Shown here one piece after another: positions 1 to 64,000 of a stretch of DNA of 64,000 bases. How positions within the stretch are numbered: position 1 is the first letter of the stretch; every line of letters begins with the position of its first letter. Source of the DNA: Enoplolaimus lenunculus (Eukaryota > Nematoda > Enoplea > Enoplida > Thoracostomopsidae); NCBI GenBank assembly GCA_030248215.1, contig JASANG010000670.1, positions 142,910-206,909 of the forward strand, read 5' to 3'. Made by a program: the position numbers and the translations under genes. Under the pieces are notes generated by a model. It saw only the letters and a program-made list of their open reading frames with translations. It was not told the DNA's origin and made no database searches.

Positions 1-345
1 GAGACGGATGGCCGCCAAGGATAACTGGCTACTCATAGAAGTTTATGGCATCGCTGACACGGATGATACGACAGGTGGCAGCGTAGTCATGCGTTGATTG
101 ACGCGTTTTGCCATGTAGTCAGCGTGTTGGACGAATGTCAGCATGGTACCCAGCGCGACGCCAAGGATTTTAGTGCGGTTAATCGTAGGAATCGTCTGAT
201 TCTTGATTTTGATGGGAAGATTTAAACGAAATTCGCGCGTCGCCGTAGTGAACAAGGTAGCAGACCTCTTTTCCACCGAAAGCCGGAGCTCGCGATCGCA
301 TAAAAAGTGGTATATAGAGTTAAGATACTCGTTAATGCGTCGACA
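1..345 (-). mobile_element. Non-LTR retrotransposon (LINE) reverse transcriptase fragment
   Basis: The minus strand is open from about 345 to 43 and encodes roughly 100 residues resembling the region just after the catalytic YADD box of Jockey/I/CR1-like reverse transcriptases. The pattern is an amphipathic helix (INEYLNSIYHFL), then LSVEKR-SATLFT, then the hallmark ILGVALGTMLTFVQHADYMA. No YADD box, endonuclease or RNase H is visible. A stop occurs at 43-45 and the upstream side runs straight into an inverted-repeat element, so this is a broken copy. Family assignment beyond LINE is inference. Confidence 0.7.
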
Positions 346-515
346 TAATCCACGCAAGCGAATTCTACCTTCGACGGTTTATTTTCGGCGATTGTCAACG
401 TTGATCTGTCGTCACTTTTATTAAAATATCTTACCGACCAAAATTTCACACCGGAATTTTTAATTCCGATAAAAATTTACCGGAACCGGAAGGTAAAAAA
501 ATGCCGGAACAGACA
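346..515 (-). repeat. Half copy of inverted-repeat element F1
   Basis: The reverse complement of this stretch matches the left half of the element at 10550-10955: a CCGGTTCCGG-rich end followed by a shared interior (GACAATCGCCGAAAATAAACC). It abuts the LINE fragment, and the other terminus is absent. Confidence 0.6.
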
Positions 516-1840
516 TCCAGAAGCGAACAACAAGAATAGCTATCAACTGCTATGTATTAAAAATCAAAAATCGAAATCGACTTACCATTTTTAGTCTCAA
601 GTTTGAGTCCAGGAGAATTCATATAGTAACTGTCGCACAAAAATTTAGCACCAGCATACGCATCTGAAAATAATGTAAATTATAAAAATCATAATTACAA
701 ATCGAACACCCAGGCTCCTCCAAGTTATACAAGTTCGTCAGATACATTGAGAAATGCTGGAAAAATTTTCGCTATGCGGTTTCGGTTCCGCTCGTCTGTC
801 TAAACACCTGTGTTTATTTTTTCGGCAGTCCGGGCCCCAGGGCGCCTACAAGATCGAATTGGACCATAAACATTTTCTGACAATTGCCAAATTGGCAAAT
901 ACAAATTAGCGTTATTAAAAATTCAGTCAAAACTGGTTAAGCGTGTAAAAGCATTAAGTAATCGCTAAACGTAGCTGTTCAACTTGGTTCTGAGTCGTCA
1001 CCACAAGTTACGTATAGGTTTTGAAAACTATAATTTTTCATCAGCGCCTAAATTTTTGAACTGCCGCCTGAAAATTTTTGGTTAGTCACCAGGTGCTGAC
1101 AATTATTGCCTAAATATAAAACAAAAATGAAACATGCTAAAAGCACAAAAACGTTCAAACTAACCATTGATGATTTTGGTAACGTTACATTTTGCATCAA
1201 CACAGCCAATATCCGACGACGTACGATTTTGGTTATCATCTCCAAACAACAATACTGCAAACATGAGAAAATAATATAAAATATACTACAAAATATGAAA
1301 AACAAACAAAAATTAAAAACACCGTCTTCCACTTCAACTCAGGTGACCCACGTCATTCCATACTCCAAAAAATTTAAATGTTCTTCAAAAGTATGTAGCA
1401 AGTACACTGCCAAAAATGATAATGAGATGCAAAACTTTTAATCCACTTATTGGCGAAAAAGTTCACATACATACTTTTTCGCAATTAGATTTTACAACTT
1501 ATACGCCTGCAACTATTCAGAACAAATTTTCTACATTCTCAAGCGGTCGTTTTACTCGCCTCCAAACCCAATCGTTGAAAGAACAAGGTGACTTATACGT
1601 GTTATATAAGTACATACATGAGAACACGAGCGCTGACGGATCCAAGGAAGTACGCTGGCCAAAGCCCCCCCCCCCGTGATTTGATATCAAGGTTTAGCGT
1701 AAAAATAGTGTTGGACATATCGCTCGCTTCACTCGCGAGTTTTTCTACTATTATATCCCGCACGGCCTATCTAAATGCGCCATTAAATACGAACACTATA
1801 TGTATCGGCGCGAGATATTCCAGCAATAGGACCCAGAATG
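516..1840. other. Non-coding stretch, no gene seen
   Basis: AT-rich sequence with only short, low-quality open frames. A C-run sits at 1668-1676. No splice-linked exon, RNA gene or complete repeat was recognised. If PDK continues to the left, this is part of its intron 5. Confidence 0.5.
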
Positions 1841-2060
1841 CAGCGGGAAATCCGGTTCCGGCATTGTTGACCTTCCGGTTCCGATTCCGGTAAATTTGTA
1901 CCGGAATTATTAGGGTTATTTCACCAAAAATATTGCAAAAAACGAAAACTAAAATAAATTTTACGGTGACCTGTATTTTTCATTTTCTGGTACCGGTACC
2001 GTTTCATGTAACTTTTTCAAATTCCGGTTCCGGTAGAACTGTAATTCTGGTTGCACCCTG
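1841..2060 (+). mobile_element. MITE-like element F1, short copy
   Basis: It starts with a degenerate CAGCGGGAAATCCGGTTCC and ends with GGTTGCACCCTG, the inverse of the family start CAGGGTGCAACC. The interior carries alternating CCGGTTCCGG blocks as in the longer copy at 10550-10955. No transposase is present. Confidence 0.6.
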
Positions 2061-2073
2061 CCAGTAATGTTAA

Positions 2074-2336
2074 CCCTTTCTCACATGAATATTTTCTATT
2101 TCCCCAGAGACCTACTTTTATGCTAGGATTCGAACTCCAGTGACTGCAGTGGGAGGCATATACCATCACCACTCAGCTATACGAGCTTGAGGCTCGAGCC
2201 CGACGGGGCTCTCACGTCTTGTGGTGATTTAGTACTATGTATACGTGTTGCAATTGTTAAACACGGTGCGATATATATTATTTACCGTATATACACTGCG
2301 CTGAGTTGCCCATACGCAACTCAATGTGAGAAGGGG
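2074..2336 (-). mobile_element. TTAA-flanked MITE F4 (piggyBac-like), carrying a tRNA-like segment
   Basis: The element begins CCCTTTCTCACAT and ends in the near inverse (ATGTGAGAAGGGG), with TTAA on both sides (2070-2073 and 2337-2340). TTAA target sites and CCC-starting termini are typical of piggyBac elements, so a non-autonomous piggyBac-type origin is inferred. Two further copies sit in the palindrome arms (52798-53050 and 62031-62293). It lies in intron 5 of PDK, 57 bp past exon 5. Confidence 0.75.
2121..2187 (-). other. tRNA-like sequence (glycine-like, degenerate)
   Basis: On the minus strand there is an A-box-like TAGCTGAGTGG, a loop CTCCCAC that would place a CCC anticodon, and an excellent B box GAGTTCGAATCC. 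Acceptor and anticodon stems do not pair properly, so this is a tRNA-derived relic rather than a working tRNA gene. It could still bind RNA polymerase III factors. Confidence 0.55.
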
Positions 2337-2393
2337 TTAATGGTCGACTTATTTTAAATACCATCTCTGCTAAAACGTACACAAACCACTTAC

Positions 2394-5300
2394 TATGTTG
2401 ACTAATCAACATCCGCACCGATATACGATTCATATAAAAGCGATCGAGAAAATACTGCAAATTACGTTCCATCGCAGAATTGACGCCGCACGTTTCTTTC
2501 ATTTCGATAATTCCCTAAAAGTACAAAATGGTAGATGTTAGTTGTTGCTGCAAACCAAAAGCATGATTCAGTTACGTATTTGTATATCACCACACCAGAT
2601 CACCTTTTGCTAGCCAGCATTTCTGATCAAAAAACTAATGTACCCTTTGAATTTTGAAAAGGCCGCCCAACCACAGGCCCTTGTACAGTACATTTCCTCG
2701 GCAGGCTTACGCTTCGTCTCATGTTTACGATTCACGAAAAATTTACCTAAGCATAATCCTTTACTAAAAACTATGCCTGAGATTTAACCTTTAATGCGAA
2801 GGAAAATTAACAGGAGCCCAGCCTTATTTAATTCGAACAACTGACAGGCAAAAATTAAGCCTTTCATAATCCAAGAGATAGAAAAAAGCCGACATTCGAA
2901 TGTAAAATTTTTCCTTAATAACAATTTACGCCGATGTAGGTATATATACGTACGTACAAATTACGTTATACCGTCGTAGTGGGACTACAACTACACGTAT
3001 TGAGCGAAGCTCATGTTGGTGTTTAAATTTAAAACCCCAATGCGATGTTATCACCGTATGCTAACAAACTTTGAAATAAAAACGTTTATCAAAATCGATT
3101 CAACAGTTCCTGAGATTCTCTTTGGACGGATTGACATATATACCTTCTGGATCTTATCGATTATCGCCCCAGCCGGCGTTTGCCCAAAATGGATGGATTT
3201 TGAAATTTTTTTACATATTTGAGCTTCTCATGACCTCCCCTGATTATTACACGCCTGAATTTTAATTTTTGAAAAATTCCGACTTTAAGATCCTAACCGC
3301 AAAGACCGCATCAAAGGCTTCGCGACAGTCTGAGCTTCGCTCATTCATAACTTCATATACATACATATTAGCATGTCACAACTTTTGACTCAGCCCGTTG
3401 TATTGTATAAAACCTACCACGTACATATTACTAAATTAATACGGAGTCCAATGTGTCATACTTTATCACATTTAATGACATACAGAACCAATTGATTTGC
3501 AATCAGGGCCGGATCATGGCGCAAGCAGACCATGAAGTACGTATATACACTTGTCCCCCACCCAAAAGGTATTAACGATAAACGGGAGAAAATATACGTT
3601 TTTCGTTTCAAAACTAAATTTTAATTTTTGAAATACTTGTCACGGGTCAGGCGCGATCCCTGCGGCCAGCCACAGCCTCACTGGCCTTCATTATGTTCGA
3701 TCTCTGTCTACCGACTCCCACCTGACTACCGATTTTACACAATCACAGTTTTACAATACGTTATTAAGATGGTTTTTCAGCCCGTCGCACACTCCCGATA
3801 ATTACATTCGGGCCTACCAAAGCAACAGCCAGCAACATAATGTCAAAAATAATACCAAGGCCGTCGCCAGAGCACGCAAATACAATTCTTCTCACAAACA
3901 CTACTGAACCTTTTTTTGTTTATATATATCGGAAATAAAACATTCAGATCATCGAAAACGCAAACAGCTTATTTACCAAACGACCTTCGCCAAATAAATA
4001 CATACGTAGCACATATATTATATATAAATACACATACAACCTTATATAAAACATATTAAGGCATATATATATACATATATACATTATAAACACCAATATA
4101 CACAACATAAACATACGTGTGCAGCACATATATAAATAAATACACATACAACGTTATATAAACGATACATATTAAGGAATATACATATATTATAAATACA
4201 CAAAATACAAAATATATACATACATGTATGTATGCATGCATATAAAGTGTATATACTACGAACTTACAGCTTTACAAAAAAAACTAGCAATACCAAATAC
4301 GAAAAAACCCCCAAAAACTTAACATAAATTATATAAAACTACACTCCATGCAGCCATCATCAATTATCATTTAGCTCCAATCAAAGCAATAAAATAGTCA
4401 AGCTACTCTCTATTAAATACACATCACTGAGATATAATTTTTTTGACAAATTAACTGCCTAACCGCCTACTTTCGCTGTAGGATAGAAACCCTGCAGCAG
4501 GGTGACAACAAAGGTTCGGATTCGGTCAAATCGTGGATTCGGTGCCACCCTGCCCTGCAGATAACACTATGGAGTTTAATTGGACGGCCTTGGCTAACAA
4601 AGTTCAGAAGAAGCCTCCTACACAGATCGCAACATCCATTTTTAAACTGAACTTTTAATAGGATTTGCACTTTACACTATAATCACTCGTTGAAAAATCT
4701 TGAAACCGCAAGTAACATGCGACAATAGGAGTTAGCACGACATTTGATTAATATACTGGCTTCTACGCAGCTTGAAAATTTCCGCCGGGAGGCGTTTCCG
4801 GGGGGGGGCAGTTTTCCTGGGGGCCCCAGATGATCTGGGGGGTCCTGGGGGCAGGCTTAAAATTTTGCAATCCGACTTTTTGGACCATTTTTTTTTATTC
4901 TAGATCGTGTTTCTAACTCAACTGAAGATTACTCATCGCTCAAGAAAAGTTCTGGGGTCCCTAGCAAAAAAATTTGCTGAGAGGCATTTTGCTGGGGGCG
5001 GCCGAAAATTCGCCGGGGGCCTTTCCGGGGGGCGGCAAAATTTTCCCCGGGGGAAAATGAAAATTTCGAAAAGTGCTAAGGGGCCCCCCCCGCCCCCCTG
5101 TGGAGAAGCCAGATATACAGACCCGTAGTCAGCCTTACCTTGATAAAGAGGCTAATAACTTTTCGAAAGGGGCAAAGAACGGTTTTCGATAGCTGACATG
5201 CAAGGTTGAAACTTTTATAAAGGCGGCCAAAACTCTTCCATGTTGGCTGTATCCCCCCAGCCGCCTCTAGCTACGGGCCCGAGTATATATATTTATTTAA

Positions 5301-8300
5301 AAAATTTATACGCTTACACTTCTTTAAATTCTCTGAATATATAAACTAGAATATACACCTATTCAAGTCAAAATAGCAACATCTGGGTTCGTTCGACAAC
5401 GGCCCAACTTTTGGATTTGTTCCTAACAACCCGGTACCAAACTTCCGGCCATTTCCTTAGCAGCCTATGGCAACTGCCAAAGATTAAACTTCCATCACTC
5501 AACGGTCTATAGCACTGCGTTACTAACTTCAACAGCACCGGACAACAATAACTATTCTCCTGACATCAGTTTTCTCGCCAAAGCAAAACTCTCAAAAATA
5601 CAAAAACTACAATAAAAAATATTCAAACAGCCCATTAGCCATACATATATTTTTTATTAAAAATACGTTTAAATCTTATATTCATCGTATTGCCACCGTT
5701 CATATGTACTACCCGCGAAATATAATTCAAAAACTAACCCTTCCAAACATATTTTCGACTGTGTGAAAGGAACTAGCTGCTACGCAGACGAACTAGAAGC
5801 TGTGCCGCATAAACCTTTTTCATCCTCTTACAACTGCCAACAAGTTATAATTTAAAAAAACACGTGCATATATAAAATATTCTTTATAACATATTCTTCG
5901 AGTCTATCAAAAACGTTGTTATAACCATTCGCGAACGAAAAATCAACGCACATGCGAACAAAAAATAAAAAAAAATCAAAGAACTTGCCAAACTACACAA
6001 TATTTAAGCTCAGAAACATTCAAGCAACTGAAGACGATGCAAGCAAGCATTCGAAGCTATGCCTTGTGATTGAAATAAATTTCAGCAAAACAGTACCACT
6101 AAATATCGCTGAAATGGAACCGGCTACCGGTCGGTCGGTCCGTAGTGGCCCGGCGTTAGTAGGCAGCCGGCACGGTCAATACAGAAGGCGTAGCCGGCTG
6201 AAAACGGGTTCTTGATAGCGAAATATTTGTCGTACAGTGAAATTCAGTTGTCATGAAATGGTTTTTCATTAAAATATATTAGGTGATAGTATTTCTTGCA
6301 GAAACATTACATGGTATTTGTTATAAATGTCATAGTGGTTTTCGGTTTATAACACATATGTACGTATACGTTTTTCGTAATATTTTGCATAGACCGGAAT
6401 GGCTGCAACAATCTAAATACCTCACTTTTCTCGACCGGTTCCCCCCTGCTTTATAGTCTGGCCGTAGTCTTTATCATCGGTTAGACGAGACCATACTATA
6501 GTCTATGCAGCATTCTGTTGAGCAATTTAAACAGTTAAATTGTAATATTAAATTTTCTTTAAATTTTCCTGGTGGCTTCTAACTTCAAAATAGTACCAAA
6601 CATTTTACATTTAAAAAGTTTGAAACACTAAATCTGAACCAAAAAATCGGCACTAAAACTCTGGAAACTATATTAAGGGAAACCCCAATGGATTTTAATA
6701 CTGGAACCGGATAGTGAAAAATTATAGAATATGATATAGTTCTACACATTAAACCGTTGCATACACGTACAACGAGGCAGTAACCCTCATCCTCAGAATT
6801 CAACCACTGTTCTAATGTCTTGAAGTTCGCTGCTGGCGGCGCAGTAGCCCCCTGCTAGGCTAAATTTGCCCTCTTTCAACTCGATTAATCATCACCCAGT
6901 TGAGTATTTTTAGCCTTACAAATTTAACGTATTTTCGACGCCAAACGCACTTTTTTGTATAATTGTTCAGTTAACCTAAATAGATAAGTTGTATAGTGTG
7001 TTTACATGTTATATGCGACCGATCGGGTATGGTTAAGTGGGATTTTCTCTTGAAACCGTAATTCTGTTGGTAAAAAAACATCCCCACATATGACTTTCCA
7101 CTGGTTGCCAGCCGGGGGTCTCCGTTTGAAGCCAACTGCACTGCGTCCTACGTCAGCGAATGCCCAGGTTGTGTGTAGTAAATTAACCTAATATTTTCTA
7201 TCCTTTAAACGTATATAACAAAACATTCGCAAACCGTGCATTAGGATGGTTTGCAAGCAGCTCCCTGCCGTCGTTTACCGTTTACTACTCAGCAAAGACT
7301 AGGCAAAAATTAATCCTATCACAGATCTGCAAAGTCCCAACTCTGTACATCTTACATTTAAAATTAAAAAACAATAAACATCAGTCAATTGTAAAATTAA
7401 GGTATAAAAAGTAAAATGTTTGTTAATACATTTCTGAACAACTGACACATTCCAGATCCCAGTTTCAAAATACCAACGCACCAGGCAACTCAAAATAACA
7501 AAATTTTTTAAAGAAAACAGGTTCCAGTGAGAAAGAACAGGTTGTAAAAATACATAACGAAAACAACAACATTAATCACAATCAAACTACGTAAACCTAC
7601 TATTAGGATTACTCATAATTGTAACTCTGAATGACTTGCAAAAAGTATGTAGTAACAAACTCACATAATATAATAACACAAAACATTTATAACTTGTCCC
7701 TTAAACGGAGATACTAGGATCTATACCACGTCAGTAGTCTTGCCTGCCGACGGTAATCTAGCTTCATGTCTTGACTCCACATGCTTTTAAGTCTTATTCA
7801 ACAGGTTGGCGGCAATTCTTACCTTAATATGCGGTACGTACAAGGGTGACGATTATACATTTTGAAAATTTTAATGTCATCCGGCGCCGTTCCTCGCCGT
7901 CTATCATCATCCATCACCGTGCGATTTCATAAGCGAAATGTTTGTGTACAATAATGAACGGCGACGGACGGCGAGGAACAAGTTTAGCGTCGTATTAACT
8001 GTTTTCGTTATTTTCAACAGTCGGCTTGTATCACAGAAACCTTATAAAAGTACAGTTTGTTTTTATATCTACGTAACTAGTGACTGCTTTATCGTGACTA
8101 ACAAGCAAAAGCTTATCCGGCATTAAATCAATACACTTACCTGAGCCATGGTTTCGGTCACGGTCCGATGTCGCTCGTATATTACTTTGAGTTCATTTGT
8201 AAAACTGAAAGTAACAAAACAATAAAAACACTAGACATATAATTACGTATAAAAACTAAATATAATCTAATTAGAAAACATCTCTAAAATGTACAGAGCA

Positions 8301-9429
8301 TTAAATCTCACGTGTTTCGTTTCAGAGACTTGTCAGAAACACAATTATATAATTTGTACTAAGTTTTATGTTGAAAAAACGTTCGTCTGTTCGTAAAAAT
8401 AGTGCGACCGCGGAGTGGCCAAAAACAACCATTATGAAAAACTATTTCACTGAAAAAAGCGACGAAAATTCTGGTTAAACCATAGAGCAAATCAAAATAT
8501 GGACACCGACCTGATTAGCTTGTCCATCCAATTGTGATAGTTTAAATATTTGAGAGTGTATCTTCAACTTTTAAAATAATTAACCACGAATTGTTTAAAA
8601 ACTACACAAGCGAATGAACATTAAACAACGTACTCGGCCATATTGGATGACGTTGGTGATGCATTTTCGTATTTCATTAAATCATGGAAACTGTCGTCAT
8701 ACCTGAAATTAAAATCTAGAGATATCCGTATCAACTTAACGTGAAACAATAAGCAGTAACATGACGCCAACTTTAATTCCAACCGCAAGACACAAAAACC
8801 AAAACGGAAATTCACCTAATTTGCTCCCAAGAATATATTGTGTGAAAATATTAAATTTAATAAAGTATTTGAAAAATTGGTTTCAGCCAATATTTTTAAA
8901 CTACGTGCATTATTCAACAGTTATATAACTTTTTGTCCAAAAAAACTAAAACAACTAACCAATTTGAAACCATTTGAACTGAAGGCATATCGAGCATTCG
9001 TTCTGAAAGACAATCAAATTCTTTCATAATATTCGCCAGTCGAACCAACAGCTCTTTACGTAGGAACAGAAACGATTTCGCTTCATCGCGTTTGCGTCCT
9101 GAAAACCGAGTAATCATTTGAAACATTATTATATAGTTATTAAAATATATTCAATTCGCTAGAGACAACATCAAATATTTAACCTTCTGTCAAATTTTAC
9201 AGAAAGCATAATCTCATACCTGAAAACCATACAGTAATCGACATTTCCGAATTATGCCCGGCGGACTCACCAGCCTTGTTCGAATCTGATGCTCAAACTT
9301 ACCAAAATCCAAAAATCGTTTCATCGACAACGCGAGCGGATGATAACTTGCGTAATGATCAACTTTATCTTTGACAACATTGTGCACGATTTTCGCCGTT
9401 GTCGCATAAAAGCTAGTTGTGAATCTCAT
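2394..9429 (-). CDS. PDK: Pyruvate dehydrogenase kinase, exons 1-5 (3' part off the window)
   Basis: Mitochondrial kinase that phosphorylates and switches off the pyruvate dehydrogenase E1-alpha subunit. Five minus-strand exons join in frame: 9303-9429 (start ATG at 9429), 8960-9098, 8634-8702, 8141-8204 and 2394-2514, giving 173 residues plus one base. Family signatures in order: an N-terminal amphipathic leader ([13 protein letters not shown]), [26 protein letters not shown], a WYDDSF segment, MAQGIIE and [16 protein letters not shown]. These make up the N-terminal helical domain of PDK/BCKDK kinases, and the sequence is closer to PDK than BCKDK. All junctions use GT-AG. The GHKL ATPase domain (about 230 residues) is not found in 1-2393 and must lie beyond the left edge. 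Intron 4 (2515-8140) is far larger than the others and is full of repeats. Confidence 0.93.
4008..4240. repeat. Tandem AT-rich duplication, unit about 115 bp
   Basis: Two diverged copies of a CATA/TATA-rich unit begin at 4008 and 4123. Each opens AGCACATATA and contains AATACACATACAAC and CATATTAAGG. It is simple-sequence DNA and encodes only Tyr/Ile/Val-rich nonsense. Confidence 0.6.
4795..5105. repeat. G-run / C-run rich segment
   Basis: Contains clusters of 5-9 consecutive G (4801-4860, 4990-5055) and a C-run at 5084-5098, each next to T- or A-runs (AAAATTTT). It resembles the interior of F6-type elements and may be an older degenerate copy. It could form G-quadruplexes. No coding potential. 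Confidence 0.45.
5121..5280. mobile_element. MITE F6 (CCCGTAGC / GCTACGGG ends)
   Basis: Starts ACCCGTAGTCAGCCTTACC and ends AGCTACGGGCCC, with the family interior 'ACAAGCAAGGTTGAAA'-like motif at 5199-5212. Related copies: 28621-28682, 30876-31013, 33292-33443, 47191-47354, 48165-48289 and 50603-50768. Confidence 0.6.
7885..7985. repeat. GCC-rich hairpin, F5-like
   Basis: GTTCCTCGCCGTC near 7890 is the exact inverse of GACGGCGAGGAAC near 7967. GGCGCCGT and CATCACCGT blocks match the F5 family interior, but the TATACT/AGGGTTGC ends are not clear here. Confidence 0.45.
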
Positions 9430-10549
9430 GATAAGTAGCTTCCTTGTCACGATTTCTTATGACAAAAATACGGAACCACCGACTACTCAAGCTGACAACA
9501 ACACCAGTAACACAAATTGTAGATTCAGCTATAGTTTAAACTTAGCGTCTCGTGACACACAAAACAGGCCGTAAATTCGCCAAAATATAGAATGTACTAT
9601 AAAGTCGTAGACATGTGGGTAGAAGAACACAAACAATGCAGTCACGTGCAAAGCGTCTGTTATCTATTACACAAACAGTGATATCGGCTAATTAAACAAA
9701 TATTGAGCTTAACTGTGACTGCAGTTAAGTCATTATACATCACAGCAAAACAAACTGCTAAGTGTAGATTATAATTATATACGGTTGCATCTAAAAACAT
9801 ATGTACAACCTGAACAAATATTTTATCGCTTTTAATGCTATAAATACACCAGTTGCAGCGCCAAAACCCTGAGACAAATGCAGTAGGTGGAAACACATGA
9901 TAAATTATGGCGCATGGCACAATTCGAAAATTTTGGCAATACACGTTCAGACAATTTTCGAAAATTAAGTTAGAATAATATGCCAATTTTTTAATAAATA
10001 TTTTAATCGAACAAATAATTTAGAAGAGAAAAAAGGCACTCGAGTCGAACTAATAATTTAGCACCATAATTTTTTTCAATATTTAAATTTTTATTATTTG
10101 ATAAAACACCATTAAAATGCAGTTCCTGCGTTTTGCAGTGCCGGAACAGCAACAAGAATTTCGGTATAACAGTGGTAAATGAAATCGCGTTAGAAGAACT
10201 GTTATTGCGTACGAAAATTTCTGCAACTTGTTTTCAACGATTTTGTTCACAAAACTTGATGATGAAATAGCTGAAATTCGCTTAATCCATTTTTCGGCTA
10301 GTTTTCTAAAAAGTCCAATAGCAATTCGGTGATGAAACATATTTCAAATTCCGGTTACTGTTCCAGTTTCTGCAAAAAGATTCAATTCCTGTTCCTGTTC
10401 CGTCAAAACTTAGTTACTGTTCGAACCCACGACAATCACGAAAAAATATATGACATATATACAGGGTGCGTTTGGATATTAATGGGCCGGATACCTTTAC
10501 TGGATATTAAATTTTATACCGAAATCGGATATTAACCTTATATAGCCCA
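9430..10549. other. PDK upstream region, no gene seen
   Basis: Lies 5' of the PDK start codon, so the promoter should be here, but no TATA or initiator motif stands out. Only short frames without homology are visible. Confidence 0.4.
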
Positions 10550-10955
10550 CAGGGTGCAACCGGAATTCCGGTTCCGACATTTTTTCACCTTCCGGTTCCG
10601 GTAAATTTGTACCGGAAATAAAAATTCTGGTATTAAAATTTGGTCGGTGTAAATTAAGATATTTTACTAAAAATGACGATAAATAGTATGGAAACCTTGA
10701 CAATCGCCGAAAATAAACCATTGAAGTTAGATTTCGCTTCCGTGGATTATGAAAATCTAAAAAAAAGCAGATAAAGTTAATACCTATCTCCAACTAGGGA
10801 TATTTCACCAATAATAGGTATATAATGTAAAAAAGAAAATTAAAATGAATTTTTCGGCGGCATGTATTTTTCATTTTTCCATCGCGGTTCCGTCTCAGAT
10901 TATTTTTCAAATTCCGGTTCCGATTGCGGTAAATTATGATTCCGGTTGCACCCTG
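10550..10955 (+). mobile_element. MITE-like element F1, full-length copy
   Basis: A 406-bp element with terminal inverted repeats: CAGGGTGCAACCGGAATTCC at the left and the inverse ending GGTTGCACCCTG at the right. Inside both ends are stacked CCGGTTCCGG blocks. No flanking duplication is obvious and no transposase is present, so superfamily is open. Confidence 0.7.
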
Positions 10956-11427
10956 AACACAAGGCTGTTTTCCGGAATAAATTGTAACCGAAAAACGCAT
11001 TTTTTCGGAAAAAATGGAAAAAGTCGAAAAATTTCTTGATATTACACTTCGGACTACGTATAATAAAAATAAAGAAACAACAGTTGGGAACTGATATTGC
11101 CACAAGTTAGGAAATATTGGGCATCACTAGAAAAGATATAGGAAATACAGGAAAATCAACCGAAAATATATGGCAATATTGGACAGAAATGAAAATATAG
11201 GAAATATAGGATAGTTGGCAGCTATGTATACATCAGGCCGGTTCCGGTATCCGGTATAAATCTGCCGAATACCGCATATTTACGGTTGTGGTCCCAATTG
11301 CCATAAAACTGATTTTGACTCACTGAAATAAAATTAAAGATCCAAGCTTGTATACACACTTTTCAACGCAATTTTCCGAAAAACGTGTAATTGCAACATT
11401 CAGAATATGTTATGCAGTAATAGTAAA

Positions 11428-11822
11428 TAGGGATGTGCCGATTAATCGTAAGGGTAATAATCGGCAGTTTTCATGAGTATCGGCATCGACATTGGCACAG
11501 CAAAAAAATTGCCGATTCTTTGCCGATACTTTTTGCACATAACTGTCAGTTGGAATCCTATCAATTTTCAGAAAAACTGATATCTTTCTTGCATTTGTGT
11601 TTGAAAAAATAAATTGAAATGAACCGTTCGCCTAAAATTATAATCTTTTATGATGGTTAGGGTTTAGGTCTTCATATAATGATGTAATGTAGTATCCATC
11701 TGTTTACTAAGCATGGTGTACCAAAATTGGAATCGGCATCAGCATCGGTTCGGCATCGGCAACATTTCAAAATAAGAATCGACATCGGTATCGGCAAAAA
11801 TTTTGCTATCGGCACATCCCTA
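11428..11822. mobile_element. hAT-type MITE with 8-bp target duplication
   Basis: The terminal inverted repeat is TAGGGATGTGCCGAT at the left, inverse ATCGGCACATCCCTA at the right. It is flanked by ATAGTAAA and ACAGTAAA, an 8-bp duplication with one mismatch as expected for hAT transposition. The interior is rich in ATCGGCA repeats. Non-coding. Confidence 0.75.
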
Positions 11823-12675
11823 ACAGTAAAACGTCTTATAAAATACGAAATATATACGACACAAATTGTGAACGTGGCAATGCAGCAATGCAGACTCACG
11901 CATGAAAAATATTAGAAAAATAAGTTACAATATGCCTGTTTTTTAAAAAAATTTTAGATTAAAAACAATACCGAAAATATTGCGAAATTCAGGTCAAAAA
12001 TTTCGGATTTAACCTGAACCGGATAGTGAGAAATATCTGATTTTACTGTGAAACCGAGTTCCTGTTGCACATTTATTCTGGCAGATTAGAATAATTAAAA
12101 TACAAAAATTCAAGTCTCGGATAAAAACTCAGTGTTAGCCTAGGTAGGCACCGGGATATTGGACCTATTTACAAAGCAAATGTAAAAGCAATTATGCAAA
12201 GGTGGCTCAAACTCTTTGCGTAAGGACCCTTTTGCCAACGCTATACTGCTGCACACGTAGCCCGCCTCTTAAACTGCTTCTATCGTTGCGTAAATCGAAA
12301 CGTATTTTTCTGAATGCGAACCTGTCAACACAACATGAAAATCGAACTAAAGCGAGCTTGTCAATCAAAGTGTAAGCTCTAATTCGTAATACGGTCTAAA
12401 ATTTATAAAAATCAAACAAACAGGTTTTCTGCAAAAATTTTGGAATTTTCGAGTTCACATTACCGAAAAAAATTCCAAAAAGACAAACAAGTGACCTATC
12501 GCTCGACACGGCTTGACAGAGATAAACATAATGGTGCAATTTTTTCACGATCAACTCGCCATAAAAATATCGTCACAACAACTGTAAATTTCAGGGATCT
12601 TTCTTTAATTCTAAGCCATACGTATAGTCATGCAAGCAATGTTTTATTTAAAACCATTTGTCATAACTGTACGAT

Positions 12676-12930
12676 CAGGACAACCCCTTTCCGCGAAATA
12701 CTGCAGATATAGTTGGTTGTCCTCATTAATTTCTTCGAAAAATATGGCCTTTAACCACGCCGGGAAGCGAACATCGGACCTCTCGCTCACGAGTCAAGCG
12801 CGCTACCCGTTACACCACGCGGCCGATATCATAATTTCTTCTTCTACAATGTGAGCACGTGTATGCTGCATGCATGTGTCTTAACATTACACACACTACC
12901 ATACACAAGCTACACCACGTATACCAACAT
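12676..12930 (-). repeat. tRNA-derived SINE-like repeat, copy 1
   Basis: The minus strand of 12754-12824 reads as a tRNA-like unit with an intact A box (TGGTGTAACGGG) but a damaged B box (TGTTCGCTTCC). Flanks (ATACTGCAGATA on one side; GAGCACGTGTATG and CATACACAAGCTAC on the other) recur at 13045-13250, so the repeat is longer than the tRNA part. Probably a SINE or a duplicated tRNA pseudogene. Confidence 0.6.
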
Positions 12931-13044
12931 ACCCTTCTTTAGGCGGTGACCTCGGACCGCAAATCCAAACTTCTCCGAATCAATGGGCCTGCAAGTTACA
13001 CGCACGTCTCGGTGGGACTTCCATGTCAGAACTACAGGGTCACG

Positions 13045-13250
13045 ACCCTTTTCCCCAAAATACTGCAGATAAACTTGGTTTTCCACCATTTCTCCGAAAA
13101 ATCTGGCCACGCCTGGAATCGAACCTCGGACCTCTCGCTAGCCAAAGGCGGCCGATATCATAATTTCGTCTAATGCTATATGAGCACGTGTATGCATGTG
13201 TCTTAACATTACACAAACTATGCACATACACAAGCTACAGCATGTATACT
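13045..13250 (-). repeat. tRNA-derived SINE-like repeat, copy 2
   Basis: Same unit as 12676-12930, about 370 bp away and in the same orientation. Here the B box is perfect (minus strand GAGGTTCGATTCC), but the A-box half is deleted, the sequence jumping from the T-arm side to GGCCGATATCA-related flank. Not a functional tRNA. Confidence 0.6.
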
Positions 13251-13259
13251 AACAGCTTT

Positions 13260-14219
13260 CAGGGCGCTACCGCCACCCCGCTGACTCCTCGCTTCTGTAA
13301 AGAGAAAGTAAGCAGGATGGGGGACTACCGCCCACCAAACCTCCAACAGTAAGCAACTCATATTATATATTTGATAATTGCGGTCAAAATTAAGTTAATC
13401 TCTTACCATGCGAAACATCTGACAAAACCGGTAAAAAATGAAAATTGAGCAAATGTTCTTTTCTGATCCGCCACATCGTTCCGAGCACGAAAACACGAAA
13501 AGCATGCCTATAAAAACAACGTGCTGCGCTGCATGTGGAATTAAAAAATTTTCCGCATGACGAATGGTGCCACAGGTGCCACTTGACGTTCCAACATTCA
13601 ATGTACATTTACTTTAAATAAAGCAGCAGCACTCACCTACACTTTAATTAACGATACAATCAATTCTTCGCTCTCTAACAACCATTATTTTGTCCACCAT
13701 CTACAAGCAAGCAAAATCGCGCAACAATATCAGATTCATATATCAAGGATTGCTCTAATACTTTTTAAAATGTTTCTAGAACTGTTCTACACATTCACTA
13801 GCTACCTTATTAAACGCAAAGAACAAAATTAATGCCACACTAACAATTTCCCAATTAACCATGCTATATTGAAAGCATAGTATGTTGCAAATTGCGAACT
13901 TCACCACTAAACATGATGCTAATCGTATTTTACGTTTCACTCGTAGTTGTATGAGCGCAACGCAGCATATTAAGCTCTGACACAATTCAATCAGTGCATG
14001 TGCCAGGGTACTTTGACGGCAGTAAATTAAAACCTAAGCGTTGAAAACAGCGTATACTTCAAGCCTTTAAGACTAAAGGCTAAGCAAAAAATTTGTATAA
14101 AATCTTATAGTACTTTATAGCCCAACCGGAGAACAGGACAGCCTTAAAAGAAACATGGGTACCTGCCTTGATTTCATTGTGAATGCAGTTCTTCTGATTT
14201 AAATTTTTTGCCTTTCAAA
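13260..14219. other. Non-coding stretch
   Basis: No supported gene. A lone ATG-to-donor open stretch on the minus strand (13407-13476) was considered and rejected. The remainder is AT-rich. Confidence 0.4.
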
Positions 14220-16470
14220 ATCGCGGCATTTGCTTTGCCCTACTCACAGGTGCAAGTTTTTGCTGAGAGAAATTCCAGCTGCAAATTGCACGCAGAACTT
14301 GCATTTTTTTCATCAGCCGATGAGAAAGCGGCTGCAATAAATCATTGAAACACGCTAGTTTTTACATTACATTACAATTACAATATATTATTACAATATA
14401 TGTTTCAAGCATCGAGAATGCACGCTTTTTGAAAGTTTCGCAGAATGTTCTCTACAAGAAAGCAGAGCTGGAATGATGTAACTTACGTTTAGAATATCCT
14501 AATTAGCCGCTTCGACACCATATACAAATTGGACAGCTAAACGTCTCATAAGTTGTTCTTAAAAGTTTGATTTTTGTATTTTTCGAAAAAATTGTATTAC
14601 AAATATGTAATTACCATAGCTAGTCGATATTATTGTGTAATGCTTATGACACCGTGCAATAGATTACGTGTCCCTGCGATGTTTGTTCTACTGAAATTGC
14701 TAACTAAGACAGTAATATTTTGTAATAACCTCCCATGCATTATAGCTTAGAACAGGCTGCTTTTTGGTGGATTGCAATGGAGCAAGTGTACGCTTTAGAC
14801 TTATATTTGTTTAGGCTTAAGCGTACGCTTAGGAGTAGACTTAGCATAAAACCTAACTGTATCCCATGTAAAAGAAACTAGGTAAATGTGCACCTAGAAG
14901 GGACAGATTGTAATATGTTTCGCTTGAAGCATGTAAAAGAGTTTACACAAGGGTTAGTTAGACCATAGATCAGTGTGTAATGCTTATATTATTAGCTCCA
15001 TAACTTCTATGAAAATAAAATAGTTGTCATCTATATTTTTGACGGCTGTCTTTCAGTGTTAACACGCTTGCGGTCAGTGAAACAAGAAACATATGGGCCC
15101 AGCGGACATCACCATTCTGCTTGTTTTAGCGTTTGTTTGGGTTTTACAATGTTCAGTTTATAAGTGATCTAATCTAGCATTCTTCATTGGAAGAGGATAT
15201 TTTTTGTTTTAAAATATTTATGTTTCTAAAACTTGATTAGTAAATGTTTCAATATTGCAAGATTACAAATTGCGTCTATTGATTATCGAACAAAGTTAAG
15301 TTTAAGTCCGAAGCGCTCGTTTGCCGAACACCCCGGGTTTTATTAAAAGGATAAACCACATTTACATCAACGAAAGCAATTATATAAACCAAAGAAGGCA
15401 ACAACATATTATCATAACATAACAAAGGTCCTTGAAAATTACCCATTATTCTACTCTGCTTGCAAGGAAATTATTCAGAGCAAATATGTTAAAAAGCACA
15501 CAAGAAACCTAGTTTCAAAACAAACTACAAATCAGGTACGCTGAGAAAAAGACATTCGAAAACCCAGCATGCTATCATTCTGTCGGGTTATTGTTCCAAA
15601 AACCTTAAAAAAACATTCTTCTTTTAGATACAGCTTAAGTTTGCACAAATTTCTATAAACATTTTCCTGAAAAACATCAACAACACAGACATTTTCATTG
15701 TTAAACTCGAGTTTACATCGAGCACTCCATATTGCCAATTGTGCATGTTGGACAATGAAATTAAAAGCTATTCTCTTTAATGGGTCGTGAATATTTCGTC
15801 CCAAAATTAAATCCGAAATCGTTATTTCATTTACTCCAGCTACCTGTTGCAAAACGGGAGTAATGAAAAAACTAATTTCTTGCGCCCGCAAACAATAAAT
15901 AAACACATGAACATTATCCTCCCGCACTTCAATTCCATCCAAATAACAAAACGAACATATTCTTGTCCCATCTGTAAAATGACTAGTGCACGCATACGTG
16001 CTCGACTATTTTACCTATCTTTACCATGACAATTTGATGATTTGAAGTCGAGAAACTTTTCCAAATTGTGTTCTGTGCCGTGACATATTTAAGCTATTCA
16101 TCTAGAAAATATCATTCAAACGTTGCTAAATATTTCAGAGAACATGTTCTGCTGGCGCTCAATTGAGATAACTTTTAAAAAGCAACTGGCTGTTATACGA
16201 AAGGCATGATGAGAGTGGTACTTTAGAACGCCTTGAAAACCCATAGTGTCGATTTATAGCTTAACAGATGAAAGTTCGCTGGGCCCCCTACTGATCTATA
16301 ATCTAACTAACCCTTGTTCAGTGAACTTTACGTGGTTATTCACACATATGAATTAAACTCTTTGCTATGATTTTTAATGAATTATTTGCAGCTGCAAGTT
16401 CTCGCAGTACAAACTTGCACGTGTAAATACAGCTATACTCATTATCACAAAAACTTGCTTTACTTTATTT
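14220..16470. mobile_element. Composite repeat with inverted ends around a LINE tail
   Basis: Both sides carry related segments in opposite orientation: AAGGGTTAGTTAGA..ATAGATCAGT near 14950 and its inverse near 16290-16315, and GCAGCTGCAAGTT-type motifs near 14275 and 16390. A LINE fragment lies inside. The same GCAGCTGCAAGTT motifs occur in the palindrome arms (55700-55915 and 59170-59370), so this is a dispersed family. Borders are approximate. Confidence 0.45.
15532..16005 (-). mobile_element. LINE ORF2 C-terminal fragment (zinc-knuckle tail)
   Basis: An open minus-strand frame after a stop at 16006-16008. It contains C-x2-C-x12-H-x4-C (CSFC ... HVFIYC), matching the zf-RVT type zinc finger at the end of many LINE ORF2 proteins. 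About 80 residues follow with the usual helical tail (FNFIVQHAQLAIWSARCKLEF). Reverse transcriptase and RNase H are absent, so it is a relic. Whether it belongs to the same LINE as 1-345 cannot be told, because the two do not overlap. Confidence 0.6.
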
Positions 16471-17021
16471 AACAACTATAGGAACAATTTCAAAAAACCC
16501 TGCAGTATAGGACTGCTTTTCACAAAACCCCCAAAACAACTCATCAAGAACAGCTAAAGCACATAAAGAAATAGGTTTTATATTGGCTGGTGTTCGAAGG
16601 CATGTCTTTAATCGCATTTTGACTCGCGTATTCCTAACAGGGTGCGGCCCATGGTGCAACCGGGTGAAAGGTACCGAAGCCGGAGGTCAACGAAACTTAC
16701 CGGAGCCGGGGGTGTGGTGAAATTAGGTAGTAAAAACGATGGTTACTTAGTTAATTTTAGCTCTTTGCAAAATATTGTTAAGTTGTTTGGTTTTACGCTA
16801 ATTTTCTGCGAAATTTCGGAAATTCTTTCCGGAAGATTGTGACAAAACGAAACGCGCTAAACAGATAAATTTTGCAAAATATGCAAAATTTTACTACCGA
16901 AATAGCAGGTCCGGCAAAAATATCTACAGGAGCCGGAGGCCGATTTTCTGCCTGAGCCAGAGGCCGATTTTCTGCCTGAGTCGGAGGCAGATTTCTGGTT
17001 GTACCAGAATTCCTAGGCCGG

Positions 17022-17185
17022 CCCATGTATAGAACAGGGCCGGATCCTTTTCCGAAGGGGCTATAATAGTCAGTTTAAGCTTTAGGCTAATTTGTTTTGC
17101 TTCTTAGGCTTAGGAGTAGGCTCATCCATACGATTAGGCTTAGGAATATGCTTATACTACTGTTCCGGCCCTGTTCAATACATGG
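17022..17185. mobile_element. MITE F2 (TTAGGC-rich), subfamily b, in tandem copy 1
   Basis: Ends CCCATGTATAGAACAGGGCC and the inverse GGCCCTGTTCAATACATGG. Interior TTAGGCTTAGGA hexamers. Repeated at 17736-17899 in tandem copy 2; another subfamily-b copy is at 45522-45690. Confidence 0.65.
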
Positions 17186-17735
17186 ATCCTTAAGCCTAAG
17201 CGTTGCAAAAGTGTGTTCCTTAAGACTGCTTTTCACCAAACCCCCAAAGAAACTCATCAAGAACAGCTAAAACACATAAAGAAATAGGTTTTATATTGGC
17301 TGGTGTTCGAAGGCATGTCTTTAATCGCATTTTGACTCGCGTATTCCTAACAGGGTGCGGCCCATGGTGCAACCGGAGGTGAAAGGTACCGAAGCCGGAG
17401 GTCAACGAAACTTACCGGAGCCGGGGTTGAGGTGAAATTAGGTAGTAAAAACGATGGTTACTTAGTTAAATTAGCTATTTGCAAAATATTGTTAAGTTGT
17501 TTGGTTTTACGCTAATTTTCTGCGAAATTTCGGAAATTCTTTCCGGAAGATTGTGACAAAACGAAACGTGCTAAACAGATAAATTTTGCAAAATATGCAA
17601 AATTTTACTACCGAAATAGCAGGTCCGGCAAAAATATCTACAGGAGCCGGAGGCCGATTTTCTGCCTGAGCCACAGGCCGATTTTCTGCCTGAGCCGGAG
17701 GCAGACCTCTGGTTGTACCAGAATTCCTAGGCCGG

Positions 17736-17899
17736 CCCATGAATAGAACAGGGCCGGATCCTTTTCCGAAGGGGCTATAATAGTCAGTTTAAGCTTTAGA
17801 CTAATTTGTTTTGCTTCTTAGGCTTAGGAATAGGCTCATCCATACGCTTAGGCTTAGGAATATGCTTATACTACTGTTCCGGCCCTGTTCAATACATGG
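17736..17899. mobile_element. MITE F2, subfamily b, in tandem copy 2
   Basis: Same element as 17022-17185, carried along by the 713-bp duplication. Left end CCCATGAATAGAACAGGGCC, right end GGCCCTGTTCAATACATGG. Confidence 0.65.
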
Positions 17900-18146
17900 A
17901 TCCTTAAGCCTAAGCGTTGCAAAAGTGTGTTCCTTAAGACTGTTTTCACCAAACCCCCAAAGAAACTCATAAAAAGAACAGCTAAAACTTCCAACATAGA
18001 GGATTGATATTTGCTGCTTTGCGATGACATGTCTTTTAATCGCATTTTGACTCAAGTTCAGATTTGACTTTAGGTTTCTAGCTTTGACTTAAACGCCACG
18101 TTATTTTTACCAGAATTTACTTAAGATTTGTTGTTTTGACAATGCG

Positions 18147-18324
18147 GAAGGTGCAACCGGAATTCACCATTTTCGTTAAAGTTGAAGCCCGGGGAAAATT
18201 TTTCGCGTCTCAATAGCGTTAGCGGGAAATTAAAACATTTTTGAAACTTTTATATTTCAATATCCGTTCCCGTTATTTCTATCATTATCCGTTTCCATAA
18301 TTTTTACGACTCGCTTACACCCTG
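18147..18324. mobile_element. Degenerate F1 element
   Basis: Left end GGTGCAACCGGAATTC and right end CGCTTACACCCTG keep the family pattern. The interior is shortened and diverged. It lies in the gap between the tandem array and the 3' end of EXOC4; the rest of that gap (18325-18949) shows nothing recognisable. Confidence 0.5.
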
Positions 18325-18949
18325 CTATAAAAGGGGCCATAAAATTCTGATGTTTTCATCAACTATATTGCCTCGTGTAGTTTTCCGACCGGACAAGCAA
18401 GTCACGGAAATTCCGGTGTTGTATAGGAAACCCAGATCCCGGAAAAAATCTGCTCATTCCTAGAAAAAAATCAGGTCCCCGTCCGAATTCCTGACCCTGA
18501 CCTTTAATACATGAGGCGATATTCTTGACATATTAGTCTCGAAAATTTAAGAGTGTATTGAAAATTTAAATGTGTCTTGAAGATGTTTTTTCGTGTAGTT
18601 ACAAATGTTTCTTATGTTTGGCATTCATTTGTGTTCGGATGCTAACTCAAAGCCCATCTATGCCATAAAAACAAAAAACTCTATACCGCTTAGCCAACAA
18701 AGCAATGTATATGCGTGGAATTCTATTTACAAGAGATGATTATATAAACATTGATAAATTTATAAGTAAAATGAAAATACACAGCATATCACAGTGTTAA
18801 ATATAGAGGAAAAATTATTATCTCTAATAGGTCTCTATTTCGATATTAAATATATTACATTACAAACATGGACATCAAACTGTGACTGTCCTGCGCACCA
18901 ATGTCTCCAAAGAATATTTGACACTACACTTTCTGGAACCGAAACATAA

Positions 18950-21900
18950 TTACCCTACAGTTTTCTTTCTTTCTTGCATAATTTCCCTGAGACGATTCAG
19001 CCGCAACTCTAGCGCTCCGGGTTCCATACACAGCGACGGATGAGACCGCACCGCCAACGCTATCAAATAATGATACTCCAGTTCGCTAAATTCTGGCCCG
19101 CTTTCGACAATTAAATTCAAAATTTCATCCGGCCCACGATACAGCAGTTCAAAATAGCGACGAGCAGAGTCCAAATCTGACTCCCGGTGTCCCGTAATAT
19201 TCGACAAACACTGTTGAATGGCGAAAATATTGCGTGACATCCGCTTTTTGCCGTTATCGTTTATTTTCGTGATATGTTGCGAGGAATTAACAAATATTGC
19301 CGATACTAAATGTCCGAGACCTTCAAATACGTAGCGAACTTTTCGTGGCAGGAGACTGGTACGTAATACTTCATCTAGCCGTACTAAATTTCGATTAAGA
19401 CTCAAAACTAACGGGTCGACTTCTTGTGATTGATACGTTACCAGCAGATGAGATGCCTGCCGAGCGATGGGCAGGAGATAGTAAAAACAATGTACCCGGA
19501 CTTCTAGGTGAAGCATTAGTAGGCACGTCGACGACATATCTTCAAGCGCGAGCATGTGAGCCTGAAAATAGGCAGCTAACGATATGCGTTACAATGTGAC
19601 TAACTCGCGTATTTTAGCAGCTGTTTAGTTAGTAGCAATAAAAATACACATAACCTTAAGACAGAGAATCTACATTCACCATTGTAATAAGTTATAATTT
19701 CATTTCTGCACTGATCTCAAACTTGTCAACATCGCTTATCGAAAACTGAGCGATACCAACATCTCAAACTTTAACTTTGATGCAGTGTCATGAAGGACCC
19801 TTCACGAAATTTTTTGCCATTAACATCAGACACATATTTTATACAATCACTAATCAAATATATAATGAATATAATAACTAAATCCGTAGTAAGTAAAACC
19901 AAGCCTTTATTTGAATACCTAAAACGAAAGACAGGACTCGCAATAATATTACAGATCACTATTCACACAAAACCTACTAACCTCAAACTCATCTGAGACC
20001 GTCGGACCACCTGTCTCTCCGGCAGCAACACCATTCAAGACAACTTGTCCACCAATGGTACACCTGCTACCCCCACCCAAACCTCCTGTTCCAGGCATTG
20101 GCCGAACACCAGCGTCTTCAGAGGACGAATCGGTCGTATCTGTCGCAGTATGACCTTGAACAACTCCTGAAGCCAGCCGGCCTCCGGCAGAAGTCCCATA
20201 CCTACCAGTAGACGCCACTCTAGCAGGGGTAGTTTTCAGCTTATTCAGCACCGCAGGACCTAATTCATTAAGTAGCTCACGAACTGCGGAACAAAAATCT
20301 TCAATTGATTCGTGCATATTGGCAAGAAATTTGAGTTCGCCGATATCGGAAAATATCTGAAAAGGAACAAGAAAAAAATCACTCACATCAAAAAATTTCA
20401 CGTTTAAAAACGCCTCCTTACCTATACTATTCGCATTGAATTCACTAGTGCCAACATTCCAGATCAAACAATGCTTTACAGAAAGTTTGAAGGTTGCTTT
20501 GCGCTAGAAATATGACCGAACATTGAAGATTGAGTGATTTTATTCATTACCTTTAAAATGTATTAATTTTTCTAGCTGAAAATAATAATCGCAAAAATTT
20601 AAGTGCTTTTTCAAAGAAATAAAGACAAAATATGTCCAGAAGGCAGTTCAGACCGAACAGAATTTACTTATCGTGGAATAAAACAAAAAATTTTCAAGAT
20701 CATCGATGAACAACGAGTTAAAAGCTTAAACTGCACTACAAAAACTAACCTCCCAATCTTCGATTTTCTTCTGTGTTCCTAAATTCCCGATCAGTATTTC
20801 CGACTCACGCGCGTTCCGTTCCCGAATTTCACTCGCGCTACAATTCAACCCAGCCATCGCTGAAGCGGCGGCCACCCCAGTTCCGGTGGTACCTGTCGGT
20901 TGAGGCATACCAGATGCGACCCCAGCCATCGATGACGGCGGACTAAAGGGTGTCCCAGGAGTATTTGACCAGCGTCCAGCGCCTGACTCTGCGAGCAGCG
21001 ACAACCAATTGGGCAGTGATTTCAATAAACGCGATATATCTTCATCGACTGCCCACGCTGCACTTATTTTTCGCCATTCAATTTCGTTGTTGTTGTTGTT
21101 CGTTGTGCCTCCACCTCCTGTTGTCATTGTTGCCAGGGAAGTTGCGGTTGTTGTTGTTATTGCAGGATCGTGTCGAATGATCGATTTAGTCATCTTATCG
21201 TACTGCGTACGCGCAGCGGTATGATATGCCTGAAATAGATTATACGCATAAACAAACAAGTACACAGTGCTTGCCTTCACCGCCACCCCTCCAGTTAATT
21301 TTTAGAACAAAGAAGAACAAAATTGAATGACAATTTAGTCATCATTTAACTCTGAGCACGATCAATGCGTTACTCGCCACTCGAATACTTTTTCGAGAAT
21401 ATTGTCTTACAAACCAAAAAATCCTACCGTGCACTAAATTATCAGACAAACTAGTTTTATCCGGGGCTACCAAACCAGTAAACACACGACCCAGAGCAGA
21501 CTCTGATATCTGGTTCCTGTTTAATATGCAGCAAATACCGACATCCGCGTTCGGTTTCGGTATAAACCTACAGATGCGACATCCAGTTAATATCCGGTTC
21601 CGGTAGAAATTCACTATTTTTGGCTTAGGTATCAGGTAAACTAATATCTGGTCGGCGACAGCAGGGCGGCAACAAAAGCTCGGATTCGGTTTCAGATTCG
21701 TCAAAAATTTAAGGTATAGATATGTCAAGATTCACATGTTTCGTTCGGCAGCATAAGATTAGATTTGCCAAGCCGACATATCAAACAGCAAGTTTTACTT
21801 TTATGTAATAGGAACTTTTATCTAAATGAAGAGATTTTTCATAGTCTATGTAGGATTAGAAATCGAAGTCCGATTTAGTATCAGCCAAATTATGGGTTCA

Positions 21901-24900
21901 GAGCCACGCTGGGTTGCACTCCTACTAACTAACCTGCAACGCAAGAAGCCAAAACTCTGCCAAGCGCTCTGAAAACAACGGCATTGAAATCATCAACGAA
22001 TTAATATACTGACACAGTTGTTTCATACGAATTGCTGATACCAGTAACGGAACTGCCGTCCCACCGGCCGCTCCCGAAGTAGTTACCCCCTGAGAGACGG
22101 CACCAGCGGCCTTCGTTGCACCTACAGCCGCGACGACCAAATTCCCTGCACCTGGAATTCTCCATACGCTTCTTTGATCGTCGAGCATCGCCGACCCGGC
22201 ACCAAGAGGACCACCGCTGTTCAACAGATTTCCACCAACAGTCTGACCGGTGCCGCCTCCCCCAGACGCCGTATTCAAGGTCACCCACGCGTCCGGTCCG
22301 GCAACAATGCACGCATCAAGCAATGCAACAATATCGCCACCCGTCCTGGGCAGGAATACCTCAGCGACATAATCGTCCACAAACTCACGCAACAGACACG
22401 AGTCGCCGTCTCGATCTCCGTCACCAAGTCGCGATTCGATTTCAGCCACAAACTTCATCAGTGGCCGAAACGCGACAACGATATTCGCTTGAGAAGGAGG
22501 GCAAACGTAAAACGGGGTCGATTTTTGCTGGGGGTCAGTCGCCAACGTGCTGTATGATGGTCGGCCGCCCGCAGTAGCCGCAAAGTCGCTGTTTCCAGGG
22601 TAATTGAACTGAGCCGTCACCGAGAAACATTCGTTTGCTTTGTAGGATGCGACGTTCATCGAATGTTTGGTCCAGTCAAACCGAAATAAAATTGGATTTT
22701 TCGGTTTTGTCGGGCGGCGTTTGGCGAAATATGATGATAGATTACGCGGCGCTTCTAATGGCGGGGTGACGGGAGCACCTGCAACAAGAAATCCTTAGGT
22801 TCGTAATCAACAGTTAATGCGTTATTGCAATCTTAAACCAGGTTCAAAAGTGGCAGCACCTATAAGCAGTTACCGATGTTTTAAATGGAAGAGCTTAACA
22901 GCTACCTATATTACCATCCACCCCGGGTCAACCAAAGTCATACCCTCCTAAAACTTTCTCATACCTGCATGCTTGACGTCCAAATACTCGTTGAGCAAAT
23001 GCTGCAAACTTGCTTGAATTTGATTCCAAACCACCTGCGTTGAATAAATATTCAAATCCGGATCAATATGCCGCGACTGTTGAACACGGTTGAGTTGCTC
23101 AATTGTTAGCCCGTGAAGTGCAGCGATTATTTTCAACTGACGAAATAAAACACTCAGCAATTCAGCTAAATTCCGTGGTTCTCCTATACTGTGTTGTGCA
23201 CCAAGACCGAAGTGATCATAAACAAACAGCGTCGTATGCATGATAACCTGAAAAAGCGCATCCAATATACGAAAGCTCGTAATTTGAGTTATTTTTCAGT
23301 TACGTGCTTATTGGTGACAAATATCTCTACAAAAGTTCCTGGATAATGACATACCAGCAGTTTTGAGAATGTTAGGAAAGTGCCCACATTGTTAAATCTT
23401 CCACCTATACGAGTTGATAACATTTTATAAACTTTCGAACCAGCTACGAAATATGGCATATTTGTGACTATTGATATGTCCGAGTTCTTTGCATTTTCAC
23501 AAATTTTGCAAGTTTTTTACATTTGTCGCATATAGCTTCTACGCAGATTTTGAGTTTCCCGAAACGAAGCAATATGTACGATCGCCCAGCACCCTGCCAC
23601 GATTAATAGACTCAAGAAGGAATTTACCTTTGACAATCCACGTTGAATATCGTGAGACAGCTTATAATTGCCTTCACGCAACTTTCCCAGTACTCCGAGC
23701 GCCTCTGCGAGTACTGCAATATACTGAACCGGGTTTGACTCCGGATGTTGGACGTCAACGCTTTCTGCAGCACATCCGTTACTCAACAATACAGGTTGCT
23801 CGTTTTCCAGCGCTTTCAGATATGTTCCACTAAAACATGGTCGTAACAAGGATTTTGAAAACAGAGGGTTACGTTCTATGAATATGTCGAAGGGGGTTTC
23901 CTGTGTTGCTAACTGTTAGCGTGTCTAACAACTATTGAACAAAGATACCAAATGTTGCACTGGACAATTGAAATTACCTGGATATGCCCTAGCACTAAAA
24001 ATATAACTAGCATTGTAATACTACAAATAGAAAGTAATAATTCTGGAGCTATCAATGCTGAAGCTAAACCAGAATTTAAAAACAATATGTGTAGTTCCTT
24101 TCTATTCAAAAATGCTACAACCTATTTAGCTAGGGAACCTATTTCATAAGTATCTACCCCAAATTCTCAAATGTATGTAGCACCTACAATCAGTCGACGA
24201 AGTTCCTGTAAATTTTGAACTAGTCAATAAAGGAGAAATTACTGATTTAGCTTTCTTATTTGAAAACCTATTGCCAATTGGTGACAAATGATACACACAG
24301 TTTTAGCATATGGGTCCAAGTTGCTTACTTAGCGATACATAACCCCACTGCAATTTCTAATTTAGACTGTGAACACATATCAAGGAAACACCTTTTAATA
24401 CTCTTACTGTGTGTTACGGTAAACAGCACCCGTAATAAATGCGGCAAATTTTTGAAACTTTAACAGAATTTTAACTAAACACGTTTATATGTTCACTACA
24501 CAGCCTACGTATATATGAAACGGTTACCTGAGAGATTTGACTGAACTTGGAATGCTAAGACGAGATGCACCTTCGATACTAGACAATTTAGCACCGCTGT
24601 GTCCCCCTTTAAAACTTTTCAGCTGAGTCAACAATTCTTCGGACGGTTTGATATACAGCTGTTTCGAAAACTCATCAATTATTGCATTGAACAATTCCTA
24701 AAATCCAAAATACATTCAATGAGAAAACGAATTTCATTGTAAAACTACGGCAAAAAAGTGTAATTAATATATAACTAAACCAAGAAAATAAACATTCTGG
24801 TAGATACTTACGTAACGTTTGTAACATTTTCCGTTTTTAGATATAAATTTTAACGACTCTCAATTTGGTTTTCAAATTTGAAGTTAAACTGCTTGACACC

Positions 24901-27900
24901 ACCTTATGGTTGCGCTATACTCGACGTCCGGCGCCGTCCGTCACCGTGTGTCACCCGTACGGCGCCGTCTGTCACCATCCGTTACCCGTACGTCACCTTC
25001 CGTCACCATACCTTATCGTACGTGAGTTATTTGCGTACCATACCGCACAGTGACGGAAAGCGTCCTACGACAGCGCCGTACGGTGACGGACGGCGCTTCA
25101 AAAAGTATAGTGCAACCCTTAGTGTTGGTTTAAAATAAGATATTTTAAACAGCATAATAGCCACAGTAACAGTCTACAATGTGCAAGCCCCCCTTTGTTA
25201 TTTAGAACCAACATGGACAAGGCAGAAAATTAACTCACGTCTTTTTTTCGAAGCAAATCTGCCCGGAAATCCTTCAAACCTTCCACGCTGTCAAGATCAT
25301 TTTCTAAAATCGATACTAAAACAAATACCCAACAATATCGTTTAAAGTAGAACTGTAAACCTAGAAACAGAGATCATTTAACAAGTTTGACTACAACCAC
25401 AAACGCACATCAGCATAAGCTAATTGCCGTATTCTTGTATGTGTGTACCACCTATATTGTTAAAGGTAGGTTTGCAAACAGCCAAACTACCACATCTGCA
25501 AGTTCTATTGTTCCATCAAAACAAACATTTGAAAAATGACCTAATCTAACCCAATAAAGTACATATACATAGTTTAAATACACAAAATATACCCACGTAC
25601 GATAAAATAGCATGTATAATCCATAGAAACTGGCTCGCAGTTTACAATTATTTCGGCACCTGTTACTATTTATCAATTAAGAATCAGACAACACACATAT
25701 GATATATAGTTACTTTGACAGACTGCTACACTTACAGGATTTAACCAACATATCGGCTGCTTTTAAATAATGATTGTTAGCGACAGCGTCATTGACCTCA
25801 TGTGTCACACCCTTCACGTTATCACTAAAACCATTCAAAAATTCAAATTGCAAAATTTTAAAGCAAGTACGTAAGTACGTTAACACGATAGCGTAGCCAG
25901 AAAAATTTCGCTCAGGGAGAGACATCGCCTGTTATATACTTTCCTCGTATATGCATTAGAAATGTTTATAAGGAATCCTTATTTTTATTCAATTTTAGAA
26001 AAATTTCGTGGGGGATTCCATGCTTACGTGTCATGAATGAACACATGTTTTAAGCACAGCCCAGGTTAATTGAATACCGCCACGAGCAACTTCCACATAT
26101 GTTAACATCAGCACATTTGGCGATATACCCACATTGAACTTGTTTAGCTGTAATTTTAGACCCAGTTCTGGTATCAACCATTCACTACGTACTCACAGGG
26201 TGCGACTGAAATCTATAAAATGCGTGAACCAGCCAGATAATCTAATATCCGGCCGCTGCCGGATAATTCATCCTAATCTGATACTAGAGGTTATTCAAAT
26301 ACCAGAACGTAGCTAACAAATCTTCCTTCTGCGGCCTAAAGTATCCAAACTGTTTACGTGACAAAGCTTAGCGTCTCACGCCGATGCATTTTTAACACTT
26401 TAACATCAAACCTATTTCATTATTCTATGTTTTTGTAGCGTTGCGTTCATTTGCAATATTTATTTGGCCGATATTACTTTTAAGGACATCCAGTTTTCTC
26501 TAGGTAATATAAAATGGAAGTGGCAAAGGATTAAGGCAATTATTTTTGCTAAGGCTTAGGAATAGGAATACGAATATTCTGAGAGATATACTGTTACGCC
26601 CCTAAAATAACACTGTCGCCTTCATCAGGTTTTCCAGCGTTATTGTAACCCAATCAAAATTGTGAACGTACACGGCACATGCAAACATTTATATTACATG
26701 TATGGCAGAAAAAATTGTAAAAGTAAGTCAATTAATTTCATGGTAGTTGGCACAAATACAAATGATGGTTTCAATTGTTTTGAAGTTTTCGAATAACATC
26801 AGGTAAGTTAAAATACCGGAACCAGTTATCCGGTAGCACCCAGCCTGCACTCACAGCTTAGTATCACGCGTTTTCGCTCCATGCCGCTTACATTTTTTCC
26901 AACAGCTGTAAAACATGACGTTGCTCAGCGGATTCAAGCCAAAACTTTCGCAACTCATTTCGTTTACACTGCAATAGTGACTTGCAAGACGACAAATTGT
27001 TTTTGACATTACGAATTCGTTCTCTTGTTGCTAAAACAATAAACACGGTAGTTTCATAGAGAAACTATCAAATGCTTCGTTAGCATTTGAATATTTTACG
27101 CAATGCAGCAAGACATACACATAAAGTATTAAATAAACTCACTTCTATATTTGAAGTTACTCGCATGAAACACTAACTCAATTCTTAAACGAATGTGTGA
27201 AGCATCAATCTCATGTTCAGTAACAACCTTAGAGACGTTGAACTTCTTCAGTATGGACGTGCAACAGACCAAAATTAAGTGCTTGTCACCATATTTTTAA
27301 AAAAGCTAAAATCAGAGCAACACTTACACGTTACTTCTTCAGAAATTTTTCGAAACGATAACAGTGATTTAGTTAAATCATCTTTGTGAACTGAAAGAAC
27401 AACAAAACGAATACTTAATATTATTACGCACGCAGCTTGAATTTTGCGTTCAACCATAAAAAAACCCTTTTATTTATACATTCTCGAATTCCTGCAGCAC
27501 TATTCCTAACGTAAATGTCAAGTTTCTACACAAACAACGCAGAAACGTTGCTAAATCAATGTTGCAAATGAGTAGTTCGCAAAAATTTGCAGCATTTCAT
27601 GAAGTGAATAATCTGCACGGCCCACCAGAAAACGTATACCCAAACGCAATATAGCCCTTACAACAACACTAATGCATAAACCTGCAACCAAATTATCGAC
27701 AGTTTTCTCAGTTTCCTGAAAGCCATTTTCCAGCCGTTTCTTTTCAAGTTCTCTTTGTTCTTCATTGGCACTGTATTCAAAACAAAATCTACATCAATTA
27801 AAGACTACGGTGGCGCGGTAAAAAATTCCAACTAAACTCTTAATTCCGAATAAACAGCTAACTTGTGCGCCGTACAACTCACTTTGAACAATTATATTTT

Positions 27901-28439
27901 CATGAAGTACAGCATGTTAAAGACTCGAAATCAAATTTTTGACATACCATAGAATTAACAGCGTCGAAATATTATTACTTACATGTCAATGTCTTCTACG
28001 CACTGCAGACAAAATGATATCAAAATAAAATAGAAACTCACCTTGTTGTCAAAGTACGAACCACAGACACCAACAACCCAGTTTGCTGCAAATAAACAAA
28101 GAAAGAAAGTTCCATATAAGCAATGAGTCAAAAATCTGCTGATTCTAACTGAAACAACTTTTGGTTTCGGTAACTTAATAAAACCATTATGCGAAATACA
28201 CAACGAATCGACTAATGCCAAACTTAGATTAAAGCAGAATTAACCGTCAGTTCCAATTGAATAGCCACCTGATACCGGATTAGAATAAAATATAGGCAAC
28301 AAAATACTTTGGTTTCCACTCTTTGTATAAAATACGTTTTAACACTGTTAATAAAACAAGTTTACACACAAAACCAAACAAATACCGTTTCATGCGGCTT
28401 TTGAGTAATTCTTCGTGGAGGTTTCAATGGCCCCGACAT
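18950..28439 (-). CDS. EXOC4: Exocyst complex component 4 (Sec8), complete, 14 exons
   Basis: Sec8 is a core subunit of the octameric exocyst, which tethers secretory vesicles to the plasma membrane. Minus-strand exons: 28386-28439 (ATG), 28042-28085, 27682-27770, 27328-27390, 26892-27030, 25736-25824, 25239-25315, 24528-24697, 23628-23829, 22965-23247, 21934-22778, 20750-21229, 19982-20356 and 18950-19561 (stop TAA). All junctions are GT-AG and every phase agrees, giving 1173 residues against about 974 in human. Matches to Sec8 in order: GLLVSVVRTLTTS, a coiled-coil region (RERIRNVKNNL), CKRNELRKFW, HYLKAADMLV, FAKRRPTKPKNP, DEDISRLLKSLPNWL, LKFLANMHES, LHLEVRVHCFYYLLPIA and YVFEGLGHLVSA. 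The extra length is Gly/Ser/Thr/Asn-rich insertions in exons 11-13. The long exons 11-14 carry the C-terminal helical bundles. Confidence 0.96.
21490..21720. repeat. Degenerate CCGGTTCC-type repeat in EXOC4 intron 11
   Basis: Contains TATCTGGTTCC, CGGTTTCGGTATAAACC and TATCCGGTTCCGGTAGAAA, resembling F1 interiors, but without clear CAGGGTGC termini. Old copy or relative. Confidence 0.35.
24903..25121. mobile_element. MITE F5 (GCC-rich) in EXOC4 intron 7
   Basis: Terminal inverted repeats: TTATGGTTGCGCTATACT at the left, inverse AGTATAGTGCAACCCTTA at the right. Just inside, GGCGCCGTCCGTCACCGT pairs with ACGGTGACGGACGGCGC. The core repeats CGTCACC/CCGTACGG. Related copies: 38283-38830 and 48405-48594. 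Confidence 0.75.
27983..28002 (-). other. Possible 20-nt cryptic or poison microexon in EXOC4 intron 2
   Basis: On the minus strand a 20-nt piece is flanked by a strong acceptor (TTTTGTCTGCAG) and donor (GTAAGT). Skipping it gives the correct Sec8 frame (exon 2 phase joins exon 3 exactly). Including it would bring TAG into frame at its second full codon. It may be chance; inclusion could serve transcript decay. Confidence 0.25.
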
Positions 28440-31076
28440 AAGTAAGTAATATTTGTGTTAGAGTCCTATCGCAACATTACATCACTAAAGTTAAAATTAG
28501 CACAGCAGTTATTAAATAAAACCAGACTAAACCAAAATTTAGGTTACTTAAACAACCTATGTAATTTTGGATTACAACTCCACAAACTTTAATTTCATTC
28601 TTACGCTGTTTTTGAACACCCTTGTATGCCCATAATTAAAAAAATTTTAGTTCCCCTAGTTCGGTGAGCTGTCTACGGGCCTGGTCTATTTTTTATATTT
28701 TTCCAGCCAAAATGCACAGAACCAATATGCCTTTTACGTTACAAAGGCCTAGCTAAGTATTAAAATGCACAGAACGGTTAAAATTATATAGTGATCACAA
28801 AATATTTATTTCTCACAAGAACGTTTGTAATTTCGCATAACAACAAAGTTTGATCAGATTTTGTATCATTGCCTAATTGGTGATAGTGTCTACAATCACC
28901 ATTAAGCTAAAATACGTAAAGCTTGAGTCCAATTGGGTTCGCACCCTTTATGACTTGGCACTACAAGTCACCATTGTGCAACTGGATTTAAAAACCAGAG
29001 CAGGAGGTCAACAAAGTTCACTGGAACCTGAACTCGAAGCAGAGTAAGTATTATCAAAATTACGTTAATGTTAATTATCTGGTAATAAACACTATATCTG
29101 CAAAGTGGCGCCAAAAATTTAGCTTAATGGGTCATCTCCGTCATACGGTCTACGCTGCTGTCAAAAATTGTACTTTCATTCGAGTCCTTAAGTTCCTTAT
29201 TGCAGTGTTTATAAATTTAATATCCAAAAGTCACCCACACGCTGGGTACTGTGTACACCCACCTAAGGCAACAAAGAGTCCCTCTGAACGGTGTACACTT
29301 TCTCTTTCTCACATTATGCATATACAGATACCACTATGTGAATACATTACATAAAGAACAACTGTTTTGTCTTGAGTCTGTTGAAAAGAATACAAACTGT
29401 CCGAAGTGGCTTTGTTAAGCGATTAGACTGGGTCTGTTCGAACAAACTCTTATTGTCAGACACTGCGTCCAAATGGTGCCCACATTGCCCCTACTCCCTC
29501 CGAAGTGACTCTGACTACCGCCATATAACAAGCTACTATGTGACTACCGCCATAACAAGATAACTATGTATGCCTTCTGTAAAGTGAAAATATCCTAAAA
29601 CATTGTTTTTTACCTCCTTTTAGTATAACGTGGATAACCCATACACCATGTTTTTTGACAAATTTGGCAATTCATGGTTTCAAAATTGACCCAAAGTTAA
29701 TAGACCACTATCACAATTGACGGAAACATTAGACATAATTTTCCGGAACAGGAACAGAAGGTCAATCGGAGCGATGATCAGACCTTCGGCTGTATCCTGA
29801 CACACGCATAGCATTTGTTAAACGGTGTATTTGTACATAAAGCTTTGAAGTTGCTCATCTACCATACCTATCTAAAAGGAATTTAATAAAAACGCTTTGC
29901 AATAAAACCAGGATATTTGAGAATCATAACATACCAAATTGTTGAAGTAACCGCGAAATCTGCAGCATATCATTTCTACAAATTAGGTTTACTATTCAAT
30001 GACTTAAATGCATTTTGGGCGAGGGAGACTAAACAAGTACCTTCTGGTTCAATTCTGGTCCACACGTTAGTTTAACTTTCTAGCGGCAGCATATACCACG
30101 GTCCATCATACTCTTTCAAACCAACGTTGCGTAGCTGATCATTTGTACGAAAAAATCAAGGTTGATAGTCAAATCCAGCCCTCTTAAAACGATCCAACAG
30201 ATCATGGCTGACACTTTCAGCCAGACTCCCACCGGCCGTAAGTGAAAAATAACTGTAGAGTGTAGATGAAGCAAAATTGGGTAGTAAAAATTGCGTTAAT
30301 TTTGCTTATAAGTACTGAACGACAATGTACAAAGTGGTGACAAAAATCTGGTTTAAACATTTCTTAGAAAAATCTCGGCAAATAAACCTAATCAAACGTC
30401 CCACAGGTGTCCCAAAGTTGCAAGTGAACTCATCGAGACGCAGGACGTTTACAGAGATGCGACAAATTTCACCATCGTAAATTGTCAGAACGCTTGGCTA
30501 AATGCTCTTCCAAAGCCGTAGACTCGGGTCCATTTTCTGCCTCAACTGAAAAAAAGCCCTCTCGATTGCACCCTCAAAAGACGGGAAAAACACAAAACCT
30601 AAACAAATGCTGCGAAAGCCCCTGAGAAATTGGTCATTCTCACGTGCCCGTCATCGTGAATGTTGATATACTTTATTTTGTAATATCGACCAGTTAACTT
30701 GTTGCTTGTGTTTACGGCAGACAATCAGACGACGCGAACCGATTGCGAAACCAAACGCATTTCAGTTTGAGGTTCAATGCAGAACCTAAACTTGGTGTGG
30801 GTCTGTTTGATGCGTTGAAATATACATGTCTGGGCACCCAAGTAGTCACAACTGCAGTTAATACTAGGTTAAAATACGGGCCATCAGCCAAGGGGGGCAG
30901 CTTTTGCCACCCCTGGAACGTTTTCAGCCTTGCTTGTAACTCCTTGGAAACCCTTGAATGCCCCTCCTGAATAATTTTAACCCCCCCCCCGGAACGCTGA
31001 ACTAGCTACGGGCATGTTAGAATAGCAAAACAAAGTAGCGGCCCAAGTGAATACAGGTAATGGCAATGCATGACAC
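28440..31076. other. Upstream region of EXOC4, no gene seen
   Basis: The EXOC4 promoter should lie just above 28439, but no TATA box stands out. On the minus strand a TTTAG site 45-50 bp before the ATG could be an acceptor for a 5' UTR intron or spliced leader, which is inference only. F6 pieces lie at 28621-28682 and 30876-31013. Nothing else recognised. Confidence 0.4.
30876..31013. mobile_element. MITE F6 copy
   Basis: Starts ACGGGCCATCAGCCAAGGGG and ends CTAGCTACGGGC. The interior has GTAACTCCTTGGAAACCC and a C-run. Confidence 0.5.
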
Positions 31077-31580
31077 CAAGAGTGGATGATGTCCACCTTG
31101 CAGAAGAGTGTGCAACTGCTTGGGCTGTGCATGGTACTAAATGTACCAGCATGCGTTTCATTTTTCTTCGACCCCCCTCAATCAGGGGGTCTAAGCAAGA
31201 GATTAACAATAAAGTATGCTTCAGTACACCTACCCCCTCATTTAAGGGGGGTAAACTATGTTGTTTTATCACACTAACAATGGTAACGGTTTATAATGTT
31301 ATTGTCTTAATACATCTACCCCTCCCTTAAAAAAGGGGGGTTACAATTTGCTAGTAGCATCCAGGTTCGCTGCGTGTATGACTATATTAATACAATAACT
31401 TTACTACGATATAAAACTGCATACAGACCCGCGACTTTAGCTAAAATTCAAAATATTGGTTCAACGTTCCCCCCCCCCAAATAAGGGGTGGTAGGTCAAA
31501 AATACAACGTGTGCTGGGAACATTGTTTTGTGTACAGAATGTACCCAGTTGCACACCCTTGTGAAAATCATCCACTTTTG
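31077..31580. mobile_element. MITE F3, long copy
   Basis: Starts CAAGAGTGGATGATG and ends AATCATCCACTTTTG. Contains GTGCAACTG..TACTAAATGTACCAGC and its inverse near the far end. The interior holds four C-run/G-run hairpins (for example CCCCCTCAATCAGGGGG at 31173-31189). Flanks do not form a clear duplication here. Confidence 0.7.
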
Positions 31581-32293
31581 GTTAAAAATAATTAACTGAA
31601 TGCGTTTGATAGCGTGATTGGTTCATTTTTACACACCACGCTTCATAGCTAATCAGTAATTGGTCCTTAGATTCGTAACGTATTTTTGCTGGCGTCAGTA
31701 TTATTAAGTGTTATTTGAATGACGCGGTTTGCAGAACAATGCTAACCTGACTTTTTAGAAAGAGAGCATTTCGGTCCCGCTCCAAGCCGGCCGGTATTTC
31801 ACAAAAATTTTGCACAAAATAACGTCCTAACTCCTCGCTCCGTCTGCGCGCAATACTTTTTTTGACAATTCCACATTAATATTTTGTTGACATCAGTCAA
31901 GATTGAGTCCGGTGCAAGTTTCCTGAGCTAATAAAGTGTGGTCGCTACCCCGCATTTTAGCCGTGTCCTCATATCCGCATGAAAGTGAAAATTTGTAATA
32001 AAATTTAACATTCAAAAAATCGTAAACAAGTTGTATTTTGTGCTATTTTTTTCAATGCTAATTCGGCGTTTTCGAGTTTTCGCTTCGGAAACCCTTAATA
32101 TTGAATTTTGGCCATGTTGAATGCGCTTACTCCAAAGTTGATAAAGATGTACTACTGTATGTAGTTTTAAAATACAAAAAACATATAGTTTTACCGTAGT
32201 GGGCCAATTTATCACATTATTTCCCCAGTTCTAAAATGCTTCCAGCGCTTCTGAAATGCCCAGACATTGCATTATTACTACGGGACGTTGATA

Positions 32294-32522
32294 CACTGTA
32301 AATATCATCGAGTTGATTACTCAACTCAGCTAGAGAGTTAGTTATTTCTGAATTAATATTAAACATTAATTCACTCTGAGTTGGGTTGATTCCGGATGAG
32401 TTGATTAATTAACTCACAATGAGTTGAGTCAACTCAGAATTTTTAGTTCTGTCAATCCTAACCCAGACTGAGCGATTCAACTCATTCTGAGTTAAAATCA
32501 ACTTACTGAAATTTGCAGTAGT
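32294..32522. mobile_element. MITE F7 (GAGTTGA-rich)
   Basis: Left end CACTGTAAATATCATCGAG, right end roughly its inverse (TGAAATTTGCAGTAG). Dense alternation of GAGTTGA and TCAACTC makes many nested hairpins. A second copy, inverted, is at 57757-57986 inside the palindrome loop. Confidence 0.65.
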
Positions 32523-32770
32523 AGGATTTAGCTTTAGATTATTTTTTGCTTTTGGCTTTAATACTTTTAGGCTTAGTTTTAGGCTTCACGTAGCCGCTTA
32601 GACTAAGGATTATATTTTGAAATATGCTTTTTCGGCATATATATACGACTAAAAGTAATGTTGCTATCCCAATCTTTAGGCATGCAATTGCTTTTAGCAA
32701 CAGGCTTATATACTGCGGTCGACTCGTTGTTTTTGAATCTTAGGATTAGGCTTAAAGGTTTGCATTCTTT
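32523..32770. repeat. Degenerate F2 element
   Basis: GGCTTTAATACTTTTAGGC, TTTAGGCTTCACG and CTTAGGATTAGGCTTAAAGG follow the F2 interior pattern, but intact GGGGCGGAAC ends are missing. Confidence 0.4.
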
Positions 32771-33291
32771 ATGTTAATACGACAAATCTGGCTCAGAGGC
32801 TGTTCAAAGTATGAATCAAAACCGGGATCGTTTTAAAACTGTCGGAGTATATTCATAATTCCGCCAAGGTCGAATCCTTGCTTGTCGGTGCCAACTGATC
32901 CCAACGGTCCTAAATGAAGCATTTTGCGAGTCCCAAATCGTCCACGAAATATATCCATAATCATTCCGTCTTCAGAACCGTATTTCCCATTGACAAACGG
33001 GTTAATGTTGTCCAGTTTGAATCCGCGGCCGCTACTGAAAAAATTTATTGCAACTCGTCGCCCGACATTGCGCTGTTCGACAGTAGTCGAAGCCTATTAA
33101 GTCTAAGCTTTGAATGGTGCCGCTAAATTACCGGATCTATGAGACGCCAGGTTAATAGTCGATGTCGTAGTACCGCTAATGAAAATCTATTTTAAGCGAA
33201 ATTTTACATATTGATTTAGGAAATGGCGGATCTACCAGAGCGATGGAGCTATATGTGTCCCTATTAGGTCTTCCCTTGAACACGTACCTGT

Positions 33292-33443
33292 GGGCCGTAA
33301 CACAGGGGGCAGGGGGGCTCAGCCCCACTGGAAAAATTACCGCTATAAAACTTATAATCTTGGTTGCAAGTCAACGAAAACCCTTTTATGCACCTCCTGA
33401 AAAAATTTTAGTTCCCCCTAGCAAGGTGCGCTGGCTATGGGCC
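33292..33443. mobile_element. MITE F6 copy
   Basis: GGGCCGTAACACAGGGGGC at the left, TGGCTATGGGCC at the right, interior GGTTGCAAGTCAACGAAAACCC shared with 47191-47354. Confidence 0.5.
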
Positions 33444-33771
33444 TTGATCCCTGTTGTAAAGATTTGACGTCACGTTGATTTCTACCATTTTCGCTGAAAT
33501 TTCATTTCGTAAAGACCTTAAAATCAAACACAGACGTTTAAATAAAAACTATTCGTGTGATACTAGATTACATTAAAGGCTATTTTTAGATATGTTGTTT
33601 TGTAGCGAAAGATAGTGAACCGAAAAAACCTCACAAACCCTGGTACGCGCTTCCTGCCACCTCGCACTATTCTGGGAGGGGTAAGGTAGCGATAAAAGTC
33701 CAATAATGGAACTACGTTCGGTGGTAAAACAAACTTACCCGAACATGGAACCTGTTTCATTTCTATAGATC

Positions 33772-34070
33772 TCAGGCGTCAACATACCTTACATCCGCTC
33801 CGCCACCAGGTAACAAATCAATATCAGTGCGATCCCGGAACCCAAACACGTCACCCAAAATGTTGACCACGTTCCCAAAGCTTAGGTCCGGTTCCGGGTG
33901 ATGGGTCATCTGTTGCAATCTTCGGTCGCGATAAGCTTTATCTCTTGAGGAGGTTTCTCTCGCCGGAGAATATTCGTTTCCGGTTTGGCTGTGATGTGGT
34001 ATGAGGGCTACTGGATTGTGGGTTATACCGGATGTGTGCCTTACGTCAGGTTTTGTTGGATTTGAAATGG
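33772..34070 (-). CDS. Coding exon of unidentified protein
   Basis: A continuous minus-strand frame of about 95-98 codons begins after an acceptor (TTTTCATTTAAG, boundary 34070). It either ends at a TGA (33772-33774, last residues ADVRYVDA) or splices at a GTATGTT donor after 33788 with phase 2. The protein is Pro/His/Arg-rich then more structured: SPARETSSRDKAYRDRRLQQ, then PEPDLSFGNVVNILGDVFGF and RDRTDIDLLPGGGADV. Composition and codon use look coding, unlike surrounding repeats. I do not recognise the family. The end NVVNILGDVFGFRDRTDIDLLPG looks like a conserved motif. No partner exons were found within 5 kb, so it may be one exon of a gene with large introns. Confidence 0.5.
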
Positions 34071-35441
34071 CTTAAATGAAAAATTTTGATATTTATCTTT
34101 AGTCTATATAAACGACATTTGGTACCGAGATAGGGCACATAGAGTCTGCGATATATACAATACGAGATGATATTTGCCAGAGACCTTAACCAGGTTTCTT
34201 ATAATCTACTTAAGTACGACTTTAGTAGTTAAGTACGTGCTCAGTCTTAACCAATTTGTGGTTTTTAACTCGTAAAGTTAAGAAAATACTTAAGTCGCTG
34301 ACCAAAGTTGTTATATCGCGGATAAACAGTTCAGGCATACAAATATTGGTTTAATTAATATTGTAGGTTAATGTTGGTTTCGTATTTGTGGTTTATTTGT
34401 TTTTGCTTAAAAAGTAACTATTTACATAAGTCGGCGATTTAGTAATTACTTAAGTATAATCAAAGTAAATACTTTATATAAATACTTATGCAAGATTTCA
34501 AACCCAACCAATGTCCTTATACTAGGCAACCACTGTTACTGATTTTTAAAACCATTACCAAAATATAGATGTTAATAACACAAGACATAACTGGTGCAAC
34601 TATTTAAGCAAAATCTCCGCCTCTGGCGAACACAGAAGATGTAGAGTTGATACCCGAGGTTTGACAAATATTCATAATTAACCTTTTTGCATTTATCGGT
34701 TTGACTGAGGCGTTTTCTTGAAAAAAGCATCAAACCCTAATATTTTACATCGATTTTTAGATAATTGTTTACGCCTAAGCTTAGGCTTGGGGTTAGTCTT
34801 AGGAATATGCGTATACTATTGCTACGGCCCTGATCTATACATTGGCCGTTTCTACTCAGGCAAAATTTGCCGCCCTTTGGCTTCGGCTTTGGTGTCTTTG
34901 ACAGTCGGTTGCATCCAGCTAGTTAGCTGGCATTTCTAAAATTGAGTATTGACTTTTTATGGTATGTGGAACGAAGTACCTGCTACGTTAACAAGTTACT
35001 CAGAGCTCAGGTTTTTTCTGTGCGCATCTCATTAATTATTTCTGCAATCAATTCAACTTTAACTTTATCGAATGATTAAATAAAGCGCAGATCTCTGTCA
35101 AGTTCTGTTGAGAGTCTGATTGGCGGTAGAAAATTAAGAATCTTAAGAAAAAGTGCGTAAAGTGGACTTACTCACATGACTTTTTAACCAGCAACCATGC
35201 GAATGACAAAGGAATGGTGCAAAAACAAAACATTATATAATTAATAAACATATTTTAAAATTATACTGCACGGCTGGAATTCCTGCAAAAATTCAATTGT
35301 TGTTCGTATTCCTGTTCCTGATTTCAAAGATGCAGAAATCGGAATTTTTAAACGTTTTGTGTTAAATTATTCATAACCATTTGAATATAGCAAAGTTTTA
35401 CTTTTTTAGTGTTATTTGGAAATGAATGTTTTAGTTATTAG
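34071..35441. other. Non-coding stretch with degenerate repeats
   Basis: 34190-34500 repeats ACTTAAGTA/TTAAGTAC palindromes. 34765-34845 is the right half of an F2 element (TTAGGCTTGGGGTTAG to GGCCCTGATCTATACATTGG). No exon recognised. Confidence 0.4.
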
Positions 35442-37164
35442 TAGCGATGGGCATTGGATATCTTATCATATCTGGCGAAATTAAATTTTTTTCGGATGTC
35501 CGAAACTTGATTTTGCGTTTTTTGGTTTATAAACCTCAATTTTTGTTTTTCAAGCACTTGTTTTAACTTGTTGCTCTAAGGAACGTACCCTGAACCACAA
35601 GCTGATTGGTATGAGCGTAAAGCATACAATTCTAAAATTAGTTTTTATTATACAAGGAATTGAGTTGATTTGGTTTGTCTCCGATTCTATTTACTGTCAC
35701 CTTTCCCTCGAATTATATATACACATGAGTCGTTTTACGTTCCAAGAAGAAAGAACCACGTGAAAATATATTTACGCTAAATGTTACAAACATAAGCCCA
35801 TGTTACATTTAGTGGTGCCCCACTTTCAGCGGCGGATCTTGAAATTTCTGACGTGGTCAGGCTCGTAAATGATTTGAAATGAAATTTTTCGCCAAAAAAT
35901 TTTCTGAGGGAGAAAATTGTAATGTAGGAACAATAACTTTTTTACAGAATAACTTTCCGAGGTGGAAAGTTGTAAGGTAGGGGAACGGGGGACATTATCG
36001 TTTTATCACAGAAAATTCTTGATGAGAAAAATTGTAAGGAAGGAACCTTAACATTTTATTACAAAAAATTTCTGACACGGGGCGTACGCCCGCCCCGCCC
36101 CCTGCATCCGCCGCTAGTTTTCGCTTACTCACTAGACCGCAATAGAGTAGGCCTAAATTTTTAGACTATTGTGTTTTTTGCTTGGGTTTAGGCTTAAGCT
36201 TTGTTTTAAACTTGTGTTTTTTACTCTGAGGAGGGTTAAACTTAGAATATGTGTTGGTTGTTACATTGCTAAAAAGTAATATTTGTCCATATCTTCAGGA
36301 CCCGCTCTAGTCTTAATATATCGGTACATAATGCAGATTTGGCTCCTCATACCTTCCCTGATCATTTCAATTGGATTTCAATTTTTTAAGACTTAAATAT
36401 ATACTCACTTTTTATGATCTTATATGGACTATAGCTAAACCAAGAATGCATTTTCAATAGTTCAGAAATCTATATTTTTTCCATGTATATTACTGTGTAA
36501 AAGTGACGCGCTGAGTTGAATTGCGTCATTTATTGCGTTTGATGATTGGTTTAGCGAACCTAATTCCTATCAATTTCACGACCTCTCACAGAGGGTTTTC
36601 GACTTCCATGAACCTTCCGCATTTTGCAAGGACACTAAGTAGAATAGAGTTGTCGCCCCACCAATTCCACACTAAAGCTGTTCATTATTCAGACAGCTAG
36701 AATTGCTGATTTTGGACTGTTTTTTGGTGTATGAGAAGGAAGTCGCTTAGCGTGGAGGGGGGTATTAGTTCAAATGTTATGAGCTCATGGGTTCTGTGTT
36801 ATCGGAAATTCAAATATGCAAATTTTTCACTGGGCTAATTTTGAGATAATTTAAAAATACGAAGTTATTAATCCAAAATATCAAGCTAAACTGAAGTTTT
36901 ATAATTGTGGCATGTTTTGCAAAATCAAAATTTTAAATCATTATGAAATTATGCAGGCATGTGGTTCAATATTTTAACTTAGGTTCGAACACAGAATTTT
37001 TTCATCAGTTCCAGCAACTTTAATGGTGAAACAATACAAATTATTCCAAAAAAGTTTTTAAGCAATAGCATTTTGGAAATCCGCGTACACGTTTTTTCAG
37101 ATACATATCCGGATGTTTTTCATATCCGGATATTTATATATCCGGATATTCAATGCCATCTATA
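35442..37164. mobile_element. Possible 1.7-kb hAT-like element with nested insertions
   Basis: Left end TAGCGATGGGCATTGGATAT. Right end is close to its inverse (GATATTCAATGCCATCTATA). Flanks GTTATTAG and GTTATAAG could be an 8-bp duplication with one mismatch. Inside are a segment bounded by GCGGCGGATC (35829) and CATCCGCCGC (36105) with repeated AAAATTGTAAGG-type motifs, and an F2-like piece (36130-36330). No transposase frame is seen, so if real it is non-autonomous. Confidence 0.4.
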
Positions 37165-38282
37165 GTTATAAGTTCAATTATGTTAATAAACTGCTTCTGA
37201 TGTATTTTCGCAGAACTTAAAAACAGCAGAAAATCCGTTTAAGCCATTTTTAGCATGTTTTCTAAAACGTCAAGTATAAAATTCTCGGGAATGAATATTT
37301 TTAATTGCGATTCCTGTTCCGATTCCTGCAAAGAAACTAATTTCCTGTTTTCTACGTGAAATGACCACTAAACAAAATCGGTGAATCAAACGGAAACTTT
37401 TTTGATTGGCACTGGATTCAAATATAAGAATTACTATGTTCTGAGTGATCTTCATTCTGCTTAAACAGGACATTAGAACTCGTTTCTGAATTATAAAACC
37501 AATTGAAAACTTAACGAAATCAAACTCGAATCACGTGACTGAGTAAAACTTTACATCCTGAAAAATAATTTGTATCTGAAAGCTAAACTAGAAAAAAGAG
37601 CAAAAAAAACTTAAAAAAGATCATCTTTATTGCAAAACAATTTTTTTGAATTGCTAAAATCGTGCAGAAGCAACTGCAATTTTAATTGCAGTCATCCGTA
37701 CACAGATATAGAAGCGTAGCCAAGATGTTTTAAAAGGGCATAAACCTCTAGTAAAAGCTGTACTGCGAGCAAGCGTAGCGAACGTGAAATAATTATGCGA
37801 CCTGTGCGAACCAGCTGGTTCTTTTGAAACCTATAAAGTAATTTTTCGTTTCACTAGAAATTTCGGAAAGAGATGTATCAGCTCTATCTTCCCCTTGTAT
37901 AAGCCCTTGATTTATACAGCGGTAGTTAATACAAAATCAGTTATAAAATTTACGCAAAGAACGAAACGAAAAAAAACTAGCAGTGAATGTCTTCTGCTGA
38001 ACTCAGTAAGTCAAACTAATGTACGTTTTTCAAAAAGGTTAAGCATAAATTTTGAAGAATTTTCTATATATTTCTGTCAACATTTGAATGTAAACTTACA
38101 CACAATAAACTATTGAAAGCGCAGCGACTGTGAAACATTTTAACTAAAAGTCATTTTAGACAGAGTTACATGCTTGAATCCTGGGATGTTGCAAAAGGAA
38201 CGTTTCTTGTTCAAAATTTACAATCCGACCGAATCGAAAGCAAATGTATGACTTTATCCGTCTCTGTATTGAAATTTTGATT
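37165..38282. other. Non-coding stretch
   Basis: AT-rich, with only short frames. No repeat family or exon recognised. Confidence 0.4.
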
Positions 38283-38830
38283 TAGGGTTGCCAGTATACT
38301 CGCTCTGCGTACACCGCCGTGTCTGCCAGTAAAATCAAGAGTGGATGATCACTCTAACAAGAGTATGCAACTGGGTACATTCTGTGTATTAAAGAATGTA
38401 CCCGGCACGCGTTGCGTTTTTACCCTACCTTCCCTCATTTGGGGGGATCAATTTTACGTTCATTTTACACTTGTATCCGCCAGCCTATGCCGAAAATATA
38501 ATCGGACCACATTTTAGTATATATATACATTAGCACATGAATTTCAACATCGATGGAGATTTTGACCCCCCCCCCCCAAATAGGGGGGTAAGCCAAAAAT
38601 GTAACGCGCGCCAGGTACATTTTTTTCTACATAGAATGTGCCCAGTTGCATACTCTTGTTAAAGGGTATCATGCACTCTTGGTAAAATTGATTAAAAATT
38701 GCCACACGCCGCCGTGCGTAACCGTACGCCACCAAATAGGTTTTTTTGCATATATTTTTGTTAGTAACGCATAGCCACGTGCGGCGACGTGCGGTAGCGT
38801 CTAGAAGAGTATAGTATAACGCAACCCTAA
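38283..38830. mobile_element. MITE F5, interrupted by an F3 element
   Basis: Left end TAGGGTTGCCAGTATACTCG, right end AGAGTATAGTATAACGCAACCCTAA-like inverse. GCC-rich blocks lie inside both ends (ACACCGCCGTGTC; GTGCGGCGACGTGCGG). The middle is occupied by the F3 insertion 38336-38681, with the host resuming after it. Confidence 0.7.
38336..38681. mobile_element. MITE F3 with exact 7-bp target duplication
   Basis: 346 bp starting CAAGAGTGGATGATCACTC and ending GCACTCTTG. Flanked on both sides by GTAAAAT (38329-38335 and 38682-38688). Inside, ACATTCTGTGTATTAAAGAA and its inverse lie near the ends, with C-run/G-run hairpins between. Inserted into an F5 element. Confidence 0.85.
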
Positions 38831-39438
38831 CTTATCGCAAAAAAGTGTAAAAACACAATAAACGTGCGATTATCATAGGGACACGGTAGTGTCACTATTA
38901 TATGTTTCTTCCAAAAGTGTTCACGTCTCTCTTATGTTTCTATCAAAAGTCTATTATTTATACTATTATATATACAAACGTATGTCATTCAAGATCATGG
39001 TAACCGGTGTTCATTCGCTATATTTAAAGAAAATTTGTCGAAGTATTAAATGTAAACGTTTTCATAAGATCGGAACCGCAAAATTTCGCATTGGTATTTG
39101 GATTAAAATCTTGTCGCAAGGTGTTCTACAGAGTCGTATATTGTAACAATCCAATTTCTTATGTGTTACATAAGGTACCTCAACCATATACGTTAAGCTA
39201 TATATTTAACGAAAATACTATTGGTTAGTACGTATATATGCGAAACATGTTGAGTGGACAATTACGAAAAACATTGGCTTATATGATTACAAATTAGTAA
39301 TAACATAGCTAGTTTTGGATGGTCATAGGTCTGTAGATTTAACGGTTTGTATACTGTATTAAACAATCGGAGTATATTGTTTTTCGTGTTCGTCTGTAGA
39401 TCTTGTTATAAATGGTATATTCTTTTGAAAATTTTTAG
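38831..39438. other. Upstream of EMC2-like exons, no exon seen
   Basis: Searched for the preceding EMC2 exon, which should encode the TPR helix ahead of the RKRKIAI segment, but none was found. One plus-strand frame (38889-39146) has no similarity and is judged random. Confidence 0.4.
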
Positions 39439-40437
39439 ATATACTACAAGCGCAAAGTTGCCATATTTAAAGCACAAGGACTTGTCGCGGAAGCGATTGA
39501 TCTGTTGAATGAATATTTATCCAAGTCAGTGTATAGGTTTAGCTGCAGCCAACATTACCTATTTAAATTTTTAGGTTACGATGCTCTTTTTTATCTTCTT
39601 ACGGAAATATACTTGAACTTGTATATTGATGATTGTTTTTGCGGGGTTGATGCAACAGAAATTTATTTTGAGTGAAGTCGTTGTCTGAAATCAGGAAACC
39701 ATAACCATATTTTTATAAGTCAAAAAGATTATTTTTGTATTATATCTGCCGAAGAGAAATACGTATATTTGTGAAACAGCACCATGCGTTTTAAGCATGC
39801 ATTATTACGAATTCAGGTTATATTACATTTTAGTTTGCTTGCTTTGTGATCGTTAGCAGTATACAGAATGTTTTTTGCTTGGCGAAATATCGTTTTTGCG
39901 ATAATTTGGAAACATTGCCATTCGTTCTTTCAGGTTTATGAACGACAACGAAGCGTGGATGGAGCTAAGTGAATTATACCTCTCTGAGCAAGACTATGTC
40001 CGAGCTGCTTTTTGATTTGAAGAGCTCATTCTGTCCAATCCGCACAATCATTTGTTTCATCAGCGATTTGCTGAAGTAAGTATAATTTATATTGCGACCT
40101 CACCATGCGCTTGAGTAAAGGTTTTACACACAGTCCGTAGTTTAAAAACCGCTTTACGCTGAGTGACAATTTAGTGTTTAAATGATTGTTTTTCAATTGA
40201 TGTATTACAAAGAGCAATTTGAATGACGTGGTCGTAATGTAAATTTTGCAAGATTGTAAACATTCATGTTGAAGTTTGGCTGGACATAATACGGTATATT
40301 TATTTGACGTTGTCCTGACTTTATAGATCATATATACACAAGACGGATTGGACAATTTGGAAACTGCAAAGTCGTACTTCAGTCAAGCTGCCAAGTTGAA
40401 TCCAAACAACATGCGTGCTCTGTATGGATTGTTTACG
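39439..40437 (+). pseudogene. EMC2: ER membrane complex subunit 2 (EMC2/TTC35), three central exons with in-frame TGA
   Basis: EMC2 is the cytosolic TPR-repeat subunit of the ER membrane complex, which inserts transmembrane segments. Plus-strand exons: 39439-39524 (YYKRKVAIFKAQG..LLNEYL), 39934-40075 (NDNEAWMELSELYLSEQDY, then EELILSNPHNHLFHQRFAE) and 40327-40437 ([31 protein letters not shown]). They are separated by GT-AG introns with matching phases. They cover the middle third of a roughly 300-residue protein. Codon 40013-40015 is TGA where EMC2 has cysteine in AAFC-LEEL. N-terminal and C-terminal exons were not found. After 40437 the frame either splices at GTGTTA or reads to a stop at 40457-40459. 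A decaying partial copy is most likely. A real gene with distant exons and a single-base error is the alternative. Confidence 0.75.
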
Positions 40438-40459
40438 GTGTTATATTTTAGGTATTGAT

Positions 40460-41468
40460 TAATGGTTTTGTTGCATGTCGAATGTAAATTATTTTTGAAT
40501 TAAATGTTGTGTGCAGTTCAATGCATTGAGTGGAGTTCTATATCCCTGTCATGTTTTTACTAAGCAACAGCCATTTAGATTGATAACTAGAGTGTAACCG
40601 GATAACTGTTTTCGTTAAAGAATTACGAAAAATTTCAGCCAATGGCAAGTACATTGGCGCCAAACCTCTTGTAGTCCCGCAGAAAAACGTTCCACCCCTA
40701 ATAAGGTTCCTTAAGCAAGCAGTCTCTTTCAAAAACGTGACGCTCGAACAGAGCGGGCTCTCATTATGGCATGAACCGGCCCGGATTTTTCAGGCCCACG
40801 CCCGGCCGCCTTAGTTTTTTGTTTTCGAAAAGAAAACAAGAATAAGTTACAAAGCAAACCTTATAGTTGCGGATTCGCAGTTTTGACTGCGGATGGAATT
40901 GCATTATTACAATTTCTTGTACAATTAAGAGGAAACGAACAAGTGTGTTTCAAGCAATTTTTCACGTCTGCATGTTGATGCAAATGTGTATTCAGCATGT
41001 TTCACAAAATATTTGTTGCAGCCATATTTTTAAATGCTGAGCATTCCAATTATATATTTAACGCAATTCATGTGTGCAATACAAAATTGAAAGTATCGGA
41101 ATCAGTATTCTTCCAAAATATCGATTACAGTACCGATACCGATGTATTGGTTCTACACTACTATGCAGCATAAAATCAGTTTTCACTAGAGCAAGTACTT
41201 ATCAATTGTATTAATTTTCTATTTGAATTCAAACAATTTATATGAATTAAAATATATTAGCATTATAAATTGAGCGAGTTACCTAATAAATAAAAATGAA
41301 ATTAGGAAAGCGCGACTTTTGTGATTGTGAAAATGTAGTTTTTAATTTTCATGGAAATATAGCTTAACAGTTCTCAAACAATTATAACGTGAGTATATAT
41401 GACTTTAAATTTGAATATTATCGCACTTAAGGTAAATTTACATCAAATTTCTTCCTAAAGCTTAGTAA
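40460..41468. other. Non-coding stretch downstream of EMC2-like exons
   Basis: 40600-40710 holds the right end of an F2 element (CCGCAGAAAAACGTTCCACC). 41085-41160 has TATCGGAATCAGTATT and ACCGATACCGATG blocks of a hAT-like relic. The missing C-terminal EMC2 exons were not seen. Confidence 0.4.
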
Positions 41469-42649
41469 CTAGAATGAAAAGTGCCCCGATGTGGCCATAG
41501 AAAACGATATGTTTCGGGTAGTAAGATTTTTAGTTCAATACCGCTAGTATTACGATTTCCATGCATGCGTATAAAGTTTTAAAACTAGATTAATTTGATG
41601 CCAATCAGCGTCCTGCCGAAGCACGACACAACAATACTATAGAATTAATAAAAGTTAAATCATTGAGTTTGATTGACTGCGTAACGGAAACATATCCGCA
41701 ACTTTTTCGGAGAAAAGTCGCAGTAGATAGTAAAGTGTCCCGACGAGGCTATAGAAACCTATAACGCATCAAGTTTTGGAGCTGTATAAATTTTGTACCG
41801 TACAGTGCCCTCTCCATACTTGGCTAAACGGTACCCAGATTTTAAACTTTTAAAACATTAAAATATTTGAGTGAGTACGTAGCGAAACAATATTTGCAAC
41901 TTTGCTGACGAAATCTGTGTTGTATTCCAATGACGGCCAATGTAAAGATCTGGGGCGGAACTTTTTTCTGCGGGACTAGAATAGAATAAGCTCAAAGGTT
42001 TAGATTAATTTTTTGCTTGGTTTAGGCTTAGGATTATGCTCATTCTACGCTTAGGTTTAGGCTTAGGAATATGCTCATGCTAACGCTTATGCTTAGGTTT
42101 AGGATTAGGAATATGCTTATAATACTGACCCGCTCCTGTTCTTTACATTGAGCCAATTGACGAACAAACACGTTTTTAATATTGGGTCACCAGCATTTTA
42201 CGCTTAATTTCTACTTATATACTCTTTTTAAAACCCAAAATTTTTCTGCATATAGTCGAAACTTCAGTTTACTAAGTGCAAGAAACTAATGTCACGAGTG
42301 TGTACTCAAATTTTTTACATCAACCATAATTCGTCATTTATATTCAAGTATTTATTTCTTGTTTTAATATTTCGAAACAGTGGATCACATGTCTATTTGG
42401 CCGCTGTCACAGAAAGTTGCGGATATGTTTACGTTACGCAGTCAATCAAACTCAATGATTTAACTTTTATTAATTCTATAGTATTGTTGTGTCGTGCTTC
42501 GGGAGGACGCTGATTGGCATCAAATTAATCTAGTTTTAAAACTTTATACGCATGCATGGAAATCGTAATACTAGCGGTATTGAACTAAAAATCTTACTAC
42601 CCGAAACATATCGTTTTCTATGGCCACATCGGGGCACTTTTCATTCTAG
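41469..42649. mobile_element. Element F8 with 238-bp terminal inverted repeats
   Basis: 41469-41706 is almost exactly the inverse of 42412-42649 (ends CTAGAATGAAAAGTGCCCCG and its inverse). A perfect 6-bp TAGTAA lies on both sides (41463-41468 and 42650-42655). The interior of about 700 bp contains a complete F2 element (41937-42150) and a diverged internal copy of the end sequence (41731-41770). No transposase. Long-TIR, foldback-like non-autonomous transposon. The open frame reading into the right repeat is a by-product. Confidence 0.85.
41937..42150. mobile_element. MITE F2 (TTAGGC-rich), best-preserved copy
   Basis: Ends CCAATGTAAAGATCTGGGGC and the inverse GCTCCTGTTCTTTACATTG. Between them lie three tandem units of TTAGG(T/C)TTAGGA(A/T)TATGCT..TCTACGC. 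Inserted in the middle of element F8. Confidence 0.75.
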
Positions 42650-42677
42650 TAGTAAAATTATTTGAAGCGTTTTTCGA

Positions 42678-45600
42678 TCAATATTCTTCCTTTAGAATAG
42701 CACAGCACAGCCATAGTCCGAACACAACGGCGATAATCTGAAATAAAATCATTTCATATTACATATTTTATACTCTATGCAGTGAAAGGTTGCTTAAACC
42801 AAGAGTGGATGATCACTGTTTATAACAAGAGTGTGTAACTGGGTACATTCTGTGTATTAAAGAATGTACCGGTACGCGTTGCGTTTTTGTTCGACCCCCC
42901 TCAATCAGGGGGGGTTTAAGCAAGAGATTAACAGTATGCTTCAGTACATCTACCCCCCATTAAACAAGGGGGATTACAATTCCTCCTTTACTACGAAATA
43001 AAACTGCATAAAGACCCCCTAAACAAGGGGGGTAGGCCAAAAACGTAACGCGTGCCGGGTACATTCTTTAATACACAGAATGTACCCAGTTGCACACTAC
43101 TTTTATTATAAAGAGTGATCATCCACTCTTGCTTAAATCCATAACAGCAAAAAAGCCCGTATTCTTGAAAACCTACGTATAGCACTGATGATCAGTTAGC
43201 ATTTGGTTTTCAAACTAACGAACTCCTGTAATTGTGGAACTTAAAATTGGCACAGAACAAGGTCAAAATAGAAATTAAAAAATGCAATGAATTTCTTAAG
43301 ATCACCATTCATTATGCCGAAAGTTAAAACAGCTGTCACCAACTGGCGATAGGTGCTATATACATTTGAGAGTATGTGCACAGATTTCAATTCAGAAAAT
43401 CTTCGCGTTTTTGTTATAATTTGATAGGGCGAATGCCCGCTAATTGTCAAATTAATTTTTTTGCATATTTCATCTTCTGATGACATAACCAATGTGATGG
43501 TTCCAGCTAGTGCAATTATTAAAGCTGGGTAAAAAAATTAATTTGTTGGCTAAGTCTTGTCGCTTCGCCCTTGCACCGGCTACAGGTCTCTATATTCTAC
43601 GAATACTAAAGTGTACGCGCAAGATTTCGTACCTCCAGGAACATAAAGACTAGAATAACAGCGCCTGCGACGACTGCGTGTTCTTTCAATTTGCTGTATA
43701 TCGCTTTGCTACAGCCCTAAAATCATTGGCAAAAATAAAATTTGTCTACTTTTTAGCTTTATTAGTAATAAATTTCTGCTTAAAAAAGCTCTTGTACAGT
43801 TCCCTCCTCCATATTAACGCTTAAGGTGAAGTTTAGAACACGGCTTAACGTATACCTAAACACTAGCATAATATAAGCCATTTTGTAATCGTTTGTCCAA
43901 GCATGAAGCAAGCCAAAAGTTGCACGCTACCCGCTACCCGCGGGTACGGGTAATAAAAATTTGACACGGGTATACCCGCAGGTAAAGAATTTCATAGCGC
44001 AGGTAAAATTTGTGATTCTTTACAGGCCTAAAATTTTCATAAAAACGGCAAACAGTGGTTTAAAGTACATGGCTAATATCCCTGACAAATAAAGCAGCTT
44101 GCTAAGATTATGGTTTTAGCTGAGTTAGACCCACGATCGCAGGACCACTTTTCACACACATTTTAACCCAAATTTTTAGAGTACAGCTTGTCATATAGCA
44201 TTTGGAGACGTTTTTTGCAATTGCTATAAAGGGTATATTTTTCTTTGACCTTTAACAATATGTTCAAACCTAACTCTAAGCAAGCATAAACCGAAACATA
44301 AGGCTGCGCTACCAAGTGTTTAGGTCCCCATTTTTCCTGTCTCCCAGAGGGTAAAAGCCTAATTAACATAGGCCCCAAAATTTTTTAAGATAAATCTACT
44401 AACCTGAGTTATAAATGGCTTACAAGGTGCTTCGGAAATACACCGAGCGACAGGTGTTCCACTTACACCGCAACAACGAAGCTGAAACAGTTCACAAGGA
44501 GTTACATCTTGTTCCATGTACTTATCATTTCGAGTTACATGGAGTACTCCATCTGCCTCTGTTCGGTTTTTTGTAAGTCTCATAAACACGGTCCATGTTA
44601 CTTTGACGGGTGAACCATTTTTCCAGGTTTATAACAACCTCAGATAAAGCCTTAGACTAAAACTTCCGCTTAGGCGTAGGCTTTCAAATATGGTTATATT
44701 GTTACGCCGCTCGAAGTAACATTGTCCAAAAAACAATAATTAACCACTTGACAGTGAAAATTTCTGACACTCTGTCAAATGCCAAGAGTATGCACATGAA
44801 TAATTCCCGTTTTTCAAGAAAAATGCTATAGCCATATAATTTTTGCAACTGATTTACTATAACATTCGTTAGATGTTGCGTATAGCACTGGTTTCAAGCA
44901 AAATGGTAAGCTTCAACAGTTCACCAATTTTTAGCCTTTGGCTTTGTAGTAAAACGTACAGCCTGGGGCTTGTGTATTTGACCATAATCTTTGTGAATTC
45001 CTGCTTTTTGGAAATAATCGAAAAAACAACAACTTACACTTTGTTGAAGCGGTTTCCAAAACACAGAACACTTGACGTTTCGACTGCTTTCAGCTTTTCG
45101 CAGCGCGTCTTTGATTTTGTCTTCGAGCTTAAATTTGAAAAATAAACACGTCGTAGGTAAAATATTTAATATCGTCGCCGCGATTTGATTTCAAGAAAAA
45201 AATATAGCTTGAAAACTAACAAAATTTTGTGAGAACGAATATAGTGAACACATAAAAATTATAAATTTTAAGAGCGAATAAATAAATTTTAAAGTTTGCA
45301 AAACGTGTTCATTTTTACTCAACATTTCTTAGATTTTCGTTGATAGTCTAATTTTATTCTATCGTCTCTTGTTGCGCTAACACGGGAAAAATATATATCC
45401 GACATTGAAAAAGCGACTAAAACACTTTTGTTATTGATCATGAATTTACAACCGTCAACGGTGATGCAATGAAGTGGTGTCTGTATTAAGAGCGTATTCA
45501 GGATTTCATTTTGGTACAGGACCCATTTATAGAACAGGGCCGGATCGTTTCCCGGAGGGGCTATAATAGGGTCAGTTTAAGCTTTAGACTAAACTTTTTG

Positions 45601-48098
45601 CTTAGGCATAGGCTTAGGCTTAGGAATACGCTCATCCAAACGGTTAGGCTTAGGCTTAGGCTTAGGAATATGCTTATTACATGGGCCTGGCACATTATAA
45701 AGCTTAAGAGAAAATGTTGACCTGCAGAATCTACAAGATTGTTCTATGTTTCGTTAAAAATGCGCTCTTTCTAGTCGCTTCTGAAATTTCGTTATCGGCT
45801 GTATCCCCTATACCACTTCGCTTGTTTACTCCCTAGTTTTGGCTCGACAACAATGAAACTCGAGCGAAAGTGCGGTGAGTTCGGCCATCGTACACGTTTC
45901 AGTTAAACACGTCCCTGATGTTGTGATTATTCGTTTTTAATCAATAATAAGCTGGTACTAAAGTATATAACTCAATTCATAATAGTGTGATCTTTACCGT
46001 CTACAGCCCCCGTTAATACACACGCACATCGTTGTTCTGATTAAAATTTTTTAAAATTCGTTAAACTTCGAATCTCAGTGGCATTCAAAATTCTGGTATC
46101 TGTCAATACTTTTTTGTAAATTTTATGCGAACCAAAATGTCATTTGAGCTTGTAATACTTACTTTGTCTTTGTTAGCTAACACCAAAACCGCGACAACAA
46201 GCTGTCCCATTATCAGAATGACCATAATTGTGACAAACTGAAATATTGGCAAGGACAGACTTTAGTGACCCACAATATGAAGGGAGAGATTGATATTTAT
46301 TTCGCCTCATCAAAAGGTTGCCTCAATTGCTATTCGGTTCCGCGATGTAAAAATTATTTTTCATTCCTGCTTCAGATGCTTTGACAACGCACCTTTAAAC
46401 TTTACTCCAGCCGTTTTCTATGTATAAGTTCTTTACTTACAAAATTCGGTAGGCTCACCCTGTTTTGGAAAAGTAGTCCTTACGCGGAGCCATTATGGCT
46501 CATGCACACCCCGTTCCTCATTTAAGGTTACGGTGCATGCTTAGGCTTAGGTTCAGCCTTACGTTTAGGTATAAGTTTGATAAATAGGGTTAGGCAAAGG
46601 CTTCAGTTATGAAAGCCTGTTTTAAAACTTGAGCCTGAGCCTAAGCATAAACCATTAACCTGTGTGAGAAAAGTGTACAAGAGCCGGCATTAGCGCATGC
46701 TTCCACGTGATTACAGATAACTGCCGTATACGTATCACAACCTACATGACTACCAGCAATACTCGCACCCCCGTAACTTGGCGGCTTGGCTTTGATTCCC
46801 ACGGGGATCCAATGAAAATTTTCGGTGGAGTCGGATGGGGACAGGTTTAAATGTCTTACCAGATGACGTCTCTGAACAGCACAGATTGATGTTACTCTTG
46901 TATCGAACTCATGGTTTTCCGGCGTGAGAAAAATAGTTTTAAATATTTCAGTTTCAAAGTGTACTTAGTGAAAATTTTTTTGATGTTTGAAAAATTCAAA
47001 TAAGCACCCAAAGTGCAAATTTTTCGGAATTCTTGTAATATTCGTTGCATATTTTTTAGCTGTTTTGCTACAGAAAACATTGTAAGCTTCAAGCAACCAA
47101 TTTTGTATAGTAAAATTTTCAACAACTCAGGACTCGCGAACGAGACAAATAGCCCCCTTCATTCACCGTTACGAATCTGCCACAGTCCCAGGCCCGTAGC
47201 TTAGCTCACCTTGCTAGAGGGGGGGAGGGGCTAAAAATTTTCAGGAGGGGCCTTCAAGGGTTTTCAATGAGTTACAAGCAAGGTTGAAAACTTTCTAGGA
47301 GGGCCAAAATTTTCCAGTGAGGCTGAGCTTCTTTGGGCCCCCTTGGCTACGGGACCGCGCAGTCTCCATCCAGGATTCGAAACCTTACCGTCCCGAGCAG
47401 GCAAGGGCTTTCAGTCATAGCTCCACAACATCCCAAGAACCCGACAGCCATCAGTAGCGCTCCGATGATCATTCCAATTACTAATAGAGCACGAATGTCA
47501 CTTTCGTCCTCTTCGACTGATGCCTGAACCAAAATTTCATTTCAAACATTTCAGATTGAGCGGAAATTCGATTTTGAAATTTAGTTTAGGCTTAGATTTT
47601 AGGCTTTTAGCCTAGAGCATATGTCACAATTGTGGTTAGGTCTTAAGCTATGCGGTTTCAAAGATTTAAATCGTTTAGATTATGTAGCTTACAAAACGCT
47701 ATTTGTCTAACGACGCATATTCTCAATTGCATATAGAATTTATCTTCAGTTAATGATGGGTTTCGGTAAAGACATATTAATGTTTTCTAGGAGTCGCCAC
47801 AATGTAGTCGCTTTCATCCAAAATGCAACTGCTATGTTTAAATATCGTTTTGCTTTAAAACCCCGTTTCTGCAAAACGTTCTATCACTGCGTGAAATTTT
47901 CCGTAATTGGTTACAAATTTAAATTATAAAAAATGCGGGGGAAACTTTTCGCCACCCTTCATTCACCCGCTGCCCCCCTTTGCTTTGCGTAAATCTGCAA
48001 ACACTTACTTTAACCTCAGAATTTTTCATTAAATACTGTTTCACTGGATCGAGCGCAAATGCAGCTACGCTGCCTGCAAGTATTGCAGCGCCAGCAAT
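42678..48098 (-). CDS. Tetraspanin, seven exons (N-terminal exon not found)
   Basis: Tetraspanins are four-pass membrane proteins that organise receptors and adhesion molecules into membrane microdomains. Minus-strand exons, all phase 0: 48009-48098 (second part of TM1, IAGAAILAGSVAAFALDP), 47389-47523 (TM2 with the diagnostic FLGCCGAMTES), 46163-46237 (TM3, ending LANKDK), 45038-45127 and 44404-44481 (large extracellular loop with the CCG motif LRCCGVSG), 43633-43716 (GCSKAIYSKLKEH then TM4), and 42678-42737 (end of TM4, LCCAILKEEY, stop TGA). The loop has six cysteines, the common arrangement, but is short. The initiator exon with the first half of TM1 was not found up to 51 kb. An in-frame extension above 48098 has no ATG. 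The subfamily is not determined. Confidence 0.92.
42800..43131. mobile_element. MITE F3 in the last tetraspanin intron
   Basis: 332 bp from CAAGAGTGGATGATCACTG to TGATCATCCACTCTTG. Flanked by CTTAAAC and CTTAAAT (7 bp, one mismatch). The ends form a long inverted repeat including TGGGTACATTCTGTGTATTA. The interior has C-run/G-run hairpins. Confidence 0.85.
44640..44720. repeat. F2 fragment in tetraspanin intron
   Basis: CCGCTTAGGCGTAGGCTTTC, ATATTGTTACGCC and related pieces only. Both ends degraded. Confidence 0.35.
45522..45690. mobile_element. MITE F2, subfamily b, in tetraspanin intron
   Basis: Starts CCCATTTATAGAACAGGGCC, contains a run of TTAGGC hexamers (45600-45670), ends near TTACATGGGCC. 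Confidence 0.65.
46500..46660. repeat. F2-like fragment in tetraspanin intron
   Basis: GCTTAGGCTTAGGTTCAGCC and its inverse-like GAGCCTGAGCCTAAGC lie about 90 bp apart. Terminal sequences are missing. Confidence 0.4.
47191..47354. mobile_element. MITE F6 next to tetraspanin exon 47389-47523
   Basis: GGCCCGTAGCTTAGCTCACC at the left, TTGGCTACGGGACC at the right. Interior ACAAGCAAGGTTGAAAAC. It ends about 35 bp from the TM2 exon donor, so the splice site survives. Confidence 0.65.
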
Positions 48099-48164
48099 CT
48101 GAAACATTGCAATCAACAAAATATCACTCTTGCATTCACGAATTGTCAATAAGTCACACCCTTA

Positions 48165-48289
48165 TATTTCAGGAGGAGTATAGAAGAGTTTTCGATGACT
48201 TACAAGCAAGGTCAAAAACTGTCAAGCGAGGCCAACATCCTTTCAGGGGGGTTGAGCTCTCACCCCTGCTCCCCTCTGGCTGCGGGCCA
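48165..48289. repeat. Partial F6 element
   Basis: TTACAAGCAAGGTCAAAAAC and CTCTGGCTGCGGGCC match the family. The left terminus is gone. Confidence 0.45.
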
Positions 48290-48404
48290 GCATTAGATTA
48301 GAGAGATTTAGAGGGTGCGAAAAACTTTTTTCAAACATTTCTTTTAGTGCTGTTGATTTGCGGCCCTGCAAAGCAAAAATATATGAAACAGTTTTACAAG
48401 TTAC

Positions 48405-48594
48405 GGATGCGCTATACTTTACTGTTCCAGACGCTGCCGTTCGCCGCCGCAGGCCGCCGTATGCCGCTACGCGTTGCTAACAAAAACATAGGCGAAATCT
48501 CTTTGGTAGCGCGCAGAAATTTTTAACCAACAAATTTTTTCCTGCGGCAAGGCGGCGTCAGGCGGCGTGCGGCGAATATAGCGCAATTTTAAGG
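48405..48594. mobile_element. MITE F5 copy
   Basis: GCGCTATACTTTACTG at the left, inverse-like CGAATATAGCGCAATTTTAAGG at the right. GCC-rich blocks (GCCGTTCGCCGCCGC; GGCGGCGTCAGGCGGCGTGC) lie inside. Confidence 0.6.
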
Positions 48595-49242
48595 CTGTAG
48601 ATATTTAGAAAACTTAGGAGCTTCTACAGAGTTGTTTTAAAAATATAGTAAAATGCAAAAAATGGGCTATTTTTTGTGCAACCTAAGTACCCAGGGATTT
48701 GAATAAAATCTGATAAGTCCTAAAACGAGTGCTTTGACAAGCGTGTGGAAAGTTAGGTTTGGAGTCTAATTGCAAACAAAAGCGTATTTTTGAGTGGAAC
48801 GGTATCAGTCTAGTATATGCGTCAAAGCATTGCTCTACGCCAGCTATCTGCCTTCGAGTTTCTCTCTAATATGAAAGCAAAAAGCGCTGTACAGTTGGGG
48901 CTTCTGCGTTAAATATTGGTACATGTAAGCCAGTACTGTAGTGACCCGAATACGAGGGGTAATAAGAGGGTTCCTCATTTTGAGTCCCAATCAATAGGAG
49001 TCCGTATCCCTAATAAGAGTCCGTGAGGGCAAAAAGTCCCCAAGCCCTAATTAGATCCGACAAACGTCAATTGTTATTATTAGTATTGTATAAATGACTC
49101 CAGGACCAAATAAAACACAGTTCGAAACTTTAAAGCTTATTCGAAACTTTAAAGCGTATTTAAGTTTCGGAAGTATTCCTAAGTATAACATTGCATTATC
49201 GCTTAAGCTTTTGACACAGGACAAATAAACGTTTAATTCAAC

Positions 49243-49577
49243 CAAGAGTGGATAATCACTCTTTATAACAAGAGTGTGCAACTGGGTACATTCTGTGTTT
49301 TAAAGAATGTACCAGCACGCGTTGCATTTTTGTTCGACCCCCCTCAATCAGGAGGGGGTTTAAGCAAGAGATTAACAGTATGTTTCAGTACACCTACCCC
49401 CCCTTAAACAAGGGGGTACAATTTGCTCATAGCATTACTACGATATAAAACTGCATACATACCCCCTAAACAAGGGGCGGGTAGGCCAAAAACGCAACGC
49501 GTGCCGGGTACATTGTTTAATACACAGAATATACCCAGTTGCACACTCTTGTTATAAAGAGTGATCATCCACTCTTG
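49243..49577. mobile_element. MITE F3 with exact 7-bp target duplication
   Basis: 335 bp, CAAGAGTGGATAATCACTC to GTGATCATCCACTCTTG, flanked by ATTCAAC on both sides (49236-49242 and 49578-49584). Same internal plan as the other F3 copies. Confidence 0.88.
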
Positions 49578-50114
49578 ATTCAACGGAGAGTTGTAATACC
49601 GGACGAAGGGCGGCGGAGCGTGGGTTAAAAATAAATAACAGTCCGTAATAGAATAACAGAGGGAACCCTCTGGAAAGACGAAATAAATATCAGTGTCCTC
49701 TCTTATTCGGGTCACTACAGTATATATTCATGTCGTTCTGACGTATGAATTCTACATTTTTGTTTAGAATGAGCCTTGGATTTCAACCTGGGAACTCTTA
49801 TAAATTTTTTCCCACACACAACGAGAAAAAATACATACAGATAAACATACAAAAACAAGAAAATTTGTAACAAACACAACGTATTTCGTCGCACGTGAAC
49901 CGCAACTTAGATCGACTCCCATTTTTGATATATATTACTATTATGACATAAAAGGATTTATATCGATATCGTTATATACAGATTAATCCGAACGTCATCT
50001 TTTATCCACCTAATATGGTTAGTATTACTGTAAATATATCAGATTAGAAGCTAAAAATCGAATTTTTCAAGCTATCAAATTTGGGTGTGGATTGATCATT
50101 AATAGCGATGTTCA

Positions 50115-50475
50115 GTACTCTCTAATAGCTTAAACTAACTTGACTTAAGCTTAAGCTAAAATCCAGTAGTATTAAACTAACTTTCTGTAATAACTTAACT
50201 AACGGGTAGTATTACGCTTAAACTAATTTAAAATCTTACGTATTTTTAGTTTAAGCTAAACTTAGTGAACTCTTTGATACACATAATTTCTGGGCTGCAC
50301 TTGTTGCTTAATCTAAAAATAAGTTCACTTAAACTGGTGTTAAACTTAAAAATATAATAGTTTACGTAAAACTTAAAATTCTAGTTTAGTAGTCCGTCCA
50401 GCCATTTGAGTTTTACTTAAACCAATATTCAAGTTTAGTTTAGTTATAATTTAAGTATAAGTTTTTAGAGAGTAG
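50115..50475. repeat. TTAAACTT-rich element with inverted ends
   Basis: GTACTCTCTAATAGCTTAAACT at the left is the approximate inverse of the right end (ACTTATACT side, TTTTTAGAGAGTAG). The interior is a dense mix of CTTAAACT and AGTTTAAG. Probably another MITE. Confidence 0.5.
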
Positions 50476-50602
50476 GCGCTCAAATATGCTAAATTAACAA
50501 TTTTGTTTAAAAGATTCGTACGGTACACGCCGGTTATTGCGGAATTTTCATAGCTTAAACTGTGAAGTAGCGTATAGCAATTCGATCGTGATCAAACAGA
50601 CT

Positions 50603-50768
50603 CGCCCGTAGCCAGCTCACGTAACTTTTGAGTAAGGACTAAACTTTTTTCAACAGGGTCATACAACTGTTTTCTACGACTTTACAAGCAAGGTTGAAAA
50701 TTTTCTTGTATGGGAAAAATTTCTTCCAGGGTGAAGGAGTCCTCTTAGACCCCCTCGTTACGCGCCTG
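50603..50768. mobile_element. MITE F6 copy
   Basis: CGCCCGTAGCCAGCTCACG at the left, CCCCCTCGTTACGCGCC at the right. Interior TTACAAGCAAGGTTGAAAA. Confidence 0.6.
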
Positions 50769-51942
50769 TACGCGCAATGAGGTCCCCCCATATAATAAAT
50801 AACACTATTAAAGGTTAATGTTATTCGTTTTGAAGAATTAAAAAAACATTTTGCGTTATACTGGAGTACCTGGCAGTACCATTTTTAACGCCGAGGTAAA
50901 TGATACGTAACAAAAGAGCATACATCAGAAAACGCTGAACCAAGCGAGATGATTTAAGCGTTCATTGTCTAAATATATTTTTGTTTCAAGTGTCCAATAT
51001 TCTCGCCACTTCTAAAACTGCAAAAATTCAATACTGCGTTTAACTCGATTTGAACCGCAAACTGACTTCCACGTCGCTTAATTGAAACCTCTCCATATGT
51101 AAATTTTATACAAAACGTAGCTATCACTTACAACTAGTAATAGGCAATGGCGGAGCAATGGGGGGCCACCTTGGCCGTCGTCCCCCCAACAGCATCTCAA
51201 CAAAAATTATATAGAGCGTCAATTGCTGTTTCACGCTGTTCCGAAATTTTCAAAAACAAAACAGATGTTGCTGAAGCTGACTGGATTTTTCTTTTTCAAA
51301 ACTGAATTGGCTTCCGATTCCGAGCCCTTAAATTTGTGCCTGTGTGAAAACAAATCTGAACTTATGTTGCCACCATGTTGTTTAGATATAAATTGCGTTG
51401 ATGCGTTAGTTTTATTTGTGATTCATTTCAATTGAACGAACTTAAAGAAGTCAATGTTACGGCAATAGTTCGTGGTTTGTGCGTGGGTCAAAAATAAGTT
51501 TATTACTTATGAAATTTTGCTCCCCCCCCCCCATTGTGAGATCCTGGATCGGCCACTGGTAATAGGTGCTACACACAGTTGAGAATACAATCACAAATTA
51601 CAATACCAAAATCAACATATCTGTGTGTCATTCGGTTCAAAAACAACTGAACCATATAGCAAAAAATAGCCTAAGGGCGCAGGCACAGGGCTGCTAATTA
51701 GGCCGTGGCCATCGAATAGCGTTCAAATTAGAAAAAATTACAGTTTGTCAAATATTCTTGTATTGCTGAGATAAATTGATTTTTATACAGAAAGTATTTA
51801 TTTGTGCATTCATTAATATCTTGGTCGTTTCTCCAAGCAGCCCTTACTGCGCCCAAGGCCAAAAATTGATTTCGAACCCCAACTTATTGATGTCAATTTA
51901 GTGGGTTACCTTAAACCTAAGCCAATTATATAGCATATTGCG

Positions 51943-52139
51943 GCCAATGTAAAAAACAGGGGCGGAACAGTATTATAAGCTTATTGCTAAGCCTTAGCCT
52001 AAGCCTACGCCTAAGCCTAAGCGTAAGAATGAGCATATTCCTAAGTCTGTGCCTAAGCCAAGCAAAACAATAGTTTAACGCTTAAGATTACTCTTTTCTA
52101 GTCCCACAGAAAAACGTTCCGCCCCTGATCTTTACATGG
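51943..52139. mobile_element. MITE F2 in left arm
   Basis: CCAATGTAAAAAACAGGGGC to the inverse CCCCTGATCTTTACATGG, with CCTAAGCCTAAGC hexamers. Mirror copy at 62942-63138. Confidence 0.7.
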
Positions 52140-52797
52140 ACCCATATAGCGATGCATCTAAATGAGAGGTGATTAAGATTAAATTTAGAACACATTTATA
52201 CTATAGTTTTATCTGTTGTTGTGGTTACCTCCTATCAGTAAACAAAATTATACCAAAGGTTGTTGCAGTTAAGTAGGTTGGCATTGTCAAAATTTTCAAA
52301 CGAAACCAGATGATTGTTTTTGAAATCGAAAAATGGAAACACAATTTGAAGAATTGTAAAAGCGAAAATTGATTTTGAAACAGAAGACCAGAAAAGTTGT
52401 TGAGGTAAAAAAAGTTCTTTTCAAACGTCACAAGCTCTCATCGAGGTGATCAGGTGAGCGAATTGTTTAAAATTTGAGCTCTGTTCGGAATTTCATATTG
52501 TGAAATTTACAGCTTTTTATAAAAAATATGCGTTTTTAAATTTTGTCACCTAAATTTTGTAAATTGTAATCTATATTTAACCAAAGTTATAAAGAAATAT
52601 GTGAGCAAAATAAGACTGTTTCTCAAATTTTCAAAATAAAAAAAGTCTTACATACGAAGAAATGTCATGGCTTTTAGCTATACCTAGTAAGCATATATTA
52701 CCACCTAAAAGATACGACCAGGACGTAAAATTTAAGGTTGGAAAGCCCTTAAGTTAGTATGTTCAAGTTAACATGTCTAAATTTTAACCCTTTCTCA

Positions 52798-53050
52798 AAT
52801 TGAGTTGGCGATAGGCAACTCAGCGCGGTGTATATACGTTAAATAATATATATCGCACAGTGTTCAGCAATTGTAACACGTATACAGAGTACTAAATCAC
52901 CACAAGACGTGAGAGCCCCCTCGGGCTCGAGCGTCAAGCTCCTATAACTGAGTGGTGATGGTATACACCTCCCACTACAGTCACTGGAGTTCGAATCCTA
53001 GCATAAAAGTAGATCTCAGGGGAAATAGATAATATTCATGTGAGAAAGGG
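52798..53050 (+). mobile_element. TTAA-flanked MITE F4 with tRNA-like segment, left arm
   Basis: CCCTTTCTCAAATTGAG to ATGTGAGAAAGGG between TTAA sites (52794-52797 and 53051-53054). The tRNA-like part (about 52948-53010, plus strand) has a degenerate A box (TAACTGAGTGG) and an intact B box (GAGTTCGAATCC). Confidence 0.75.
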
Positions 53051-53400
53051 TTAATTGTTTACTTTTCCAACTACAAAACGTAGGAAGATGTGGGATACAC
53101 TAAAACAACCAGTGGAACCAGAAGGGGAGCGGCATGAAGGGTACACGCCCCGTCATAAATTTTTATGTGATAAAATGGTAAGGTCCCTACTTTTACTTTA
53201 CAATTTTCCTCCTCAGAAAATTGGCTCATATATAGTAGTCAGTAAAAATTGCGTTTCATAACTTTTGTCAACACGCCTCGCGCCGTCAGATATTTTTGGA
53301 TCCACGGTTGACTAAACACTAGGAAGTATCTCGTTGAACACTAGACAATTTATGTCTTAAAAGTCAATGTAAATTTGTTTTCTATAGGAATCAGTATCAT

Positions 53401-53938
53401 CAAGAGCGGATGATTTTGGACAAGAGTGTGCAACTGAATGGCATCGCGTGGTACAAAACGTACCAGCACTCGTTGTGTTTTTGTCATACCTCCATTATTT
53501 GGGGGGTGGATTTATCGGAAGAATGCAATTGAGATAGCGTTTAAAAGTATAATAGCAGCAACCGACAACGCTTAAACACTAAGATAATCGTTCAACGGCA
53601 CCTGCCTAAACAAGGCGGGGTCAGTCAGAAATACAACGCGCATTGAGTACGTTTTTGTACACAGAATGTACCCACACGGGACACTGCAAAAAAATTGTGA
53701 GTCAATTGATTCTCTCCGAAATAGGTTTTTCCAGACTACACAAACGGAGTCAAAATTCGACTCCGCCATCGTCGTATTTGACTTACTGAGCCACTCACAG
53801 AGTCGAACTTGAATCTGGCGGAGTCGAATTTGACTCAGTTTGTGTAGTTTGGAAAAGCCTATTTCGGAAGAAGTCAATTTGATTCACCATTTTTGCAGTG
53901 CAGTTGCACACTCTTTAGTAAAAGATCATCAACTTTTG
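53401..53938. mobile_element. MITE F3 carrying a nested element, left arm
   Basis: CAAGAGCGGATGATTTTGG to GATCATCAACTTTTG. Flanks GTATCAT and GCAACAT agree at 5 of 7 positions. Interrupted by the CACTGCAAAA element 53682-53900. Confidence 0.7.
53682..53900. mobile_element. Nested MITE with CACTGCAAAA ends
   Basis: CACTGCAAAAAAATTGTGAG at the left, inverse CACCATTTTTGCAGTG at the right. Inside, CCGAAATAGG..TTTTTCCAGACTACACAAAC has an inverse partner. Other copies: 61182-61399 and 57159-57349. The open minus-strand frame through it is a by-product. Confidence 0.7.
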
Positions 53939-56880
53939 GCAACATCAGCTTCTTGAACCAAAAATAAAGTGTTCAAACGTTAAAAACATCACACGTCTCA
54001 TTCTTTAAGCTGAACATTTGCAATTTCACAACATTACAACATTACGTGCTTATATTTCTGCTAATGGACCTCAAAGCATAAATCACTTGAAATTTTTGAC
54101 AAGTTAAGCATGCAACAAGCCTATATATTAGTACGGCGTCACTTCGTAAACCTTAACCAGCCATTTGCTTCAAGACCTAACCACAAACTGGCAAAACGTG
54201 CTAATAGTGACTTAACATTTCGTTTAAAGCTTATTCGTCATATTTACTACCAAAATCGTAAATAAAAATAAAATATTTAAATAACTCTTTTTAAATACAA
54301 TGGTAAGGCTCCAGAACAAACACGGGCTACAACCACGTACCGCCGTTACCCGTAGCAACGTCAATATCGATATAGGTACATATCGACGTCTGGTACCAAG
54401 TGAATAATAATCATCTTTTCTCCCCTCATTGTAAAATGGCCGTACACCTTTGTTCTATAGGTGGCTTTCATTTTTGGGTCCTATATATTTTGCCGACAGT
54501 TTGCTATTTGTACCATATGAAAAATGGAACGTCGATAATTACATATACGCAAGTAGCATAGTATTCTCAAATGTGTGTAGCACCAATCGCCAACTGATGA
54601 TAAAACGGTAGTTTCTGGAACTGTACTTTAAACGACTGTTCAAGTAAAGTGCTAAGCAACTTTTAATCAATTCATCGTTTTTAATATCGTGGTTAAAAGT
54701 AAATACTTAACTTTTCGAACAAAACGGAAAACTTGTTTAATTTGAGCGAGTGTCTGGAAAGTCACAGTTTTACTTTAAGGAGGCACCTTGAGGCTGAAAT
54801 CCGAATTTGACTAAGGTTGATATTTAATAGTGTTGGGCAGATATAATAGGTACCGGTAAAATCAGGGTATCGGAACCTGTATCGGTACCGGTATCAGCGT
54901 ATTTCAGAACATATCGATAACGATTCAGTTACTTTTTAACTGTGTTATTAGACGAACTTAGATCAATATAGAATTGCCTAGCATCTAAAGAAGTATATAC
55001 TAATCATGGGCGGTTGCGAATATAGCGCGAAGCCTAGATGCAGGCTAATAAATACGGACCTAAAGGATTAATACCGTTTTTTGATTGTTAAAGCATTTCT
55101 TATGGCTACAACAAATAGTCTAAAAAACATTCCGTGAACGAGCATTTGCGGCTCGATGCACAGAGTGACTGCCTCGAAAGAATGCTGAACACATTGGTTC
55201 ATTCACTTGTTCAGCGATTTTTGTTTCCGAGAGACAATTTTACTGGAGCTTGTTCTGTTACGCACCAAATTTTGTCTTCGACAGAAAGTATATACTTAAG
55301 TAAGATTTTGGAAACGCAGCCGTTGTCAGATTATAGAACAAGTTTGTCATAGTGGAAAATAGGAGTTGTTTGCAATTTGCACTGCAATTTTTGCAACATT
55401 CTTTGTGAGACGGCCTGATAGCCGTCTCTTTGGAAAGAATTGAATTTTAGGGGTTCAGATTTTACAATGTGTTTTTCTATTAACATTAAATCGGTTCATA
55501 GTTTTGTTTTGGTTTTTGGCTTTAGCTCTCTCCAATATATGTTTGTTGTCGAATTTAGTCAAAAATTGTAGCATATATTTTGTATACAAAGAGTACACAA
55601 ATGTCTTATTTATGCTTTATCAGTCGAACATTTAACGCTTTAATTGCCGTGTTTCTGCTTTAAAGCAGCTTTACGTAATACTTCAGCCAAAAATTCGCGC
55701 GTACAAATTGCAGCTGCCGAGTTGAAAAACTTGCACGTGCGAATAGTGCTTTACAAATACATGGTTTTAATTCAAATGTTTATTTAGTTCCAATGTGAAA
55801 AATGAAGAAAATGTCATAAAATACACAGTAAGCGTCGAATATACTAACCAGAGTACAATCAACAAGTGCTTATGTTCGCCGAATGCAATTTATTTGCAGC
55901 TGCAAGTTTTCCAGATTATCGATTCCTTCCTACGGCGCTATTATCAAATATGTAAGCATAGGATATAGATCATACGTTGGTGCAGCGTACAATGTTTACA
56001 GAAAATATATCATGTAAGTGACAGATTAATAGAGGATAGATTCCTTCAGAAAACTCTTTTGGGACGTGGACAATGCGTAATTGACATACACTAGCGTTTT
56101 ATTCAGAAAGTTTGCACTGAGTTTAGGTTTTGGCAATTTTTTTCGTATCACAAATTGCGATATAAAACACGCTAAATAACATACGAGGCGTGGTACGTAG
56201 GTACTTGTTTATTTTCCACCCATATAATATCACCGCAATAACGATGCTGAGCCTAAGCTTAAGTCTAGAGCCTCACTATAAGCTTAAGTCTAAACCTAAG
56301 GCTATAAGTATGTGATAATAAAACACTGCGGATGGAACTTTTACCTTCTATTAAAATTAACACTGCTTGTCGAACGAAACATATCCCATGAACACAGTAT
56401 TCAAAAATTATTAGGCGATACGCAGTAAAAAAAATTTCCACAAAACAAAGGGACAGTGTGGCATATAGGTTGAATTGCTATTGGGAGAAACTTTAGAGGT
56501 CTTGCCTGTGGTAAATTAAGCCCAAACTCGCTAAAAGACGTTACACACTATTTATGAGCATAATTTTTTTTTAAGAAAAGTGAGTTCAGAAAATGACAAC
56601 AATCCTTAAATTTTAGACCACCTGCAACAAAATAAGTAAGTAGGCGAGCCACCTCCTACTTTCATGCGCGAAACAAAACAGACGCAAATATATACTGAAA
56701 AAGTTTTGAAAAGTAACAAAGTAAAACACAATATGTCAACAAATACACCAACAATAATACAAAGAACAATATGAATATATTAATATATTGTCATATATAA
56801 ATTAAAAAAAATAGCAAATTAAGGGAGATAAGTGGAAATGAAAATAAAATTTTCCAATTAAGTAAATAAATTTATATATA

Positions 56881-56900
56881 AAAAAAAAAAAAAAAAAAAA
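56881..56900 (+). repeat. A20 tract with upstream AATAAA
   Basis: AATAAA at 56865-56870 precedes a run of twenty A beginning 10 bp later, the layout of a retroposed poly(A) tail. It starts about 115 bp inside the loop. Confidence 0.45.
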
Positions 56901-57158
56901 TTTTGATTGATGAATCTATTTGTTTTACCCAGAAAATAGCTAAAAAAAAAAAAAAAAGAGAAAAGTATTGTTTCGTATGAGGCGATAAGGTGAAAAAAAT
57001 AAAGTTGTTTATATTGGGTTGAATTAATTTATTAGACTTAATTGGAAGAATTCAACATTTGTTCACACATGATTTTTATTTAGTAATGTTTGTTTTATGC
57101 AGTAACTCTTTCGCCTATCAAATTGTAGTCGAAATATACATGCAAAAAAGATCAATAC

Positions 57159-57349
57159 TCTCTCGACTCTCTCGAAATAGGCTTTTCGACTACACAAACT
57201 GAGTTAAAATTCGACTCTGCCTGAGTCGAATTACTCAATTTATCTGCAAGTCAATTTTAACTCAGTTTGTGTAGTCAGGAAAATCCTATTTCGGGTGTAC
57301 AGGAAGTTATTGGAGAGAGTCAATTTGACTCACCATTTTTTGCAGCGTA
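57159..57349. mobile_element. CACTGCAAAA-type MITE in loop, left end degraded
   Basis: CTCGAAATAGGCTTTTCGAC and the inverse AGGAAAATCCTATTTCGGG, ending in CACCATTTTTTGCAG. Same family as 53682-53900. Confidence 0.55.
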
Positions 57350-57756
57350 GGGAGTAGTGCCTTGGAGATGTAACTTGCGTTTACCCGTTCTCACATAGAG
57401 TAGTCTATGAGCAACTTAGTATAAAATGTGTAAACGATAAATTAGTCAAAATGCATTTGTTAACAATTACTACGCGTATAGGAGTTTAAACTCTCCGCTG
57501 CGCCCAAGCGTTAAGCTTCATGCTATAAATAATTTCCAACCCAGGACTCATGGGATCGATTACTGACTTAAGCGTATGTCTTTGTCGCCTGCCAATGTTA
57601 TTTATCGGGGCGTAACCGTATTAAAAGCATTTTCATACGAATAAGCCGAAACCTAATCCTTGGTGTAAGGATAAGCCTATAACTAAGCCTAAGTAAATAA
57701 ATTAGTCAACAGCTTAAGCTGACTATATGACAGTCTCGCGAAAAAATGATTTGTAC

Positions 57757-57986
57757 CTCAAAGTAAGATTACTCAGAATGAGTTGAATCACTCAGTCTAA
57801 ATCAAGACTATCAAAACTCAGAAATATGAGCTACTTCAACTCATTCTGAGTTAAATCATTAACTCAGACTGAAGCAATTCAACTAAGAGCAAAAGCCAAC
57901 TCAACTCAGAGTGAGTTAATGATTACTGCTATTAACTCAAACTCGCTAGCTGAGTTGATTATTCAACTCATTGCAATTTACAGTGA
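57757..57986. mobile_element. MITE F7 in loop
   Basis: Inverse orientation of 32294-32522: ends ..GCAATTTACAGTG. Repeated GAGTTGA/TCAACTC hairpins. Confidence 0.6.
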
Positions 57987-58099
57987 TATATTTTACACAT
58001 TAATGAGAACTAAATATTGTGTTACTTATAACCTTAGTTGCTAACCGTAGATTCTAATTTATCTTCATACTTTAACATAATAAAGTTTTATATCTTGGG

Positions 58100-58272
58100 C
58101 ATATGTAAAAATCGAAGGCGGGACGTTTTTCTGCGTAACTGCAATAGAGTAAGCTTATGCTGTAGACTACTTTTTTTGTTCAGGCTTACGCTTTAGGTGT
58201 AAGCTTACGTTCAAGCTTATAGGTTTAGGAATATGCTTATAATACTGTTACGGTAAGTTTCTATACATTGAC
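58100..58272. mobile_element. MITE F2 in loop, next to right arm
   Basis: ATGTAAAAATCGAAGGCGGG at the left, TTCTATACATTG at the right, interior TTCAGGCTTACGC and TAGGTTTAGGAATATGC. Confidence 0.5.
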
Positions 58273-61143
58273 CATATCTTGTAATGTCGTTTTGGATTGG
58301 GTGTCTTTGTATTATTGTTGGTGTATTTGTTGACATATTGTGTTTTACTTTGTTACTTTTCAAAACTTTTCAGTATATATTTGCGTCCTGTTTTGTTTCG
58401 CGCAATGAAAGCTAGGACGCGTAGGCTCAGCCTACTCTACTTATTTTGTTGCAGGTGGTCTAAAATTTAAGGATTGTCTGTCATTTTTGAACTCACTTTT
58501 CTTAAAAAAAATTATGCTCATAAATGAGTCGTGTAACCGATCTTTTAGCGAGTTTGGGCTTAATTTACCACAGGCAAGACCTCTAAAGTTGTCTCCCAAT
58601 AGCAATTCAACCGTATATGCCACACTGTCCCTTTGTTTTGTGGAAATTTTTTTACTGCGTATACGCCTAATAATTTTTGAATACTGTGTCATGGGTATAT
58701 GTTTCGTTCCACAAGCAGTGTTAATTTTAATAGAAGGTAAAAGTTCCATCCGCAGTGTTTTATTATCACATACTTATAGCCTTAGGTTTAGACTTAGGCT
58801 TATAGTGAGGCTCTAGACTTAAGCTTAGGCTCAGCATCGTTATGTGCGGTGATATTATATGGGTGGAAAATAAACAAGTACCTACGTACCACGCCTCGTA
58901 TGTTATTTAGCGTGTTTTATATCGCAATTTGTGATACGAAAAAAATTGCCAAAACCTAAACTCAGTGCAAACTTTCTGAATAAAACGCTAGTGTATGTCA
59001 ATTACGCATTGTCCACGTCCCAAAAGAATTTTCTGAAGGAATCTATCCTCTATTAATCTGTCACTTACATGATATATTTTCTGTAAACATTGTACGCTGC
59101 ACCAACGTATGATCTATATCCTATACTTACATATTTGATAATAGCGCCGTAGGAAGGAATCGATAATCTGGAAAACTTGCAGCTGCAAATAAATTGCATT
59201 TCGGCGAACATAAGCACTTGTTGATTGTACTCTGGTTAGTATATTCGACGCTTACTGTGTATTTTATGACATTTTCTTCATTTTTCACATTGGAACTAAA
59301 TAAACATTTGAATTAAAACCATGTATTTGTAAAGCTCTATTCGCACGTGCAAGTTTTTCAACTCGGCAGCTGCAATTTGTACGCGCGAATTTTTGGCTGA
59401 AGTATTACGTAAAGCTGCTTTAAAGCAGAAACACGGCAATTAAAGCGTTAAATGTTCGACTGATAAAGCCTAAATAAGACATTTGTGTACTCTTTGTATA
59501 CAAAATATATGCTACAATTTTTGACTAAATTCGACAACAAACATATATTGGAGAGAGCTAAAGCCAAAAACCAAAACAAAACTATGAACCGATTTAATAT
59601 TAATAGAAAAACACATTGTAAAATCTGAATCCCTAAAATTCAATTCTTTCCAAAGAGACGGCTATCAGGCCGTCTCACAAAGAATGTTGCAAAAATTGCA
59701 GTGCAAATTGCAAACGACTCCTATTTTCCACTATGACAAACTTGTTCTATAGTCTGACAAGGGCTGCGTTTCCGAAATCTTACTTAAGTATATACTTTCT
59801 GCCGAAGACGAAATTTGGTGCCTAACAGAGCAAGCTCCAGTAAAATTGTCTCTCGGAAACAAAAATCGCTGAACAAGTGAATGAACCAATGTGTTCTGCA
59901 TTTTTTCGAGGCAGTCACTCTGTGCATCGAGCCACAAATGCTCGTTCATAGAATGTGTTTTAGACTATTTGTTGTAGCCATAAGAAATGCTTTAACAATC
60001 AAAAAAACGGTGTTAATCCTGTAGGTCCGTATTTATTAGCCTGAAATTAGGCTTCGCGCTATGTTCACAACCGCCCATGATTAGTATATACTTCTTTAGA
60101 TGCTAGGCAATTCTATATTGATCTAAGTTCGTGTAATAACACAGTTAAAAAGTAACCGAATCGTTATCGATATGTTCTGAAATACACTGATACCGGTACC
60201 GATACAGGTACGATACCCTGATTTTACCGGTACCTATTATATCTGCCCAACGCTATTAAATATCAACCTTAGTCAAATTCGGATTTCAGCCTCAAGGTGC
60301 CTCCTTCAAGTAAAACTGACTTTCCAGACACTCGCTCAAATTAGACAATTTTTCTGTTTTGTTCGAAAAGTTAAGTATTTACTTTTAACCACGATATTAA
60401 AAAGATGAATTGATTAAAAGTTGCTTAGCACTTTACTTGAACAGTCGTTTTAATGTACAGTTCCAGAAACTACCGTTTTACCATCAGTTGGCGATGGGTG
60501 CTACACACATTTGAGAATACTATGCTACTTGCGTATATGTAATTATCGACGTTCCATTTTTCATATGGTACAAATAGCAAACTGTCGGCAAAATATATAG
60601 GACCCAAAAATGAAAGCCACCTATAGAACAAAGGTGTACGGTCATTTTACAATGAAGGGAGAAAAGATGATTATTATTCACATGGTACCAGACGTCGATA
60701 TGTACCCTATATCGATATTGACGTTGCTACGGGTAACGGCGGTACGTGGTTGTAGCCCGTGTTTGTTCTGGAGCCTTACCATTGTATTTAAAAAGAGTTA
60801 TTTAAATATTTTATTTTTATTTACGATTTTGGTAGTAAATATGACGAATAAGCTTTAAACGAAATGTTAAGTCACTATTAGCATGTTTTGCCAGTTTGTG
60901 GTTAGGTCTTGAAGCAAATGGCTGGTTAAGGTTTACGAAGTGACGCCGTACTAATATATAGGTTTGTTGCATGCTTAACTTGTCAAAAATTTCAAGTGAT
61001 TTATGCTTTGAGGTCCATTAGCAGAAATATAAGCACGTAATGTTGTAATGTTGTGAAATTGCAAATGTTCAGCTTAAAGAATGAGACGTGTGATGTTTTT
61101 AACGTTTGAACACTTTATTTTTGGTTCAAGAAGCTGATGTTGC

Positions 61144-61680
61144 CAAAAGTTGATGATCTTTTACTAAAGAGTGTGCAACTGCACTGCAAAAATGGTGAAT
61201 CAAATTGACTTCTTCCGAAATAGGCTTTTCCAAACTACACAAACTGAGTCAAGTTCGACTCCGCCAGATTCAAGTTCGACTCTGTGAGTGGCTCAGTAAG
61301 TCAAATACGACGATGGCGGAGTCGAATTTTGACTCCGTTTGTGTAGTCTGGAAAAACCTATTTCGGAGAGAATCAATTGACTCACAATTTTTTGCAGTGT
61401 CCAGTGTGGGTACATTCTGTGTACAAAAACGTACTCAATGCGCGTTGTATTTCTGACTGACCCCGCCTTGTTTAGGTAGGTGCCGTTGAACGATTATCTT
61501 AGTGTTTAAGCGTTGTCGGTTGCTGCTATTATACTTTTAAACGCTATCTCAATTGCATTCTTCCGATAAATCCACCCCCCAAATAATGGAGGTATGACAA
61601 AAACACAACGAGTGCTGGTACGTTTTGTGCCACGCAATGCCAGACAGTTGCACACTCTTGTCCAAAATCATCCGCTCTTG
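61144..61680. mobile_element. MITE F3 carrying a nested element, right arm
   Basis: Mirror of 53401-53938, with the CACTGCAAAA element at 61182-61399 inside. Outer flanks ATGATAC and GTTGC match the left-arm flanks in reverse. Confidence 0.7.
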
Positions 61681-62030
61681 ATGATACTGATTCCTATAGA
61701 AAACAAATTTACATTGACTTTTAAGACATAAATTGTCTAGTGTTCAACGAGATACTTCCTAGTGTTTAGTCAACCGTGGATCCAAAAATATCTGACGGCG
61801 CGAGGCGTGTTGACAAAAGTTATGAAACGCATTTTTTACTGACTACTATATATGAGCCAATTTTGTGAGGAGGAAAATTGTAAAGTAAAAGTAGGGACCT
61901 TACCATTTTATCACATAAAAATTTATGACGGGGCGTGTACCCTTCATGCCGCTCCCCTTCTGGTTCCACTGGTTGTTTTAGTGTATCCCACATCTTCCTA
62001 CGTTTTGTAGTTGGAAAAGTAAACAATTAA

Positions 62031-62293
62031 CCCTTTCTCACATGAATATTTTCTATTTCCCCTGAGATCTACTTTTATGCTAGGATTCGAACTCCAGTGA
62101 CTGTAGTGGGAGGTGTATACCATCACCACTCAGTTATAGGAGCTTGACGCTCGAGCCCGAGGGGGCTCTCACGTCTTGTGGTGATTTAGTACTCTGTATA
62201 CGTGTTACAATTGCTGAACACTGTGCGATATATATTATTTAACGTATATACACCGCGCTGAGTTGCCTATCGCCAACTCAATTTGAGAAAGGG
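62031..62293 (-). mobile_element. TTAA-flanked MITE F4 with tRNA-like segment, right arm
   Basis: CCCTTTCTCACATGAATATT to AATTTGAGAAAGGG between TTAA sites (62027-62030 and 62294-62297). The tRNA-like B box reads on the minus strand. Confidence 0.75.
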
Positions 62294-62941
62294 TTAAAAT
62301 TTAGACATGTTAACTTGAACATACTAACTTAAGGGCTTTCCAACCTTAAATTTTACGTCCTGGTCGTATCTTTTAGGTGGTAATATATGCTTACTAGGTA
62401 TAGCTAAAAGCCATGACATTTCTTCGTATGTAAGACTTTTTTTATTTTGAAAATTTGAGAAACAGTCTTATTTTGCTCACATATTTCTTTATAACTTTGG
62501 TTAAATATAGATTACAATTTACAAAATTTAGGTGACAAAATTTAAAAACGCATATTTTTTATAAAAAGCTGTAAATTTCACAATATGAAATTCCGAACAG
62601 AGCTCAAATTTTAAACAATTCGCTCACCTGATCACCTCGATGAGAGCTTGTGACGTTTGAAAAGAACTTTTTTTACCTCAACAACTTTTCTGGTCTTCTG
62701 TTTCAAAATCAATTTTCGCTTTTACAATTCTTCAAATTGTGTTTCCATTTTTCGATTTCAAAAACAATCATCTGGTTTCGTTTGAAAATTTTGACAATGC
62801 CAACCTACTTAACTGCAACAACCTTTGGTATAATTTTGTTTACTGATAGGAGGTAACCACAACAACAGATAAAACTATAGTATAAATGTGTTCTAAATTT
62901 AATCTTAATCACCTCTCATTTAGATGCATCGCTATATGGGT

Positions 62942-63138
62942 CCATGTAAAGATCAGGGGCGGAACGTTTTTCTGTGGCAACTAGAAAGAGTAATCTTAAG
63001 CGTTAAACTATTGTTTTGCTTGGCTTAGGCACAGACTTAGGAATATGCTCATTCTTACGCTTAGGCTTAGGCGTAGGCTTAGGCTAAGGCTTAGCAATAA
63101 GCTTTATAATACTGTTCCGCCCCTGTTTTTTACATTGG
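62942..63138. mobile_element. MITE F2 in right arm
   Basis: CCATGTAAAGATCAGGGGCG to CCCCTGTTTTTTACATTGG with TTAGGC hexamers. Mirror of 51943-52139. Confidence 0.7.
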
Positions 63139-64000
63139 CCGCAATATGCTATATAATTGGCTTAGGTTTAAGGTAACCCACTTAAATTGACATCAATAAG
63201 TTGGGGTTCGAAATCAATTTTTGGCCTTGGGCGCAGTAAGGGCTGCTTGGGAAACGACCAAGATATTAATGAATGCACAAATAAATACTTTCTGTATAAA
63301 AATCAATTTATCTCAGCAATACAAGATATTTGACAAACTGTAATTTTTTCTAATTTGAACGCTATTCGATGGCCACGGCCTAATTAGCAGCCCTGTGCCT
63401 GCGCCCTTAGGCTATTTTTTGTTATATGGTAAGTTGTTTTTAACCGAATGACACACAGATATGTTGATTTTGGTATTGTAATTTGTGATTGTATTCTCAA
63501 CTGTGTGTAGCACCTATTACCAGTGGCCGATTCAGGATCTCACAATAGTGGGGGGGGGGGGACCAAAATTTCATAACTAATAAACTTATTTTTGTCCCAC
63601 GCACAAACCACGAACTATTGCCGTTAAGATTGACTTCTTTAAGTTCGTTCAATTGAAATGAATCACAAATAAAACTAACGCATCAACGCAATTTATATCT
63701 AAACAACATGGTGGCAACATAAGTTCAGATTTGTTTTCACACAGGCACAAATTTAAGGGCTCGGAATCGGAAGCCAATTCAGTTTTGAAAAAAGAAAAAT
63801 CCAATAAGCTACAAGCAACATCTGTTTTTGTTTTTGAAAATTTCGGAACAGCGTGAAACAGCAATTGACGCTCTATATAATTTTTGTTGAGATGCTGTTC
63901 AAGAGAAGACGGCCAAGGTCGCCGGAAGGTGCTCCGCCATTGCCTATTTGCTAAGCTGTAAGTGATAGCTACGTTTTGTATAAAATTTACATATGGAGAG

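Follow-up and report, generated by a model that had tools for sequence, protein, structure and literature searches.

A near-perfect palindrome at a contig end of Enoplolaimus lenunculus, very probably an artefact of fold-back long reads

The inverted repeat at the end of the window

The window analysed here, a stretch of 64,000 nucleotides, corresponds to C376:142910-206909, C376 being one of the 3185 contigs of a 296 Mb assembly. Its last part consists of two inverted arms. By self-BLAST, the contig-body arm at 51089-56765 (plus strand), continuous with the remainder of C376, aligns with 64000-58304 (minus strand) at 97.7% over 5712 columns, with 81 mismatches and 48 gap openings, far beyond chance; the sequence-only reading, which had announced an inverted repeat differing by a few percent, was therefore right on this point. 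It also held that the right arm runs off the window, with a total size beyond reach. This does not stand: C376 is 206,909 bases long, so that base 64000 is its final base and the outer edge of the contig-terminal arm (58304-64000, minus strand, the putative fold-back copy) is the contig end. The terminal 1 kb of C376 has a single other near match (96%), inside the body arm.

No obvious gene explains the conservation of the arms: only four ORFs of at least 90 aa overlap 48000-64000, the longest of 109 aa, which agrees, as judged from ORFs, with the earlier statement that no gene was found in the arms. A search of Rfam returned nothing at gathering scores.

The differences between the arms are unevenly distributed. 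The inner boundary had been described as abrupt; in fact the agreement declines nearer the centre: the final 177 bases (from 56589) hold 25 mismatches, whereas 51589-54588 has 1-6 per 500 bases. The outer edge is also divergent (24 mismatches in 51089-51588), 34 mismatches lie in 54589-55588, and 52104-53029 shows no difference at all. In a forced alignment of the arms, 54500-55500 holds 35 of the 129 mismatches, spread out and made of 22 transitions and 13 transversions; this is largely single-copy DNA, whose next best match is 73% over 376 bases. Given the outer edge and this kilobase, the differences between the arms of C376 are not a simple decay from the fold. The substitutions of 54500-55500 are more like natural divergence than read error, and a fold-back molecule coming from the other haplotype would fit them.

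A stretch shared with a second palindromic contig end

Another contig, C644 (144,212 bases), also ends in a palindrome: 132346-137837 pairs with 138717-144212, which reaches the final base, at 98.5% (39 mismatches, 36 gap openings). The two contig ends share a stretch of 1.78 kb, hereafter E, at 57087-58867 of the window (plus strand) and C644:137975-139781 (minus strand), 96.2% identical with 11 mismatches and 38 gap openings, a pattern that points to read errors more than to evolution. We searched the assembly with 57000-58000 and with 58001-58867, considering the best 40 scored candidates per query and taking as near-identical any DNA of at least 90% over at least 100 bases. Among the matches listed, near-identical DNA lies solely on C376 and C644 for both queries—on C644 twice, in opposite orientations, for the first one. 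The remaining listed matches are of 69-92% over about 340 bases or less, mostly to short repeats inside E. Outside E, what the window has in common with the final 46 kb of C644 amounts to short repeats, none longer than about 320 bases.

E is delimited on one side by the fold of C376 and on the opposite side by that of C644. In both contigs a complete E is accompanied, on the body side of the fold, by an incomplete inverted copy, namely E[1..1031] in C644 and E[1218..1781] in C376 (56215-56765, minus strand, rich in differences). Ends and flanks of its own would be expected of a dispersed repeat; since E is bounded by both folds, we read it as the overlap of two contigs that double back. From the assembled sequence, E would thus be the true overlap of the C376 and C644 ends, and the true order would be the C644 body, E, then the C376 body reversed. 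A transposon was also considered for E and set aside, its ends coinciding with the two fold points and its near-identical copies being, among the matches listed, on C376 and C644 alone.

Most of the 1.54-kb "loop" of the window (56766-58303) is then a single reading of E (57087-58303); the remaining 321 bases (56766-57086), unusual in composition (A 49%, C 6%), lie beside the putative fold point, at about 57087. C644 has at the equivalent place a spacer of 140 bases (C644:137835-137974) with almost no T. When T was stripped, this spacer scored 196.7 against E[1032..1781]—precisely the part absent from the C644 body-side copy—and beat 282 of 282 decoys (decoy mean 166.3, SD 5.3, maximum 186.3). 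Unstripped and in the expected orientation, 65 of the 282 decoys were as good against E; against the opposite strand of E it scored 149.9, narrowly above all 282 (decoy maximum 147.4). E is partly self-complementary, which may explain this opposite-strand score, but the decoy test is weakened by it. For the window spacer, 72 of 276 decoys were as good against E unstripped, 133 when C was stripped and 127 when A was stripped. A tile scan without C placed its last 80 bases best inside E and on the expected strand, which is suggestive only.

We had also considered the spacers as garbled flanks of the neighbouring contig. Local alignment gave a z of 4.0 for the C644 spacer and the C376 flank (control z 2.1) and of -3.1 for the window spacer and the C644 flank, for which 222 and 265 of 276 decoys were as good. 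This idea was dropped because the T-stripped C644 spacer fits E far better (196.7, 0 of 282 decoys as good) than the C376 flank (170.9, 51 of 282). We read C644 in this way: a hairpin devoid of a true loop, whose second pass would have lost most of 750 bases. The 321-base spacer of C376 would be the same kind of badly read second pass, in which E[1..1217] would have been copied in a garbled and shorter form; its direct match to E is not significant.

Three-way alignments of the E copies, in which two of the compared copies come from one contig so that private differences are not independent, locate the damage. Over E[1..1031], the C376 terminal-side copy has 78 private differences, all in the first 600 columns, beside the C376 fold; in C644 the terminal-side copy has 3 and the body-side copy 55, of which 43 are in the columns from 600 on, nearer the C644 fold. 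Over E[1218..1781], the C376 body-side copy has 56 private differences, which decrease as 33, 20 and 3 per 200 columns with the fold at the left, against 0 for the C376 terminal-side copy and 8 for the C644 copy. Differences thus pile up at both folds, that of C376 and that of C644.

Inverted copies at other contig ends

Eleven contig ends, chosen without regard to palindromes and each taken over 8 kb (the starts of C376, C644, C58, C217, C482, C641, C853 and C1012; the ends of C549, C161 and C1229), were inspected for terminal inverted repeats. One was found, in C482, and a terminal palindrome is absent within 8 kb at the 10 others; this frequency is a lower bound, folds deeper than 8 kb being missed. 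In C482, 14-3505 pairs with 7814-4338 at 88.5% (196 mismatches, 156 gap openings), the outer edge being at contig base 14, or base 6 in another comparison. Over most of the arm the identity is low, as expected of an arm made of raw read; alternatively, C482 may carry a genuine inverted repeat of some age that the contig end truncates.

Two further cases came from chance mirror-image matches: base 1-700 of C2558 (18,763 bases) pairs with 16454-15756 at 98.0%, and base 1-700 of C520 (167,870 bases) pairs with 36793-36093 at 98.7%. The arms were sampled in pieces; one inner piece of each pairs at 99.5% in C2558 and at 94.8% in C520. The centre of C520 (18279-18534) is self-complementary, 79.6% over 284 columns with 2 mismatches and 16 gap openings. 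The central stretch 7700-8800 of C2558, G-poor from about 8000, gave no self-inverted match: this centre does not show the same kind of fold. Altogether, all five inverted copies found (C376, C644, C482, C520 and C2558) reach a contig end; C482 was sought at contig ends only, while C644, C520 and C2558 came from matches that could lie anywhere.

The type of difference is also peculiar. There are 0.59 gap openings per substitution between the window arms, 0.92 in C644, 0.80 in C482 and 3.45 between the two E, against 0.30 (166 gap openings to 555 substitutions) in 25 native repeat pairs, so that, relative to substitutions, indels are 2-3 times more frequent among the arm differences than in native repeats. 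The control pairs, of at least 200 bases and 85-99% identity, were drawn from ten contig-end pieces, the body of C644 and window 1-51000, palindromes and L042 left out; some of them overlap one another within a single tandem array (L040), and a low-complexity filter was used on them and not on the palindrome comparisons, so that P values are rough.

Fold-back reads and the rival explanations

We consider it very probable that the palindrome is an assembly artefact made by fold-back long reads at a contig end and does not exist on the chromosome. In a fold-back long read, one strand and then its complement are read as a single molecule. Where ordinary coverage fails, such reads would extend C376 up to the fold near 57087, then back over itself until they stop, at what becomes the contig end; C644 would end likewise, approaching the same locus from the other side, with E as the true overlap. 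The 1.54-kb loop would then be no real spacer: E would have been well read once and once too badly to align, with bases miscalled or skipped at the fold. What we found at C376 and C644 is of this kind: a copy, on the opposite strand, of the same place, which ends at the contig end and whose differences are concentrated at the folds. Nanopore chemistry is probably behind the reads. The fold-back itself may have occurred at library preparation or whole-genome amplification, and the assembled letters also suggest thin coverage at the locus and the adjacency of C644 and C376.

Fold-backs of this sort have been described. In the part of Heinz et al. 2026 (PMC12870357) that deals with them, they make about 0.55-0.6% of nanopore gDNA reads, the halves of one example lie about 2 kb apart, and certain places yield them repeatedly—few such places being seen in the newest gDNA data—while PacBio HiFi gives virtually none. 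The near-perfect inverted copy of one locus, the gap of that example and the recurrence at the same places compare well with the present case, which differs by lying at contig ends and being known from assembled sequence, whereas theirs lie in reads. The section of Spealman et al. 2020 (PMC7229812) on inverted-duplicate junctions reports that nanopore reads carry miscalled and missed bases after the junction, and that the faulty part falls short of the preceding one in length. Here too bases appear miscalled or missed by the junction, and the faulty stretch has fewer bases than the sequence it seemingly copied; the difference is that their junctions are real inverted duplications in known strains. 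The raw signal of the eight artefact reads inspected in PMC12870357 was described there as not abnormal, unlike in PMC7229812. Nothing on the present assembly was found in these portions of the two papers.

The best surviving alternative, which we regard as quite improbable, is a real chromosomal palindrome or giant inverted duplication, born of fold-back priming or of breakage and sister-chromatid fusion, that the assembler could not read through. Its arms are long and near-identical, part of their differences resembles natural divergence, and true inverted duplications also yield miscalls after the junction in nanopore reads, according to the same section of PMC7229812, which also weighs against the fold-back reading. 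Against a real palindrome, not only here but also in four other contigs, the inverted copy goes no further than the contig end; besides, two palindromes with different arms and one E bounded by both folds would need a second, recently copied E. Less probable still, E might be a special place at which living cells break or fold their DNA, so that hairpin-capped or inverted-duplicated molecules arise on either side (A-E-E'-A' and B'-E'-E-B); both palindromic contig ends would then be real products of one site.

A mis-join of two divergent haplotypes is very unlikely. The 35 spread substitutions of 54500-55500 do look like haplotype divergence, but 52104-53029 is devoid of any arm difference, and both haplotypes run in the same direction, so that a mis-join alone cannot yield an inverted copy. 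The sequence-only reading had offered such a mis-join as its artefact option: the assembly error is retained, the mis-join is not, fold-back reads being able to give the inverted copy that it cannot. We give hardly any credit to a large inverted-repeat (fold-back) transposon with arms of at least 5.7 kb: long inverted arms around a spacer would suit it, but for the two 1-kb pieces searched out of these 5.7-kb arms nothing but the partner arm matches closely—the other matches of the last kilobase being chiefly to an inner repeat of some 380 bases (79-86%), and those of 54500-55500 being at 73% or in short pieces—so that the same arms with defined ends were not met at other loci for these pieces, and no ORF exceeds 109 aa. 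The main proposal of the sequence-only reading, a palindrome of giant size that would postdate the transposon insertions and stem from fold-back replication or be a large inverted-repeat element, is not supported: the structure is truncated by a contig end, like four others, and one locus bounded by both folds is common to two of these five.

If the palindrome is an artefact of fold-back reads, little is learnt from it about the biology of the organism. Terminal palindromes nevertheless recur in this assembly (C376, C644, C482, C520 and C2558), where segmental duplications, gene copies or giant palindromes might wrongly be read into them; and trimming the terminal arms of C376 and C644 would probably allow these two contigs to be joined through E.

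Inverted repeats in other contigs

Because bases 1-700 of contig C2558 (18,763 bases) pair with 16454-15756 at 98.0% identity, and an inner piece also pairs with its inverted partner (99.5%), this contig of the same assembly looks palindromic, by its sequence, over most of its length. Its central stretch is G-poor, and a self-inverted match sought there was not found. A second contig, C520, has a terminal palindrome, with arms inferred to be about 18 kb long; bases 1-700 pair with 36793-36093 (98.7%), and its centre, 18279-18534, is self-complementary at 79.6%. The first 8000 bases of C482 carry a terminal inverted repeat, 14-3505 against 7814-4338, of 88.5% identity, the differences between the copies showing an indel-rich pattern.

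Smaller repeats in the window

Self-BLAST of the window gives a tandem duplication of about 0.83 kb (16508-18053; 95% identity) and an inverted pair of 238 bases (41468-41705 and 42413-42650; 99.2%), 0.7 kb apart. Inside the stretch shared with the palindromic end of contig C644 (57087-58867) lies a repeat of about 215 bases, 57771-57985. An assembly search places it at about 40 sites at least, with 74–82% identity among the matches listed; it contains short inverted repeats and, from its sequence, looks like a small dispersed element.

Differences between the arms

At 54500-55500, where the DNA is largely single-copy, the palindrome arms differ by 35 substitutions, spread out. Judged on sequence, these resemble natural divergence more than read error, and perhaps represent two haplotypes.
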